A stretch of 64,000 nucleotides of DNA. Source: Gymnopilus junonius (lineage: Eukaryota > Basidiomycota > Agaricomycetes > Agaricales > Galerinaceae). This document shows, one piece after another, positions 1-64,000 of the stretch. The stretch is taken from the NCBI GenBank assembly GCA_015501075.1, contig JADNYJ010000142.1, positions 1-64,000 on the forward strand, given 5' to 3'. The notes under the pieces were generated by a model that saw nothing but the letters and a program-made list of their open reading frames with translations, was not told where the DNA came from and searched no databases. Numbering within the stretch: the first letter of the stretch is position 1; each line of letters starts with the position of its first letter. The position numbers were made by a program, and so were the translations under genes.

Positions 1-309
1 GGACACCTTCACAATGTGGGTTCTGTCTAATGATATGTAATGCTGTCAGAGAAGGTGTCTGGTCGATTAACGCAGAAATTGAACATACTCTCTTCCTATA
101 TCAGGCAGGGACTGAATAAGATCAGCATAAGTACATGTGCTGGGGCCTAGTCGCTGAAGGGTGCTGAGCAAAGCAACCGTGAAAAGTCCTCGTCCGTTTT
201 TCTCTTTGGCTGTTTGGTCTTCGCTGCAAGCGGCCAGCAGAACATGCGATTCAAGTCCGCTCTTGGCAAAACCATAAGCAGCTTTAGAACCTCGGACGAC
301 TCGTGGCTT

Positions 310-620
310 CCACTTTTATGATTGCATCACGGTAAGTGCCAGCGGAGATTTCTGTTAGCTTATCGACTTGCCGTATCATATGCCGTTTCATAAGTTTGAG
401 CGAATATCATTTCAATTGAGAGCCATATCATAAATTTTTGAGATCATATCATAAGTTTTGAAATGATTTCATAAGTTGGTATCATTGCCTATGCCATGAG
501 AACACCGTGCTCGCTGCTACAGACGTTGGGCGCGTCGCTTACGTAATTGATGTGCCTTCCGAAGGCGCCTTGTTCGGCAACATTGAGCCTCATTCTCGAC
601 GGATTCGGGCCTCTGAGGGC
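310..620 (+). repeat. Left arm of the foldback element
   Basis: Reverse complement of 866-1176 with few mismatches. Includes several TATCATA/TTCATAAG-type motifs. Confidence 0.85.
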
Positions 621-865
621 AACATTTAATGAAACACATTCAAGGTAGCTTCCATATGCACCCCAAAGCGCGGTACACTGAATGAAACAGGATTTCTCCA
701 CCTTGTATCATTGGAAATACTTGAAGTTGATCTCATAACTGCTTTCATTGCCTGTATCATAACTCAAATCATCTGCAAAGGGACTTTGCATGTAGATATC
801 ACACCTGTATACCTTGAGGAGCTGCTGGAAGCATTGAGCACACTGACTTTGTCTTAACAATTGCT

Positions 866-1176
866 GCCCCCAGAGGCCCGAATCCGTTGAGAACGAGGCT
901 CAATGTTGCCGAACGAGGCGCCTTCGGAAGGCGCATCAATTACGTAAGCGACGCACCCAACATCTGTAGCAGCGAGCACGGTGTTCTCATGGCATAGGCA
1001 ATGATACCAACTTATGAAATCATTTCAAAACTTATGATATGATCTCAAAAATTTATGATATGGCTCTCAATTGAAATGATATTCGCTCAAACTTATGAAA
1101 CGGCATATGATACGGCAAGTCGATAAGCTAACAGAAATCTCTGCTGGCACTTACCGTGATGCAATCATAAAAGTGG
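866..1176 (-). repeat. Right arm of the foldback element
   Basis: Reverse complement of 310-620. The apparent splice donor GTAAGTG at 1148-1154 on the minus strand belongs to the element and is present in both arms. Confidence 0.85.
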
Positions 1177-1822
1177 CAAACACTAGTGCTCGGACCTGTC
1201 CATCTGCTACTTCGTCCATTGGGGTCACATAAGTTGTCGATAAGCAAAAGCCTTTCAAGAGAGAAATACCACGAATGGCGTGGTCTTCTGCTGTTCGCGT
1301 TCCGGAACCAGAGTGACAAGAGTCCAGGATGACCAACTGGCAAATCAATCCTTAATCACTGAATGAAATACCTGAGAGAAAAAAGAAAGAGCTTACTATA
1401 TGGTCGCCTTTAGATTTTGCTACTTTCGACAGCCATTCAGAGAAAACGAAGTCGAGAATACCTTGGCTGGTGACAAAACCAACTGCACTTTCATCGAAGT
1501 CATGAGGAATGAGCATCTGTACTTTGGATGTCATCGATATAGGTTGAGGGTTTGAAACTTCGCTACCATGGCCAGCGTAATAAATTAGAATGGAATCGTC
1601 ATAATGAATACGCTCGTCATCAGCAAAGCCTAGGATTGCCGCCCTGATATTTTCCCCAGAGGCCTTATTATCATATAACTCGTGTATGTGATCCGGAGGA
1701 ACACCGATGACTTCGACGAGAAACGTTTTCATGGCAAGAGCATCAGCTACTGCCCCTGTGAGATTTGGGATTTGAGGAGAGGAATACTGATCGATGCCAA
1801 TTAACAAAACAAATGTGTTCAC

Positions 1823-2164
1823 TTGTTGATTCCTGCGATTTCGTCAATACCGTTGAACAGGATGCATAACATGTAGTAGTTGAGTTGAGGTGAGATCCAC
1901 AGACCTTTCAAGATTGTGTTTTGGAGGATTCATTTTGTCCTCGAAAGCCGAACTAAGGCTGTAAGGTGACAAAATATGAAGAGATAGGTAACGCCGAACT
2001 CAAAACAGCGACGCACTTTAAATGCGACAGTCATGAGTCGCTTTCCGAAGATGGCGTAGAGTGGCCTGCACAAATTCGAAATTGGTATGCAGATGCCGTA
2101 CAGCATTTTAGATCAGTTTTAATATAATAAATTCAGGACAGATGAAAGGCATTAAGGTTGGCTT
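1823..2164. other. Gap upstream of the metacaspase gene
   Basis: No coding signal seen. Presumably the metacaspase promoter up to the retrotransposon LTR; no clear TATA box recognised. Confidence 0.4.
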
Positions 2165-2375
2165 TGGCAATGGTGTAGTCTACGTATGTAGCGTTTAATA
2201 ATACCCTTTAACTTCCTTTTAAGGAAGGTAAGGATTCAGGTACAAGAACAGTTACATTCCGTCCTTCTCGGACGGCTGTTTATATACTACAATCTCGATC
2301 GTACCTACTATCTAAGGTAAGTATTCAATCTCCGACTGAATGTCGGATACTCGGGTTGTCGCCTACGCCCCAACA
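2165..2375 (-). repeat. 3' LTR of the copia element
   Basis: Direct repeat of 6796-7006, 211 bases, differing at only a few positions (for example GTAGCG/GTAGTG and CTACGCC/CTATGCC). High identity suggests a fairly recent insertion. Confidence 0.92.
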
Positions 2376-2382
2376 CTCCCCC

Positions 2383-5300
2383 TCAAGCCGAGGAGTCCGA
2401 TAATCCGAGTTCGGCAACATGCCGAATGAACTTGGGCCTCTGTAAAGGCTTAGTAAATATGTCTGCCGTTTGTTGAGGATCTCGGCAGTCCTTTATACAC
2501 ACTGATTCTTCTTTGACTCTCTCTCTAACCCAATGCCATCTTATATCTATATGTTTACCCCTCTTATGAAACTGGGGATTTTTAGCCATAGCAATAGAAC
2601 TGTCATTATCTCCCAGAACGAGAGTTGGTTCTTTCTGCTCAAAGCCTAATTCTTCATATAAAGCGCGGAGCCACATGGCTTCCCTAGATGCTTCGGATAA
2701 TGCCACATATTCAGCTTCTGTGGAGGAAAGCGCGATCGTGGACTGCTTCTTTGATCCCCACGTAATCGCTCCTTCGTGAGATAGGAACACGTATCCAGAA
2801 ATAGATTTCCTGTCATCGGCGTTTGCAAAGCCGGCGTCTGAGTACCCATAGGCTAGATTGTTCCTCTGAAATTCGTGAGGTTTAGTTGTATAAGTAATAC
2901 CATAATTCTTGGTCCCAGCTAAGTATCTGAGGACCCTCTTAGCCGCCGTATAATGAGCCATGCTCGGATTTGCTGTAAAGGCAGCCAATCTATTTATGGC
3001 ATAAGCTATATCGGGCCTTGTGGCAGTTGCCAGATATTGAAGGGAACCGATTAATGACGCATAAGAATTGCTTCTATTTCCGTCTGATCCTTCGGGGTTC
3101 GGTTCGAGCACTATATTTGGATCCAATGGTGTAGAAACTGGATTACACTTCTCCATACCCTCACGGCATAGAATAGTTTCAATATATTGCCTTTGTGAGA
3201 TGGTAATGGAGTCCGGGGTTTGAGTAATCTCAATACCAACTATCTTTGTTGGTTCCCCAAGATCTGTAAGGTCCAATATAGAATTCAATTCACTTTTAAG
3301 CTTCTTCATGCGCTCGTCAGAGAGGGTGAACACTAATAGATCATCGACCCAGACTGTGATAATTTCCAAGTCATTAGTATGACCACTCCCCCTGACATAG
3401 GCGCACGGATCACTCCATAGCGCTTGAAAGCCTATATTCTTTAATCTGCGATCTAGCTCACGGTTCCACTCTCGGCCCGACTGCTTCAAACCATAAATGG
3501 TTTTAATCAATCAGCAAACTCTATCAGTGCCATCACCGAAACCTTCGGGCTGGCGCATAATGACCCGCTCCTTCAGTATTCCATTAAGGTAAGCGCCCTT
3601 TACATCCAACTGCTGAATTTTAAACTTCATTACAGGAACGAGCGCTAATATTGCGCGGATCGTCTCTAAGCACACAACTGGAGAGAATGTGTCATTGTAG
3701 TCTTGTCCGGGTCTCTGCGCGCATCCTTTAGCCACTAGTCTCGCTTTGTACTTAATTAGTTCCCCTAATTTATTATACTTCTTTGTGAGTACCCATTTAT
3801 TAGCTATTGGGACTGCATCTGCCGGCCGGTCAGTGAGTTCCCAGGTACCCATCTTCTTTAATTGATCCAATTCGGCATTTATGGCTGCTTCCCAATGTTC
3901 CCACTCTGGGGACCTCTTTGCCTCATGGATCGTCTTTGGCTCATCGCCTCCGAGGGGAACTTCTGTGATCGCGTTCACAATATCTGATGACGTGAGTATG
4001 GCCTCATTCATCTCATCAGGGAACGGATCATGTAATCTTGCATAATCTACTCTGCTCCGCGGTCTTAGCACTCTGGGCTCACTATTCCCAGAATCTTCTT
4101 CCGGATCATCCGGCTTCTTCCGTTTCCTCTGACTAGGCTCATCGGTTATCTCCGGTGGCCTATTCTCCGCCGACAGATCTGCGGTTGATTTCGGCACGTT
4201 CACCTCCTGCTCCCCCTCGGGCCGTACATCGGGCACCTCTATGCCAATCGATTCCGTGGGGGCTGGGTGGTCGGGAAGCATCAGGAAACGGAAGTTCCTT
4301 GATTTTAATATATTTCTTCTCTGAGCACTGTAGTATAATACCGATTTTGACCCATCGTCGAATCCGACAAACAAAAACTGTTTTGACTTGGGTCTTAATT
4401 TAGATTCTTGATGGGAACCTTGATTGAGTATCCATACAGGCACCCCAAACTCCCGGAGATGAGAAACATCCGGACGTTGCCGTGTCCACGCCTCGAACGG
4501 AGTCTTGTTTGGGAGAGCCTTCGTATGGGTTCGATTGCGTAAGTACGCTGCATGTGCCACAGCTAATTCCCAAAGGAATTCCGGGATGCGCCGCGCATTC
4601 AACATTGCACGCGCTAATTCCACGAGCATGCGGTTCATACGTTCCGCAATGCCGTTCTGCGAGGGGGAATATGGTGCTGTCTGCTCAAGGTCTATTCCTT
4701 GAGTTCTGCACCAATCTTTAAGATCTGTATTAATAAATTCTCCCCCACCATCTATACGAATAGCGCGGGGTTGCATGCCTTTGACCCTTAATTTTGTAAT
4801 GTAGTCTTTAATATTTTGCGCCGCATCCGACTTTAATTTTAGAAAGCGCACGTGTATGTGCCTGGCGTGATCATCCACAAAGCTAATGTAATATTGATTG
4901 CCATGGATTGATGCTGTTTGGCACTTGCCCCAGAGATCGATATGGGTCAACTCTCCGGGCCTCGTTGCACGCCGCTGCGCCTTCTTCGGAAACGGAGCTA
5001 TGAATTGCTTTGATTCCGTACAAGCTTGGCAGTCCGGCTTCGGCGTTCTATCGTCCACATGGAAACCATCAACCAGCTGACCTTGCATCATACGCTGCAA
5101 GCCGCTGTATCCTATGTGGCCAAAATGTCTATGCCATACCTCCCAGCTCTGCGCCGCCTCTACGGCATTATTTACTCATTCTGTAGATGCACGTATATGA
5201 TTTTGCTGTTGTGTGGGTTTTCGCACGCGCATCGCCATGCGATATAAATGATTATCTATTTTTGTCCCCTTCGCAATCAGCTGGCCGTCCTTGGTAAGCA

Positions 5301-5583
5301 GGGATAATACTCCATTCCCACCAAGATAACGGCCGCCGCCGGCATCCCATCTGCCAAGTGAGATAAGATTGTTGCGATTATTGGGGATGTGAAGGACATC
5401 TTCAATCCTCACAATATATTTATGTCCATCGACTGTTGATTCTAGCTCAACAGTTCCTTTCCCTACAGCGCACGTAGTCAAGTCTCCTATGCCTTGAACT
5501 ACTGCGTTCTTCAGGGGCTTGTATGTAATAAATGCATCACGTTGATTCGTGACATGAGAAGTTGTTGCCGAGTCGCAAGCCAA
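2383..5583 (-). pseudogene. copia pol: protease, integrase, reverse transcriptase, RNase H
   Basis: From 5583 downward: a protease-like start (LACDSATTSHVTNQRDAF), then a TGA near 5173. Next is the integrase zinc-binding motif (WHRHFGHIGYSG ... CQAC) and the catalytic core with THIDLWG, FVDDHARH and SPSQNGIAERMNR. Reverse transcriptase follows with QLDVKGAYLNG and the active-site variant VWVDDLLVF. Last is RNase H, with SSTEAEYVALSEA and the terminal DIFTKPLQ block. A second in-frame TGA at about 3511 separates DRVC from LIKTIYGLKQS. Both stops could derive from a single change such as CGA to TGA, and the frame resumes immediately after each, so this is recent decay of one polyprotein. Confidence 0.9.
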
Positions 5584-5693
5584 TCATAATAGATAACTCG
5601 CTGTCTATTCCGCGTAATTACGGGGATTGTAGTTGCTAAAATTATAAGCTACTGTTCCGTCTTCTTGAATATCTTCCATATTATTAATGAATG

Positions 5694-6679
5694 CTACCGT
5701 GCCGTCCTCGGATGCCTCATCCTCCTGAGGATCCCGAGTCTCCGTGCACGTGGTCTGATGGGTCTGGCCAATCTTCCGCTTCTTCTGGGTTGTTCGGCCG
5801 AGCTACCCTCTGGCTTCCCCTTGCGGCGGCATTTCCCGGCGCCATGGCCGAACCATCCACAAAGGGAGCAACGCTCCTGTCCAAGGTATTTGCAATGACA
5901 TCTTGTGATTATCACGACCGCAGTGCTTGCATTTCTCTTCGTTAGCACCCGAATGCACCGTCGCACCAATGCGGTTTGCAAGTTTGCGCTTCTGGCCTTG
6001 GCCTGGACCACTGACATAATTTATTTGATCCGAGGCTAGACCGCGTTCCTGGCGCATCGGTATTCCTCCATTAGAATACCGATGAAATCTTGTGACTTTA
6101 TTTTTAGCTTCAACTTGTTCTCTTCCGGGTCTTTCTGCTTACTAATGTATGGATCAGTAAACATGTCCCAGGAAGGAGGCAAGGACGATGCTATGATAAT
6201 TTTAAATTGATCGTCGGGGATCCGACTATTCTCGTCCATAGTATTAGAGCGCTCCCATAACTTCTTGAGTGGTTAAGGTGTGCGACGATGTCGTCACCTT
6301 CATTTGCGGAAGTTTTAAATAGATTGCGAAGAATAGAAATCGCAACGTAACTGCCCTTGACGTCATGGACTGATGCGAGATTATCCCACATCTCCTTGGC
6401 AGTCTGGGCGCTCTGCGTGTGAATAAGCTGATTATCAGATATGTTCATCTGGATCAGCGATTGTGCGTAAGAATCATTAAAGTGCCAGGCGTCTAAATCC
6501 TCCGTAGACGCATCTGTCCCAGGCTTCGGAATAGTCCCTTTAATATATTCTAGGACACAGCAAACCTTTAGCGCTGTAACCATTCTGGTCCTCCAGGCTA
6601 TCCAGTTGCTGTCTCCGAGCAATTCCGGAAGCTTCGTGATTGATTGAGCAACACGTGTGTTGACTTTGGTAATTGCCAT
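5694..6679 (-). pseudogene. copia gag remnant with zinc knuckles
   Basis: Starts at 6679 (MAITKVNTRVAQSITKLPELLGDSNWIAW, the typical copia gag opening before the UBN2-type domain). The frame breaks at about 6270, continues in another frame (IPDDQFKIIIASSLPPSWD), and breaks again. CKHCGRDNH and CSLCGWFGHGAGKC near 5830-5950 are CCHC zinc-knuckle-like. At least two frameshifts make it non-functional. Confidence 0.85.
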
Positions 6680-6795
6680 CGCGAATCTTGATCTTGATAA
6701 ATATAGACTTGATTGATTTGATGTCGCTGTTCGCTTCGAATTCGCAAGGGTTTAAATGCTCTTGAAGTTGTTAAAGCCCGGGGCCCATAACCCTT

Positions 6796-7006
6796 TGGCA
6801 ATGGTGTAGTCTACGTATGTAGTGTTTAATAAAACCCTTTAACTTCCTTTTAAGGAAGGTAAGGATTCAGGTACAAGAACAGTTACATTCCGTCCTTCTC
6901 GGACGGCTGTTTATATACTACAATCTCAATCGTACCTACTATCTAAGGTAAGTATTCAATCTCCGACTGAATGTCGGATACTCGGGTTGTCGCCTATGCC
7001 CCAACA
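6796..7006 (-). repeat. 5' LTR of the copia element
   Basis: Pairs with 2165-2375. Starts TGTTGGGG and ends TTGCCA on the minus strand. Confidence 0.92.
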
Positions 7007-7816
7007 CAAACAAAGCTAAGGGCTCAAGCTCACGGTATACACTGCTGGCACTGAGTAGTGTTTCTTGAGGAAACAGTACCTAGGAAACACGTCATATGAC
7101 TTTTTTTCCACTGTTTTCTTGAGAAACACCGGTCGGCCATACCAAATTAGGCAAGGCCGAATGCTGGTTTCTGGAGAAACACCTAAAAGAAATCAGGTGA
7201 CGTGTTTCTTTCATGCTGTTTCCCAAAGAAACAGAGGTTGGTGCCAGCAGTGATAGAGGCTGGCATTTTATAGATTCACGTGATCTGCATGAGCAATGTC
7301 AAGGCTGTTTTTACAGTGTGACGTGCAGGCGCATCACCAGAACCATGCCCAATTTGGAACTGCTGAATTTCCCCCCTTGTCCACTACAATTAGGAGGTAA
7401 ACCCCTTTCCTCATGTCAATTTAGCCATGCTGCATGTTCAAACAGTTAAAGATAAATACAATTGGCACAATTAGGAATTACACCACTTGAATAAGTGAGA
7501 AACATGCAAAGGTAACCTTCCCATGGTGTTATTGTAAATTGTAATGAGTGCAAGTGAATGGGTTCACCTAATTGTATGCAAAAATATGGCTCTCCTGCTC
7601 ATTCACACTAGAATTATGGTAACCAGTAATGGTAGACACATTATTAAAGAAAACTCACACCTAATTTGCATAAATACGGGGAAGGAACTTAATAAGCACT
7701 TGAAAGAATTATTGGATTAACAGCCCACAAGATGGTTGCCCACGCAGATCACGTGAATCTATAAAATGCCAGCCTCTATATCGCGAGCTTGAGCTCTTAG
7801 GTTTGTTTGTACATTT
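7007..7816. mobile_element. Small inverted-repeat element adjoining the copia LTR
   Basis: About 75 bases at 7007-7039 plus 7253-7292 reappear in reverse complement at about 7744-7812: a CAAACAAA run, GCTCAAGCTC, then ATAGAGGCTGGCATTTTATAG and CACGTGATCTGC. The interior has no coding signal but several AATTAGG/CCTAATT motifs. The copia LTR abuts its left edge exactly. Confidence 0.65.
7040..7252. mobile_element. Nested 213-base TIR element
   Basis: Perfect 12-base terminal inverted repeats CACTGCTGGCAC / GTGCCAGCAGTG, flanked by ATA on both sides. The opposite arm of the host repeat (about 7772-7782) preserves the empty site with a single ATA. The interior is a series of GTTTC...GAAAC hairpins. 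Confidence 0.75.
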
Positions 7817-9012
7817 GTTTGTATGTCAAAATATTTGTATTTCTCTGATGCAACACTGCGTCCCGCTCTCAGGTGAAGCTCTTGCGAGCGATACTAGAGG
7901 CTGGTTTTAGGAGCCTGTGCATCACCACTTGAGCCAAACTTAGTGCGTTGAGTCATAAAAAACATCCAACAGGTTATAGGTTTCCTCCATGGCTCGCCAA
8001 AGTATAGCCAGCGATATCCATCGTGATGAAAATCAACAATGGGGAAGCACTTGACACCCTTAAATTATGCAATGGTTTTTCTATTTTGGCAGCTATTGGG
8101 CGGTTGCAGTTTCAACAAAGCACACCTCCGAAGGATTTTTGGTCACTATTTGCACCCATCTCCCAAATGGTAGTAGCGAACAAACTTCTACCGTTCGGCA
8201 GCGTACCTCTAAGTGGAAGAGCGAGGAAGATGCCGAGGAGGAAATCTATTTCCCTCCCTCCTTTCCTTCTGCACCACGGTTCAAGTTGTGCGACCCAAAA
8301 GCCTCAGACGGCTCGCATTCTGTCCCTTAGACTACTTACTTAGAAGGTAGCACTTATGATATTGATAATCGTCATTGGACAATTCTCATCTACTTTCCTC
8401 ATAAGTACCCTTATGTTCTGCATTTTGATTTCATCTAAATTTTTTAGCATTGGAAAGGTTACGCTCTGTCAGTTCTGAATTCAACTCAGTCGTAACTTGG
8501 TCGTAAGTTTGTCTGTGACCACGTGGACGGAAGCAAATTCGACATTGTGGGCCTAATTTGGTCGCGTTTGCATCGTGTCCGTCGTCCGACGCAGAGGACA
8601 TCTTTACATCCATCTGTGCCAACAACCACGATAGTCGTTACATCCGTTATTCCAAGTCCAGTCTGTACATCTACTTTTTCTTTCTTCTCGTATCCGTGAT
8701 ACCCACTTCTGAACAGGGTTCGTCAGGTGCTGTACTTGGAGCCCTATAGCTAAGCTGGCATCAACTTGAACGACAGCAATCCGATATTTTTTCTCTTCCG
8801 AGGTGGCTAGGCAGGCAGGAGCGCTGGGCCAGGCAGGGGGTGGCGTAACACGACATCACCGCTCAATCTGTCATCGCAATAGAGAAAGGCCTGGATTGAG
8901 ACATACCTCATTTGTCAAACATTCATCTGACTCCCAAAAGAAAACATAATCCCGGCAAATAACGAATCAACGATCTCACTTTACGCAAGAAAAGCAAAAC
9001 ATTAGTATAAGC
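7817..9012. other. Long gap without a supported gene
   Basis: Short ORFs at 8023-8343 in two frames have no recognisable domain and no splice-linked partners. A C-rich, CA-interrupted stretch at 8800-9000 is probably the promoter/5'UTR of the next gene. Confidence 0.4.
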
Positions 9013-10982
9013 ATGATCGCCAAATTCCATTCCGCTCCCGACCGGTCTATGGAGACTACCCTCACTATAAGTCTCCCGCCCGTGCAGAGCCTCCGCACCA
9101 CGCGCGAAGAGAGGGAGCGAGAGAGGGAGCGCGAGGCCGAGGTGGAGCAGATTCAGCGAGAGATTGAGAAAAAGCAGAGGGAGAAGAACCAAGCCAGGCA
9201 GGCTAGGGAGCGAGAAAGGGCAGAGAAACAGCTTGCGAAGGCAGCGAGGGAAAAGGAAAGGCGAGAGAAGAGGGAGAGAAAGAAAGAGGAGCAGGAGAGG
9301 AAGGAGAAAGAGAAAGAGTTGGCAAAGGAAAGGGAAAAGGAGTTGGAGGCGCAAAGGGAGCGGGAGCGGGAGGCACAGAAGGAGCGGGAAAAGGAAATGG
9401 CTTTACGCGAGCAGGAGAAGCCCAAGGTTTGCTCCATTCTTTCTCAAATGGAGTGGACGGCTGATAATGATAATATAGGTGGTGTATTCGGAGAGAACTG
9501 TGTCGTATAAAGACAAGTCAGTCTTGTCCATCCTCCCTTCTACTCGTGCAGATTACTGACACTTGGTACAATATACAGGTTCCAAAAGATGAGAGAGAAA
9601 TACGATAAAGCTACTTCTGTGCGCCTTACTCCCTCGAGGTTTTACTTAATTATGTGCTTATGTCTATTCTTTATCTAGGAACATGAAATATACGAACGTG
9701 ATCTTGAAATCCTCAACGCGAAGGTAAAGAAATTGCAAGCAGAGAACGAGTGCGTCCTACTATCTGCCTACACCTTCTGCACAATACCTTAGAACTCATA
9801 CCCCGTTTTGATCATAACGCAGCCTCCTCCTCGACACCATGTACATAGCAGAACCAGGTCTATATGACCAATACTTTCCTACAGAACCGGGTTCGATTTC
9901 TACACTTGACCCACCACCTGCTGTATTATCGGCCCTAGGCCCGCCACCACCGCCTCATCCTCAATTTCCAGGTGTTCCAGGTGCTGTCGGTATGACATCG
10001 ACTACCGCACCTGGACCACCGCCTCCAGGTCTCGCAGTCCTCCGATCGATGGCTGCCATGCGACATTCTACAGCAACGTCGGCAACGAGTGGTAGCCATG
10101 ATATGCCTCCTCCTGCATCATCATCATCAGGTGTTGCCACCAGTAATGGTATTGCTAATGGTACCACCGGCATTCGGATCACTCGCCGATCGTCGACAGC
10201 TTCGAGATCAAGGAGGAGAAGCGATGCCGCTACGCCCATCCCAGTGGATGACGGTGATGTGGATATCGAAACCTACAATGGTGGTAGGACATTGAGAACA
10301 CCTACTCCCACTGCTGCTGGGGCCGTTATGGAGGATAAGCGGGTTATTGGGAGGAGTCCGAGGGTGAATGGTACCACACCCAATGGCATCGGGGGGGATA
10401 TGACGAGGCGGCCGCTGGAGGTAGGCTTTGTTTCTTTTATGTCCGTCCTTACACAGTTCAGTCCATTTTCTGACCCATTTTCTTCTTTTTTTTCTAACTT
10501 GATAGGATACTCGTGAAACGACACCCATACGCACTGCAATAAAGGTCTCTCATACCGCCGAGGACGACCATATGCACATAGAATTGGATGAAGAGGGATA
10601 TGATGCCCCACCATCTGTTCCGGAAGTGCTCGCGGTGGATGGTGTCGTTCATTCACCCATTGATGATGGAGAGGATGACGAGGAGGAGGCAGGAATCAGG
10701 GCTGGTGGTGGTGGTGGTGGTGCTAGTACTCCTCAAGCTCACGCTAGTGCCGGTGTCATCGTTGGTGGAGAAGGGGAAGGGGAACCTCTACAGGCGAATG
10801 AGAACGAGGAGCAGAAGATGGATGTTGATGTGGATGATGATAAGCACGACCAGGACCAGGACCAGGACGTCGACATCGAAGCTGATGATGACGACGCAGA
10901 TGTGGATGTAGACGTCCCTCCTCTGGATATGAGCACGACTCGTAGGGGGTTGGGCAGCTTGAGAAGGGGCGCGAGAGGGTAA
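9013..10982 (+). CDS. INO80E-like coiled-coil protein, acidic C-terminus
   Basis: Proposed exons 9013-9428, 9589-9618, 9679-9749, 9823-10420, 10506-10982. The exon 1/2 junction is the least certain; the others keep frame with GT-AG signals. Exon 1 encodes about 110 residues of nearly pure Arg/Glu/Lys, a single charged helix or coiled coil. Exons 2-4 join to give EHEIYERDLEILNAKVKKL followed by QAENDLLLDTMY. That spacing resembles the conserved core of INO80 complex subunit E (EHE...FLLDRLL in mammals), a chromatin-remodelling subunit. The rest is Pro/Gly/Ser-rich, then a strongly acidic tail (runs of Asp and DQDQDQ) ending RRGLGSLRRGARG. The family assignment is by eye; an unrelated nuclear coiled-coil protein remains possible. 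Confidence 0.55.
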
Positions 10983-11817
10983 TGATGATGAGTATTCTTT
11001 CGAGTATGGCAATGGGCGGACACAACTTGTTCAGTATTCATTGGACGCAACTCGTACTTTCTGAGGAAAGAAGAGGAAGAAGTGAAGACAACCCATACAT
11101 ATAATCGACTCTGCGTGCTTTGCTTTGCTTGGACCTTCGCCGCTTTCCTTTCCGTCCCATTTTCAACTGTTGATTCTGACATCAATAATCTCAACTCGTG
11201 TGTTTTATATATATATATTAGATTCTGTTGTTGGTTTGTATACTGTACTACTGGGCTCTGTCTGATGCAAAATGTGATGTTTTTATGATGTATATATGAT
11301 TCGACTGAATATTGATGACCAAATTGTTCCGACTCTATTTACCGTCGCCTGTCCCATCATGCACTTCAATGTCAAATGGTAATAGCTCGCCGCCTGACGT
11401 TGCAAGATTGTGAAATGCATCGATGAGAAAATTGCGATACTTTTCAAGAAAGATGATTTATCGAAGGTCTCTTCATCACGTCGAAACTGAAGACGCAGAT
11501 CAAAAGACAAAGTAAGGAAGCGTGGCTTGACAAACCGGTCCTGCGAAAAAAAGTGGTATACACGGAGGAAATCGAATGCTCCGATTTTTTTTTGCCTCGT
11601 CGTCAGTGAAAATCTTGATGGCGAATCACACGCGAAGTTTTCGAGGGCTGGCGGAAGAGCGGGCTCGTACAGCACTTATAGCTACTAGACCTGGGGCCTG
11701 GGCAGTGGCACCTATTGCCACTCTACTTAGGTGATTAATTACATCATCAGCCAATCGAATATCGAACGGTCCCATCTTTCTTCCTTACCACCTCATTCAA
11801 ACCTCACTGGTTAGATA
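10983..11817. other. Intergenic
   Basis: 3' region of the coiled-coil gene and upstream of the next. AT-rich with TATATATATA near 11205. No supported gene. Confidence 0.4.
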
Positions 11818-13021
11818 ATGTCTGCAGTCAACGAAGGAAGAGGTCTGGTCTGACTGGTATAGAGCTCCAACGAGCATTGTCAAGCTTCCGATCGTTGTTT
11901 GAGAAGGCGCAACGGGAGCACGAGATCAACAAGGCGGAAATCCCGGAAGAGGACGAAGACGAAGACGCGGACGCGGAGCTCAAGCATATGGAAGGCGTGA
12001 TTGAATGGCTGCAGGCGAAGGCGGATGGCCCACAGGTCCGTGAAATAACATTATGGATGACAGGTTGACACACAGCTATTCGTTCTCGGGCTTGACTGGT
12101 CAGCATTTGGAGAAATGGGACATCTCCCGCACACAAATCCTCCAATTGAAGTTGGACGCGATCTCTCGTGCAGTCTTGGCAGTCTCTATTGGATCGGATG
12201 AGCTCTGGTCTGCAGACACACTTTATCGTCACCTCCATATGTTGGAGGGGCTCGTTCCACAAAAAGTAAGTTCTAACTATGCCAAATGGTCGCTGGAGAT
12301 ACTTGGCCTTATTACAATCGTTTCATAGAATGAAGCCGCAGCGCGTCTTTGGATTAATGCATTTCTTTACCGCGTTGCTGCCATGACTCCTAGTAATTCG
12401 AGCACGGTCTTGAGTGTTGAACAAGCTGTCCAGTCTATTTCCCTGGCTGCCGGATCCCCCACACACTTTCCGGATATATCGACTGGGCGGTCATAACGAC
12501 GACCAAGAAAAATGCCGGTGCGTCTACTTAGTCCATTGTCTGAACAAACCCTCCTTCAACTCTGCACAGTGGACTATTTGGACAATCCCTACTTGCAGAA
12601 GCTGAAGAAGGAGGATTCTGCCTTGTTCATCTCGGAAGCCAAGGACGCCGAACAGGGTCTTAGTAGTCATGTGCCTCAGGCTCTCGCTGAGATGTATGGA
12701 TGCGCGAGGACAGTAGGGTAAGTCTACTCTCTGATTCTCGTGGCCCGCTCTTTTCAATTATGCAGGAAACCCACGATTCGCGGAGTTTTGACAAATGGAC
12801 ATAGTTGGATATTCCTCATCCTCACACTCAAAGACGGTGGAGGTACCAACTACGTCCAGTCTCGCCCACTGAGCATCTACATAATTCAAAACCTTAATCG
12901 AGAATTGTCAAAAGAGAATATATCTGTCATCTCTGCAATTTTAACATTTTGGGTTTGTCTCACCGTATGTTGTCCAGGAGCTTCGCTGATTTTTTTTCGC
13001 TTGGGGTTAGATGTTGATACT
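11818..13021 (+). pseudogene. Conserved Agaricomycetes-type hypothetical protein, frame-broken
   Basis: Several spliced segments read well. The acidic FRSLFEKAQREHEINKAEIPEEDEDEDAD (to 12033) joins at CAG/CAT to HLEKWDISRTQILQLKLDAI (from about 12102), then to a segment beginning NEAAARLWINAFLYRVAAM (from 12330). Later come a YIDWAVITTTKKNA block, VDYLDNPYLQKLKKEDSALF, and a final GVLTNGHSWIFLILTLKD ... ILTFW block. I associate this combination with an expanded mushroom-specific family of unknown function, but cannot name a Pfam entry. Two problems show. The start (ATGTCTGCAG at about 11818) runs into a stop and does not join the next segment. An extra CA in a CACACA run at about 12463 breaks the frame before YIDWAV. 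Probably a pseudogene. Confidence 0.55.
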
Positions 13022-13302
13022 TAGCCATAAAGAGCTCAATGCTGACGATGATTATTTTGTGTATGATAGTTCATACCCTGGTTAGGAAATTTGTTTGTCT
13101 TCATTTTCTGTATCAATATGGCCCAAATTTTGTGCAAGAAAGACATGGTTTTCACAAAAGTTACTTTGCAATGTTTTGGAGTACATTTTAAATACGCAAG
13201 TTGATTTTTCGCCCACTCTTCTTACAGCCATTTCAATTTTCCGCTGGCGGGTACCTCGACGTCAACGCCAACAGGATCGATGATTTCTCTGGAAGATTCG
13301 AA

Positions 13303-13590
13303 TCACCGTTTAAGCCTTTCTCTGCTTTCGTGTTCGGAGAGGGTGATGCGCTCGTAGAGTCTCCTCAGAGCCTGGTCTCTAAAACCTTCCGAGGCAAGAA
13401 CACAGGTGCATAAAGCATGAATATACTGCCGACTCTTTTCGGACGGGGGTGATCCAGACTGTGCATGACAAAGGGGAGACATAAAATAACGTTCGTCGAT
13501 GATTTTCCCTTGAAGTTCCAAAGGTATGGCATAAGATATGGTGGGTGGAGGATGCTATGTAGTGGCCAGCGGCCAAGAGTCAAACAGATC
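13303..13590 (-). pseudogene. F-box-like N-terminal fragment
   Basis: Minus-strand PLELQGKIIDERYF followed by QYIHALCTCVLASEGFRDQAL and RRLYERITLS. It parallels the neighbouring gene at 14345-15337 (LPFEIRDKIVDD, EYVQALCSCLLVSSDFR, LFTRVTPS). It stops at RLKR at 13303 with no LRR part, so it is a truncated paralogue. Confidence 0.6.
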
Positions 13591-13817
13591 TGAGTCTGAC
13601 GCGACTAGTCACCCCACATGTTCCGCTGGTCACGCACGCGACGCATAATGACGCCAATATGACGCGTCTAGCATTGACAAAGAATCACCGATAACCTGCC
13701 TACTAGGTAATTTTATTACAATCCCCACGAGCCCCTAGGTTCTCTGGCCTTCCATACTAACGACTAGTGACCAGCGTCTGCATTTGCTAGCTCTGAACCT
13801 CCACATACCACCATGAT

Positions 13818-15271
13818 TCATGAAATCGCCGATTTGACGTGAAAAGGGCATGACCATTCCATGGCCAACCTATATTCGACCTTTTTCGAAGTGCTTTTGA
13901 ATACCTCCTCGAGGAGGCCTAATAAATGATCTGCTTCCGCATTTTTGCGTAGATCGAGTCTGTCGCGGACGTGCACCCGTCCACTGATCACTTGGACCGT
14001 GAGCGAAAATAGACGCAGAGCTGGATATTTTGCGCCTGACAGGAGGGACAAGAGCATCTGAATAGAGATCAGGTCCGAAAAACTCTCATAGTTCCGTGCG
14101 CGAAGTTCGTCCATTCTCCACGAATGGAAACATCTATGAGATTGTTCATCGCATGAGATATGTTGAAAAAGGTGTAGATGTTCGAGAGACCGTCCTCCCT
14201 GTCACCACTATGGGGATCTCTGAACGTCCATTCACAGTCAATGGAAAGGCTCTTGAGACTGGTCATTGTGGATATATTTAAGGAACGAGACCACATAGGA
14301 TCTTCATCAGTCTGCGTCAATAAACTATCTGGAATCCTAGAAAATTAAGAACTGCCTACCAGCGAGGTTAATGATATTCTTTCGAGTGAGTTTGCACAGA
14401 TGTCAATGATATTTGATAATTTTTGCAAATCGCGTTGAGAGGCGGTTGGTGATGTTTTGAGGCACTGCAGATTTGTTAAGAGAGGCTGCAATGATTGGAG
14501 GTCTTCATGGCGGTATAACAGATCTGTGAAAAAAGTCTGTAACTGAAGGGTCGGGATATTTTCCATGTCAAAGCTCTTTTTGGAGGGTAGAAGGCCCGCC
14601 CATGACTGTAGAGGATCGTATTCAAGATATAGGTGCGTGTAGCGTACGTCCTCAAAAAGGGTAGCGGGGAAAGTGATTATATTTCTGAAATTGACAGAAG
14701 CGAGAAAAGGTGATTTCATCAGATACCCCAACGCATACCGGAATTTTGAGTGCAGGGAAGACCATTCGGCAGACTGGCTCGAAATGGATTTATTGGTCAC
14801 GTCATTGTTAAAAGCAAGCTGAAAAGTTTGAATTCCATAATATTTCCCTCGAAGTTTGCGAATAATGTAGTTCAGACTTCGGCTTTTCTTGGCCCAGTCC
14901 TTCCTGTGACGTTCGTTTTTGCGCACTGCGAGACTGAAGTTCAAGGAAAAATGCTTGATGTATGGGGCGATGCCGTCCTTAAATTCAGATCTTGAAAGAT
15001 TGCGAGGGGGATCCACGATTTTACGAAGGAGAAGAATGCGTTTCTTAAACTTCTTTGGGTCATTTTCATCCTTGGACGGTGTAACTCGTGTGAAAAGCTT
15101 TCCAAGAACTCGAAATCGGAAATCCGACGACACCAAGAGGCAGGAACACAACGCTTGTACATATTCACAATCTCTGGCGCAGGGTACGGCTGCCGGGTTT
15201 GACAGTGTGGACATGAGGTAGATGTCATCCACAATTTTATCACGGATTTCAAAAGGTAAAGTAAGTGCCAT
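13818..15271 (-). pseudogene. F-box/LRR-like protein, in-frame stop and frameshift
   Basis: The likely start is the ATG at 15271 (MALTLPFEIRDKIVDDIYLM); an upstream in-frame Met exists at 15337. The N-terminal LPFEIRDKIVDD has the shape of the short F-box start seen in mushroom F-box-like families. The remainder has scattered leucines (YTHLYLEYDPLQSW, LQSLQPLLTNLQCLKTSP) but no clear LRR consensus. The frame runs to TAA at 14345-14347 and continues in the same frame after it (IPDSLLTQTDEDPMWS). It shifts near 14090-14110 to reach SFSDLISIQMLLSLLSGAKYPALRLFSL. One nonsense and one frameshift suggest a pseudogene, or a shorter protein ending at 14345. F-box proteins recruit substrates to SCF ubiquitin ligases. 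Confidence 0.6.
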
Positions 15272-15446
15272 GCTAGAGTTTGGTTGTGGTTGGGAATAAG
15301 GAGAGGTCGGTTGGAGAGTTATACATGCTGAACCCATGAGGGTTGCCGCTAATTTGAAGGTGCGGGAAGCACGTGATGCATCCCATTTTGAATGACGCGA
15401 CGCGACCAGTTATTCAAAATTTCCTTCTTGTCCTCATATCCCAGGA

Positions 15447-16479
15447 ATGCCTTCCTCAGCCCCTAATTTAGTGATCCCCCTCGCGACTTCAGAGATGCCG
15501 ACGTGCAACCCCAACTTAATGCCATTCCACATCAACTATAGTGGACTTGCAGCTGTCTCTGCTTACATGCGGGTGGAAAAAGCGGTATCAGAAGCGTTGA
15601 CCACAGAGGACGCGAAGGACGGCATCTCGAAGCAAGCGAACACAACTCACACGCTATTAGGACTACCAGGTGCTTCAGCTGCGGTACCTTCCCCCGACAA
15701 CATGAAAATACAAGAGAACGTGTCGGTGTCTGCCTGGTGGCTCAACCAACATTGTTGAACCTAGAGGAAGACCAGAAGATGCAGATTTCCCTGTCTACGA
15801 TGCAAAGCATTGAAAGCGTTAACTGTTCAAGCACTACCCTGTCCATCGCCACAGGATCGACCCTAGTCATTGGCTCCGAAGCATCCTTCACCTCAGAACC
15901 AACTCAAGCGTCTCTGCCTCCACCAGCACTCGAAGACGCCGACAGACGATTCGTGTCGACCTTCCGTGGACGTACTATTCATGGATTGACAGTTGACCTT
16001 CCGTCTGGCTGCGGCGGGTTGGTCTTCCAAAGTGAATCGGAAGATACCAGTTCGAATCCAACAAAAAAGGAAAATACTGCGGCGAAAGGCAAAGCAAAAT
16101 CAGGAGGGATGGAAGCAGCAGGGAGGTCTCGTGGAAGGCTGACGCGCAGTGCTGTTTCCAAACGTCCGGAGGTAATCGCTGTCGAAGATGACGATGTGGA
16201 AATGGCGGACCCTGAGCATCATCGCAAATTAGTGGCCCAAGTAACGACCCAGACGCTGAGGTAACTACGCTGGATGACCGTCCTGTTCGAAATCTCGTGC
16301 CCAAGTCACAATTTTCTTCCTTCACTCTGTGGCATGCAGATCGACCTGTGGACAAAGGGAGCGATGAATACTTCCGGACTTCGACGGAATGGATATCACT
16401 CGCCCATGAGGTATTTCTCTTCCTTTTCCTCAAGCAGTTTACTCATTTGAGTCGTCAGATTCATCGAACTGATTTATGA
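15447..16479 (+). CDS. RNH203: Ribonuclease H2 subunit C
   Basis: Four exons restore one frame: 15447-15669, 15719-16240, 16306-16410, 16459-16479, all with GT-AG introns. The N-terminus has MPFHINYSGLAAVSAYM, matching the (L/M)PFH(I/V)xYxGPAPxSxY motif of RNase H2C. The middle has FVSTFRGRTIHGLTVDLPSG, the second conserved block. The C-terminus has FSSFTLWHADRPVDKGSDEY ... EWISLAHEIHR, typical of the fungal subunit. It is a non-catalytic subunit of the trimeric RNase H2, which removes ribonucleotides and RNA-DNA hybrids in the nucleus. A linker of about 150 residues rich in Ser, Thr and Lys lies between blocks. The apparent frame changes at about 15700 and 16245 are explained by introns, not mutations. 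Confidence 0.85.
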
Positions 16480-17208
16480 CCTGTGTAATACCAGTTTCTG
16501 TAGTATGTCTCCTTTGTAAATCCCAATACCCTTAGTGTTCAGACTTACAGCCCAATAAGCTAGTGCTCTTCCTCTGTCAACATGCCAACCAAATCAGACA
16601 AGATACGCCGTCAGTCTGCCAGGATGGATTGATATCTGCTCGTTGCCTCTCACTGCAAAGGACCTTCGATGATACAAGTTGGACTTCACGGCAAATTGCT
16701 GCTGGTTCCGTTCGGACGAATTCATTGAGCAATTCCATCTTTACATCCATCTGTGGCCCACGGCAGTTGCCCCTCACTATAACAGAGAGCGATTTAATAT
16801 AACGTCGCTGTGTCACAGCTTTGACACTCAATCTCAGCTCTCAGTTCCAAATGTTGTCTTTGCCTTCGACCTGGTACAACTCCGGTCAGCTAGCGAGGCG
16901 ACTCGTCAATGGCAATTGATGCGCCTATCGATGCCGAACTCGGCTCAAAAATATCTCTGCGCATGTGGACATTGAAGTGAGATTGACAATTTCGACAAAT
17001 TCCCATCTACTACTTGGCACACCGTGGTCAGAAATGGAATTTGTTCGGTGGCAAGTGATGTGAAAGATGAAGTCTGAGTCTGGATCGGCATACAAAACTG
17101 CCAAGTAGGACTCAAGTGTCCCTCTACTTTTCCCATCGAAGCATCCGGCCCTTGTAGACTGCAGCCGCCACGTTGCGTGGCCAACCTTTGGCGCGAGCTC
17201 AAGCCCCC
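16480..17208. other. Intergenic
   Basis: Only unsupported short ORFs. Contains the probable promoter of the following gene. Confidence 0.35.
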
Positions 17209-19110
17209 ATGGAGCATGGCATCCCAGGAATATCTACGCTCTTCTCGAGCCTGAATTCTACCAAGGTGCGTATCCAGAGAAGTTTTACACTTGCTGCGTC
17301 GCCTGACGACATCGTAACAAGTATGCAACTGGTTTGTCTCTCCCCATAGGCCATACAACGCGGGGGACTTCGAAAAAAACTCACGATTTGTATTGAAATT
17401 TCTTAGTTGCTTCGGCTACTGTCTTACTGTGGGATATTGCCTTGACTTTGGACTTAGAGGTCTGTAAATTTGGCCCATATTCTGTCGAAGCTCTGTCTTT
17501 ATCGACATCTATTGTTTTCAGATATCTCGGGTGTGGAAGGTAAAAAAGACTTTGGGAACATCTCTATTCTTCGTGGTACGTGATGCGATGAACTTTCTTG
17601 GATCATCTTCTCATTCCGCTCAAGAATCGCTACATGCCACCCTGTTGTTCGCCTACGATCTCTATTGTAGGAGTTCGTGCTAGTTGCAAGCCTCTATGAC
17701 TAATTTAATTCTCGTAGCCCAATTTCTTTTTTCGCCGTCGATCATAGTACGTCCTTGATCTTGGCTCTTTCTGGTCAATGTTAATTAAGCGATAATTGGC
17801 AGTTGTGCGCTTTACCTTGTTTGCTATGGGAGTCTCTTAGGCTGACTCGCTTATAGCTGCAAGAACTATGAAATATCGTCATCGATTCTGGATCTGGTAT
17901 CCATTGGAGTAATAGAATGTGAATGTTCCTCGCAAATTCCGTTTGGCATCAAAACTCATCTACCAACTTTTCAAGGCATCCTTGTCATGAGAACGCATGC
18001 CCTATACCAACATAAATTTATACTGTCCCTTCTCGTATTTTTATGTCTGGTGGGTTGCTTTACTGCCCCAAATCTGGTCTGCCTTCTTGAAGTCGATAAA
18101 ATCTGGCAGATATCAGTCGCTGTCATGTTGACTTGTTTGCTCATCGTCGTCAGATATGAGACATGTATGTTTTTATTTCTGCTTTCTTTTCAACTGATTA
18201 AGAAGGCTTTCATCAGTCATCCAGCAAGCACCATTGGCTCTCGGGGTTGTCTGTCGGGCTGCACCAGCCCCTTTGTCAGCCTCTTTTGATTGCCTTCTGG
18301 TACCGTTCTTTGTTTTTGAAACTCGTCGGTTATGTTGCTTGATTACTCTGGTCTTAATTCTGATATTCTATTCTGATAGTGGTTTTCGCACTTACTCTTT
18401 GGAAGTCGTATACGTCGGGTAGGTTATTTTACAGACCGTCATCAAGTGCTGTATTGATTGAACCGTGCCAGCCAAAGTAATGAAACTAACGCAGTCCATG
18501 AATATTATCAAAGTACTCGCACGAGATGGTAAGAAATCGTCGAAATTGATAATCAGTCAAACTGATATATTTTGGCCTTACAGGCATTTTATACTACGTT
18601 GGTAAGTATAATTTTCTGCCTGTATTATATGGCTTATGAACTTGACCTTCTTCCTGTCTGTCAGTGATCATTTGTGAGTGATACTGGGTTGCTTCCCCAA
18701 TACCTCTGTTCCTAATCATAGACGTACAGCTATTTCCTTGTGCAACTTTTTGATATGGATTCTTGATCCATTCGCATCATATGTTGCTGTCGGCCTCCTC
18801 AAAAGTCTCCAAGCAACGATCTGCTCAAGGTAAGTTTATTCGACCAGTCCAAGATTCAGCGAAAATTTGACAATCTTCATGCAGATTATTGCTCAACCTG
18901 CGTGATATTTTAGCAAAGAAAGCGCCGACTATGTCCCAGTTTGAGCACGATTTTCCAGGGTCCTTGATAAACCTGGATGTTCTTGAAAGCTCCTCGGAGT
19001 CACAGCAAAGCCAAGGTACTTCGAATAATGGCCGAAATGGTGAGATGAGGGATATGCGCACTACTCCGTTCCGTTCGTCAGCGAGAGCTTCTACTTCACA
19101 AGACTTTTAA
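17209..19110 (+). pseudogene. DUF6533-type multi-pass membrane protein, copy 1, frameshifted
   Basis: Homologous exon by exon to the gene at 19969-21828. Recognisable parts: ASATVLLWDIALTLDLE (about 17408-17459), ISRVWKVKKTLGTSLFF, NRYMPP, VMRTHALYQHKFILSLLVFLCLVG (about 17970-18050), KSLQATICSR with LLLNLRDILAKKAPT, and a hydrophilic tail ending STSQDF at 19110. WD..LTLD(L/I)E and NRYxPP are hallmarks of the basidiomycete DUF6533 family of membrane proteins of unknown function. After NRYMPP one base is missing relative to copy 2, so the expected LLFAYDLYC falls in another frame. The first exon and start are uncertain. Confidence 0.6.
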
Positions 19111-19968
19111 CTTATTAAACTGTACAAGGGCAGACCTTCATAGCACAGACAGCACTGTATATCAATCAATCATGAAAATCAAAATGTACTTCTATCCTTC
19201 CAATTTTCAATAAAGTCCCGAAAGCCCTTCCGATCATGTTACTTGTCGTTATGCCCGCTGATGGATAACGTTTCGAAGGTTGGAAGGCCTTCACTGCGCT
19301 ACTCATCGACGGGAAACTGGATGTCTGTCCCATACTCCTGTATATCCGCTATTTCCTGAGCCTTCAGGAATTATCAAAAATCGAACTTCAATTTGTTTCT
19401 ATCACCACTTCTCGTAGGCATCACCGGGATACCCAGGTATTCTCGTGGTGTATCATTCTCACTCTTGTTGATCATGACTAAAGATGCTCTCAGGGGACTT
19501 CTAGCATGGCATAGCCACGGTGAATTTGAGCGGTCTTGTTGAGTTAGAATCCTATAATTTCACTATCAGCAACCAGGGGTGATCTAAACCCTTCGAAGAG
19601 CGTCCCGATTCCTATTTATGCACCTTCGAGGGAAGGTGAGGGCTACATTTTCGCAGGAGTGTCAGACTGAGCAGGCAAGAAATGCCCAGGGGCCTAATGA
19701 GGGTAGCTTCTTAAGGATCGCACAGTTATTCATCAAAGGAGTGATCCACATGGTACTGCCTTCCTCCCAGACTCATCTAACGCGAGTTTCGCCGGTACCA
19801 TAACATATCAGCAAGGCCTCAAATTAAAGATATAACGGTGAGTGGTGCAGGTCGTCAAGGCCATGGTCTTTTCCCTCTTCCATCCAGTTTGTTGACCGCC
19901 CAAAGCCTTATCGTTTACATCCTGAAGAAAGTTCAGCAAACGATTCTAGCAGTATACCTCGAAGGCGA
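19111..19968. other. Intergenic between the DUF6533 pair
   Basis: No supported gene. An ORF at 19618-19803 has no recognisable features. Confidence 0.4.
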
Positions 19969-21828
19969 ATGTTAGAAGATGCACAGATGTCAGGCACTAA
20001 TGAGGCGCAGGCCCTCCTGATCCATCTGCTTTCTGATTTAACTACGACAAGGGTAAGTAATCGCTCCAAATATGCGAATTCCTCAAACCAATTCGTCAAT
20101 CGATTTCTAGTATCTAACCTGTGGGTCAATTTATATGAAGCCGAATGTTGTCGCAAATAGAACTGACGTACACCTCAAACGATAGTGGGAGCCACGACTG
20201 TTTTGGTGTGGGATATGCTGGCAACGCTGGACATAGAGGTAAAGGGTTTCAGGGCCCCTGAAGAGTTCTTCATCGACGCGCATTGTTCACAGGTGCAAAG
20301 GGTATGGTTCGGAAAGAAAACCTTCGGAACTTCCTTGTTCTTTTTCGTCAGTTTCGCGATTTTTATCGTGGAAGCATACTGATCCTGGCTTCGCAGAACC
20401 GTTACCTGCCACCATTGGTGTTGCTCTATAATCTGTATTGTAAGAGCTTGACAGAAACGAGCGAGTGAAAGAAACTGACTTACGCCGGAATGGATGATTA
20501 ACTCGAAGACATATTCCAACCCAACCCTTCCACTGAGGTACGTGCCCTGTTCCGGGTCAATTCTAAGTATGTGCTGACCTTTTTGAAGTTGTAAGGCAGC
20601 TTAAAACTGCAAGACGAGAGACAAAACTAACTTCGTCTAATAATGACAGTTGCAAATCCTTCGAGATATGGTATTGCTCACTGAGCCTTCTTTCCGTTGC
20701 ATCTGTATCTTGCAAGTTGCTTTTTTTTTTGAGACATGGAGCGATAATGACAAGCATATCTGGCTAGGTGTCTTGATAATGCGCACAAACGCCCTTTATC
20801 GAAGCAAAACCCTATTGTATGTGCTGATGTTCTTAGGATTCGTAAGTAAACGGGCCGGTTATCGGTGTGAAGTGCTCACCAAAAATCTTTACTGGTTTAC
20901 CAGCTATCAGTCGCCAATATGTTTATATGTTTTCTAGTTATATATTTCAACACCAACTGGACACCTGTGATCCCTCCTGGATATATTGGATCTACGCATT
21001 GCCTTGCTCGATGCTCGTCCACAACATGTGTGACCGTACAAACACTTTTCTGGGTCCCGTTTTCCCTATTTGAAACTCGTAAGTTTTGACATGTTCTGGG
21101 ACTAGAGAAAATATTTCTGAGCAAGCTAAATTTGCAGTTATGGCCGTTCTGACAATTAAAAAATACTATTGTGATTGTGCGTTTTGCCACCGCTTCCAGT
21201 GAATTTCAGGTTTACATTTGATTACAGATAAGAGGCGACAAGATCGTTCCCTCGTGGTGGCGATAGTAGTGCGTGATGGTAAGTACCCAGCACTCGAAAG
21301 TAGCCGGATTTATTAAAGCATATTCTAGGATTTGTGTATTATTTTGGTCAGTAATTTTTTTGGACTTCCAGATGAAGACTAACTTTACCCAAATCGGCAT
21401 TCTCAGTTATCATATGTGAGTTGCTAGCCTCTGGAGGCAAAGCTTACATCAACTTTGAATTCGTTCAACAGCACTTTGTATCTTTAATATTGTCTTGTGG
21501 GTCGCGGTGCAGACGCATTCATATTCGTTTCTCGCCATTGCGATCTCAAAGAGTCTACAATCAACTATTTGCTCAAGGTAAGTCGCAACGTCTGCACGAA
21601 AAGTCAAGATCTAACGAGTGATTGACTAGGATGTTGCTCAACGTACGAGGACTACTGGATACGAACGTGTTTGACGGAACAAATTCCAGGTTTTCGTTCA
21701 GGCGTAACAGCACCGAGGGAGGCGACCAGGATGGGACGTTGCTGCACCTGACTCAGTCGGTTCGGTCATCGGTGGTTGACCTTGATGAACCATGGGAGGA
21801 TTACACGTATGATGAAGGCGGCCGATGA
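19969..21828 (+). CDS. DUF6533-type multi-pass membrane protein, copy 2
   Basis: About ten short exons. Those placed with confidence are 19969-20052, 20111-20120 (only 10 bases), 20186-20238, 20293-20346, 20397-20439 and the last, about 21622-21828. Spliced, it gives LGATTVLVWDMLATLDIE, VQRVWFGKKTFGTSLFFF, NRYLPPLVLLYNLY, YIFQPNPSTE, CKSFEIWYCSLSLLSVAS, LIMRTNALYRSKTLLYVLMFLGF, TLFWVPFSLFETLMAVLTIKKYY, VAIVVRDGFVYYF, TLYLFNIVLWVAVQTHSYSFLAIAISKSLQSTICSR, then MLLNVRGLLD and a polar tail. Six or seven hydrophobic segments are apparent. DUF6533 proteins are abundant in mushrooms and of unknown function; a receptor-like topology is sometimes suggested but unproven. No frame break found, so this is the intact member of the tandem pair. 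Confidence 0.7.
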
Positions 21829-21902
21829 CCAGAATAGCGTAGCTGGAAAAAAGAGCAAAGGCGATCTGTCCGGGTGAAGCTTCTACCATACAGAAGAACG
21901 GA

Positions 21903-22392
21903 CTACGAATGTATAGGCATGTATGTATTTCTATGAAATTTTGTTAATTTAATTGTATCGATTACATATAATGATTTATTTACCTTGGAACGACGTTTAG
22001 ACTTGATCACATCTTTTCGCAGCACTAGAACAAGGGCAGCGGCAAACTCTCCCGGTGTTTCAAGCCTTAGGGCATCATTCACAGGCAAACCTTGAGGCGA
22101 CCCAAAGCGCCGGCTTTTAGACTCGAAGACATATACCGGTCCAATTTCTCTCAAGCAATAGACCTCCTGAGAAAAAGGAAATAGGCTATTCAAGCCACCT
22201 GCAATAGAGTTACCTCTGTCGCCACGTGGGATCCTCCTGCAATCCGGGAGGTGGGAGATGCAGCTTGTAAACGATCAAGTTGACATTGGGTCTGCTACCC
22301 ACTGGGGTTTCGAGGACGCGGAAATGTATTGCTCGTGGTAGAAAGCCAGGACTTTGGTTTGAAGAGGACCGGGCCTGAGGTTGCCTAAGCAT
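21903..22392 (-). CDS. Small hypothetical protein, two exons
   Basis: Starts at 22392 (MLRQPQARSSSNQSPGF) with a Pro/Arg-rich start, then RAIHFRVLETPVGSRPNVNLIVYKLHLPPPGLQEDPTW. A second exon begins about 22150-22190 with EVYCLREIGPVYVFESKSRRFGSPQGL and LRLETPGEFAAALVLVLRKD, ending near 21903 or at a further junction at 21980. The splice between the exons is unclear: the best donor GTAACT (22214) does not restore phase with the best acceptor CTCAG. About 150 residues. No family recognised. The amino-acid pattern looks like a real protein rather than a shadow ORF. Confidence 0.45.
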
Positions 22393-22746
22393 TGCCGGTT
22401 CGGGGAAATTTTTCGGAGGTCATGTATACGACCCATAGCAAAGCTTTAACCGTGGCCTAAGTGGCGAAATGTGGAAAGGTGAAGCGAATAAAGCAGTAAA
22501 AAAGGGCTGAACTGCGCTGTGTTCAGTGACCCGCTAACATCTGCATTGCTGAAAGTACAACCAGGATTGAATTATGGAAAAAAGTGGAAATGTCGGGGAT
22601 CGAACGGAAGGCGGGAAGTCAGGTGTGACCGCCATCAGGACACGTCAGTGACCACCTCTCCTGGTCCATAAATACCATGTGCACTCACGACAGATCTCTT
22701 TCCCTAAACTTTCTCTCTCTTGACCACAATACCAACGACCTACAAC

Positions 22747-24113
22747 ATGTTGGCCACATCGCTCATCGTGCTGACGACTCTCACCTTGGCACCTTCAATG
22801 GTGTCGGCTGGAATGTTTCCGAAAGATTCGTTGGTGAAACCTTTGGATGTGAAGACATTCAAGCAGGCTATGAAAGCTAATGTGAGTCTTCCTCTCACTG
22901 AAGCCTTGATCTGATCTCATATCGTCGCAGGAAACTTCAATGGTAGCCTTTGTTGCGCCTTGGTGTGGGGTACGTTGACCAATACATCCCGTCCTACGTT
23001 GCTTACGAACCTATATTTTTTCTGGTTTATAGCATTGCCAAAAGATGGTCCCTGAGTACAGCAAAGCAGCTCTCGGCCTTCATCCCTTGGTCCCAGTTTA
23101 CTCTGTTAACTGTCACGCTGAGAAGAACAAGCGGCTTTGCGCTGAACAGGTGATTCGTTCCGGAATTCTTCTAGTCCTGCTCCCTTACCAATAATATATC
23201 AGGGTGTCCAAGGTTTCCCAACTGTGAAGCTGTTCCCTCGCGGGCTTTCCCAAAAGCCCACGCTCTTTGAAGGTGGTGAAAGATCTGCCAGTGCCCTCTT
23301 CTATTTCGCAACAAGAGGCATTCCCAAGGCGTACACGAAAATTTACCAACCGGATGAAATTGAGTCTTGGGTAATCCAGGTACGCTAATTTATTTCTTTC
23401 CAATGCTCAGGCAGTTCTTGATTTTAATTCACATCTACAGTACAGACACAAACACCGTGCGCTTCTCCTTAACAAGGACAAGAAAGTTCCGCTATTATGG
23501 CAAGTCCTGGCCAACAAGTACTCTCATACCGACCTAGCTCTCGCTTCACATCGTGACCGCAAAGGCAGGACCTCTGTTCAGATGAAGCTGGAAGAAGGAG
23601 GTGCTAAAGATTCCAAGGTACTGTTGTATCCTGCCGGTTCCGACAAATACACCATCTATTCGGGTACGTGCACAAGGTCGTTCACAACGCTGCTGTGATA
23701 CTGACGAGAAAAAAAAAACAGGTATCAACAAGATGGATTCTCTCTCTAAATTCTTCGACTCGGTCTTAGCAGGCACCGCGAACCTTACGCAGATCGTCGA
23801 GGAAGCCAAGTCCGAACAATACATCCCAGACGAGAAGGAGGTCGAGATCGAGGAACAACAAGAGGCGCAGAGGATAGCTCTCCTCCACGGAGGTTTCACT
23901 GACCTCATTGACTTTGAGAAGGCATTGAAGAACGGCGGAGCTAACTTCCATGACAGTAATGGGTTCGGCGGCATTGGCAACATTCCTGAGCACTTCAAGA
24001 AGCAAGCACCCAAGACGGAGAGCCAGGCTCCAAGTATGTCTTCTGGCACAGCTCCCACCACTACTCCTCCACGCGCCAAGGCTACAGCTTCGCCGCAGAA
24101 GGATGAACTATAA
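22747..24113 (+). CDS. ER protein disulfide isomerase with one thioredoxin domain and a KDEL signal
   Basis: Six exons: 22747-22881, 22931-22969, 23033-23149, 23203-23379, 23441-23663, 23722-24113, all GT-AG and in frame. Signal peptide MLATSLIVLTTLTLAPSMVSA, then a thioredoxin fold: SMVAFVAPWCGHCQKMVPEY with the active site CGHC split by an intron between Gly and His, cis-Pro in GVQGFPTVKLF, and a second, degenerate thioredoxin-like half. The C-terminus is an acidic helical domain, as in P5/Mpd1-type or Erp38-type PDIs, a Pro/Ala/Ser linker and the terminal KDEL. It forms and isomerises disulfides in secretory proteins in the ER lumen. Start chosen at the first ATG giving a signal peptide. 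Confidence 0.9.
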
Positions 24114-24580
24114 TGTATTGTTGATAGAAGAACATTGTATGATTATTGTGAGCGCGATATACACACCACTTAATTAAAGACCTTGTACCCAACCGCCATG
24201 GTGTAGCTCTCTCCTAAGCTAATCACGTGATGTACCTAGTAACTATTAACTGGGTCCTGAGTCTGCTGTTACAGCTGCCAACTCCTAGACTGCCGGAGGA
24301 CATGCACTACATCTGAAAGAGCCACACAAGCGGCGCGTTTCCATGGACGTGGTGACAAGACTTGCATTAACTACCTCTTATCAACTGCGCCCCCAATGCA
24401 CCCGTCAAAATGGGATGGACCTATCAGTGTCACAGAAGGCGATGGTAACGACACGTGAAGTTCGTGAATCGTCACCACCGTGACCCAATCACCACTTACG
24501 TTCGCCTCTATATGTCATTTCCGGCCATTCGAAAACAAGAGGACGTTTCCTTGAAATAGTTCTAAGTTAATCCAGTAAAA
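24114..24580. other. Intergenic between the PDI and BRPF-type genes
   Basis: 3' end of PDI and promoter of the next gene. CACGTG motifs at about 24224 and 24454. Confidence 0.4.
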
Positions 24581-27500
24581 ATGGCTCGAGGACACCATGG
24601 ATCACCAGCGAACGGTGATTCCTTGCCAAAGGTTGAATTTCAGATTATCCACGACGACAAGTTGAAATTACCGGGCGGGACGCATGTACATAAGGCCAGG
24701 ATCTTTGGATGTGAGTCGTTTTTGTTCTCGTCAACTTGCTCTTTTAGTTATGAAGTTCTGACTCTTGAAAACGTCATTAGACAACGATTTTTCCCACTTT
24801 CACAGACCCGAACATTATATCCGACACATAGGTTCGTTGCTCATGTTCTGCTGCAGTGTGGATGATGTTGAAGAAATTTCATCCAGAACCCTTAGAAAGC
24901 GATCTTGCGAAGACGGTAGAATATGATATGGATGAGCAAGGTATGTATTCTCTGTTTTGTACGTGATGTTGTTCACTTGCTTCTTATCTCCAGACCAAGA
25001 ATGGCTCGATGCAGTGAACATCGACCGCAAGAAGGGCCAGACGGACGCCGTTACTACCGAAGCATTTGAGATCATTATGGATCGTTTGGAGAAGGAGTGG
25101 TTCGACTTAGTAAGTGCCCAAAGTTCCGACTCATAACTTACGCTGATTTAGTGCAGACCAAGAATATCCCCAAACCCGACTTCGCCATGCCTTCCGAAGA
25201 TTCAACCTGTGCTATCTGCGACGATTCTGAAGGAGAGAACAGCAATGCCATTGTGTTCTGCGACGGGTGCAATCTTGCAGTGCATCAGGGTACGTTGAGA
25301 ACCCTTGTTTTGTCATCCTTCTCACATCAAATGTTTAACGTCTCACAGACTGTTACGGAGTGCCATACATCCCTGAAGGCCAATGGCTTTGTCGGAAGTG
25401 TACTGTATCTCCTGAGAATCCAGTGGTATGTTTCCGTTCAATGACCTAGCTTTGAGGTTCTTATGTTGACGTTGAATAGAGCTGTTTTCTGTGCCCCAAC
25501 GAAGGAGGAGCTTTCAAACAAACAACTCATGGAGAGTGGGTGCATTTGCTCTGCGCTATATGGATCCCAGAGACGCGGGTGGCCAACGAGGTGTTCATGG
25601 AGCCAGTGACAGGGGTGGAGAGGATATCAAAGCAGCGGTGGAAACTGGTACGTTGCATTCTCTGTTCTTCTTGATCGCCGCATGCAGACTGGAATAGAGG
25701 TGTAGCGTCTGCGATGTCAGACAAGGCGCTTGTATCCAATGTACCAAACCATCTTGTTTTGTTGCCTTCCATGCGACTTGCGCCAGGAAAGAGAAGTTCT
25801 TGATGCCTATGAAGAGTGCTCATGGTGCCGAGCCTGCATCGTTGACATGTTACTGCGATCGCCATCTTCCTGTACGTCCTTTGCTCGACATCTGCTTGCA
25901 TTTGGTTCTGATAGCTTAAATCCCAGCCGGAGCAACAAGAAATCCGCGCCAAAGCCCTCGAGAACGAAGAGAAGACTAATAGGACAGCAAGTTCCAGTAC
26001 GAACAAATCAGCCCGAGCTTATGCCAAGACTTACAAACCTGGTCCCCCGCTCGTCCCGGCGATTGTCGTGAAAAGGATCATGGAATACACGAACAAAATC
26101 AAACTTCGGAAGAAAATTGATTTTATACAGCAGGTGTGTCGGTATTGGAGCTTGAAGCGAGAGGCGAGGAGGGGTGCGCCCTTGCTGAAGAGACTGCATT
26201 TGGAGCCTTGGACGGCTTCGAGTAGTGCGAAGGTGTTGACTGAAGAGGAGAAATTGATGAGGCTTCATGTGCGTCCTTCCTCACTTTACAAGACGGCTAC
26301 TGATGTGGTGACCTTTTTAGTTATTGAAGAGTCTACGGCAAGATCTGGTCAAAGTGCATGCTTTGACTGATCTAGTACGAAAGCGGGAAATAAGAAAGCA
26401 GAGACAAATGGATGTGGTATATGACGTACTATCACAGGGTCTCTTCCCTGCCCATGTTCTTCTTCGAGACGCTTTTGAGCGTATTCAAGGGTGAGTTGGT
26501 TGTTTTAAGTTATAATGTGACCTTTAGATGACAAGGCTTTAAAGGATGGATAATAATGATCATTTCAAGTACCCTGTATCCAAGACTGAGGTTCCGGACT
26601 ATTACGACGTTGTGAAAAATCCCATGTGTTGGTCTGATATTGATACCAAGTTGGATAATCACAAATATTGGAATTTGAAGGAGTTCCGGGTATGTTTATG
26701 CACCATTTCATTTACTGTCCTCGATTTAATTGACTGGATTCAGGATGACATAGAACTTGTGTTCAGCAACGCACTGCTCTACAACAAATCGGGAACTCCT
26801 TTCCACAAGTCTGCTACACGCCTCAGGAAAGATTCTAAAGGCATTCTAGACTCGCTAGAGCCCTCCAAATTTGCGCATGATCCTTCTTCTTGGTCGAACC
26901 TACCCAAGCCTCCCAAGGTCATCAAAGCCAAGGCTGAAGGTGAAGGCGTTGAGGCAGAGGGTGGCGCAGATGAACAGGAACAGGAACAGTCGCCCATTGG
27001 CGACCTGGAGCCGCCTGTGAATGTTCTTGAACTTTTCATGACCTCCGATGCGATCAAGGAGGATCTGAACATGGAATTGAATGGAGATCCCGTTTCAACC
27101 CTGCTGGAGTATATGTTTGCCAAAGTCAAGCCGCCTCCTTTGACGCCACCTAGTCCCTTACCTCCCAGGACTGCCGCTCCTGCCGATGTCGCTGCTGCGA
27201 TCCCGGCGACTCCGTCGCAGCCACCAAAGGAGAGGATACGCAAGTCCAAGCCGAAGAGGGATAGGAAGGCCGAAATTGAGAGGGCTAGGGTTAATAAGGT
27301 GGCAAAGGAAGCTGCCACTGCTGCTACTAGTCTAGAGACCGAGGAAGATTACGATGCCGGCGAGGAGGGAGATAATGAGAGGAGGACGAAGGAAAGGGAT
27401 TTGCAAGCTGCTTTGGATGCTTCTGCTGGTTTCCGGGCACCGAAGGCGCGAGGTGTGACCTGCCGTTTTTCTACATTTACATTTGAGGCTGATGGTTGCC

Positions 27501-29219
27501 TTTTCACCTTCAATAGTTCCATCCGGCTCTCAAGCACCCGAGTCATCATTAGCTGAAGGCAGCAGGCCAAGGAAACCAGTTTCAGCAGCGCCTTCTTCGG
27601 TTGCTATCCCTAGGGTGGTGGAGAGCGTTGGAAATAGGGACTCGTTCAGTTTCTTTAATACTGGTTGGATTTTACCATCCGACCAGAAGAGGGGCGGGCG
27701 TGTGGCTACGGAAAGACAAATCTTGCCTCCTCCAAGGAAGAGGCAGAAAACAGGTATGTACTCGAAGATTCTTTCATTTCACTTGCTCAATGCTAATTTC
27801 CATGTATTCGCTCAGATCATGCTGGTTCACGAATGTCGACAGTCAGCACCGTCGCCTCAGAGAGTAACACTGCGCAGAGGACGCCACTCTATTTCTCAGA
27901 CCATATGGAAGTGAAACACAATCCTGACGAATCCATGGAAATTGATCTGGGTGGGGACCGTCCACCAATCGATAGCGTATCTCGCGGTGCTTCTTTGGTT
28001 GGCGACGCGGATGGACAACAGAATGTGGTCATGCAACCGAATGGGACCGTCATCATCGAGAAACTCGACACGCCAGCCATCAGGAGGGAGAGGAACTTGC
28101 GGAAGAAAGTGGAGAAGCAGAAAAGGGAGGCTGTCAGTCGTGGTGTTCTCCCTGGTGATATGTCAGCGACGGTGTCTGCGACGAGCAGCAATTTGTCGCA
28201 GCCGACATCGTCAGCTCAGCCTCCTCCGTCTTCAGTGTCGTCAAGGCCGCCTGTATTGATGTCGCAGTCATCATCAACTTTGACTCAGCACCCACTTCTC
28301 CCCCCTGATTGGAAGGGTGTGCGCAGTTCAGAGGAAGATGGTAAAGACCTTGATCAAGACGGAGACTTTGAGTCCGAGCTGAGTGAATTGAGTGAAGAGG
28401 AGGAGGAAGAGGAGGAGGATAGTGGGGCGCAGAAAGTCGATCAGCAGCCGCAGCCAGTCCCAGTCCCTGCACCTCAGCCAATTGCTGCACCGGTTGCGCC
28501 TGCGCAGCCCAAATTGAAAGCAGCGAAGTCCGTTAGGCCGAAGAGGACCCGGAAGATAGAGGTGTACGAGGATGGTAGTATTGGTATGTATTTTGATGTT
28601 ATCTTTAGCTCGAGTTGGTTAACTGACGTTAATTTTGATTTGTTAGTGTGGGCCAAATCAGGTATGTTATCTGCCTGCTAATACGTATTAGCTCTTTTAG
28701 ATCTTTTTCTTCCCTTTCTGTAGATGCGTTCCCGTGGTGGCCTGCTTTGGTATACGCCGATAACAACCCTGATGTTCCTGAAAACATCCTGCAAGAACAT
28801 AAAGCGAAACGGACGAAACGAAAAATCAAGTTGTTTATAATCCAATACTTCGACAAACAAAAGTCGTGGCAAAGCGTTCCAAGGGACAAGCTGCGCCTGT
28901 TGGGCGAAGATGAGAGTAAGAATTTTTGGACTGGTCGCTTTTTTTCCTGCTAATATATTTCTTCAGAGGTCGATGCAGAGATGCTTCAGCCATCCAAATC
29001 CAAATCCAACAAGAACACTAAATGGAGAACACCAGCTCACAAACAAACATTACAGGAGGCCTACAAGTGCGTCTTTTTAATCTTGAGGAAAGCGATAGGG
29101 TGAGTTAACTAAATTTTATTACATCTAGGACCGCCCTTTCGGCCATGTGTACGGATGACAGCAGCAGCAACAGCAGTACTAGCAGCAGTCGGCCTGGTCC
29201 AAGTGGAGACGACCGCTGA
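24581..29219 (+). CDS. NTO1: BRPF/Nto1-type protein: EPC-like, PHD - zinc knuckle - PHD, bromodomain, PWWP
   Basis: About 16 short exons read continuously to a TGA at 29217-29219. Order: an Enhancer-of-polycomb-like N-terminus ([19 protein letters not shown]; about 24780-25090); PHD1 ([21 protein letters not shown] with NLAVHQDCYGV and QWLCRKC; 25209-25425); a zinc knuckle ([14 protein letters not shown]) and an extended second PHD ([14 protein letters not shown] ... CYCDRH; 25480-25870); basic helices; and a bromodomain ([30 protein letters not shown]; 26550-26870). A long low-complexity acidic/proline region follows, then a PWWP domain ([14 protein letters not shown]; 28725-28915). BRPF/Nto1 is the scaffold and histone-H3 reader of MYST acetyltransferase complexes (NuA3 in yeast, MOZ/MORF in animals). 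PWWP is typical of the metazoan BRPFs; in yeast NuA3 it sits on the separate protein Pdp3. No frame break. Confidence 0.9.
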
Positions 29220-29424
29220 AGATAGGACAGAATTCTTGATCACGGATTTCATAGCGTAGTTTTGCTCTTTTATGTTTTGTATCATTCATGTACTATAGTC
29301 TGTTCTTGTCCCGCTGATATTTAGGCCTTTTACTTTTCAACTTTCACGTGAGCCCGGTGATAAGCGCCCAAGGTTCAACAACGCAGCGTCCTGCCAGCAC
29401 CCTCCTTCATCACCTCTTACTATC

Positions 29425-32400
29425 ATGTCTACGTCAGCACAGGCAGGGGGCAATTCTCGTTCCACTCAGAGAAGGTCTCAGTCCCAAAAGGACTGCTTTA
29501 ACTGGAAGCAAGGAAACTGTAGGTTTGGTGCGAAATGCAAGTTCCGCCATGACCCTGCGGTGAAAAGGACTTCGCCTGTGCGTCACTTCTGCAAATCTGA
29601 TGTTACATCTACTAAAACTCAATCCAGGTGGCTCAAAAGAAAGAAGCCACTACCCATTCGGGCTCTAAACCCTCCGGATCGACGGTTGGGTGAGTCCATG
29701 GGCACCGACTGATCATTTAGACATCTTGGCAACTAACGTATCAGTTCAAACCCCGCGGCTGAGGGCGCTACTGCAGCTGGAGCTACGCCAAGTAAAGCGG
29801 GACGAGATGTGAAAGACAATATCAACTCACAACCTCCCTGCAAGCCGCCTGCCATGTGTAGAGATTGGAAGGCAGGGAAATGCACAAGAGGAGCAAAGTG
29901 CCGTTATAGGCACAGCGATCAAGTAAGAGGTTTTTGATAATTCTATTGAAGTATCCAACTGATCAGCCTGATCTTGATACGCAACCAGGAGTCGATATCT
30001 ACATCCAGCGTGAATAATGAAAGAGAAGCCCAAGCTAGGGAGCAGGGGATGCGTGAGGCTGAAGCTGCTAAAAGGGAGGTCGAAAGGTTGGAAGTGGAGG
30101 CAAGGCAGGAACGTGAACGTGCTGAGCGGGAGGAAAAACTGAAGCTGGCGCAAGAAAAGAAAGAAAGAAAGAAGACGCTCAGACAGGAGCGAGCTCGCAA
30201 AGTGGAAGAAGAGCGACTGAGGAGAGAAGCTGAGAGACTTGCCCAGGAGAAAGAAGCTGAGGAGGCGAAGAAGCGGCACCAGGCCAAGCTGGAGAAGGAT
30301 GCAACAGTAGTCGAACAATATATGGTTCAAGATTCCAGTCTTGTAACCCTCGCTGCTGGTCTTCACATTCGAAACGTCGTAACTGGCTTTGACCTGTGCA
30401 AAGTCACGATCAAAAACCTTCCGAAAGGTGCAAAGCGTACAGAGATCGCAGACCTTTTCCTTCAACAAGGCGTGGACCAGTCGGAGTTCTTTATTTCCCA
30501 GGTGAAACAAGATAGCCATGGACTGGAAGCAATCGTGCTTGCAAATGCGGAACATGGCCACGCCATTGCCTTGGGACTGGAAGGCATAGAATTCCGCGAT
30601 GAAATTCTTAATTTCAATATAAGTGAAAACGCGAGCTTCAATTCCATGGATGCATCAGCACAAAATATGCCGTTCTTCATTATTTCTTGGAAGGCTCCGT
30701 CGTCCACAGTCGTTGTCGCGTATCCTACAATGCAGGAGGCACGCGAGAAGGCTCGCACTCTGAATCGAACCAAGTTTAAAGGTCGTCAAATTAGAGCTGA
30801 AATGAACGAACGCCCCCAAGGGTTAGCTGGTCTTCGTCACTTCGTTGAATCATCCATCAAAATCTTGGGTCTACCTCCAAATACACCGTTGGACATAGAT
30901 TTCGTTGAGATGACTGGAACTTGGAACCAGAAGGTCCTTAAGTCTGCAGATTTCAGCCTTGAAAATTCCTTTACAAGAATTCGTGAGCACCTTTCGCGGG
31001 CTCATGGTGTTCGTATGGACACGTATGAGAAGCTGGAGAGCGGTCTAGGACTCGAGGGCGACGCCAAGGTCAAGATTCAGTTCGAGGACTGGGAGGATGC
31101 GAAGAAAGCTAAAGCATCCGTGGCGCAAATTCGACAACCCGATGCCCCCATTATAGGCCATGGGTCCACCCAAGCCAGTACGATATACTATCAACATACC
31201 GCGCCAACAATATGAAGCCCAGATGAAGCAATGGGATGCATTGTCAGAGAAGAAGAACGATGTTGGTGTCATGTTGTGCCGAAAATAGGAGACCGAGGCG
31301 ACATCGTTTTTATTCAAGTGATGGGGAAAGATCAAAAAGCAGTTGGAATTCTGAAAGTCAGAGTGGAAAGCTTAGTCGCCGGCGAGAAATTGAATTCGAC
31401 GTACTGGCATTCATCGTTCGGGTCATATCAATCAAAAGGCTTCTTCAATCGTATCTATTCCCAGAAGAAAGTCTTCGTTAGGAATGACTTCAGAACGCGG
31501 TCAGTCAGGATTTTGGAGACCAACAAATGGTTGTCGAGGCACGCCAAATGATTAAAGATGAAGTTGAACGCTTGGCAGAACGGGAGGTGACGAGAATAAT
31601 AGACCGAGGATACATTGGGTTTTTCATGAGGGAAGGGCTAGACAAGTTGAAGGAGCTTTTAGGAGAGGAGAACGTCCAGCTAAATCTCGCTGTTAGACCC
31701 TGCACCATCATGGTCAAGGGCGGTGAAGAAGCTACCCATCATCTTCAACGTCTCCTTGACGAGGCTCGCACAGCGGTGTCCATTGGATCAATCCTTCCGG
31801 GGCAGATTATTGAAAAAGATACCTGTCCTGTGTGCTACGACGATGCATCGAATCCTGAACAGCTTGGATGTGGCCATACGTACTGCAGTGGTTGCTTGAA
31901 ACATTTCTTGACTTCAGCTATGGACGGCAAGACGTTCCCGCTCGTTTGTGCGGGAAATGATGCCACGTGCAACACTCCGATTTCCATTCCTCTCATTCAA
32001 CGATTCTTGCCCGCGCAAGCTTTCATGCTCTTGTGGATTCGGCATTTTCTGTTTATATAGAACAACATGGGCAAGAGTTCAAGTACTGTACGACTCCGGA
32101 CTGCAAGCAGATTTATCGTCGTCGCAATGACCAGAGGGCCTTGCAATGCCCGTCGTGTTTCTCGACGATATGCTCGGCATGCGACGAGGAGGCTCATGAG
32201 GGGATGACTTGCGAAGAGCGGAGAATCCATAAAAATCCCGAGAACAAGAACGTTTGAATGAAGAGCTCGCCACCAGAGCGGCTACAAGAAGTGTCCGCAG
32301 TGCAAGATATGGATCGAGAAGACGGAAGGGTGCAATCATATGACCTGCAAATGCGGCGCTCATATTTGCTGGAGGTGCATGGGGATTTTCACACAGGCCA

Positions 32401-32837
32401 CCATATATGCCACATGCAAGAGGCTCATGGAAACATATATGACAATGTGCCGGAGGGTGTTCAAATGGGCAACATGGTTCATAACGCATTCCTGGCAAAC
32501 CAGGTGGATGAGTTGGCGAGGATTCAGCGTCTCGGAGAATTTCGACGTCAACAAGAGGAGGCAGATCGCCAACGTCTCGAAATCTAGCGTCAGGCGCAGC
32601 GAGTTGCAGAAGAGCGGAGGCGGCGGGAAGAGGAAGAAGCACAAGCGCGTCGACGAACACAAATTTGGCAGGAACAAGAGAGGGCTAGAATACAGCGGAT
32701 TTTACTTGAACGTCGGGAAGCCGAAAGAATACAGGATACAGAGAGACAACGTCATGCAGATATTCTTCGAAGGCGCCAGGAGGTTGTTCTCCGACAACGA
32801 CAGCAGGAAGAAGAGAACCGTGGGTGGTGCGTTGTAA
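29425..32837 (+). pseudogene. CCCH-RBR ubiquitin ligase-like gene, copy 1, multiply frameshifted
   Basis: Parallels the intact-looking copy at 33552-37109. CCCH finger 1 CFNWKQGNCRFGAKCKFRH (about 29500-29553); CCCH finger 2 CRDWKAGKCTRGAKCRYRH (about 29857-29913); a charged coiled coil (30000-30310); a middle domain beginning LHIRNVVTGFDLCKVTIKNL; then RBR motifs. These are RING1 CPVCYDDASNPEQLGCGHTYC (31824 onward), IBR KYCTTPDCKQIY (about 32080) and RING2 CPQCKIWIEKTEGCNHMTC (about 32295). At least five single-base frame breaks are apparent by comparison: about 31160, 31515, 32015, 32240 and 32405. The C-terminal coiled coil is in a different frame and the CaaX end is absent. Probably a pseudogene. 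Confidence 0.8.
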
Positions 32838-33551
32838 TGTGAGAGTGAGGGGGGCCATCACGACCAAGCCTCGTAGTTGTGGAAGAATAATGCGGTATTC
32901 TAGCAGATGTGAAAAGGATACATGTAACGTGGACTATACAATCAGTGTATGTTGTGATGCACTAGATTTAGGTTAGATTAAGTCAAAGAAGAATGTTGAT
33001 AATAGCACATTTACATTTAAGAACAGGGCGTTAGATCATTCTAAGAACACCTTCAGTGAATGTATTATCACGCACGTAAGCCGTACCAACCAAAACGTAT
33101 TTGTAGGACGAACAAAAATTGGCACTGATTCCTTGGCCTGAACTTGCACTGAATGTAACAATGTTGAAAGCTGATGTGACGAAACAAGCTTGAACACCCA
33201 GGCTGGAAGGTAGGAAGGAAGGAAGTACCAAGGCAGACGTCAGCGTGTCAGAAGTCGACTCGGTCTAACTGAGAACGAAGAGGACAGACTCGGATAAATT
33301 CGAGTTTGTTGCAAATTTTGTCCTCCAGCTCCTTGCCTTCAGTAATGTTTATGTAAGCTTCTGATGGCATCATACATGCTACATAGCCACACTTGCGTAA
33401 GAGTGATGACGCACAACCTTCCACATGCCAAAGGTAATGATAGGCGCCCATGGGACTCAATGGGAACGAGCACTCGAAAGGGCACGACTAGGGCATGAGG
33501 CTTCCATGAATCAGAGCAGCGCAGCACCTCTCTCCCTTACCTCTTACCATA
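32838..33551. other. Intergenic between the RBR copies
   Basis: No supported gene. Holds the promoter of copy 2. Confidence 0.4.
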
Positions 33552-36500
33552 ATGTCTACGACAGGACAATTAGGAATCGCCTCCCATTCAACACAGAAAG
33601 GATTTCAATCTCAGAAGGACTGTTTTCAATGGAAACAAGGGACCTGCAAGTTCGGCTCGAAGTGCAAGTTTCGCCATGACCTTGCCTCCAAAGGCAAATT
33701 ACAAGTGAGCGTGTTATTAATTTGTATTATGTCTACTAATTCGTATCCAAGGAGGGCCAAAGGAATGCAGGGAATATTGACGGAGGTGCTACCGTCTCTG
33801 AGCCTGTGCCTGCGTAAGTCTATCGTCTACTGATCAGTAATCGATCGGTAACAAAATTCACTAAAATTCCTCAGGCCAAGCCTACTACAGATGGTTCTGA
33901 GCTATCTGCACCCACACGCGTCAATGTAAGAAGAAATGTACAGGGCCAGAGCGTCACCGAGGCGGTGTACAAAACCCTTCAAAGTCACTTGTCATGTGCA
34001 GGGATTGGAGAGCAGGGAAGTGTTTGTGGGGAGAAAGGTGTCGTTACAGACACGCTGGACCAGTAAGTGGGCCACTGCGATCCCGGGTAAAGTATTAGAC
34101 TGATACTGGGACTTAATGTTAGGAAGTTGCAATTTCGAGTGCTGGAGATCCAGCGGGTATGGTAAATAACAGGATACAGCGGATTGTAGGCAATCGACTT
34201 GAACCCAAGGCAAATAGTATTATGGAGAAGGCAAACGTCGGTATGGAGGCGGAAGCTGAAGCCCATAGAGATGCCGTTCGTAAAGCTGAAGTTGCCAGAA
34301 AAGATACCGAAAGGCAGGAAATTCATGCAAGGCAGACACGCAGGCAAGCCGTCGACAAAGCGAAGATAGCACATGAAAAGAGGGAAAGGGAAAAAATCCT
34401 CAAGCTAGAACGAGCTCGTAAAGCGGAGGAAGAGCGACAAAAGAGAGAAGCTGAAAAGGCAACGAGGGAGAAAGAGGCATTGGAGGCAAAGAAACGGCGC
34501 CAAGCACAGCTAGAGAAGGACGCAGCGGTCGTTGAACAGTATATGGTTCAAGAGTCCAGTCTTGTGACGTTTGGTGCAGGACTTCACATTCGCAACGTCG
34601 TGACTGGCTTTGACCTGTGCAAGGTTACGATCAGGAATCTCCCAAGGGACGTCAGACGTCCAGAGATTGTAGATCTTTTTACTCAACAGGGCATCGACCG
34701 GTCGGAATTCGTCATCTCCCAGATGATACCGAGTGGAAATAAAATGGAAGCTATCGTTCTGGCAGACACTCAATACGGGCAGACGGTTACTCTCGGCCTC
34801 GAAGGAATCGAGTTCCGGAATGAAGTTCTGAATGTCAGCCTGAAAGAAAATGCGATCAATTCCATGGACGCGGTCACGCAAAGCATACCCTTTCTTACCG
34901 TTTCATGGAAAGCTCCATCGTCCACAGTCATTGCAACATACACTACCATGGAAGAAGCACGGGAGAAGGCCCGTACTCTGGATCGCATCATATTTAATGG
35001 CCATCTAATCAGAGCTCAAATGAACGAACCCCCCAGAGGAGTAGCTCTACGCCATTTCGTCAATTCATCTGTTAAAATCCGAGGCCTACCTCCAAATTCA
35101 TCCTTTGGCACAGATTTTGTTGCGTTGACTGGGACGCAGAACCACAGATGTCTGAATTCTACGTCATACGATCTCGAAGATTCCTTTACGACGATCCGTG
35201 AAATCCTTTCACAGGCCCAAGGCGTTCGCATGGACACCTACGAAAAGCTGGAGGATGGCCTAGGGCTTGAAGGCGACGCCAAGATCAAGGTTCAGTTCGA
35301 GGACTGGGGGGATGCGAAGAAAGCTCAGGAGTCTGTAGAGCAAATCGGACGACTCAATAGCCCGACTTACAAAGCATGGTGCCCGCCAACGCCAGTGCGA
35401 TACACCATCAGAATCCCGCGCCAGCAATACGAAGCCCAGAGGAAGCAATGGGATGCATTGTCAGAGAAGAAGCAGGGTGTCGACGCTCATGTTCTTCAGA
35501 AAATAGGAGACCGAGGCGACATTGTTTTCATCCAAGTGATGGGTCAAGACAAGAAAGCGGTCGGGATCCTGAAAGTTAGAGTAGAAAGCTTGGTCGCTGG
35601 GGAGAAACTGAATTCGACATATTGGCATTCGTCTTTCGCATCAAGTCAGTCAAGGGGCTTTTTCAACCACGTATATTCTCAGAAGAAAGTCTTCGTCGGA
35701 GCGACTTCAAAACCCGCTCCCTCAGAGTTTTTGGAGATCAACAAATGGTCGTCGACGCACGCCAGATGATCAAAGACGAAGTCGATAGTCTAGCAAAGCG
35801 AGAAGTGACAAGGACGATAGACCCAGGACAGATTGGATTTTTCATGAGAGAAGGGTTGGACAAACTGAAGGAACTTCTAGGAGAGGAGAATGTACGGCTA
35901 AATCTCGCTGCTAGACCCTGGACTATCACAGTTAAAGGAGGTGAAGAAGCCACCCATCATCTCCAACGTCTGATCGAAGAGGCTCGGGCGGCATTAACTC
36001 TTGGATCAATAATCCTCCCAGGACAAATCATTGAAAAAGATATTTGTCCGGTATGCTATGATGATGCTTCGAATCCTGAACAGCTTGGGTGTGGCCATAC
36101 GTACTGCAGTGGTTGCCTGAAGCATTTCCTGTCTTCAGCTGTGGACGGCAAGACTTTCCCACTTGTCTGTGCCGGAAACGAAGCAACTTGCAATGTCCCC
36201 ATTTCCATTCCTCTTATCCAACGTTTTTTGCCAGCACAAGCTTTCCGTGCTCTTGTGGAGTCGGCCTTTTCAGTTCATTTGGAACAGCATGGCCAAGAGT
36301 TCAAATACTGTACGACTCCAGACTGCAAGCAAATTTACCGACGCCGTACTGACCAGGTGACCTTGCAATGCCCTTCCTGTTTCTCGACAATATGTTCAGC
36401 ATGCGACGAGGAGGCACACGAGGACATGACTTGTGAAGAGCGGAGGGTCCTTAATAGTCCAGAGGAACAGGAGCGCCTGAATGAACAGCTCGCGACTCAG

Positions 36501-37109
36501 AGCGGCTACAAGAAGTGTCCGCAGTGCAAGATATGGATCGAGAAGACGGAAGGGTGCAACCATATGACCTGCAAATGCGGCGCTCATATCTGCTGGAGGT
36601 GCATGGGGATTTTCACGGAGACCACCATATACGACCACATGCGAGAGGCTCATGGAAACATATATGACAATGTGCCGGAGGGTGTTCAAATGGGCAACAT
36701 GGCTCATAACGCATTCCTGGCAAACCAGGTGGATGAGTTGGCAAGGATCGAACGCCTCAGAGCGGCGGAACGTGAACGACAGGAGGCTGCGGCACGCACT
36801 GCTGCACAACTAAACCGCCAGCGCATCGAGAACCAGCGTCAGCGTGACGAGCAGGCCGCTGCAGAACAAAGGCGGCGACGCGAACGTGAAGAGGCGGAGG
36901 TGGAAGTACGTAGGAGAGTTGATGCTCTGAGGCCGGCACAGCAGCGCGTCTGGGATGAGAGGCAAACGGAGGAGGAGCAACTTCGTAGGCGGCTGGCTGA
37001 GCTGAATGAACGATGGGATGGGGATGCTCAGGGTGCTGCGCAACAACTGCAGGAGATTCGTGGTCGGCAACAGCAGCAACAGAATCGCAATGGGTGCATT
37101 GTTATGTGA
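33552..37109 (+). CDS. CCCH - coiled coil - RBR E3 ubiquitin ligase-like gene with CaaX end, copy 2 (one apparent frameshift)
   Basis: Exons about 33552-33703, a small middle exon, about 33930-34061, and 34124-37109. Two CCCH fingers, both C-x7-C-x5-C-x3-H (CFQWKQGTCKFGSKCKFRH; CRDWRAGKCLWGERCRYRH). Then a charged coiled coil (34200-34530), a repeated RRM-like or KH-like middle region, and RBR: RING1 at 36046-36190, IBR at 36300-36440, RING2 at 36515-36610. The catalytic Cys expected in GCNHMTC is at codon 36555-36557. A second charged coiled coil precedes the last residues CIVM, a fit to a CaaX prenylation box. RBR ligases carry ubiquitin on the RING2 Cys; CCCH fingers usually bind RNA. One base appears missing at about 35698: VFV(G) continues as SDFKTRSLRVFGDQQMVV in the next frame. 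Pseudogene or assembly error. Confidence 0.75.
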
Positions 37110-37517
37110 GACTAGCGGAAATGACAGGTCTGTGTCCTGTGCAGTGAGATCGAGTTCACTATGGTTGCGGGCTTTGTAACGTTCTTGGAGTTTCTTGTGA
37201 TTGAAGTGCCCTTGTAGCTGGTGGAATGCATGTGGACATTCTCCGTTAGTCTTCTAGTATTTGCTATGTTTTCAGTGATTGTATATTTGCGTTTGAAAGT
37301 GCGAATGCTGGGTAACATCATGTCATCATATGATTAGCGAAACAATAGTGTACAGAGGCATATGTAGGAGCCATAATCCACTCCACCAGCGGGCCGTATC
37401 GAAGAGTCTGAAGAGAAGATCAGACAGGGCTCGGGCTATTAAGATGAACGAATACGCCCCTGATGCTCAAGGCCGACATTACAAAGCATAACTTACAACA
37501 ATATCAATCCGAAATCC
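37110..37517. other. 3'UTR region of the RBR gene, partly duplicated at 45940-46075
   Basis: Bases 37146-37270 reappear diverged at about 45945-46068, fused to an RBR RING2 scrap, showing a second partial copy of this locus. No gene seen. Confidence 0.5.
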
Positions 37518-38320
37518 TCAGTCAATCACGCCCAAATGGTCCTCTTTTATCGTGCCGATGGCGAACTACAGCAGAGAGAAATCAGTCCCTAATGTCATAT
37601 CGATGTGGTTCAAGAAGATAAGGACGTACGATCTCTGTCGCGTCGACACGCGTACCCACGATCTTTAGTCGAACTTTTGTGTTTTTCTCGATGATCTGTG
37701 GAGGATTTGGGTGTCAGAGGGGAGCTATAGGAGAGAGGTGTCGTGAGCTTGATGTACCTGGTCTTCTGAGGCGAATGATGGTGGGTTGGAGTTTGGGTCG
37801 AATTTCATGTCGGGGTGAATGAGCTGGAAAGATTAAGTGAAATAGCATAACAATGGTGTAATTGGTGAGCGTACTTGATGAGACACGAAAACAGTCAGAG
37901 GTCCAACGTCCGCAAAGAAGCCCATCTATACTTGCATTCAGAAAGAAGTAAATACTGTCATGTCGGCGCGTACCTTGTTGACATTGCTCACAACTCCGTC
38001 CACGACCTCTCCCTTGAAAGGCTTGAACACAATCGCGCGGTATCTTGTGATGAACTCTGCTTGACCACTACCGCTAAGCACCATTCCCTTCCGATGTCCA
38101 ATATCGATACGACCGCGATGATGTATCCGAATTGACCTGAACATGTGCCTTCTACGTCCGAGTACAGTTTTGACTCGAGAAAATTGAGCATGCGGGGACC
38201 GAAGTAGGACGGGTGGAGAAGGATAGTGTGCGTCAGCTCTTTCTTCGTGTGCAGGCATTTTAATCAGTCTCTTTTCTTCTGGTTGAAGGGAATATAAGGA
38301 AGACATACGATGAAGAACAT
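37518..38320 (-). CDS. RPB7: RNA polymerase II subunit Rpb7, left copy (one apparent frameshift)
   Basis: Six exons on the minus strand: 38309-38320 (MFFI), 37974-38242, 37875-37925, 37758-37823, 37630-37695, 37518-37565. Spliced protein begins [22 protein letters not shown], as in yeast Rpb7 (MFFIKDLSLNITLHPSFFGPRM). It continues [71 protein letters not shown] and [12 protein letters not shown]. Rpb7 with Rpb4 forms the stalk of RNA polymerase II and binds nascent RNA. In exon 2, near 38092, one base is missing between DIG and KGMVL. Rpb7 is essential in yeast and no other full copy is in the window (the right copy is a stub), so a sequence error or a third copy must be considered. Divergent from SDHC. 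Confidence 0.88.
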
Positions 38321-38324
38321 GGCA

Positions 38325-38382
38325 GGCGTAGCGGTAGAATAGACGGCCAGTGCACGTGAATGTATCGGGTTACCGCTACGCC
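38325..38382. promoter_or_regulatory. Bidirectional RPB7/SDHC promoter palindrome, left copy
   Basis: GGCGTAGCGGTA (38325-38336) and TACCGCTACGCC (38371-38382) are perfect 12-base inverted repeats, with CACGTG at 38353-38358 between them. The left half sits 5 bases upstream of the RPB7 start codon. Conserved in the right copy. Confidence 0.55.
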
Positions 38383-38486
38383 GGGGCGGAGTTTGATTGG
38401 GACAAGAGGCTTTCTCCGACGTTCACCTCGACCTCGAACACGACCTTACCGTACTATTTAATAGCCGGTCTATATCGCGAGCAAAT

Positions 38487-38876
38487 ATGATGTCGACAAG
38501 AGCCTTGGGGCTTAGAGCGGCGCTCAGGAAGGCGACGTTTTCGCCCAGCATCAGTAGTTTTACACGCAAAAAAGTATGGAACAGGCGTGCAAGCAAACAA
38601 GTGGGCAAGCCGCGTCCTATTTTCGGAAAAGCGACCCGTTTCATCAGAAATTTGTAATGAAATTTCTAGAAAAGCTTTTCGACCTTTTTGCTTGCCGGAT
38701 GGCGGAACTTCAAAGTGCCAAAAGCGGAGAAGTAAATTGACAAGTTCCTGATGAGTGCTGGTACTGTATGTCTCGTAGCTGCTGGGACGCTAATCGCTGT
38801 TTCGTATGCTGGTAGTGCGCAACCAGGTCGTGCTGAGGAACACTCTTGGAAAGAGGTATGAGATTTTCTTGTTATC
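38487..38876 (+). pseudogene. SDHC left copy: exons 1-2 only, with an insertion in the first exon
   Basis: ATG at 38487 encodes MMSTRALGLRAALRKATFSPS, matching the start of the intact SDHC at 46416. After the CCCAG at 38538-38542 an unrelated stretch of about 220 bases (to about 38765) replaces the exon 1 donor. The exon then reads 57 residues with a basic extension (RKKVWNRRASKQVG...) to a stop. Exon 2 (RNQVVLRNTLGKR) is present at 38838-38876. Exons 3-5 are absent: homology ends near 38890. Non-functional as SDHC. Confidence 0.85.
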
Positions 38877-38889
38877 ATTCCCTGTACAG

Positions 38890-39720
38890 TATTTGACCGC
38901 CCATTTGTACACTACCGACCATATATACACCTTTGTTACTTGAACTCCTCAGCCATTTGTTTGATATCTGTAAGAAATAGTCTGTCGGCATAGATTAGGA
39001 ATTTTTGAGAACAAATGCATGCACTTTTTATAAGTCGCAACCTAGTTTTAATACCTGACATTTCTGGGTTAAACCGCTAGGGGTACTATAATGCGGATAA
39101 TGCGGATCGGTCCCTAATTACAATTCAATTATAACGCGAAGTGAATAATCCATAAGCCAATTATAATGCTTGCTACGGGGATTATTTTGAAGAAATGGAA
39201 GCCTTTCTCGACACCTTTCCTTAATTTTGCCTTAAGTATTTTGCTCTTATCTTTGTACTTTGCTCTCACCGTTCTTACATTGACGGAGAAGATCCGTGTT
39301 TTCATTGCACATATGGTGCACCAGACCTAATCGCCGCTGCTTTTGGACAACCGCCAAATTGGTTCGCGGAAACTTCTGAAATCGACCTTCTCGGACCGTT
39401 TTCCTGGGCTCAAAGAGCACCAAGGGCGGCACGTACGTTCCATATATGGAAGGTGCATGCCTTATGTGGCAAGTTAGCCAAATCGGCCGTGGCCCGTCAA
39501 CCAAAAATTTATCTCCGCCAATTTGGAAGCGAATAGAAATCTGCATGTTGGTTTTGTTTGACTTGTTAAAAGGAGTGTTTTTATCAATTGGATAGGAAAA
39601 AGAGGAATTTTCGGACTCTGAAATTCGGTTGTTTTAGTAAAAGTAGCGGTGACTACAAGGTGACTAGGTGTGGTGCATCATACAAGTTCGGTTTTATCAA
39701 CGACATGTCATTATTGTAAC
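38890..39720. other. Gap downstream of the broken SDHC
   Basis: AT-rich, no supported gene; an ORF at 39247-39546 on the minus strand has no recognisable features. Includes a doubled ATGCGGAT near 39091-39107. Confidence 0.35.
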
Positions 39721-42258
39721 CTACCAGCCAATCAATCTCTGTAATGGAGCCCTCTTCATCGACTCGTTGTTGTTGCCCAACTTGTCAATATGTAAAGCAC
39801 GCCGCAATGCTGGGGGTGCATCATCTCTCCCCACAATGATTTCCACCAGCTGCAGGCATCCATTGTCCCTAAGTTTTCCAGTATCGAGGAGTTCTCCAAG
39901 CTCCGTCTCTTTGGTCACCCGGTATGTTTGCGTAAGCGAAGCTACGTTAACCTTACTGAGGACTTTTAACAATTTTCCGTAGTCCCAGGTCACAATATTG
40001 TGATACTCTCTGTTTCGACAAATACATATGTGTGAGTGAAGAATGTGGATCGAAAAACATTCTGACTGACGCATCTATGCTGTGTTGGAGTCGCTCTATC
40101 GTGTAACCACCGTTATTGATGACGAAAATGATGGGCTTGATTTCTGAACGTATCATGCTAGATAGCTCCTGGACTGTCATTTGACTAGGGAGGACGTCGT
40201 GTTTAGCGTTTTGTTATGAGCATCAGAAAGGGAAGAAGCGTACAGGCTGCCATCCCCAATGAAGAGAATAGTCTGGGGAGCAGAGGCACCGTCAATTTCT
40301 CGACGCGCCAACGTAGCACCATGTGTAGCGCCTATATAAAAAAAGTTTCCCTGAATAAAATTCAATCGCGGGAAAATGGATAACAAACCCATAGACCATC
40401 CAATGCTGGCCCACAGCTTCTGAGCAAGCAGGCCTGAGTCCTTTGGCATAGCCAAATCAAGGACTCCATAGCTCACACTGCCTACATTTGCAGGCGAAGT
40501 TAACATAACAATGAGTGAGACGGACTTTATAACATACCGGCCTCCGTTACAATCATGTCCTTCTCTCGGAACCATCCTCCAACGCGCCACCATAGCCAAT
40601 CATGTGTAATCAACTTATCCTTGGTGTCCACGACTGCCTTATTCCTGAATAAAGGTACCTCGAGTTGGCTAGCTTTTTTCACAAACTCTTGAAGACGCTG
40701 CGCAAGTTTTGGGAGAAGCGTCTTCATCCCAGTCCGAGAATAAGTTGCGAATCCAACCTCTGTGTGATCAAAGTGGAGCTGTTCATTATCATCAGTGCTT
40801 TGCTTTTTTGTGCCATAGAAGGAAGTACAAACCTTGATAGACCGTTTTTGCTCTATATTAGAGGTAAAATTGCCCGTATTGAAGTCGGTGTCGAGCGGGC
40901 CTAAGAAGAGAACAAGCTTCGCCGCCTTAACCTTCTCTTTAACATCAGGAGAACTCAAATCCCCGACGTAAATCTAAGAGACGGATTGAGATAATGCGGT
41001 GATTTAAGATTTGAAACTCGTAAGCACTTACTCCTCCGTAGCGTTCAGATGTTTCATCGACAACAGTCTTGCCCAGGGGAGTTCCGTAAACAGGAAGTTT
41101 TGTCACTGACAAAAAGTCTGCGGCCTCCGTCGTGCAATGATGGCGCCTGACACTGACGTCTGCAATGACCACGACATTGTCCTCCACCTTTCCTGAAAAA
41201 GCATCAACAAAACGTCGATAGATATGTTCAATCGCGGCCTGTTCTGCATCTGTATCAATCGGAATTTCTTCCACAGATAACTTGTCGTTCAAACGCGTTG
41301 TAACTATTTTAACGTCAACAAGGTCCCATGGAATTGCTAAGTACGCTGGGCGGGACTATAAGAACGTCAGCATTTTTAGCGTTGCAGTGGAGGGCTAATT
41401 CGATTTACCTTGCTAATGCAATCGATGATAACTTTGTCGATCTTTTCGTCCGCATTGCCAAGAGCGATGTCTGCATTGCTCAGAAGCAACTGAGAGCATG
41501 TGTACGGGAGGGCAGACTTCGCAAATTCATCGTATCTGGCAGGTCACGTTAAGACTAAGTAGTATGGCCCTTGAGGATGGAATAATGTCACATACTTCCC
41601 GTCTCCGAGGGTATGAATGACGTTGACTCCCGCCTCCTGATCCTTGGTCTTTTGTTGTCCGACGATATGAAGAACGGGGAGCTCCTCTGCGAAAGCTGTG
41701 TAATGCTGGCTTAGAAAACGCCCGAATGAGCCTGACCCGCATTGGAGTACTCACATCCAGCGACACCGTTGATTGCAGAGAGCTCTCCCACCCCGACGCT
41801 AAAAATGTAACGGTGAGTGGAACTAGAATGCAAAAAGTATGGTGAACATACGTGGTGGCGAGAACACTAAGGCCGCCCCTGAAGCGAGCATACCCATCGG
41901 CTGCGTACGCCGCGTTGAGTTCGTTGCTATTGTACATCAACGCATCACATTTCATGGACACCGAGCGTCTGGATCGATTCTTACCATTCTCCAACCCAGG
42001 TGATATTGGACTGTTCAACAATATCCTAGACGGCATGTAATAACTCGATTTAGTTTGCAACTTACGACGAAATGAGAATCGACATACAAGGAAGTTGGCA
42101 AGAAACGATCCTGGGACTCCGAACATAGACTGCGACAACGTCAAAGTCGAAGTCAACATCGCGAACAGTCTGGATCTCACCTTGACGCCTTGTTCTTCGA
42201 GCCTAAAAACGATGTAACTACCTATACTGATCTCAACACTTGTGTCGAAAAGAGCCAT
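39721..42258 (-). CDS. Thiamine-diphosphate 2-oxo-acid decarboxylase (pyruvate/indolepyruvate decarboxylase family)
   Basis: Multi-exon minus-strand gene from ATG 42258. Spliced landmarks in order: [35 protein letters not shown] (N-terminal ThDP domain, with the conserved Glu of the NELNAAY block); [96 protein letters not shown] ... INNGGYTIE (GDGS-NN ThDP/Mg signature); and [14 protein letters not shown]. Junctions checked at 40970-41035, 40760-40860 and 40020-40065 keep frame. It decarboxylates pyruvate, indolepyruvate, phenylpyruvate or branched oxo acids to aldehydes; the substrate cannot be read from the sequence. It is transcribed away from the amino-acid oxidase at 43441, whose product would be a possible substrate. 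Looks intact. Confidence 0.85.
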
Positions 42259-42519
42259 GCAGAAAAAAATAAAATTTTGAATGTGTGGACTGGAGGGGCG
42301 AGCGAAAAGTAAAGACCGCTCACCTCAAGTCACCAATATATATACTGAAGAGATGACATCTCTGACCAGAACTGGAGACTTCAATACTATAGCCAAGTGA
42401 GTTAGGTAGGCAGTGTTGACGCGATTAGCTGGCGTTTGATCAACACGTTGCCAGAGATAGACTTCGAGATTCGGAGAGAGGGCATTCAGGCCCTATCGAT
42501 AGGAGAGAGTTGGAGCAAA

Positions 42520-42555
42520 TAGGGCGATCAGTACGACATTGACATTGCATATGAC
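42520..42555. repeat. Promoter direct repeat, first copy
   Basis: TAGGGCGAT followed by ACGACATTGACAT, recurring at 43249-43288. Confidence 0.55.
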
Positions 42556-42700
42556 TAGCCCCCAGCAAGTATTTCGGGGTTTGGACAATGCCACTGTGTC
42601 AGCTGAGGGCCTCAAGGCCTTAACGTTTGTAACGTGAAGGGTTGGAGGGCGCATTTTATCATGTATTATAACCGGCCTGCGGGTCCTCTAGGCTTACATT

Positions 42701-42757
42701 ACAGGCGTTTTCATAACGCCGTCTATATCTCGAAAAATGCACTACCGTTTTAGGGAG
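42701..42757. repeat. Promoter repeat unit 1 with palindrome GGCGTT..AACGCC
   Basis: 57 bases nearly identical to 42795-42853. Starts with ACAGGCGTTTTCATAACGCC, whose GGCGTT and AACGCC halves are inverted repeats, then CTCGAAAAATGCACT and CCGTTTTAGG. Confidence 0.75.
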
Positions 42758-42794
42758 CCAATCCTAAAATGTGGGAGAGCATTACAGACAAATC

Positions 42795-42853
42795 ACAGGC
42801 GTTTTCATAACGCCGTCTAGTCATCTCGAAAAATGCACTGCCGTTTTAGGAAG
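42795..42853. repeat. Promoter repeat unit 2 with palindrome GGCGTT..AACGCC
   Basis: Second copy starting 94 bases after the first, with two extra bases and a few substitutions. The palindromic core is unchanged. Confidence 0.75.
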
Positions 42854-43248
42854 TCAACCCCAAGACGCCAAAGATTAATGTACCACAGCCTCTGAATCAA
42901 AGGTCATTCAATTCGGTTAGAAAGTTGTGATATATCACAATCCCAGAATCTGGTGTCATGCTAAATTATTCCTCCTAGTAGACTCGACCATTATAAGGCC
43001 CTGAATGTACTTCAAGAGGATTCGAACGGCCTGTCTTAAAACGACTAGACGAGATTAAATGCCCACATCCCTATTGAATGAAAGATCTGGGGGACACGGG
43101 GAACTTTCCTACTTCTAGATCAGAAGCCTTCACGCTGTCAAGAAATGAACCCCATGATATCTTCAAACCAGCAATGATACAATTACCATTGGGAAGAACG
43201 GGCATACAACTTTTATTAGTCCATCGATGAATGAGATTTTGGGGTGAT

Positions 43249-43288
43249 AGGGCGATAGGGACGACATTGACATGGCGTATGGTTGACG
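43249..43288. repeat. Promoter direct repeat, second copy
   Basis: Diverged copy of 42520-42555, about 150 bases upstream of the oxidase start. Confidence 0.55.
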
Positions 43289-43440
43289 AAGGTCTCACTA
43301 CGCGGCCGTGAATGAGGCACCATTTCCGTTTTCTGCTCCAGCTCCCGCGAAATGGGATTAGTAGCTTTGGTAGATATATACAATGCGTCAAGACGAGCGT
43401 ACTCCCATCCCCGCATTGTCACATTGCTGCATTTGCCATG

Positions 43441-45567
43441 TCTGATATCACTGATCCTTCATCCGTGTACATTAAAGCTGCTCAATACTTCGTTCGCAAG
43501 AAGTTGGAAGAGCTCAAGAGCGCAAAGTTCAACTTCAAAGCCACTCCAGATAGGAACGATGCCTCAGCACCACTCTCTTGGAACAAACTATCCGCCTCCC
43601 TCAGGCTGGGTCAGCCTCCCCCATCTGGTGCTCGCGTCGCCATCATCGGTGCCGGCGTTGCGGGTTTGCGCACTGCCATGCTTCTCGAAAAGCTCAAAAT
43701 TCCCTACAGGATCTTCGAGGCGAACGACGGTCCCGGTGGCCGGCTCTTCACATACCGCTTTCCCTCGGATCCTACCAAGAGTCCGCCCGGGAAGCACGAC
43801 TACTACGAGGTCGGCGGCATGCGTTTCCCCGACAATGCCGCCAACAAGCCAACTTTCGACCTGTTCAAAGAACTTGGATTCCGTTTCCGGGATGAACAGA
43901 ACCCTGATGGAGAGCTGATCCCCTTTGTGTACAGCAAGGATGACAATATTCGTCACTTTAACAGTGAGCATTGAACAATGAGGGATGCGATGGCTTTTGG
44001 TCCGCTCACATATATCGCAGACATCACGACGACAGCGAGGGAAGTTGCAAATGGTGTCAACCTCTTCAATGAAGGGAAACCGACTGGAAATGTGGGTAGT
44101 TCTTGGTTCAGTTCTCTTCCTCCCTGCTCATAGGAAAACAGGTGCCGAAAGACTTCACAGATATGCAAGACGTCGACGAACAGGGAAATGTATATCGTGG
44201 GGTAGACGCATGTTTTTTCAAAGCTTTCAACGACCTTCGGGCGAAGCTTCTCGCAAATTTTGATGAAGAATGGCCAAAACTTCTGCAAGAATGGGATTGG
44301 GCTTCGACGCGTTCATACCTTGCACAGGCGGATGAGTTGAAGTTCCCGCCTCCAGTTATAGATTGGATCGAAAAACACAAGTCTGGAACGGGCCGCTATG
44401 CGCGGGCTGTAGTTGAAGTAAGCATATTTCTCTTCCTAACAGTAGGACAGTTAACGGAGTCACATTTAAATCAACCTTTCAGGAAGTGCTTGAATCCATC
44501 ACGTTCGACCATCCCAAGTCCGAACAGTTTGATTGGTGGTGCATCGAAGGCGGCAGCGAAGGCTTGATCGCCAAAATGCTCTCCAAGTTGACGAACCCGC
44601 CGTCTTACAATCACCGCGTGACGGCAATCACGGAGGACCCAGCCAGGCGCATAAAGGTCAGCGTTCTGGATAAAGAAGACGACTACTTCTCCCATGTCGT
44701 TTCGACTGTCACATTTGCTGTCCTTCGTACCATCAACACGGACGGCGTGCACATGAACTTCAATCAGCGCGAGGCTATGCGAGCTCTCAACTATGGCCAG
44801 TCGATCAAAGTTGGTATCAAGTTCAAGACACGCTGGTGGGAGCATGTCACTAAGGCCCCGCAGTTGGGAGGCGCTAGCCGCACGGACAGGCAGACCCGCG
44901 TTGTTGTATATCCTAGTTATGGGTTGAACGAGACGGGCCCGGGTGTGTTGATGGCCTCATACAATTGGTGGGTATCTCCATTATCCCCTACATGTCGCAG
45001 AGCGTTGGACCTACTTTTCCTAACAGGGATCAAGATGCCGCGCGTTTCGGTGCTCTCATCAAGAACACTTTGTCCCATTCCGAACAGCCCAAGCCAGACC
45101 GTCCTCGCTCGCCATCAGAGAGGGTGCTTCTCGACCAGATATACCAGGACCTTGCTGTATTGCATACCCCAAACAACTCTGCCCTCGAGGAAGTGGAGGA
45201 GTTTAAGAAGATGTTGATAAAGGATACGCTCGACTTCCACGCATTTGACTGGTACCACAACCCGTTCACCATGGGCGCCTTTGCACAGTTCACACCTGGG
45301 CAATTCAGCACCCTATATGCAGATATTCTACAGCCTGCAGGCCGTTACGGAAACTTCCATTTTGCTGGCGAGCTGGCCAGCCACCACCATGCATGGGTTG
45401 CGGGGGCGCTGGATTCTGCGACCCGCGTGGTTGGTCATATCGAGAAGAGCCTGCATGCCCAGAAAGGACTATCTAATTTCACTTCCACCTTGCCGAGGAG
45501 CTTGGTGTTCGACTCTGAAGAGAGTGCCAACAACTGGCACATCTGGGGTTTGGTGGAGGAGGCGTGA
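43441..45567 (+). CDS. L-amino-acid oxidase-like flavin amine oxidase
   Basis: Five exons in frame: 43441-43963, 44021-44091, 44142-44417, 44483-44967, 45027-45567. The N-terminus has no obvious signal peptide. The FAD dinucleotide-binding motif ARVAIIGAGVAGLRTAMLLE is followed by YRIFEANDGPGGRLFTYRF and YYEVGGMRFPD, the GG-motif and substrate-domain start of amine/L-amino-acid oxidases. QFDWWCIEGGSEGLIAKML and the C-terminal GNFHFAGELASHHHAWVAGALDSATRV (second FAD-contact block) are present. Such enzymes convert L-amino acids to 2-oxo acids, ammonia and H2O2. Secreted or cell-bound LAAOs in Laccaria and Hebeloma are linked to nitrogen release from amino acids. The divergent decarboxylase could use the 2-oxo acid. 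Intact; substrate specificity unknown. Confidence 0.88.
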
Positions 45568-45868
45568 GGCTGGCCACGCTTTGTAAGACGTAGTGGGTGA
45601 GGAACGTGGAAGGGATTTGGGATTTAAGGACTTTATCACAGTGTACAGTAAGATCGTGTGGACGACGTTAGTAGGAATTTCGATAACTTTTGCATTGGTC
45701 TAACATACATCATAAATGTGTTGAAGCCGATGGATTCTCTGGAGGCCTGGTAGAGTGACGGAATGATGCCATAACACCTGTTCGCGGAAGGGTGGTCAGA
45801 AAGAAAGAACATGTGAGGAGCAGAGAGAACATGCACTGACGACTAATCCTAGCATTTAATAAATTTTT

Positions 45869-46075
45869 TATGACCTGCAAATGCGGGGCTCATATTTGCT
45901 GGAAGTGTATGAGATTTTCACGTAGCCCACCATATGCGACCGATCGAGTTCACTATGGTTGAGGATTTTGTAACGTTGTTGTAGTTTCTTGTAATTGAAT
46001 TGTTTCTGTAGCTCGTGGAATACATGTGGACATTCCCCGTTACGCGTCTGGTATTTGCCATGTTTTCAGGAATTA
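45869..46075 (+). pseudogene. RBR RING2 scrap joined to RBR 3'UTR sequence
   Basis: 45870-45935 encodes CKCGAHICWKC, matching the RING2 of the CCCH-RBR genes. After an apparent deletion it continues into sequence matching 37146-37270, the RBR 3' flank. This marks the left end of the second RPB7/SDHC copy. Confidence 0.7.
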
Positions 46076-46079
46076 ACCT

Positions 46080-46284
46080 GCAGCTGAACATATGCTGTCC
46101 GAGTACAGATTTGATTGAAGAAATTGAGCATGCGGGGGCCAAAGTAGGACGGGTGGAGAAGGATGGTGTGCGTCAGCTCTTTCTTCGCGTAAGAACAATT
46201 GAACCAGTCTTTTTTTCCAGTCGAAGGGAGGATAAGGAAGACATAACATGACGGGCGTAGCGGTAGAATAGATGGCCAGTGCAC
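46080..46284 (-). pseudogene. RPB7 right copy: N-terminal stub
   Basis: Minus-strand [27 protein letters not shown] matches Rpb7 residues after the first intron, then diverges to a stop. The rest of the gene is deleted. The MFFI exon region is altered: the left copy reads ATGTTCTTCATC, while here the sequence before the promoter lacks it. Confidence 0.75.
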
Positions 46285-46311
46285 GTGAATGTATCGGGTT
46301 ACCGCTACGCC
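46254..46311. promoter_or_regulatory. Bidirectional RPB7/SDHC promoter palindrome, right copy
   Basis: GGCGTAGCGGTA (46254-46265) and TACCGCTACGCC (46300-46311) with CACGTG at 46282-46287, identical in layout to 38325-38382. Confidence 0.55.
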
Positions 46312-46415
46312 GGGGCGGAGTTTGATTGGGACAAGAGGCTTTCTCCGACGTTCACCTCGACCTCGAACACGACCTTACTCTACTATCTAATAGCCGGCCT
46401 ATATCGTGAGCAAAT

Positions 46416-47202
46416 ATGATGTCGACAAGAGCTTTGGGACTTGGAGCGGCGCTTAGGAAGGCGGCGTTCTCGCCCAGTGTTGGTATGTCTCGTATCTGCT
46501 GGTGAGGTGTGGAGAGACGCTAATCGCCTGTTTTGTATGCTCACAGTGCGCAACCAGGTCGTGCTGAGGAACACTCTCGGAAAGAGGTACAGGCTTATCT
46601 TGTCAGCATTAACTGTAATAACCTGACATGCTGGTGTTTCTTCTGCTTAGGTTCATTCAAATCGAGACAATTACTCCCTCAACGGAGCAAAACATCCTTA
46701 ACCAACAACGCCTCAAGCGACCCAGCAGCCCTCATTTCACCATCTACCAACCTCAACTCACATGGGTTGCCTCCATTGCTAACCGTATCACCGGTGTCGG
46801 ACTCAGCGTCTGTGCGTTATCTCCGCTCCGTTGATTATGCCTTGTTTCCCTAACTCGCTTTGCTTAGTGCTCTACGGCTTCTCCATTGCCTACCTCGTTG
46901 CTCCCACCACCTTCGACAGCCAGCACGTCGTTGAGGTCGTCGCTGGCCTGCCCGAAGGCGTCAAATACGCCGGCAAGGCCATCCTCGCCGCCCCATTCTC
47001 CTTCCACGCCTTCAACGGTCTTCGTCATCTGTCCTGGGATGTGGTTAAATGTGCGTATCCCTTGCGCTAATAGAAGTCTAGCCATGGTCTTCTAATCATT
47101 GACGTTTCTATAGTCACGACTGTGAAGGGTGTCTATGCTACGGGATATGTTGTGCTGGGTGCTACAGCCATTTCGACGGCTGTCTTGACCTTCTTAAAAT
47201 AA
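46416..47202 (+). CDS. SDH3: Succinate dehydrogenase cytochrome b subunit (SDHC)
   Basis: Five exons: 46416-46482, 46547-46586, 46651-46811, 46868-47050, 47114-47202. Arg-rich mitochondrial presequence (MMSTRALGLGAALRKAAFSPS). Then RPSSPHFTIYQPQLTW with the SPH..IY signature of the family, a first hydrophobic helix (GVGLSVLLYGFSIAYLVAP), and HAFNGLRHLSWD, the heme-ligand motif. A final helix is YATGYVVLGATAISTAVLTFLK. It anchors complex II in the mitochondrial inner membrane and helps bind ubiquinone and heme b. No frame break: this is the functional member of the duplicated pair. Confidence 0.93.
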
Positions 47203-47359
47203 AGTAATAGATGCTCCTTTCTTCAATGCAGAATTCCTTCTATTGTTATAGCCGGGATACAGACACTTTTGAAGTGAAGAGCTTCCGTGCATTATTGGTA
47301 GTACTTGGGTCTATTGCCATGAGGCTTTCTTGGTGCTCTAGGTTAACTGAACATGTATT

Positions 47360-47433
47360 GGCCGGCTAGCTCAGTTGGTTAGAGCGTCGTGCTAATAACG
47401 CGAAGGTCTTGGGTTCGATCCCCACGTTGGCCA
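47360..47433 (+). tRNA. tRNA-Ile, anticodon AAT
   Basis: 74 bases forming a full cloverleaf. The acceptor stem GGCCGGC pairs with GTTGGCC (two G-U pairs). D arm GCTCAGTTGGTTAGAGC; anticodon loop CTAATAA giving AAT; T arm with GGTTCGATCCC; discriminator A at 47433. No intron. A T5 run at 47440-47444 fits pol III termination. Confidence 0.95.
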
Positions 47434-47439
47434 TTAATA

Positions 47440-47444
47440 TTTTT
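47440..47444 (+). terminator. RNA polymerase III terminator of tRNA-Ile
   Basis: TTTTT starting 6 bases after the tRNA 3' end. Confidence 0.7.
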
Positions 47445-47560
47445 GAAGTTCACATTTTATTAAAATATCTAATAACTCACATGACTCCTCTAAGTCAAGC
47501 CCTTTTTGCTTTAGCCTTTCAAGTTTCTTCTCTATTCCACCAAGTAGCTTCTCATCGACC

Positions 47561-48628
47561 ATGAGCACCGCGATATCTCTCGACGAAGAAGTTCGGTTAC
47601 ACACCAGCAACGCCGAACGTGAAAAGTATAGCAATCTAGCAACTCTTTTTGGAATTATCGTCGCCCTTGATTATCTAGAGAGGGCATATGTGCGGGATTC
47701 AGTCACTGCAGCTGAGTGCGTTGGCCATTTGTTATTTTATCCAAACCCATTTCTCTCTAGTCTCCTTTTTTTTCGTCTTTACTGCCTTTGGCGAGGCAAT
47801 TGTACTGAGCATAGTCGTCTTATTTGAAGAGGTATTCGCCAGCATGTACCCGTCTCTTATCGCAGTACAAGACCATGCTGAAGCTCGTGGCGGATGACGT
47901 GCCGAGTATCGACGAGTTTATGAAGCGATATCGGGTGAGCTTCTCTATTCTATCAGAACACCCTTCATCTCCTGCCTGATAGCGCTAATGCTGATGATTC
48001 TTGCATCTCTCGCGTTAGATGGACCATCCGGCTGCGCTTCATCGAATAAAAGTCGGTGTACCTGCCACTGTGGAACATTCGAGCGAGGCTGGACCAGAAA
48101 CGGGCAAATGGATCGCAGAAACGACGCAGGTTCGTCCATCCTTTTATCCACGTCCTCCTTCCTCCCTCTTCCTCTTCAAAGAAAGCTACTTACACTCTTC
48201 TCTTTCCAACCACAGAGCTTTATCACCTTCATGGACGGCCTTCGACTCCGCATGCGCGCCAAGGACCAGCTGCATCCCATGTTGCAGGAGCTCGTTACGG
48301 GGTACGCGAGGTTCAAGGGGAGCAAGGATTGGGAAGGTCGGAGTAAGATGGTTTCATGGTACGTTTACCTCTCTGCCCAGTCCTTGATTTGGTTGGGGTT
48401 TTGCTCTGATTCCGGTTAATCTTTATAGGTTGATCACGCTGAATGGGATGAAAGCCTCAGAAGAGCTGACGGAGGAGCAGTCTCGGCAGGTATGAACGAT
48501 CCACTTCCGTGTTCCCATCCGACCCTTTTCTGATTGTTATTGGCGGATAGCTGATATTTGACGTCGAACACGCCTATGCAGAGTTCTTCCGGAGTCTGGG
48601 AGGGGACAAGGATAGTCATGTTTCCTGA
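47561..48628 (+). CDS. VPS28: ESCRT-I subunit Vps28
   Basis: Six exons restore one frame: 47561-47715, 47832-47934, 48019-48129, 48216-48358, 48429-48489, 48551-48628. Protein begins MSTAISLDEEVRLHTSNAERE and continues LDYLERAYVRDSVTAAEYSPACTRLLSQYKTMLKL, the conserved Vps28 core block (EYxxxCxRLLxQYK). Later DEFMKRYRMDHPAALHRIKVG and the C-terminal four-helix domain (LHPMLQELVTGYARF, LITLNGMKASEELTEEQSRQLIFDVEHAYAEFFRSL). Vps28 joins Vps23 in ESCRT-I and recruits ESCRT-II at endosomes for multivesicular-body sorting. Exon 2's acceptor is the unusual TTTGAAGAG, chosen because it alone restores the core block. Confidence 0.92.
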
Positions 48629-49218
48629 CTGGTCGTTGTTAACGATTCAATTTTCTGCATTTGTACATTACGCTGGTCTCAATCAAGGGGGTTTCATGGA
48701 TTCGATGGTGTCGTTATGTCGGGATTCGGTAAAGCTCAAGGAATCAAGATTATGGTCTGCTAGGTCGCTCCCTGCATCCAAGGATAGGAAAACAAATACA
48801 TGCGACGATTAATAATGCTATACGAGGTGCGTGAGCGCTGTACTTCAATATCTCTTAAAAGGTCGGATGGCTTTTTTCACCCCACTTCAAACGAGAGCTC
48901 GTGTTGCTCGTGGTGAATGCGTGGATCGTGATCAATCGTAGCTGCAAACAAGTTGGATGACCCTCTGGAGCCGAATATAATTCAAGAAGCCTTAATTGCA
49001 ATGGGCTACTTCAAAGTGCAAGCAGAGAGCCGTACTTGAACTGTGTTTGATATCGATCGCCTTGGCTATTCCATCTTGCACACCACACCTACTGGCATCT
49101 GCTTAAGCTAATACGGTCGCACAAAAAGGTGATATGTAGAGTGGTATGTGCCTTTAAAAAGTACTATTTCTTGGATCACGGAACTCATTGCTCACTTGCA
49201 GCACATAATTCGCTCGAA

Positions 49219-49360
49219 TGGGTAAAAGGGAAGAGAAACCGGAGTCAAGAGACATCGTCATTCTGTGGGTATTTATTGCCCTTCCTACGCTAATCACATC
49301 TCACATTTTGTTCAGAGTAATGGGCGCAACTGGCTCAGGAAAGAGGGGTAGCAATCTGTA
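49219..49360 (+). pseudogene. P-loop NTPase (AIG1-like or G-domain) N-terminal fragment
   Basis: MGKREEKPESRDIVIL (49219-49266) splices across a short intron to VMGATGSGKR, a Walker A motif, then GSNL and a stop. In mushroom P-loop proteins of this kind a stretch normally lies between GSGK(S/T) and SGSNL. An internal deletion is therefore suspected. Confidence 0.45.
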
Positions 49361-50860
49361 GGGTTATTAGAGGGTGCGATCTCGTTTTTCTAAGCAACGG
49401 TCTTCATGCCAGTGCGAAGACACCTCCGGATAGACATCTGCCGCTGGATGTGTGTGCACAATTGTGCACATACTTAGCCGCAGCACAATCCGAGCTGATT
49501 GTGACTTGACCGTTATTTTGATGCTCCTTTGCACTTTCCGCCTTACTCCTTTCACCGATTTCCTTCGAGAAGAATACAAGGACACGTAACATATTTGTAG
49601 CGGGGAATCTAATCTTCCTTCCATTCCACCTTTCATTGTGGTTTGCCCACACCCCTGGAGGTTGTCAGCCAAGCCAGCGTATGCCATCCGACCTCGAGTC
49701 TCCGAGGTCCTCACAGAATCTAGTTACGAATTCTTCTCCGTCCCTGACCGCAGTCGGCACTGGCTATACTTATTTTCTTCGTTTGACTGCTAGGGTATCT
49801 CGCTAGAGGGTATTGACATTGGCAGCGCGACTGAACAAGCGGTTTGTTTCCATCGCCTACCGCCTACCGCAACTACCGAATAAGGGGACCGAGGTGTTGG
49901 CTAGAGCCTTGGACTGTAAAAAAGTACCCTGTCTCCATCGCACAATGCGGCGTATGAGATGAGGATACTCAGGTTGAGCGCTTGCCAGACCGCACGCTCT
50001 GCAGAACGATCTCCTCAGCTTTTCCCGCCCTGGGCTAAGGTATAGTGAGTCGAGGTAATTTGGAGGCCTCAGCTGGCTGATTCCTTGATCGATTATGCGA
50101 CTTCGTTACTCCAACGACACTGATAGGAGGCTTACCTAGGAACTGCGGAGTGGCAGTCCATGCAGGTAACGACCAAACCTTTCTCATATTTGCGCTTTTC
50201 ATTCTGTTACCCTCTTGATAGAGCCGTGATTTGAACGTCGAAAATCCTGATACTGAGCTACCTGTGGCTTAGAAACAAGCAGAACGTACTAGCATCCCCC
50301 TCGCGTAATCCCAGGCTTTTGATTCTTCGACTTCGTTCTCGCACCAATTGCGCTGCTGTTGCTCCGTTACACCACGTCAATTCTATCAGCTAATCAAATG
50401 TTGGAATTTGACACTGCTTTGATTTTGGAAATGTTGAATCAACGGCATTCAAATTTGTACCTCTCCTCTGCTGCTGGGTTGGTATTCTTGTACTATCACC
50501 AAGGTCTGAATCCTAATAATTGCCTTCGGTCTGTCGAAGTATCCCGAACAAGCTGAGAGATTGTGTCCTTTACCTCAAGAATACGTTCCACTAATAGTGA
50601 CAGTTCTATTAACAGTCGACCACTGGATTCTTATTTATAGCTTGTCGCGAGTTTCGCAAGTATTGCCTTCGCTGTTCGTCCAAGCTATCTTATGATCCAT
50701 TCTGATTATTCCTGATCCTTTGTGATCAACAGCCTCATTCTCTAGTAATGTTATAAGGCGCGTAGGTAGGGAACCGCTTGTGATGTTCTCCTTTGCTTTT
50801 CTGTCATTACTACGCTCATTCAAGAGGCTTCCTATCCGGAATACTAAGGCCGCATGGACT
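49361..50860. other. Gap without a clear gene
   Basis: Possible 5' exons of the membrane protein that follows, but I could not chain them. Short ORFs (for example 50359-50556) have no recognisable domain. Confidence 0.3.
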
Positions 50861-51332
50861 GTTTACAACACGGCGCTGCCCTTGACATTGTCTTCCTATA
50901 TCTCAACCTCACTCATTTAGTCTCGTCTCTGGTGACTGTCGCCATGCTACCACTCAGACATTTTGGACAATGCAGAAACGTTGGATTGAGAAAAGGGCTT
51001 GAGGTAAGCACATCTCGCCTCCTCCTTAGCATCCCATTTTGCTCAGGGAGTCGATTCAAAAGGCTTATCCGTTTTTGCACTTTCAAGGTCTGAAAATAAT
51101 GCTATTTTGCGAAGCTGTCGACTTAAATTCTGCCAGGTTCCGAGAGCCTTCCTAAGCTGAAACTAAAAAGGCCGCCGCCGAGTACGAGTGTTTCCTGGAA
51201 AACCTTGGTATATATTTTGGCTATAAGGTCGAAAGCGGTGGTCGGAAGTGAGTTTATTTCGTTCTCCGAGCAAAACGCGTCTGAGAATATTTTGAATTAG
51301 CACCGACCAATTTCCTGGGGCCGAAGACAACG

Positions 51333-52308
51333 TTGAATGAATTTCAGGCCGGTATATTTATTCGAGATAATGGAGTGAGCGATAAAGGAGGTTCACTTAT
51401 CATCATCCTCGTCGTTGTCGTTCTGGCGCTGCTTTTGGGCTCAGCGTTTATTGTCATAATCTTGGAGATCGTCAATCGAAGGAAGGAGGACATAGAAGAG
51501 AAGGAGAGGATTACTACAATGGCCATGCACAGTCTGAGTCGAGCAAATGCCGCTGTTCGAAGCTTGGAGAATCACGAACATATTCCTCCTGCAGGCACGC
51601 ATTCTGACATTGGGGCTTCGGGTTCCCCAAGCCTGCGTTGGTGTCCCGTGCATACAAACAGCACCATGGCGATCTGTCGAGATTCCTGGCAACGTTCAAG
51701 GCATTCAGCGGTCAACGACTCCTGGAGACTTTATCTTGCCTGCGGAGGGTTCACTAATCACACCACTTTCCTCAACATCTCCTCAATTAGCTGTTGTTAG
51801 ATCCACACCCACACCCAGGACGTCACCATTCCTATCACTCGATCTCGCTGCCTTAGGAGATCCATACTCGAGCCCAACAAAAGAGACACAAGATCCAGCA
51901 GTGCAGTCAATGTCTTCGAGGTCAAGCACTGGCTGGCTCTCTCATTTACGATCAAATAGTCTCAACCCTCTTTCACGGCAAGCTAGTTCATCCAGCTTTT
52001 TCTCGAGCAGTGGAGCGAGATCTATAGTACGCCTATTTTCGTCTAGCACGAATCTGTACGATGAGCCCGCACTGTCGGATACAAGAAGTGATGTGCTTTC
52101 TGTACAGTTATCAAGAAATTCGTCGATGGTGACCGTTCGTGGTGGTACTAGCACTATGGGGAGGAACGGGAGCATTATGTCATCAGTTACTATTACCGAA
52201 AGACAAAGAGAGCTCATGGATGAACAAGGAGGCGGAGAAAGGCGGGACTACGGATTACATGGGATCCCCCTTGCTCCTATTCACCTTCCTATGGCGGCCA
52301 AAATGTGA
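51333..52308 (+). CDS. Single-pass membrane protein with long Ser/Thr-rich tail
   Basis: A transmembrane helix (GGSLIIILVVVVLALLLGSA, continuing FIVIILEIV; about 51390-51475) is followed by a basic, then Glu-rich juxtamembrane segment (NRRKEDIEEKERI). A Ser/Pro-rich cytoplasmic tail follows to TGA at 52306-52308 (SSTSPQLAVVRSTPTPRTSP, RSSTGWLSHLRSNSLNPLSR). Upstream sequence (51180-51240 AAAEYECFLENLGIYFGYKVESGG; and 50854 onward, a hydrophobic start) may encode an ectodomain. The membrane segment and the tail are in different frames, so a small intron or a frameshift lies at about 51600-51700. No family recognised. The layout resembles fungal wall-sensor-like single-pass proteins only in topology. 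Confidence 0.5.
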
Positions 52309-53585
52309 CTTTCGATGAGCCGTATTCTTGTCGCGTAATTCATCTTTGCAATCATATGTACTTCTCTGATCTCTGGAGTTGTGTCGGTCTCTGTTGCTTC
52401 ATGGCATTATATTCCATCGAGTAAGCTTCATGACCAATCCATAGATAATGATGATAAATGACAGTGCTTGTTACAATTCCTCATGCATCTCAGTAAGAAT
52501 CCGACTGACCGTGGATTTCAGTTGCTCAATACTCCCACTGCTTTTGCGAAGCGCCGGTGATCGCTCGATAATTCAAACTACACGGATCTAGTCTACTCGG
52601 ACTATTGCTGTCTGTCAAGGTTGGGACCCAGGTATTCTGAGAGGGATTCCCACTCCATAGCTTATTGTTCGCCCTTCGATTATGGCCGCCGGTGAGCGCT
52701 TTGAAAGGGTCATCATATCCTGTAGTGTAAGAGAGTGAGAGAAAAGAAAAATAAACCGAAGATATACCGATAAACCCATTTGATGTTTTTGGGTACGACG
52801 CCCATGCGTGTAAATAATTCGAGTCTAAAATCTCACTTGCCAGTCACACGAGAGGAACAATACAACTGTCTTGATAACTGGCGGGTAGGGAAACACGGGT
52901 CTAGTTGTGAGAAAATTCGAGTTATAGAGCAATACGAGATCTTGATATGCTAACAATTCCTGACATTTGCGGGTGTCGGGTGAGGCCTAACCGTGAATGA
53001 GTGTCCGGCAGTTTTGGATTCAAAGCATCGGAAATAGTAATTCGACCCTGATCCGTCGGTCGGTGATCAGTGATCACTCCATCAATTCTCCTCCTTGTTT
53101 GCATGTCCAGGTTCGCTTCTTTCCGCCACGGCCAAGAGCGGCTACGGCGGACTTTTAAATTGTAAAGTCGACGTGAACGCGTAAACGAAGTTTGGAGCTC
53201 TTGGGCTACTCTAGCAATGAGCCGACTCTCAAAACGCCAAAGTCCTCTGCAAATTACCTTCTTCTCTTTTTCTTTTAATTGCCGGTGGGACTGCGCATCG
53301 CGCGCAGCGACGACGAATGCGAAGAGTCGGTGCCGACTACATACCAGTGACGTGGAAAACGTGGAAAATAGCCAAGGGGTAGCAAATTTGCCTCTGAGCC
53401 AATTACGTAGATCCCCGAGGCATTGGCGATGTGGTTCATTGTGCACGGTCTTCGCACAATCTTGACATCGCTTCGACCACTTTTGCCGACACCGGCATCA
53501 CGACAAATCGAAATTGATAACCTAGATTCCTTGTACCGTGATGTACTTGTCGAACAAGGTTAACGGTTCTTTCATTCTTCATCTG
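52309..53585. other. Intergenic
   Basis: A 174-residue minus ORF at 52922-53446 has Arg-rich, non-protein-like composition and no splice partners. I do not call it. Confidence 0.35.
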
Positions 53586-54050
53586 TCATCTTTTCTTAAT
53601 CGACACATTTATCTTGAACGCAATCTGATTTATTCCACCACTAAGTCGTACTACAACTTTAGGTAGAGAGGATCCGACCAATGGTCGTTTGGTAAGACTG
53701 AAGCAAGCTACGCTGCGACTTTGGACGGAGTTGGCGTGACTGGAGCTTGAGAGGCAGTGCTGCTTTGGGTTTGGCTGTACACGCGTGAGTATCATATTCT
53801 GCAACAAAATGATCTCAGAAGACTATACTTACGTCCATATAATTGTGGTAGTTTTCTGGATCATGTAGGGGGAATAATCCACCAGAGTGTTGTAAATTCT
53901 TTCCGCCGTCAAAACCTTTGGGGTTTCCTGCATAAGAATTAGTCAACAACGGCTGCTTGGATGAAGTGAAAAAGGAAGACGAACAGCAGAGGCAGAGAGG
54001 GCCTGGAGAGAAGTAGCGATCAAAGCGAACTTGAAAAACTTGAACTGCAT
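53586..54050 (-). CDS. Small secreted protein candidate
   Basis: ATG at 54050 gives MQFKFFKFALIATSLQALSA, a clean signal peptide. Exons 53981-54050 and 53833-53927 join at GT..TGCAG to give AVRNPKGFDGGKNLQHSGGLFPLHDPENYHNYM. Exon 3 starts at 53774 (PNPKQHCLSSSSHANS) and runs to 53586. A different acceptor would give a shorter Thr/Ser/Pro tail ending near 53717. Mature peptide about 95 residues or less, Gly/Asn/His-rich with few Cys. Small secreted proteins are common in mushrooms, including symbiosis effectors, but nothing identifies this one's role. Confidence 0.55.
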
Positions 54051-54556
54051 GGTGATGGTTTGCAATAGGGCGACTATTTTTCTGTTCGGGATCTTATATC
54101 GTATCCAAGACGGTGGTATGTACTCTGGGAAATGCTCCTTTTGGGTTCGTGTACCTGTATCTTCTTTTTACATTTGATACCAGTTTCTGAATCAGAAGAC
54201 ATAGCCCTCCTGATACGAAGATCACGTCCGATATTCGCAAGCGCAGCCGCGATTAATCCCGCCCCCTCAAAACTTCATCTAACGGTACCGAAACCGAGTG
54301 CAAAAAGTTATCTTCATGAGAACATGATCGGTAAACATCCCCGAAAGGCAGTCATTACAACGCTTTGAGGTGCCTCTAGCTTTTCCGATGGTCGAATCGT
54401 TGTCACTAATGTCAACTTTACAGAGCCATATGACTAAATGCTTGAAACCGCTCTCACAGGGAACCTTGCGGCCGCCAGTAAATTGGATCTTCGATCTTTC
54501 GAATGCGGCACTGCGAATATTAAGGATCAAAGAGGCCGAGAACCGCATTCTCTGGG

Positions 54557-54563
54557 TATAAAA
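54557..54563 (+). promoter_or_regulatory. TATA box of the left laccase gene
   Basis: TATAAAA about 55 bases upstream of the start codon at 54615. Confidence 0.6.
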
Positions 54564-54614
54564 ATCCTGGGCGATCCCCTGAAGCCATAACCTCTTCTTA
54601 CAAGGCCCACTAGG

Positions 54615-56880
54615 ATGCTCTCAACGTCTTTCGTTCTTCTCTCGTTGTTGGCCGGTTGTCTTGGTGCAATTGGACCCAACGCAGACTTGTACATTCGCAA
54701 CAATTATATCCAGCCAGATGGCTACAATCGCTCGTAAGTTTTCGACGCTGTCTGATTAACTTCATGAAGGCTAATCTCATTGATATGTAGCGCTGTTCTA
54801 GCGGCGGTTAACGAGACCACTGGTCTATTGCCTGGACCTCTAATTTCGGGAATAAAGTGTGTAATTTATAGAGCTTAACTTGACCTGTCTTGAATTCCGG
54901 TTAGGGAGATACTTTCAACCTGAATGTCGTCAACGAGCTGAGTGATACAACGATGGTGACGAGCACAAGCATTGCAAGTGATTCCTCTTCTATTCCCCTT
55001 TGTGTCCTTATATTCGTGCTTCAGCATTGGCACGGTTTCTTCCAACATGGAAGCAACTGGGCGGATGGCCCAGTGGGAGTCAATCAATGCCCTATTATTC
55101 CTGGCGATTCTTTCTTGTATCAGTTCTCTGTTCCAGATCAAGCCGGAACGTTCTGGTACCATTCTCATCATTGTTCGTCTTATATTTGTATGCGCCTTAC
55201 GACTTATAACTAAGTTCTTTGACAGCCACTCAATATTGCGATGGCCTTAGAGGACCTTTCGTGGTATATGATCCCGATGATCCTTATTTATCTCAGTAGT
55301 TGCAAGTCATTATATCAAACAGTGGACTGACGAAGCACATTTACCTTAGATATGATTTCGATGATGGTAAGATTTAAATTTGGCGTGTATGATTTTATGA
55401 CTAACTTTTTACTTGTTTGATTTAGAGTCCACTGTAATTACCTTATCTGACTGGTAAGCACTCATTGGCAGTTTATTCTGCGAATCGAAATCCTGACCCT
55501 TTCTTGAGGTATCATGAGACTGCCCCATCGCTGGCGGGTACTGTGCCTACTGCCGATTCTACTTAATCAATGGTTTGGGTCGCTATGTCGGAGGACCCGC
55601 TTCCCCACTGTCGGTCTTTACCGTTTTACCGAACACGCTACCGTTTCCGTCTTGTCTCCCTTTCTTGCGATCCCAACTTTGTATTTTTCGATCGATGGTC
55701 ATAACTTGGTCAGTGGAGTTCTATTTGGCTTCAGGCTACTTGATTGACCTCTTTCATAGACTATCATTGAGGTAGACTCGGTCAATGTTGAGCCTCTTGT
55801 TGTCGATTCCATTCAAATTTTCGCCGGCCAACGTTATTCCTTTATTCTGGAGACAAACCAAACTGTCTCCAATTACTGGGTTCGGGCAATGCCCAACGCC
55901 GGAAGTGTCACATTTGATGGCGGAATCAATTCTGCCATACTGCGTTATTTCGGCGCGGATCAGGTCGATCCGACTACCACACAAGCGCTTAGCAACCCAA
56001 TGGTGGAGACCAACCTGCATCCCCTCACAAACGCGGCGGCCCCAGGGAACTCCACATCTGCAGACGTCAGCCTCAACTTTGCTATCGATTTCAACTTTGC
56101 GGCTTTCCAATTCAATATCAACGGAGCTACTTTCATTCCTCCCTCCGTTCCGGTTCTATTGCAGATTCTCAGCGGTGCTCAAACAGCTCAGGACCTCTTG
56201 CCAAGCGGTTCTGTCTATGTTATTCCTCCAAACGCAGTCATTGAAATATCCATTCCTGGTGGATCTGTCGGAAACCCGGTGAGTCAGCTTTTCAAAATTT
56301 CTTTTTTTGAGTGGGTACTGATTTGATAACGTGTAGCATCCTTTCCATCTTCATGGAGTAAGTCTGCAAAACACAGAATCAATTTTTAATTTTTTAAACG
56401 TCTCTTCAGCACACCTTCTCCGTTGTCCGTAGCGCCGGAAGCTCCGTTTACAACTATGACAACCCCGTTCAGCGAGATGTTGTCAGCACTGGAGTTGCAG
56501 GTGACAATGTGACTATTCGTTTCGAGACGAATAACGTCGGCCCATGGATTATGCATTGGTCAGTATTTGCCCTTAAATATCTAAATACTAATGCAGTGAC
56601 TTACTCCGAATTTTGCCTTTCATAGCCACATCGACTGGCATCTATCGGAGTAAGTGGTTTTTCCAGCTAATTTAAGTCGAGTTCTTCATGGACGTCTTTC
56701 TCGCTACAGGGGTCTTGCCGTCGTGTTCGCTGAAGATGTTCCAGATGTGAACAATAGTTCAATTCCTAGTAAGTCGACACGTCTTCCATTGATCTACGCA
56801 AAGACTTACACGCCTGTGTAGCTGCTTGGGATGACCTTTGCCCAACCTATAACGCTTACCCCACTCAATCTTTCACATAG
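54615..56880 (+). pseudogene. Laccase (multicopper oxidase), left copy, with several indels
   Basis: Exons include 54615-54733, 54791-54856, 54905-54973, 55025-55172, 55226-55295, 55350-55366, 55426-55453 and more, to a stop at 56878-56880. Signal peptide MLSTSFVLLSLLAGCLG. The four copper blocks are present: [31 protein letters not shown], and [19 protein letters not shown]. Laccases oxidise phenols with O2 and act outside the cell in lignin decay, pigmentation or defence. Against the right copy, indels shift the frame at about 54850 (one A lost before exon 2's end), about 55632 (two A lost, LPNKRYRF) and about 55688 (one T gained). So this copy is probably non-functional, unless these are sequence errors. 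The intron after exon 3 starts GC, not GT. Confidence 0.85.
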
Positions 56881-57550
56881 AGTTTCTTTTGAGCTCTCCT
56901 CTGTCATTACATGAGTATTTATGTCAACCATAAATTATATACAAATGCGGAAGTAAAAGGGTGTTGGGTATTAATTTTCCACGCCTCGGTACCTCATACG
57001 TAGTCGTCGTTTCTGGGCTTCTCAATGCTGAACTTTATACTTTGACTGGCAGTGATTAAAATCTGTTGAGAGTGCATGAAGACGACTTGGCGATATCTTG
57101 GACTTCGTGAGTGATAATCAACCTCTCAGCAATTGTGAGTAGACTAGGACATTGTAGGTTCTAAAAAATTTTGACCTCAGGAAAACAATCAGGGGATTAT
57201 GAACGAGGCGTCGGGACAACTTCGAATATTGTTCGAATATCACATACATAACGAGTATTTTACAGACGGTCACTAGGATATCTCAACGTCTATGGTGCGC
57301 TGGCCTAATTTCTCACAGGAAAATGCACCCAGTCCTTTCCACTCAGCACATCCGAAAACCATTTGCTCGGAATATCTAGAATTACCCGTTTGACAGTAAA
57401 ATCGATGAAAGTGTCAGTAAGCTACTGCGAAAGAGCGTGTTTGAACTTTAAATGGTTGATGGCCTATATTGGCCTAACTTCCGCATGTCGTTCATGATTC
57501 CTTCTTCCACGCGAATTGTTGTCTGTTAGGAAGTAAAGGCTTTACAGTAG
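56881..57550. other. Intergenic part of the left arm
   Basis: No gene. Mirrored at about 61130-61810. Confidence 0.45.
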
Positions 57551-57579
57551 TTACCGCCCGCTATTACATCGTGCCAGTG

Positions 57580-57903
57580 CTTCGCAAATCTCATTGGACA
57601 CCATTTTTCCGGTGGACGTTGCTCATTTAGTGGCTTCTTAAAATCTCGCGAAAAATTCAGTCAATTGAACTATCTATTGAGCTGTCTGTAACAGCATGTC
57701 ACTATCTCTCCCAGAACATGAGCATGAAATGCGACGAAGATTCCTTGCCGGTTATTTTACCTCTATTTTTAGATCTTGCAGAAGATGATTTGCCAAGCAT
57801 TGTTCCTGAAGGAGGGCATAGTGTGGTAGTGAGTTGTATGCAGTCATACATATACGGTTTTTTGGACAGTGATAGGGCCTTCTTAGGGAGAGAACTGCCG
57901 TGA
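57580..57903 (+). pseudogene. F-box/LRR protein remnant, left arm
   Basis: FPVDVAHLV breaks at about 57635 and resumes with KIQSIELSIELSVTACHYLSQN, then CDEDSLPVILPLFLDLAEDD. It matches the right-arm copy, where the frame is open from 61116 to 60781. It has the style of F-box/LRR C-termini. Confidence 0.5.
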
Positions 57904-58112
57904 TTTGCAGAGAAATAATATATCCAAAAATAGACATTGGTACCGGGTTCGGCAAAGTTACTCAAGGCTCAAGTCTTATGCAAGCACAACTTTATGGTGA
58001 ACGGAAATCAACACCGACTAGATCTCAAACGCCCTCGATATATATCAGAAAGAGGTGACCCGTTTTGTCTGCCTAGACACTTATTGCAAATCACTACCAG
58101 AGTGGTGGCAGT

Positions 58113-58132
58113 GGGCCATGGCCCATGGGCCC
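58113..58132. repeat. GC-rich compound palindrome GGGCCATGGCCCATGGGCCC
   Basis: Two overlapping palindromes (GGGCCATGGCCC and GGCCCATGGGCC). Mirrored in the right arm near 60551-60570. Confidence 0.6.
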
Positions 58133-58244
58133 TGTGGCAGGTGCAAGACAATGGTCAAGTATCTGTGGGCCAATGCATTATAAATTGGAAGTAGTATCCT
58201 TCCGTACCTCTTTCTCTAACTTGAATTCAACTGTGCTTACTGAC

Positions 58245-60438
58245 AGGCTTTATAGTAGTTAACGCACGCTATATACATCGACACTGGATCTTCTGCTTCG
58301 TGTGAGGTATAGCAGCGCTGCAAGTAGTGGACGGTCAGGCAACTTATCGACAAGGTTCCTGGGGCCAAAGCCTATCTTGACCTGCCACATTTAATGAAGT
58401 CAAACGCCCGTCGTTTACGAACTGCTGGGGAGCTTTTAATAACCATGGAGAGAAGTATGGCTGGTCGCTAATGGCTTCACGAATCGCTTTAGGGGAGGGT
58501 CAACGTGAGCATTACATGCAGGCATCAAAGGGAGTCTGGTTTACCGTTTGACTTTGGTAGGTAGACGATACTGCAGTGTGTTTTTTCAAAATCCACCCGT
58601 TGTCCTTGTGACTCGTAGTGCTTTTGGATCCTTTTTCTTACATTTTTTTCAACTCCTGCGACTTCTATTTTGTCATTATGCTGCTTGTCATCACCTTCTG
58701 CGAACTCCTCGAAAATGTTTGTAAAGCGAGTCTGGAGCGCCTCTATCTCGGACCCCGGCGCACAAATATAGAGGGCACGCAATGGCGTTCGAGTATCTTC
58801 CTTTGACTTTTTCTCCCAAGTAACTGGGGGCGGGCGAGGCGAGCCAGCCTTTATCACGGTATTGATGAATTGTATGACCTCTCTCAAATCGCACCGGGCA
58901 CGAGCGAGGCAAGTAATTGCCTTGATCACATCGTCGGAGACAGTAGTAGTAGTATTATCGCCAACCGTGAATGCGCAGACTTCAAGGGAAGGGGCGAGAA
59001 GCCATAGGTTTTCGTCTTCACTTGTCGAACTGCTCAGATGGATGACATCTTGAGGGAAAGGCAAGCTGATCTTGAGATGGGTCAGTAAAGGGAGCACGCG
59101 CAGGAGGTGGTGGAATTCTCCTAATTTCTCGAACCAGCAGTTGAGATAGAGATGCGTAAGGCAGCTAGTGTTTGGCGCTGAGCGACGCAGCATGCTGAAT
59201 ACTGCGGGCAGGATAACTTTAGAGCTCGAATCCAACGAAATTTCTAGGTCCGAGAGCCTTGGTGCAACGAGGGCTTTCAAAAGTGGCTCGACCAAACTTA
59301 CCCCGTCTGCACGATGGATGCGCAAAGAGATGAGGTCCGACATCTCTGTACGGAGCTGCGGATTTACAATGCTTTCGTCGTCCCCGACTACGTCCACCAT
59401 ACAGAGATTGGCAAGCCTCGTTGAAGAAAGAACTCCCCCCACGTCCATCTTCCCCCCTTTGAGTCTCAAATCCTTCAGAAACCGGTGCGGAACGACAATT
59501 TCGCCAACAGGTTCACCCTGAATACGGACGTACTCGAGTAAGGGGGCGTAAGAAAAGAGGTCATGTGTACCCTCACAGTCTCGTCTTCGACATTCAGCCC
59601 AGTTGATGGATAGCGTGGTTAGATTATCGAGGCGGCCTCGAGCATCCTCAAGAGCTCGGAAGCCTTTGAGTGGGATCACTAGAATGACCCTTTCCCATCG
59701 TACTGCGTGGCTTGCAAGTAGCTTGGTAACCTGGTGTGACACGGAGGTGAAGTTCTTTCCCCGGAGGAGAAAGCTGATGGGAAAGGTCCCAGATCGCAAT
59801 AGTAGAGTAGTGAGGAAGTCGATGTAGCCAGCCTCCTCCGTGTATTTCTTGTCGAGGTCGATGGGCGGGAGGTTGCGCCATAGTGCTTGAGTCCCATGAG
59901 CGACCTCACGCCAGGCGTGGCACACCTGCGTCACTTCCCACGGTACGCAACCTAACTCGAAAGGGTTGAAAGCGATACGGGAATCTTCATGCAAGACTCT
60001 GGTTGAATATTGAGAAACATAAATGAAAATCTTCCTCATGACACCAAGAGGTATCCTCCGCAGTGGGGCAGCCAGCCTCTCGTGCTCCGCGATATACTTG
60101 TTTCCTTCTTTGCAAGCGTGCTTTACCTGCCGTTCGTATGCAGGGAGTTTGCTCCTTGGATCCTGATTTATGACCTGCATTAGCGATCGGACACAGTGAA
60201 CAAAGAATCTGAGAATTTTTATTTGGTCTGGAGAAGGTATGGGCGCGTCAGGAAGGTAGAGGTCTTGAAAGCGGGCATTCTTTATCGTGTTTTCGAGGTC
60301 TGAGAGGTATTTCTGGAATGCGCGGTCTGCTTTCGAAGACATGCTGTAGAAGAGCGTTTGTTGTTTATGCAAGGTTATTCGTCTCTCGTGGAAGTGGGGG
60401 TTGTGGCAACTGGGTTATGGGCTGGGGCAGTTATGAAA
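58245..60438. other. Spacer between the inverted arms
   Basis: 2194 bases with no mirror partner, containing the F-box gene. Its first 35 bases or so (AGGCTTTATAGTAGTTAACGCACGC) resemble arm sequence at 57538-57570. Confidence 0.7.
58525..60372 (-). CDS. F-box domain protein with LRR-like repeats
   Basis: Single open frame of 615 codons; a second in-frame Met at 60342 (MSSKADRAFQKYL) may be the true start. A coiled-coil N-terminus is followed by an F-box (about residues 104-160) reading IPLGVMRKIFIYVSQ ... LGCVPWEVTQVCHAWREVAHGTQALWRNL, the layout of the large mushroom F-box family. Leucine-rich segments follow: LDNLTTLSINWAECRR, LSDLEISLD, CLTHLYLNCWFEKL, LLTHLKISLPF. A C-terminal charged region ends NGKPDSL. 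It probably acts as a substrate receptor in SCF ubiquitin ligase; the target is unknown. It is intact and sits in the middle of the inverted duplication, unlike the F-box remnants in both arms. Confidence 0.85.
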   Translation of the reverse strand: MHKQQTLFYSMSSKADRAFQKYLSDLENTIKNARFQDLYLPDAPIPSPDQIKILRFFVHCVRSLMQVINQDPRSKLPAYERQVKHACKEGNKYIAEHERLAAPLRRIPLGVMRKIFIYVSQYSTRVLHEDSRIAFNPFELGCVPWEVTQVCHAWREVAHGTQALWRNLPPIDLDKKYTEEAGYIDFLTTLLLRSGTFPISFLLRGKNFTSVSHQVTKLLASHAVRWERVILVIPLKGFRALEDARGRLDNLTTLSINWAECRRRDCEGTHDLFSYAPLLEYVRIQGEPVGEIVVPHRFLKDLRLKGGKMDVGGVLSSTRLANLCMVDVVGDDESIVNPQLRTEMSDLISLRIHRADGVSLVEPLLKALVAPRLSDLEISLDSSSKVILPAVFSMLRRSAPNTSCLTHLYLNCWFEKLGEFHHLLRVLPLLTHLKISLPFPQDVIHLSSSTSEDENLWLLAPSLEVCAFTVGDNTTTTVSDDVIKAITCLARARCDLREVIQFINTVIKAGSPRPPPVTWEKKSKEDTRTPLRALYICAPGSEIEALQTRFTNIFEEFAEGDDKQHNDKIEVAGVEKNVRKRIQKHYESQGQRVDFEKTHCSIVYLPKSNGKPDSL

Positions 60439-60780
60439 GTCAGTAAGCACAGTTGAATTCAAGTTAGAGAAAGAGGTACGGAAGGATACTACTTCCAATT
60501 TATAATGCATTGGCCCACAGATACTTGACCATTGTCTTGCACCTGCCACAGGGCCCATGGGCCATGGCCCACTGCCACCACTCTGGTAGTGATTTGCAAT
60601 AAGTGTCTAGGCAGACAAAACGGGTCACCTCTTTCTGATATATATCGAGGGGCGTTTGAGATCTAGTCGGTGTTGATTTCCGTTCACCATAAAGTTGTGC
60701 TTGCATAAGACTTGAGCCTTGAGTAACTTTGCCGAACCCGGTACCAATGTCTATTTTTGGATATATTATTTCTCTGCAAA

Positions 60781-61131
60781 TCACGGCAGTTCTCTCCCTA
60801 AGAAGGCCCTATCACTGTCCAAAAAACCGTATATGTATGACTGCATACAACTCACTACCACACTATGCCCTCCTTCAGGAACAATGCTTGGCAAATCATC
60901 TTCTGCAAGATCTAAAAATAGAGGTAAAATAACCGGCAAGGAATCTTCGTCGCATTTCATGCTCATGTTCTGGGAGAGATAGTGACATGCTGTTACAGAC
61001 AGCTCAATAGATAGTTCAATTGACTGAATTTTCTTGCGAGATTTTAAGAAGTCCACTAAATGAGCAACGTCCACCGGAAAAATGGTGTCCAATGAGATTT
61101 TGCGAAGCACTGGCACGATGTAAATAGCGGG
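60781..61131 (-). pseudogene. F-box/LRR protein remnant, right arm
   Basis: An open frame of 111 codons, MPVLRKISLDTIFPVDVAHLV through GFLDSDRAFLGREL. LRR-like hydrophobic pattern, no F-box. This is the better preserved copy of 57580-57903. Confidence 0.5.
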
Positions 61132-61814
61132 CGGTAACTACTGTAAAGCCTTTACTTCCTAACAGACAACAATTCGCGTGGAAGAAGGAATCATGAACGA
61201 CATGCGGAAGTTAGGCCAATATAGGCCATCAACCATTTAAAGTTCAAACAACGCTCTTTCGCAGTAGCTTACTGACACTTTCATCGATTTTACTGTCAAA
61301 CGGGTAATTCTAGATATTCCGAGCACATGGTTTTCGGGTGTGCTGAGTGGAAAGGACTGGGTGCATTTTCCTGTGAGAAATTAGGCCAAGCGCACCATAG
61401 ACGTTGAGATATCCTAGTGACCGTCTGTAAAATACTCGTTATGTATGTGATATTCGAACAATATTCGAAGTTGTCCCGACGCCTCGTTCATAATCCCCTG
61501 ATTGTTTTCCTGAGGTCAAAATTTTTTAGAACCTACAATGTCCGTAGTCTACTCACAATTGCTGAGAGGTTGATTATCACTCACGAAGTCCAAGATATCG
61601 CCAAGTCGTCTTCATGCACTCTCAACAGATTTTAATCACTGCCAGTCAAAGGTATAAAGTTCAGCATTGAGAAGCCCAGAAATGACGACTACGTATGAGG
61701 TACCGAGGCGTGGAAAATGTAATACCCCAATCGCCCTTTTACTTCCGCATTTGTATATAATTTATGGTTTACATAAATACTCATGTAATGACAGAGGAGA
61801 GCTCAAAAAGAACT

Positions 61815-64000
61815 CTATGTGAAAGATTGAGTGGGGTAAGCGTTATAGGTTGGGCAAAGGTCATCCCAAGCAGCTACACAGGCGTGTAAGTCTTTGCGTA
61901 GATCAATGGAAGACGTGTCGACTTACTAGGAATTGAACTATTGTTCACATCTGGAACATCTTCAGCGAACACGACGGCAAGACCCCTGTAGCGAGAAAGA
62001 CGTCCATGAAGAACTCGACTTAAATTAGCTGGAAAAACCACTTACTCCGATAGATGCCAGTCGATGTGGCTATGAAAGGCAAAATTCGGAGTAAGTCACT
62101 GCATTAGTATTTAGATATTTAAGGGCAAATACTGACCAATGCATAATCCATGGGCCGACGTTATTCGTCTCGAAACGAATAGTCACATTGTCACCTGCAA
62201 CTCCAGTGCTGACAACATCTCGCTGAACGGGGTTGTCATAGTTGTAAACGGAGCTTCCGGCGCTACGGACAACGGAGAAGGTGTGCTGAAGAGACGTTTA
62301 AAAAATTAAAAATTGATTCTGTGTTTTGCAGACTTACTCCATGAAGATGGAAAGGATGCTACACGTTATCAAATCAGTACCCACTCAAAAAAAGAAATTT
62401 TGAAAAGCTGACTCACCGGGTTTCCGACAGATCCACCAGGAATGGATATTTCAATGACTGCGTTTGGAGGAATAACATAGACAGAACCGCTTGGCAAGAG
62501 GTCCTGAGCTGTTTGAGCACCGCTGAGAATCTGCAATAGAACCGGAACGGAGGGAGGAATGAAAGTAGCTCCGTTGATATTGAATTGGAAAGCCGCAAAG
62601 TCGAAACCGATAGCGAAGTTGAGGCTGACGTCTGCAGATGTGGAGTTCCCTGGGGCCGCCGCGTTTGTGAGGGGATGCAGGTTGGTCTCCACCATTGGGT
62701 TGCTAAGCGCTTGTGTGGTAGTCGGATCGACCTGATCCGCGCCGAAATAACGCAGTATGGCAGAATTGATTCCGCCATCAAATGTGACACTTCCGGCGTT
62801 GGGCATTGCCCGAACCCAGTAATTGGAGACAGTTTGGTTTGTCTCCAGAATAAAGGAATAACGTTGGCCGGCGAAAATTTGAATGGAATCGACAACAAGA
62901 GGCTCAACATTGACCGAGTCTACCTCAATGATAGTCTATGAAAGAGGTCAATCAAGTAGCCTGAAGCCAAATAGAACTCCACTGACCAAGTTATGACCAT
63001 CGATCGAAAATACAAAGTTGGGATCGCAAGAAAGGGAGACAAGACGGAAACGGTAGCGTTTGTTCGGTAAAACGGTAAAGACCGACAGTGGGGAAGCGGG
63101 TCCTCCGACATAGCGACCCAAACCATTGATTAAAGTAGAATCGGCAGTAGGCACAGTACCCGCCAGCGATGGGGCAGTCTCATGATACCTCAAGAAAGGG
63201 TCAGGATTTCGATTCGCAGAATAAACTGCCAATGAGTGCTTACCAGTCAGATAAGGTAATTACAGTGGACTCTAAATCAAACAAGTAAAAAGTTAGTCAT
63301 AAAATCATACACGCCAAATTTAAATCTTACCATCATCGAAATCATATCTAAGGTAAATGTGCTTCGTCAGTCCACTGTTTGATATAATGACTTGCAACTT
63401 ACTGAGATAAATAAGGATCATCGGGATCATATACCACGAAAGGTCCTCTAAGGCCATCGCAATATTGAGTGGCTGTCAAAGAACTTAGTTATAAGTCGTA
63501 AGGCGCATACAAATATAAGACGAACAATGATGAGAATGGTACCAGAACGTTCCGGCTTGATCTGGAACAGAGAACTGATACAAGAAAGAATCGCCAGGAA
63601 TAATAGGGCATTGATTGACTCCCACTGGGCCATCCGCCCAGTTGCTTCCATGTTGGAAGAAACCGTGCCAATGCTGAAGCACGAATATAAGGACACAAAG
63701 GGGAAATAGAAGAGGAATCACTTGCAATGCTTGTGCTCGTCACCATCGTTGTATCACTCAGCTCGTTGACGACATTCAGGTTGAAAGTATCTCCCTAACC
63801 GGAATTCAAGACAGGTCAAGTTAAGCTCTATAAATTACACACTTTATTTCCCGAAATTAGAGGTCCAGGCAATAGACCAGTGGTCTCGTTAACCGCCGCT
63901 AGAACAGCGCTACATATCAATGAGATTAGCCTTTCATGAAGTTAATCAGACAGCGTCGAAAACTTACGAGCGATTGTAGCCATCTGCTGGATATAATTGT
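61815..64000 (-). CDS. Laccase (multicopper oxidase), right copy, 5' end truncated by the window
   Basis: Same exon structure as the left copy; stop at 61815-61817, exon 2 at 63843-63910, and the end of exon 1 at 63968. Here exon 2 ends SGNK, splicing to [11 protein letters not shown] as expected, and [10 protein letters not shown] and [10 protein letters not shown] are in frame where the left copy is shifted. Copper motifs [25 protein letters not shown] and HCHIDWHL are kept. Exon 1 lacks one base near 63977 (CCAGCAGATGG against CCAGCCAGATGG on the left), which would shift the frame after NYIQ. With that exception the copy reads intact; the start codon is off the window. Confidence 0.85.

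Follow-up and report, generated by a model that had tools for sequence, protein, structure and literature searches.

Results

Structure of the laccase palindrome

The window analysed here, a stretch of 64,000 nucleotides from Gymnopilus junonius, lies on a contig of 103,452 bp (C49) and contains two laccase genes in inverted orientation on either side of an F-box-like gene. When C49 was compared to itself using BLAST, positions 53023-58244 (left arm, + strand) were found to match positions 60439-65652 (right arm, - strand) with 98.55% identity over 5,247 aligned columns, including 18 mismatches and 54 gap openings. We refer to these arms as haplotype A (AL for the left arm and AR for the right). 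Each consists of one laccase gene and 1.6 kb of upstream DNA, and the match between them cannot be attributed to chance. The initial annotation had described a large inverted duplication with arms of at least 3.5 kb, a 2.2-kb spacer, two converging laccases and an outer end beyond the window. The duplication is real and larger than this, with arms of 5.2 kb; the spacer (58245-60438) measures 2,194 bp, both laccase copies on C49 point inward and the right arm, which occupies 60439-64000 of the window, runs on to C49:65652, leaving its last 1,652 bp outside. The start had been placed at 54615, which is the ATG of the left laccase; the arm begins 1.6 kb earlier, at 53023.

The palindrome was the only inverted repeat longer than 1 kb returned by BLAST self-comparison of 143,052 bases of C49 and C204 (a contig carrying the right flank), a small background which is not a survey of the genome. 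The next-longest inverted repeat on C49 was 318 bp, and none longer than 1 kb was found in the first 39,600 bp of C204. RIP was considered and rejected: composition is unshifted, with TpA/ApT at 0.77 in both arms and ranging from 0.77 to 0.82 across four further stretches.

The left laccase gene (54615-56880, + strand) has 14 exons by alignment to an intact copy in the right arm of another contig, C747. The right laccase gene (61815-64000 in the window, - strand, with its ATG outside at C49:64083) was delimited by alignment to the same copy and is supported by PF00394 in two of its ORFs and by matches of its exon-9 ORF to laccases in the PDB (9gly_A, E = 3.6e−74). The intact C747 copy encodes 516 aa, its top database matches are laccases and it contains HWHG, HSHH, HPFHLHGH and HCHIDWH, which we take to be the four histidine-rich copper motifs of laccase. 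Both haplotype A genes read as frameshifted, with 5 gap columns in the left CDS and 3 in the right against the intact copy, and the frameshifts are probably consensus error. The public models, of 509 and 440 aa and with the name Cupredoxin on one of them, have an indel-distorted look and should not be read literally as evidence of two enzymes that have diverged or been broken. Additional multicopper-oxidase loci are present in the same genome.

A search of the organism's own genome with the spacer gave 3 matches: the spacer sequence was found on C49 and C747 only, and its first 36 bp also matched the right arm of C747. Within it lies an intronless ORF of 605 aa (58525-60342, - strand), which is F-box-like in that it matches PF12937 below the Pfam cut-off (E = 0.004, 17.3 bits against 24.3). 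Apart from itself, the protein has a single homologue (48% identity, E = 1.9e−171), which scores 23 bits for PF12937, again just below the cut-off. This gene had been called intact, which holds for C49, where the ORF is open, but not for C747, where it stops after 101 aa. We did not accept this frameshift as a real loss, as C747 is rich in one-base indels.

A second haplotype on alternate contigs

The palindrome was also found on alternate contigs, from which we assembled a composite haplotype B (arms BL and BR) consisting of C882 and C747. C882 follows the left flank into the left arm, with 125 mismatches to C49 in 6,888 positions (1.8%), and C747 contains both inner junctions; right-arm SNP divergence from C49 is 1.4% (62/4,528). 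C204 matches the right flank as far as the same edge of the arm, with 213 mismatches in 6,962 positions (3.1%). The outer arm edges are alike in AL and BL and in AR, BR and C204, and the inner right edge is also alike; the inner left edge differs by 708 bp. From these breakpoints, shared between homologues, we infer one duplication event.

It should be noted that haplotype B is partly mosaic. The right tail of C747 is A-like, with 83 sites grouping C49 with C747, 12 grouping C747 with C204, 3 grouping C49 with C204 and 1 at which all differ; what might be taken for a third locus carrying the right flank was therefore read as C747 with an A-like tail. In its left-arm portion, C882 resembles haplotype A more than it does the right arm of C747, and the two contigs meet within the arm without overlapping. 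Consensus quality is also poor in places, and single-copy indels are clustered in AR and BL, so that residual differences between arms are unreliable.

Because a control stretch of the window (20000-26000) is single copy in the genome, we infer allelism rather than observe it. Over the part of C49 running from 65.6 kb to the contig end, C204 has 7 matching blocks, of which 6 are collinear in order and orientation and one, of 983 bp, is inverted, and the stretches between blocks are without a match. An identical arrangement of four STE3 genes, in order and in orientation, is shared by C712 and C314, and two haplotypes thus seem to have been kept elsewhere too. Given this collinearity and STE3 order, alternate haplotigs fit better than a segmental duplication elsewhere in the genome.

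Arms are more alike within haplotypes than between them

We compared the four arms in clean columns, excluding any column that lay 4 or fewer columns from a gap. Among 3,892 four-way clean columns, 23 SNPs were haplotype-type, none were arm-type (left with left) and none were cross-type; the remaining 24 were private (AL 4, AR 8, BL 2 and BR 10). The haplotype-wise likeness is strongest in the inner half (2,244 columns), where both B arms are on one contig: 21 of the 23 haplotype-type SNPs are found here, along with 7 AR-private and 2 AL-private SNPs and no others. The outer half (1,648 clean columns) contains 10 BR-private, 2 AL-private, 2 BL-private and 1 AR-private SNPs and only 2 of haplotype-type, and BL is here nearer to A than to BR. 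In a three-way count the arms of A differ from each other at 12 of 4,119 clean columns and both differ from BR at 36; the raw 98.55%, which includes gaps, and this clean count may be set against a benchmark of > 99%. Together, the haplotype-type SNPs and the shared outer breakpoints require copying between arms, supporting the gene conversion that the initial annotation had expected of such a palindrome. As haplotype B is a composite of mosaic contigs, the case for conversion rests mainly on the inner half.

A 36-bp element at the inner left junction

At the inner left junction, the left arm of haplotype A is 708 bp longer than that of B, and the difference is bounded by 36-bp direct repeats. 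The first copy, of 35 bases (57537-57571, + strand), corresponds to the element in which the B left arm ends, and the second, R36′, forms the leftmost part of the spacer (58245-58280, + strand). Between them lies an inner extension of the left arm (57572-58244, + strand), a copy of 60439-61115 which is absent from the B left arm on C747; the right arm of A carries the element at 61116-61151 (- strand). Unfiltered, the extension differs between AL and AR by 2 mismatches and 4 gap columns; in 622 clean columns there were 0 differences between them, and 37 to BR. R36′ has the haplotype B letter at all three sites where AR differs from the B arms, has one private letter and borders on spacer bases identical to those next to the end of the B left arm. 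The initial annotation had also predicted instability, which this 708-bp difference between haplotypes supports in part.

A scan allowing up to 7 substitutions found four ungapped copies of the 36-bp element in the four contigs and no more, and none were found outside these contigs by the spacer search of the genome, which has limited sensitivity. That the element is a dispersed repeat was rejected on the grounds that the spacer search matched just C747 besides itself, a weak argument as the diverged arm copies on C49 were missed.

Discussion

It is highly probable that at this locus a laccase gene and its upstream DNA are truly duplicated in inverted orientation in both nuclear genomes of a dikaryotic, wood-decaying mushroom, with at least one event of copying from arm to arm. 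A single duplication event would have set a second, mirror-image laccase next to the F-box gene. With the two arms facing each other across 2.2 kb, a break in one could be repaired from the other, which would keep arms alike within a nucleus. Breaks can be repaired by a one-sided invasion that finishes with end joining, and in haplotype A such a break may have occurred just before the 36-bp element of the left arm. From the arm-side end, copying of the right arm would then have proceeded across the element and for ~0.67 kb beyond it, and joining of the copied end to the opposite end of the break would have left a longer left arm with the old arm end preserved as R36′. We somewhat favour this break, right-arm copying and end joining as the likeliest last large event in haplotype A.

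It is quite plausible, if short of probable, that the duplication is young, arose on one chromosome and entered the other haplotype through a crossover, after which the arms were copied no more than once or twice, such that arm likeness would stem mainly from recency and not from continuous conversion. The outer half is consistent with this: there the relationships of AL, AR and the C882 segment are nearly star-like, and BR is the outlier. However, the inner half, with its 21 haplotype-type and 0 arm-type SNPs, still needs at least one arm-to-arm copying event, a point at which this explanation overlaps with the one we prefer, and R36′ in haplotype A is a relic of B-like sequence.

The 708-bp difference could alternatively have arisen if recombination between the 36-bp direct repeats deleted sequence from haplotype B, a possible course which we judge rather improbable. 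Such a deletion would leave exactly one copy on the left, as B has, and the three differing letters could have been acquired by the A arms after R36′ formed. It would not account for the presence, at the original junction, of a copy of a 36-mer from inside the arm, and the absence of AL/AR differences in the clean columns of the extension also speaks for an extension in A, although earlier conversion could explain this too.

That a chimeric palindromic read or a misfolded contig created the second arm, a concern of the initial annotation, is very improbable and is largely answered by the second haplotype. The clustered indels do suggest a weakly polished long-read consensus, and the abutting contigs and apparently switched tail of C747 make the answer less than complete. 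However, all four junctions recur on other contigs, with the SNP divergence from C49 given above (1.4%, 1.8% and 3.1%), the inner left junction differs between haplotypes, and a fold-back read would not be expected to give a 2.2-kb single-copy spacer, different outer flanks and repeated breakpoints. Finally, the proposal that the palindrome silences laccase as a source of double-stranded RNA is scarcely credible, being suggested by the geometry of two near-identical convergent genes, since the stop codons at 56880 and 61815 are 4.9 kb apart with a gene in between and ordinary transcripts would hardly overlap unless there were read-through.

The best-known palindromes with gene conversion are those of sex chromosomes, a smaller-scale case being a fungal mating-type locus; the palindromes of the mammalian X and Y chromosomes were reportedly described by Rozen et al. 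in 2003. Like the palindrome described here, the mammalian X/Y examples have inverted, gene-bearing arms around a spacer which are kept alike within a chromosome by conversion, but their arms are reported to exceed 10 kb (PMC5997626), compared with 5.2 kb here, and their median arm divergence is 0.047% (PMC8981503), compared with ~0.3% in our clean columns. The inverted pheromone-gene repeats of Cryptococcus are likewise from a basidiomycete but are ~500 bp in size and located at MAT (PMC526376), whereas ours is a 5.2-kb laccase arm. Linkage to mating type was rejected for C49, C747, C882 and C204, on which there were no STE3 or Homeobox_KN genes among the matches listed (at least 35 and at least 3, respectively). 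In Agaricales, laccase is one of the gene families whose copy number changes fastest (PMC8480192); in contrast to the ordinary families covered there, the pair here is inverted and near-identical and not a diverged paralogue. In a dikaryotic rust, it has been proposed that rDNA repeats are homogenised within and not between nuclei (PMC12129025), a similar pattern, but in tandem rDNA of a clonal fungus rather than in a two-copy inverted repeat which is protein-coding.

We found no earlier report of a fungal laccase palindrome in the open-access literature using a limited range of terms. The palindrome is real and fairly ordinary: a known kind of behaviour at a new location. The likely effect is that each nucleus has a pair of near-identical laccases sharing their 1.6 kb of upstream sequence, which would serve dosage and sequence upkeep. 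We put forward tentatively, as an unlikely but wider reading, a non-mating-type palindrome in a mushroom dikaryon which undergoes nucleus-specific concerted evolution, with arms growing inward stepwise and two interchangeable laccases per nucleus; growth would occur as repair copies the opposite arm beyond the old arm end and then joins. A palindrome of lignin-degradation genes in a dikaryon, with haplotypes one arm-length step apart, would suit the measurement of arm-to-arm conversion, and the same locus, being small and tractable, would allow testing of how palindromes lengthen.

Structure of the palindrome

The window is the start of contig C49 (haplotype A; 103,452 bp), of which it covers the leading 64 kb; the assembly has 898 contigs and 58 Mb. 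Self-comparison of C49 returned two inverted arms, at 53023-58244 (left) and 60439-65652 (right). They are 98.55% identical and align with 18 mismatches and 54 gap openings. The inverted laccase duplication described in the initial annotation was recovered, as were its 2.2-kb spacer (2,194 bp), its outer end past the window (C49:65652) and the convergence of the two laccases, which lie at 54615-56880 on the plus strand and 64083-61815 on the minus strand, each with 14 exons when aligned to the intact copy on contig C747. Each arm also carries roughly 1.6 kb of DNA ahead of the laccase start codon. The spacer ORF, previously called an intact F-box gene, is open in C49 (605 aa), but its F-box score of 17.3 bits is below the Pfam cut-off of 24.3. 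Besides itself, one homologue (48% identity) was found among the 7,994 scored candidates sharing most words, and the C747 version of the ORF has an apparent frameshift.

Other repeats were seen in the window: a smaller inverted repeat near the contig start (292-1194; arms of about 320-350 nt, 93-97% identity, ~0.2 kb gap), a 215-bp direct repeat with copies 4,631 bp apart (2162-7007, 98%) and two diverged direct copies ~4.22 kb apart (30246-36464, 74-84% over five pieces), the downstream one of which is overlapped by an RBR-type E3 ligase ORF (PF01485, RING; 35580-37109).

Two haplotypes of the locus

The locus recurs on contigs which we assign to haplotype B. C882 matches C49 at 46097-55219 and stops within the left arm precisely where C747 starts; C747 runs from that point through the spacer and the right arm into part of the right flank. 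C204 starts at the right arm's outer edge and matches C49 from 65638 to its end in 7 blocks, one of which (983 bp) is inverted. A chimeric read or other assembly artefact is a most improbable source of the palindrome, since its outer junctions and its inner right junction recur on independent contigs, strong evidence against such an origin.

C49 differs from C882 at 125 of 6,888 left-flank positions and from C204 at 213 of 6,962 right-flank positions. A search of the genome for a second copy of a control stretch (20000-26000) found none, and the genome is therefore not kept twice throughout. Four STE3 genes are found on both C712 and C314 in the same order and orientation, with one extra on C712, which would fit a dikaryon with two partly kept haplotypes. 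These STE3-like pheromone receptor genes (C712:70335-84868 and C314:6320-15843) are perhaps two alleles of a mating-type locus.

Haplotype B is a contig composite with probable switches, because two of its pieces resemble haplotype A. Sites in the right tail of C747 group C49 with C747 (n = 83), C747 with C204 (n = 12) or C49 with C204 (n = 3), with all three different at 1. The arm piece of C882 has 7 mismatches to the right arm of C49 and 17 to that of C747, with many gaps in both.

The alternate right flank contains 1.3 kb (C204, 376-1712) without counterpart in C49 and C747, which starts ~0.36 kb beyond the edge of the arm. At 38316-46477 of the window, 233-bp direct repeats (94%) enclose a stretch of some 7.7 kb with a flavin amine-oxidase gene (about 43312-45567; PF01593 in three ORFs). 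C882 has one copy of the repeat and lacks the stretch, so this gene may be present in one haplotype only.

Integrity of the laccase genes

The four arms (AL and AR from C49; BL and BR from C882 plus C747) were aligned. The spliced C747 right-arm copy encodes an intact laccase of 516 aa, against which the coding sequences have 5 (AL), 3 (AR) and 31 (BL) gap columns. Private indels, seen in one row only, number 33 in AR (alignment columns 1553-2571) and 9, spread about, in AL; those of BL lie mostly in columns 2616-3058. The Agaricales genome set including G. junonius was sequenced with Illumina and PacBio and assembled with Velvet, AllPathsLG or Falcon, with finisherSC improvement and Quiver polishing, as stated for the set as a whole (PMC8480192). 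The indels are probably consensus errors and the copies not pseudogenes. Real frameshifts in the haplotype A copies are possible. One coding gap common to AR and BL (column 2610) and another common to AL and BL (column 2745) are less easily ascribed to error, although the noisy part of BL contains or adjoins each of them. The public models matching the two C49 copies, P0001 ("laccase", 509 aa) and P0003 ("Cupredoxin", 440 aa), appear distorted by consensus indels.

Evidence for copying between arms

Columns 4 positions or less from a gap in any of the rows were dropped, which left 3,892 clean four-way columns. In 23 the two arms of one haplotype were alike and differed from those of the other (haplotype-type), none grouped left with left (arm-type) or crosswise, and 24 were private (AL 4, AR 8, BL 2, BR 10). 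Substitutions without the gap filter split 24 haplotype-type, 0 arm-type and 0 crossed, and gap columns 2, 2 and 1 in that order. Breakpoints common to both haplotypes indicate a single duplication event, so one arm must have been copied from the other to give the haplotype-type differences; a 23:0:0 split is not expected from random mixing of the consensus. The inner half (2,244 columns, both B arms on one contig) holds 21 haplotype-type, 7 AR-private and 2 AL-private sites and no others. The outer half (1,648 columns) holds 2 haplotype-type sites and 10 BR-, 2 AL-, 2 BL- and 1 AR-private sites, and there homogenisation is therefore patchy or the C882 piece is switched. The gene conversion initially proposed is thus supported by the SNP pattern, more weakly in the outer half. 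With 12 differences between AL and AR in 4,119 clean columns, the formula c = 2u/d (PMC8981503) would put conversion at roughly 700 times the rate of mutation if equilibrium is assumed; a young duplication would give an equal value.

The inner left junction

The predicted instability is partly supported by the inner left junction, where the haplotypes differ by a net 708 bp; the outer and inner right junctions are alike. The left arm of B finishes with a 36-bp sequence, after which comes ACACTGG. That of A continues with an almost exact copy of right-arm sequence, followed by a second 36-bp copy (R36') and ACACTGG. This stretch has 2 mismatches and 4 gap columns to the right arm over 675 unfiltered aligned positions, and no differences in 622 clean columns. 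Both A arms differ from BR at 37 of these 622 columns, a higher density than elsewhere in the arm (36/4,119). At all three sites separating the A right arm from B, the third coinciding with a gap in the A left arm, R36' shows the B letter; it also has one private letter.

On the simplest reading, R36' would be the former end of the left arm: in A, copying off the right arm would have run beyond this end, and the overshot copy would then have been joined straight to it, with no visible microhomology. We somewhat favour such an extension in A as the origin of the 708-bp difference. A rather less probable but credible origin is that B lost sequence by deletion between the direct repeats; this requires that 36 bp also found inside the arm stood at the original junction.

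Comparison with known palindromes and likely consequences

In its behaviour the palindrome resembles gene-converting palindromes on mammalian sex chromosomes and the inverted repeats of pheromone genes described at Cryptococcus MAT (PMC526376). Its own contigs, however, have no STE3 or Homeobox_KN hit among the matches listed. No report of a laccase palindrome in fungi was found in the open-access literature searched for such cases. The laccase stop codons are 4.9 kb apart, so the facing transcripts would have to read through to overlap. A RIP-like shift in base composition was looked for and none was seen. We judge the laccase palindrome to be real and of a known type. Judged from sequence, the near-identical laccase pair with its near-identical upstream DNA suggests that the arrangement may provide doubled dosage and mutual sequence upkeep.
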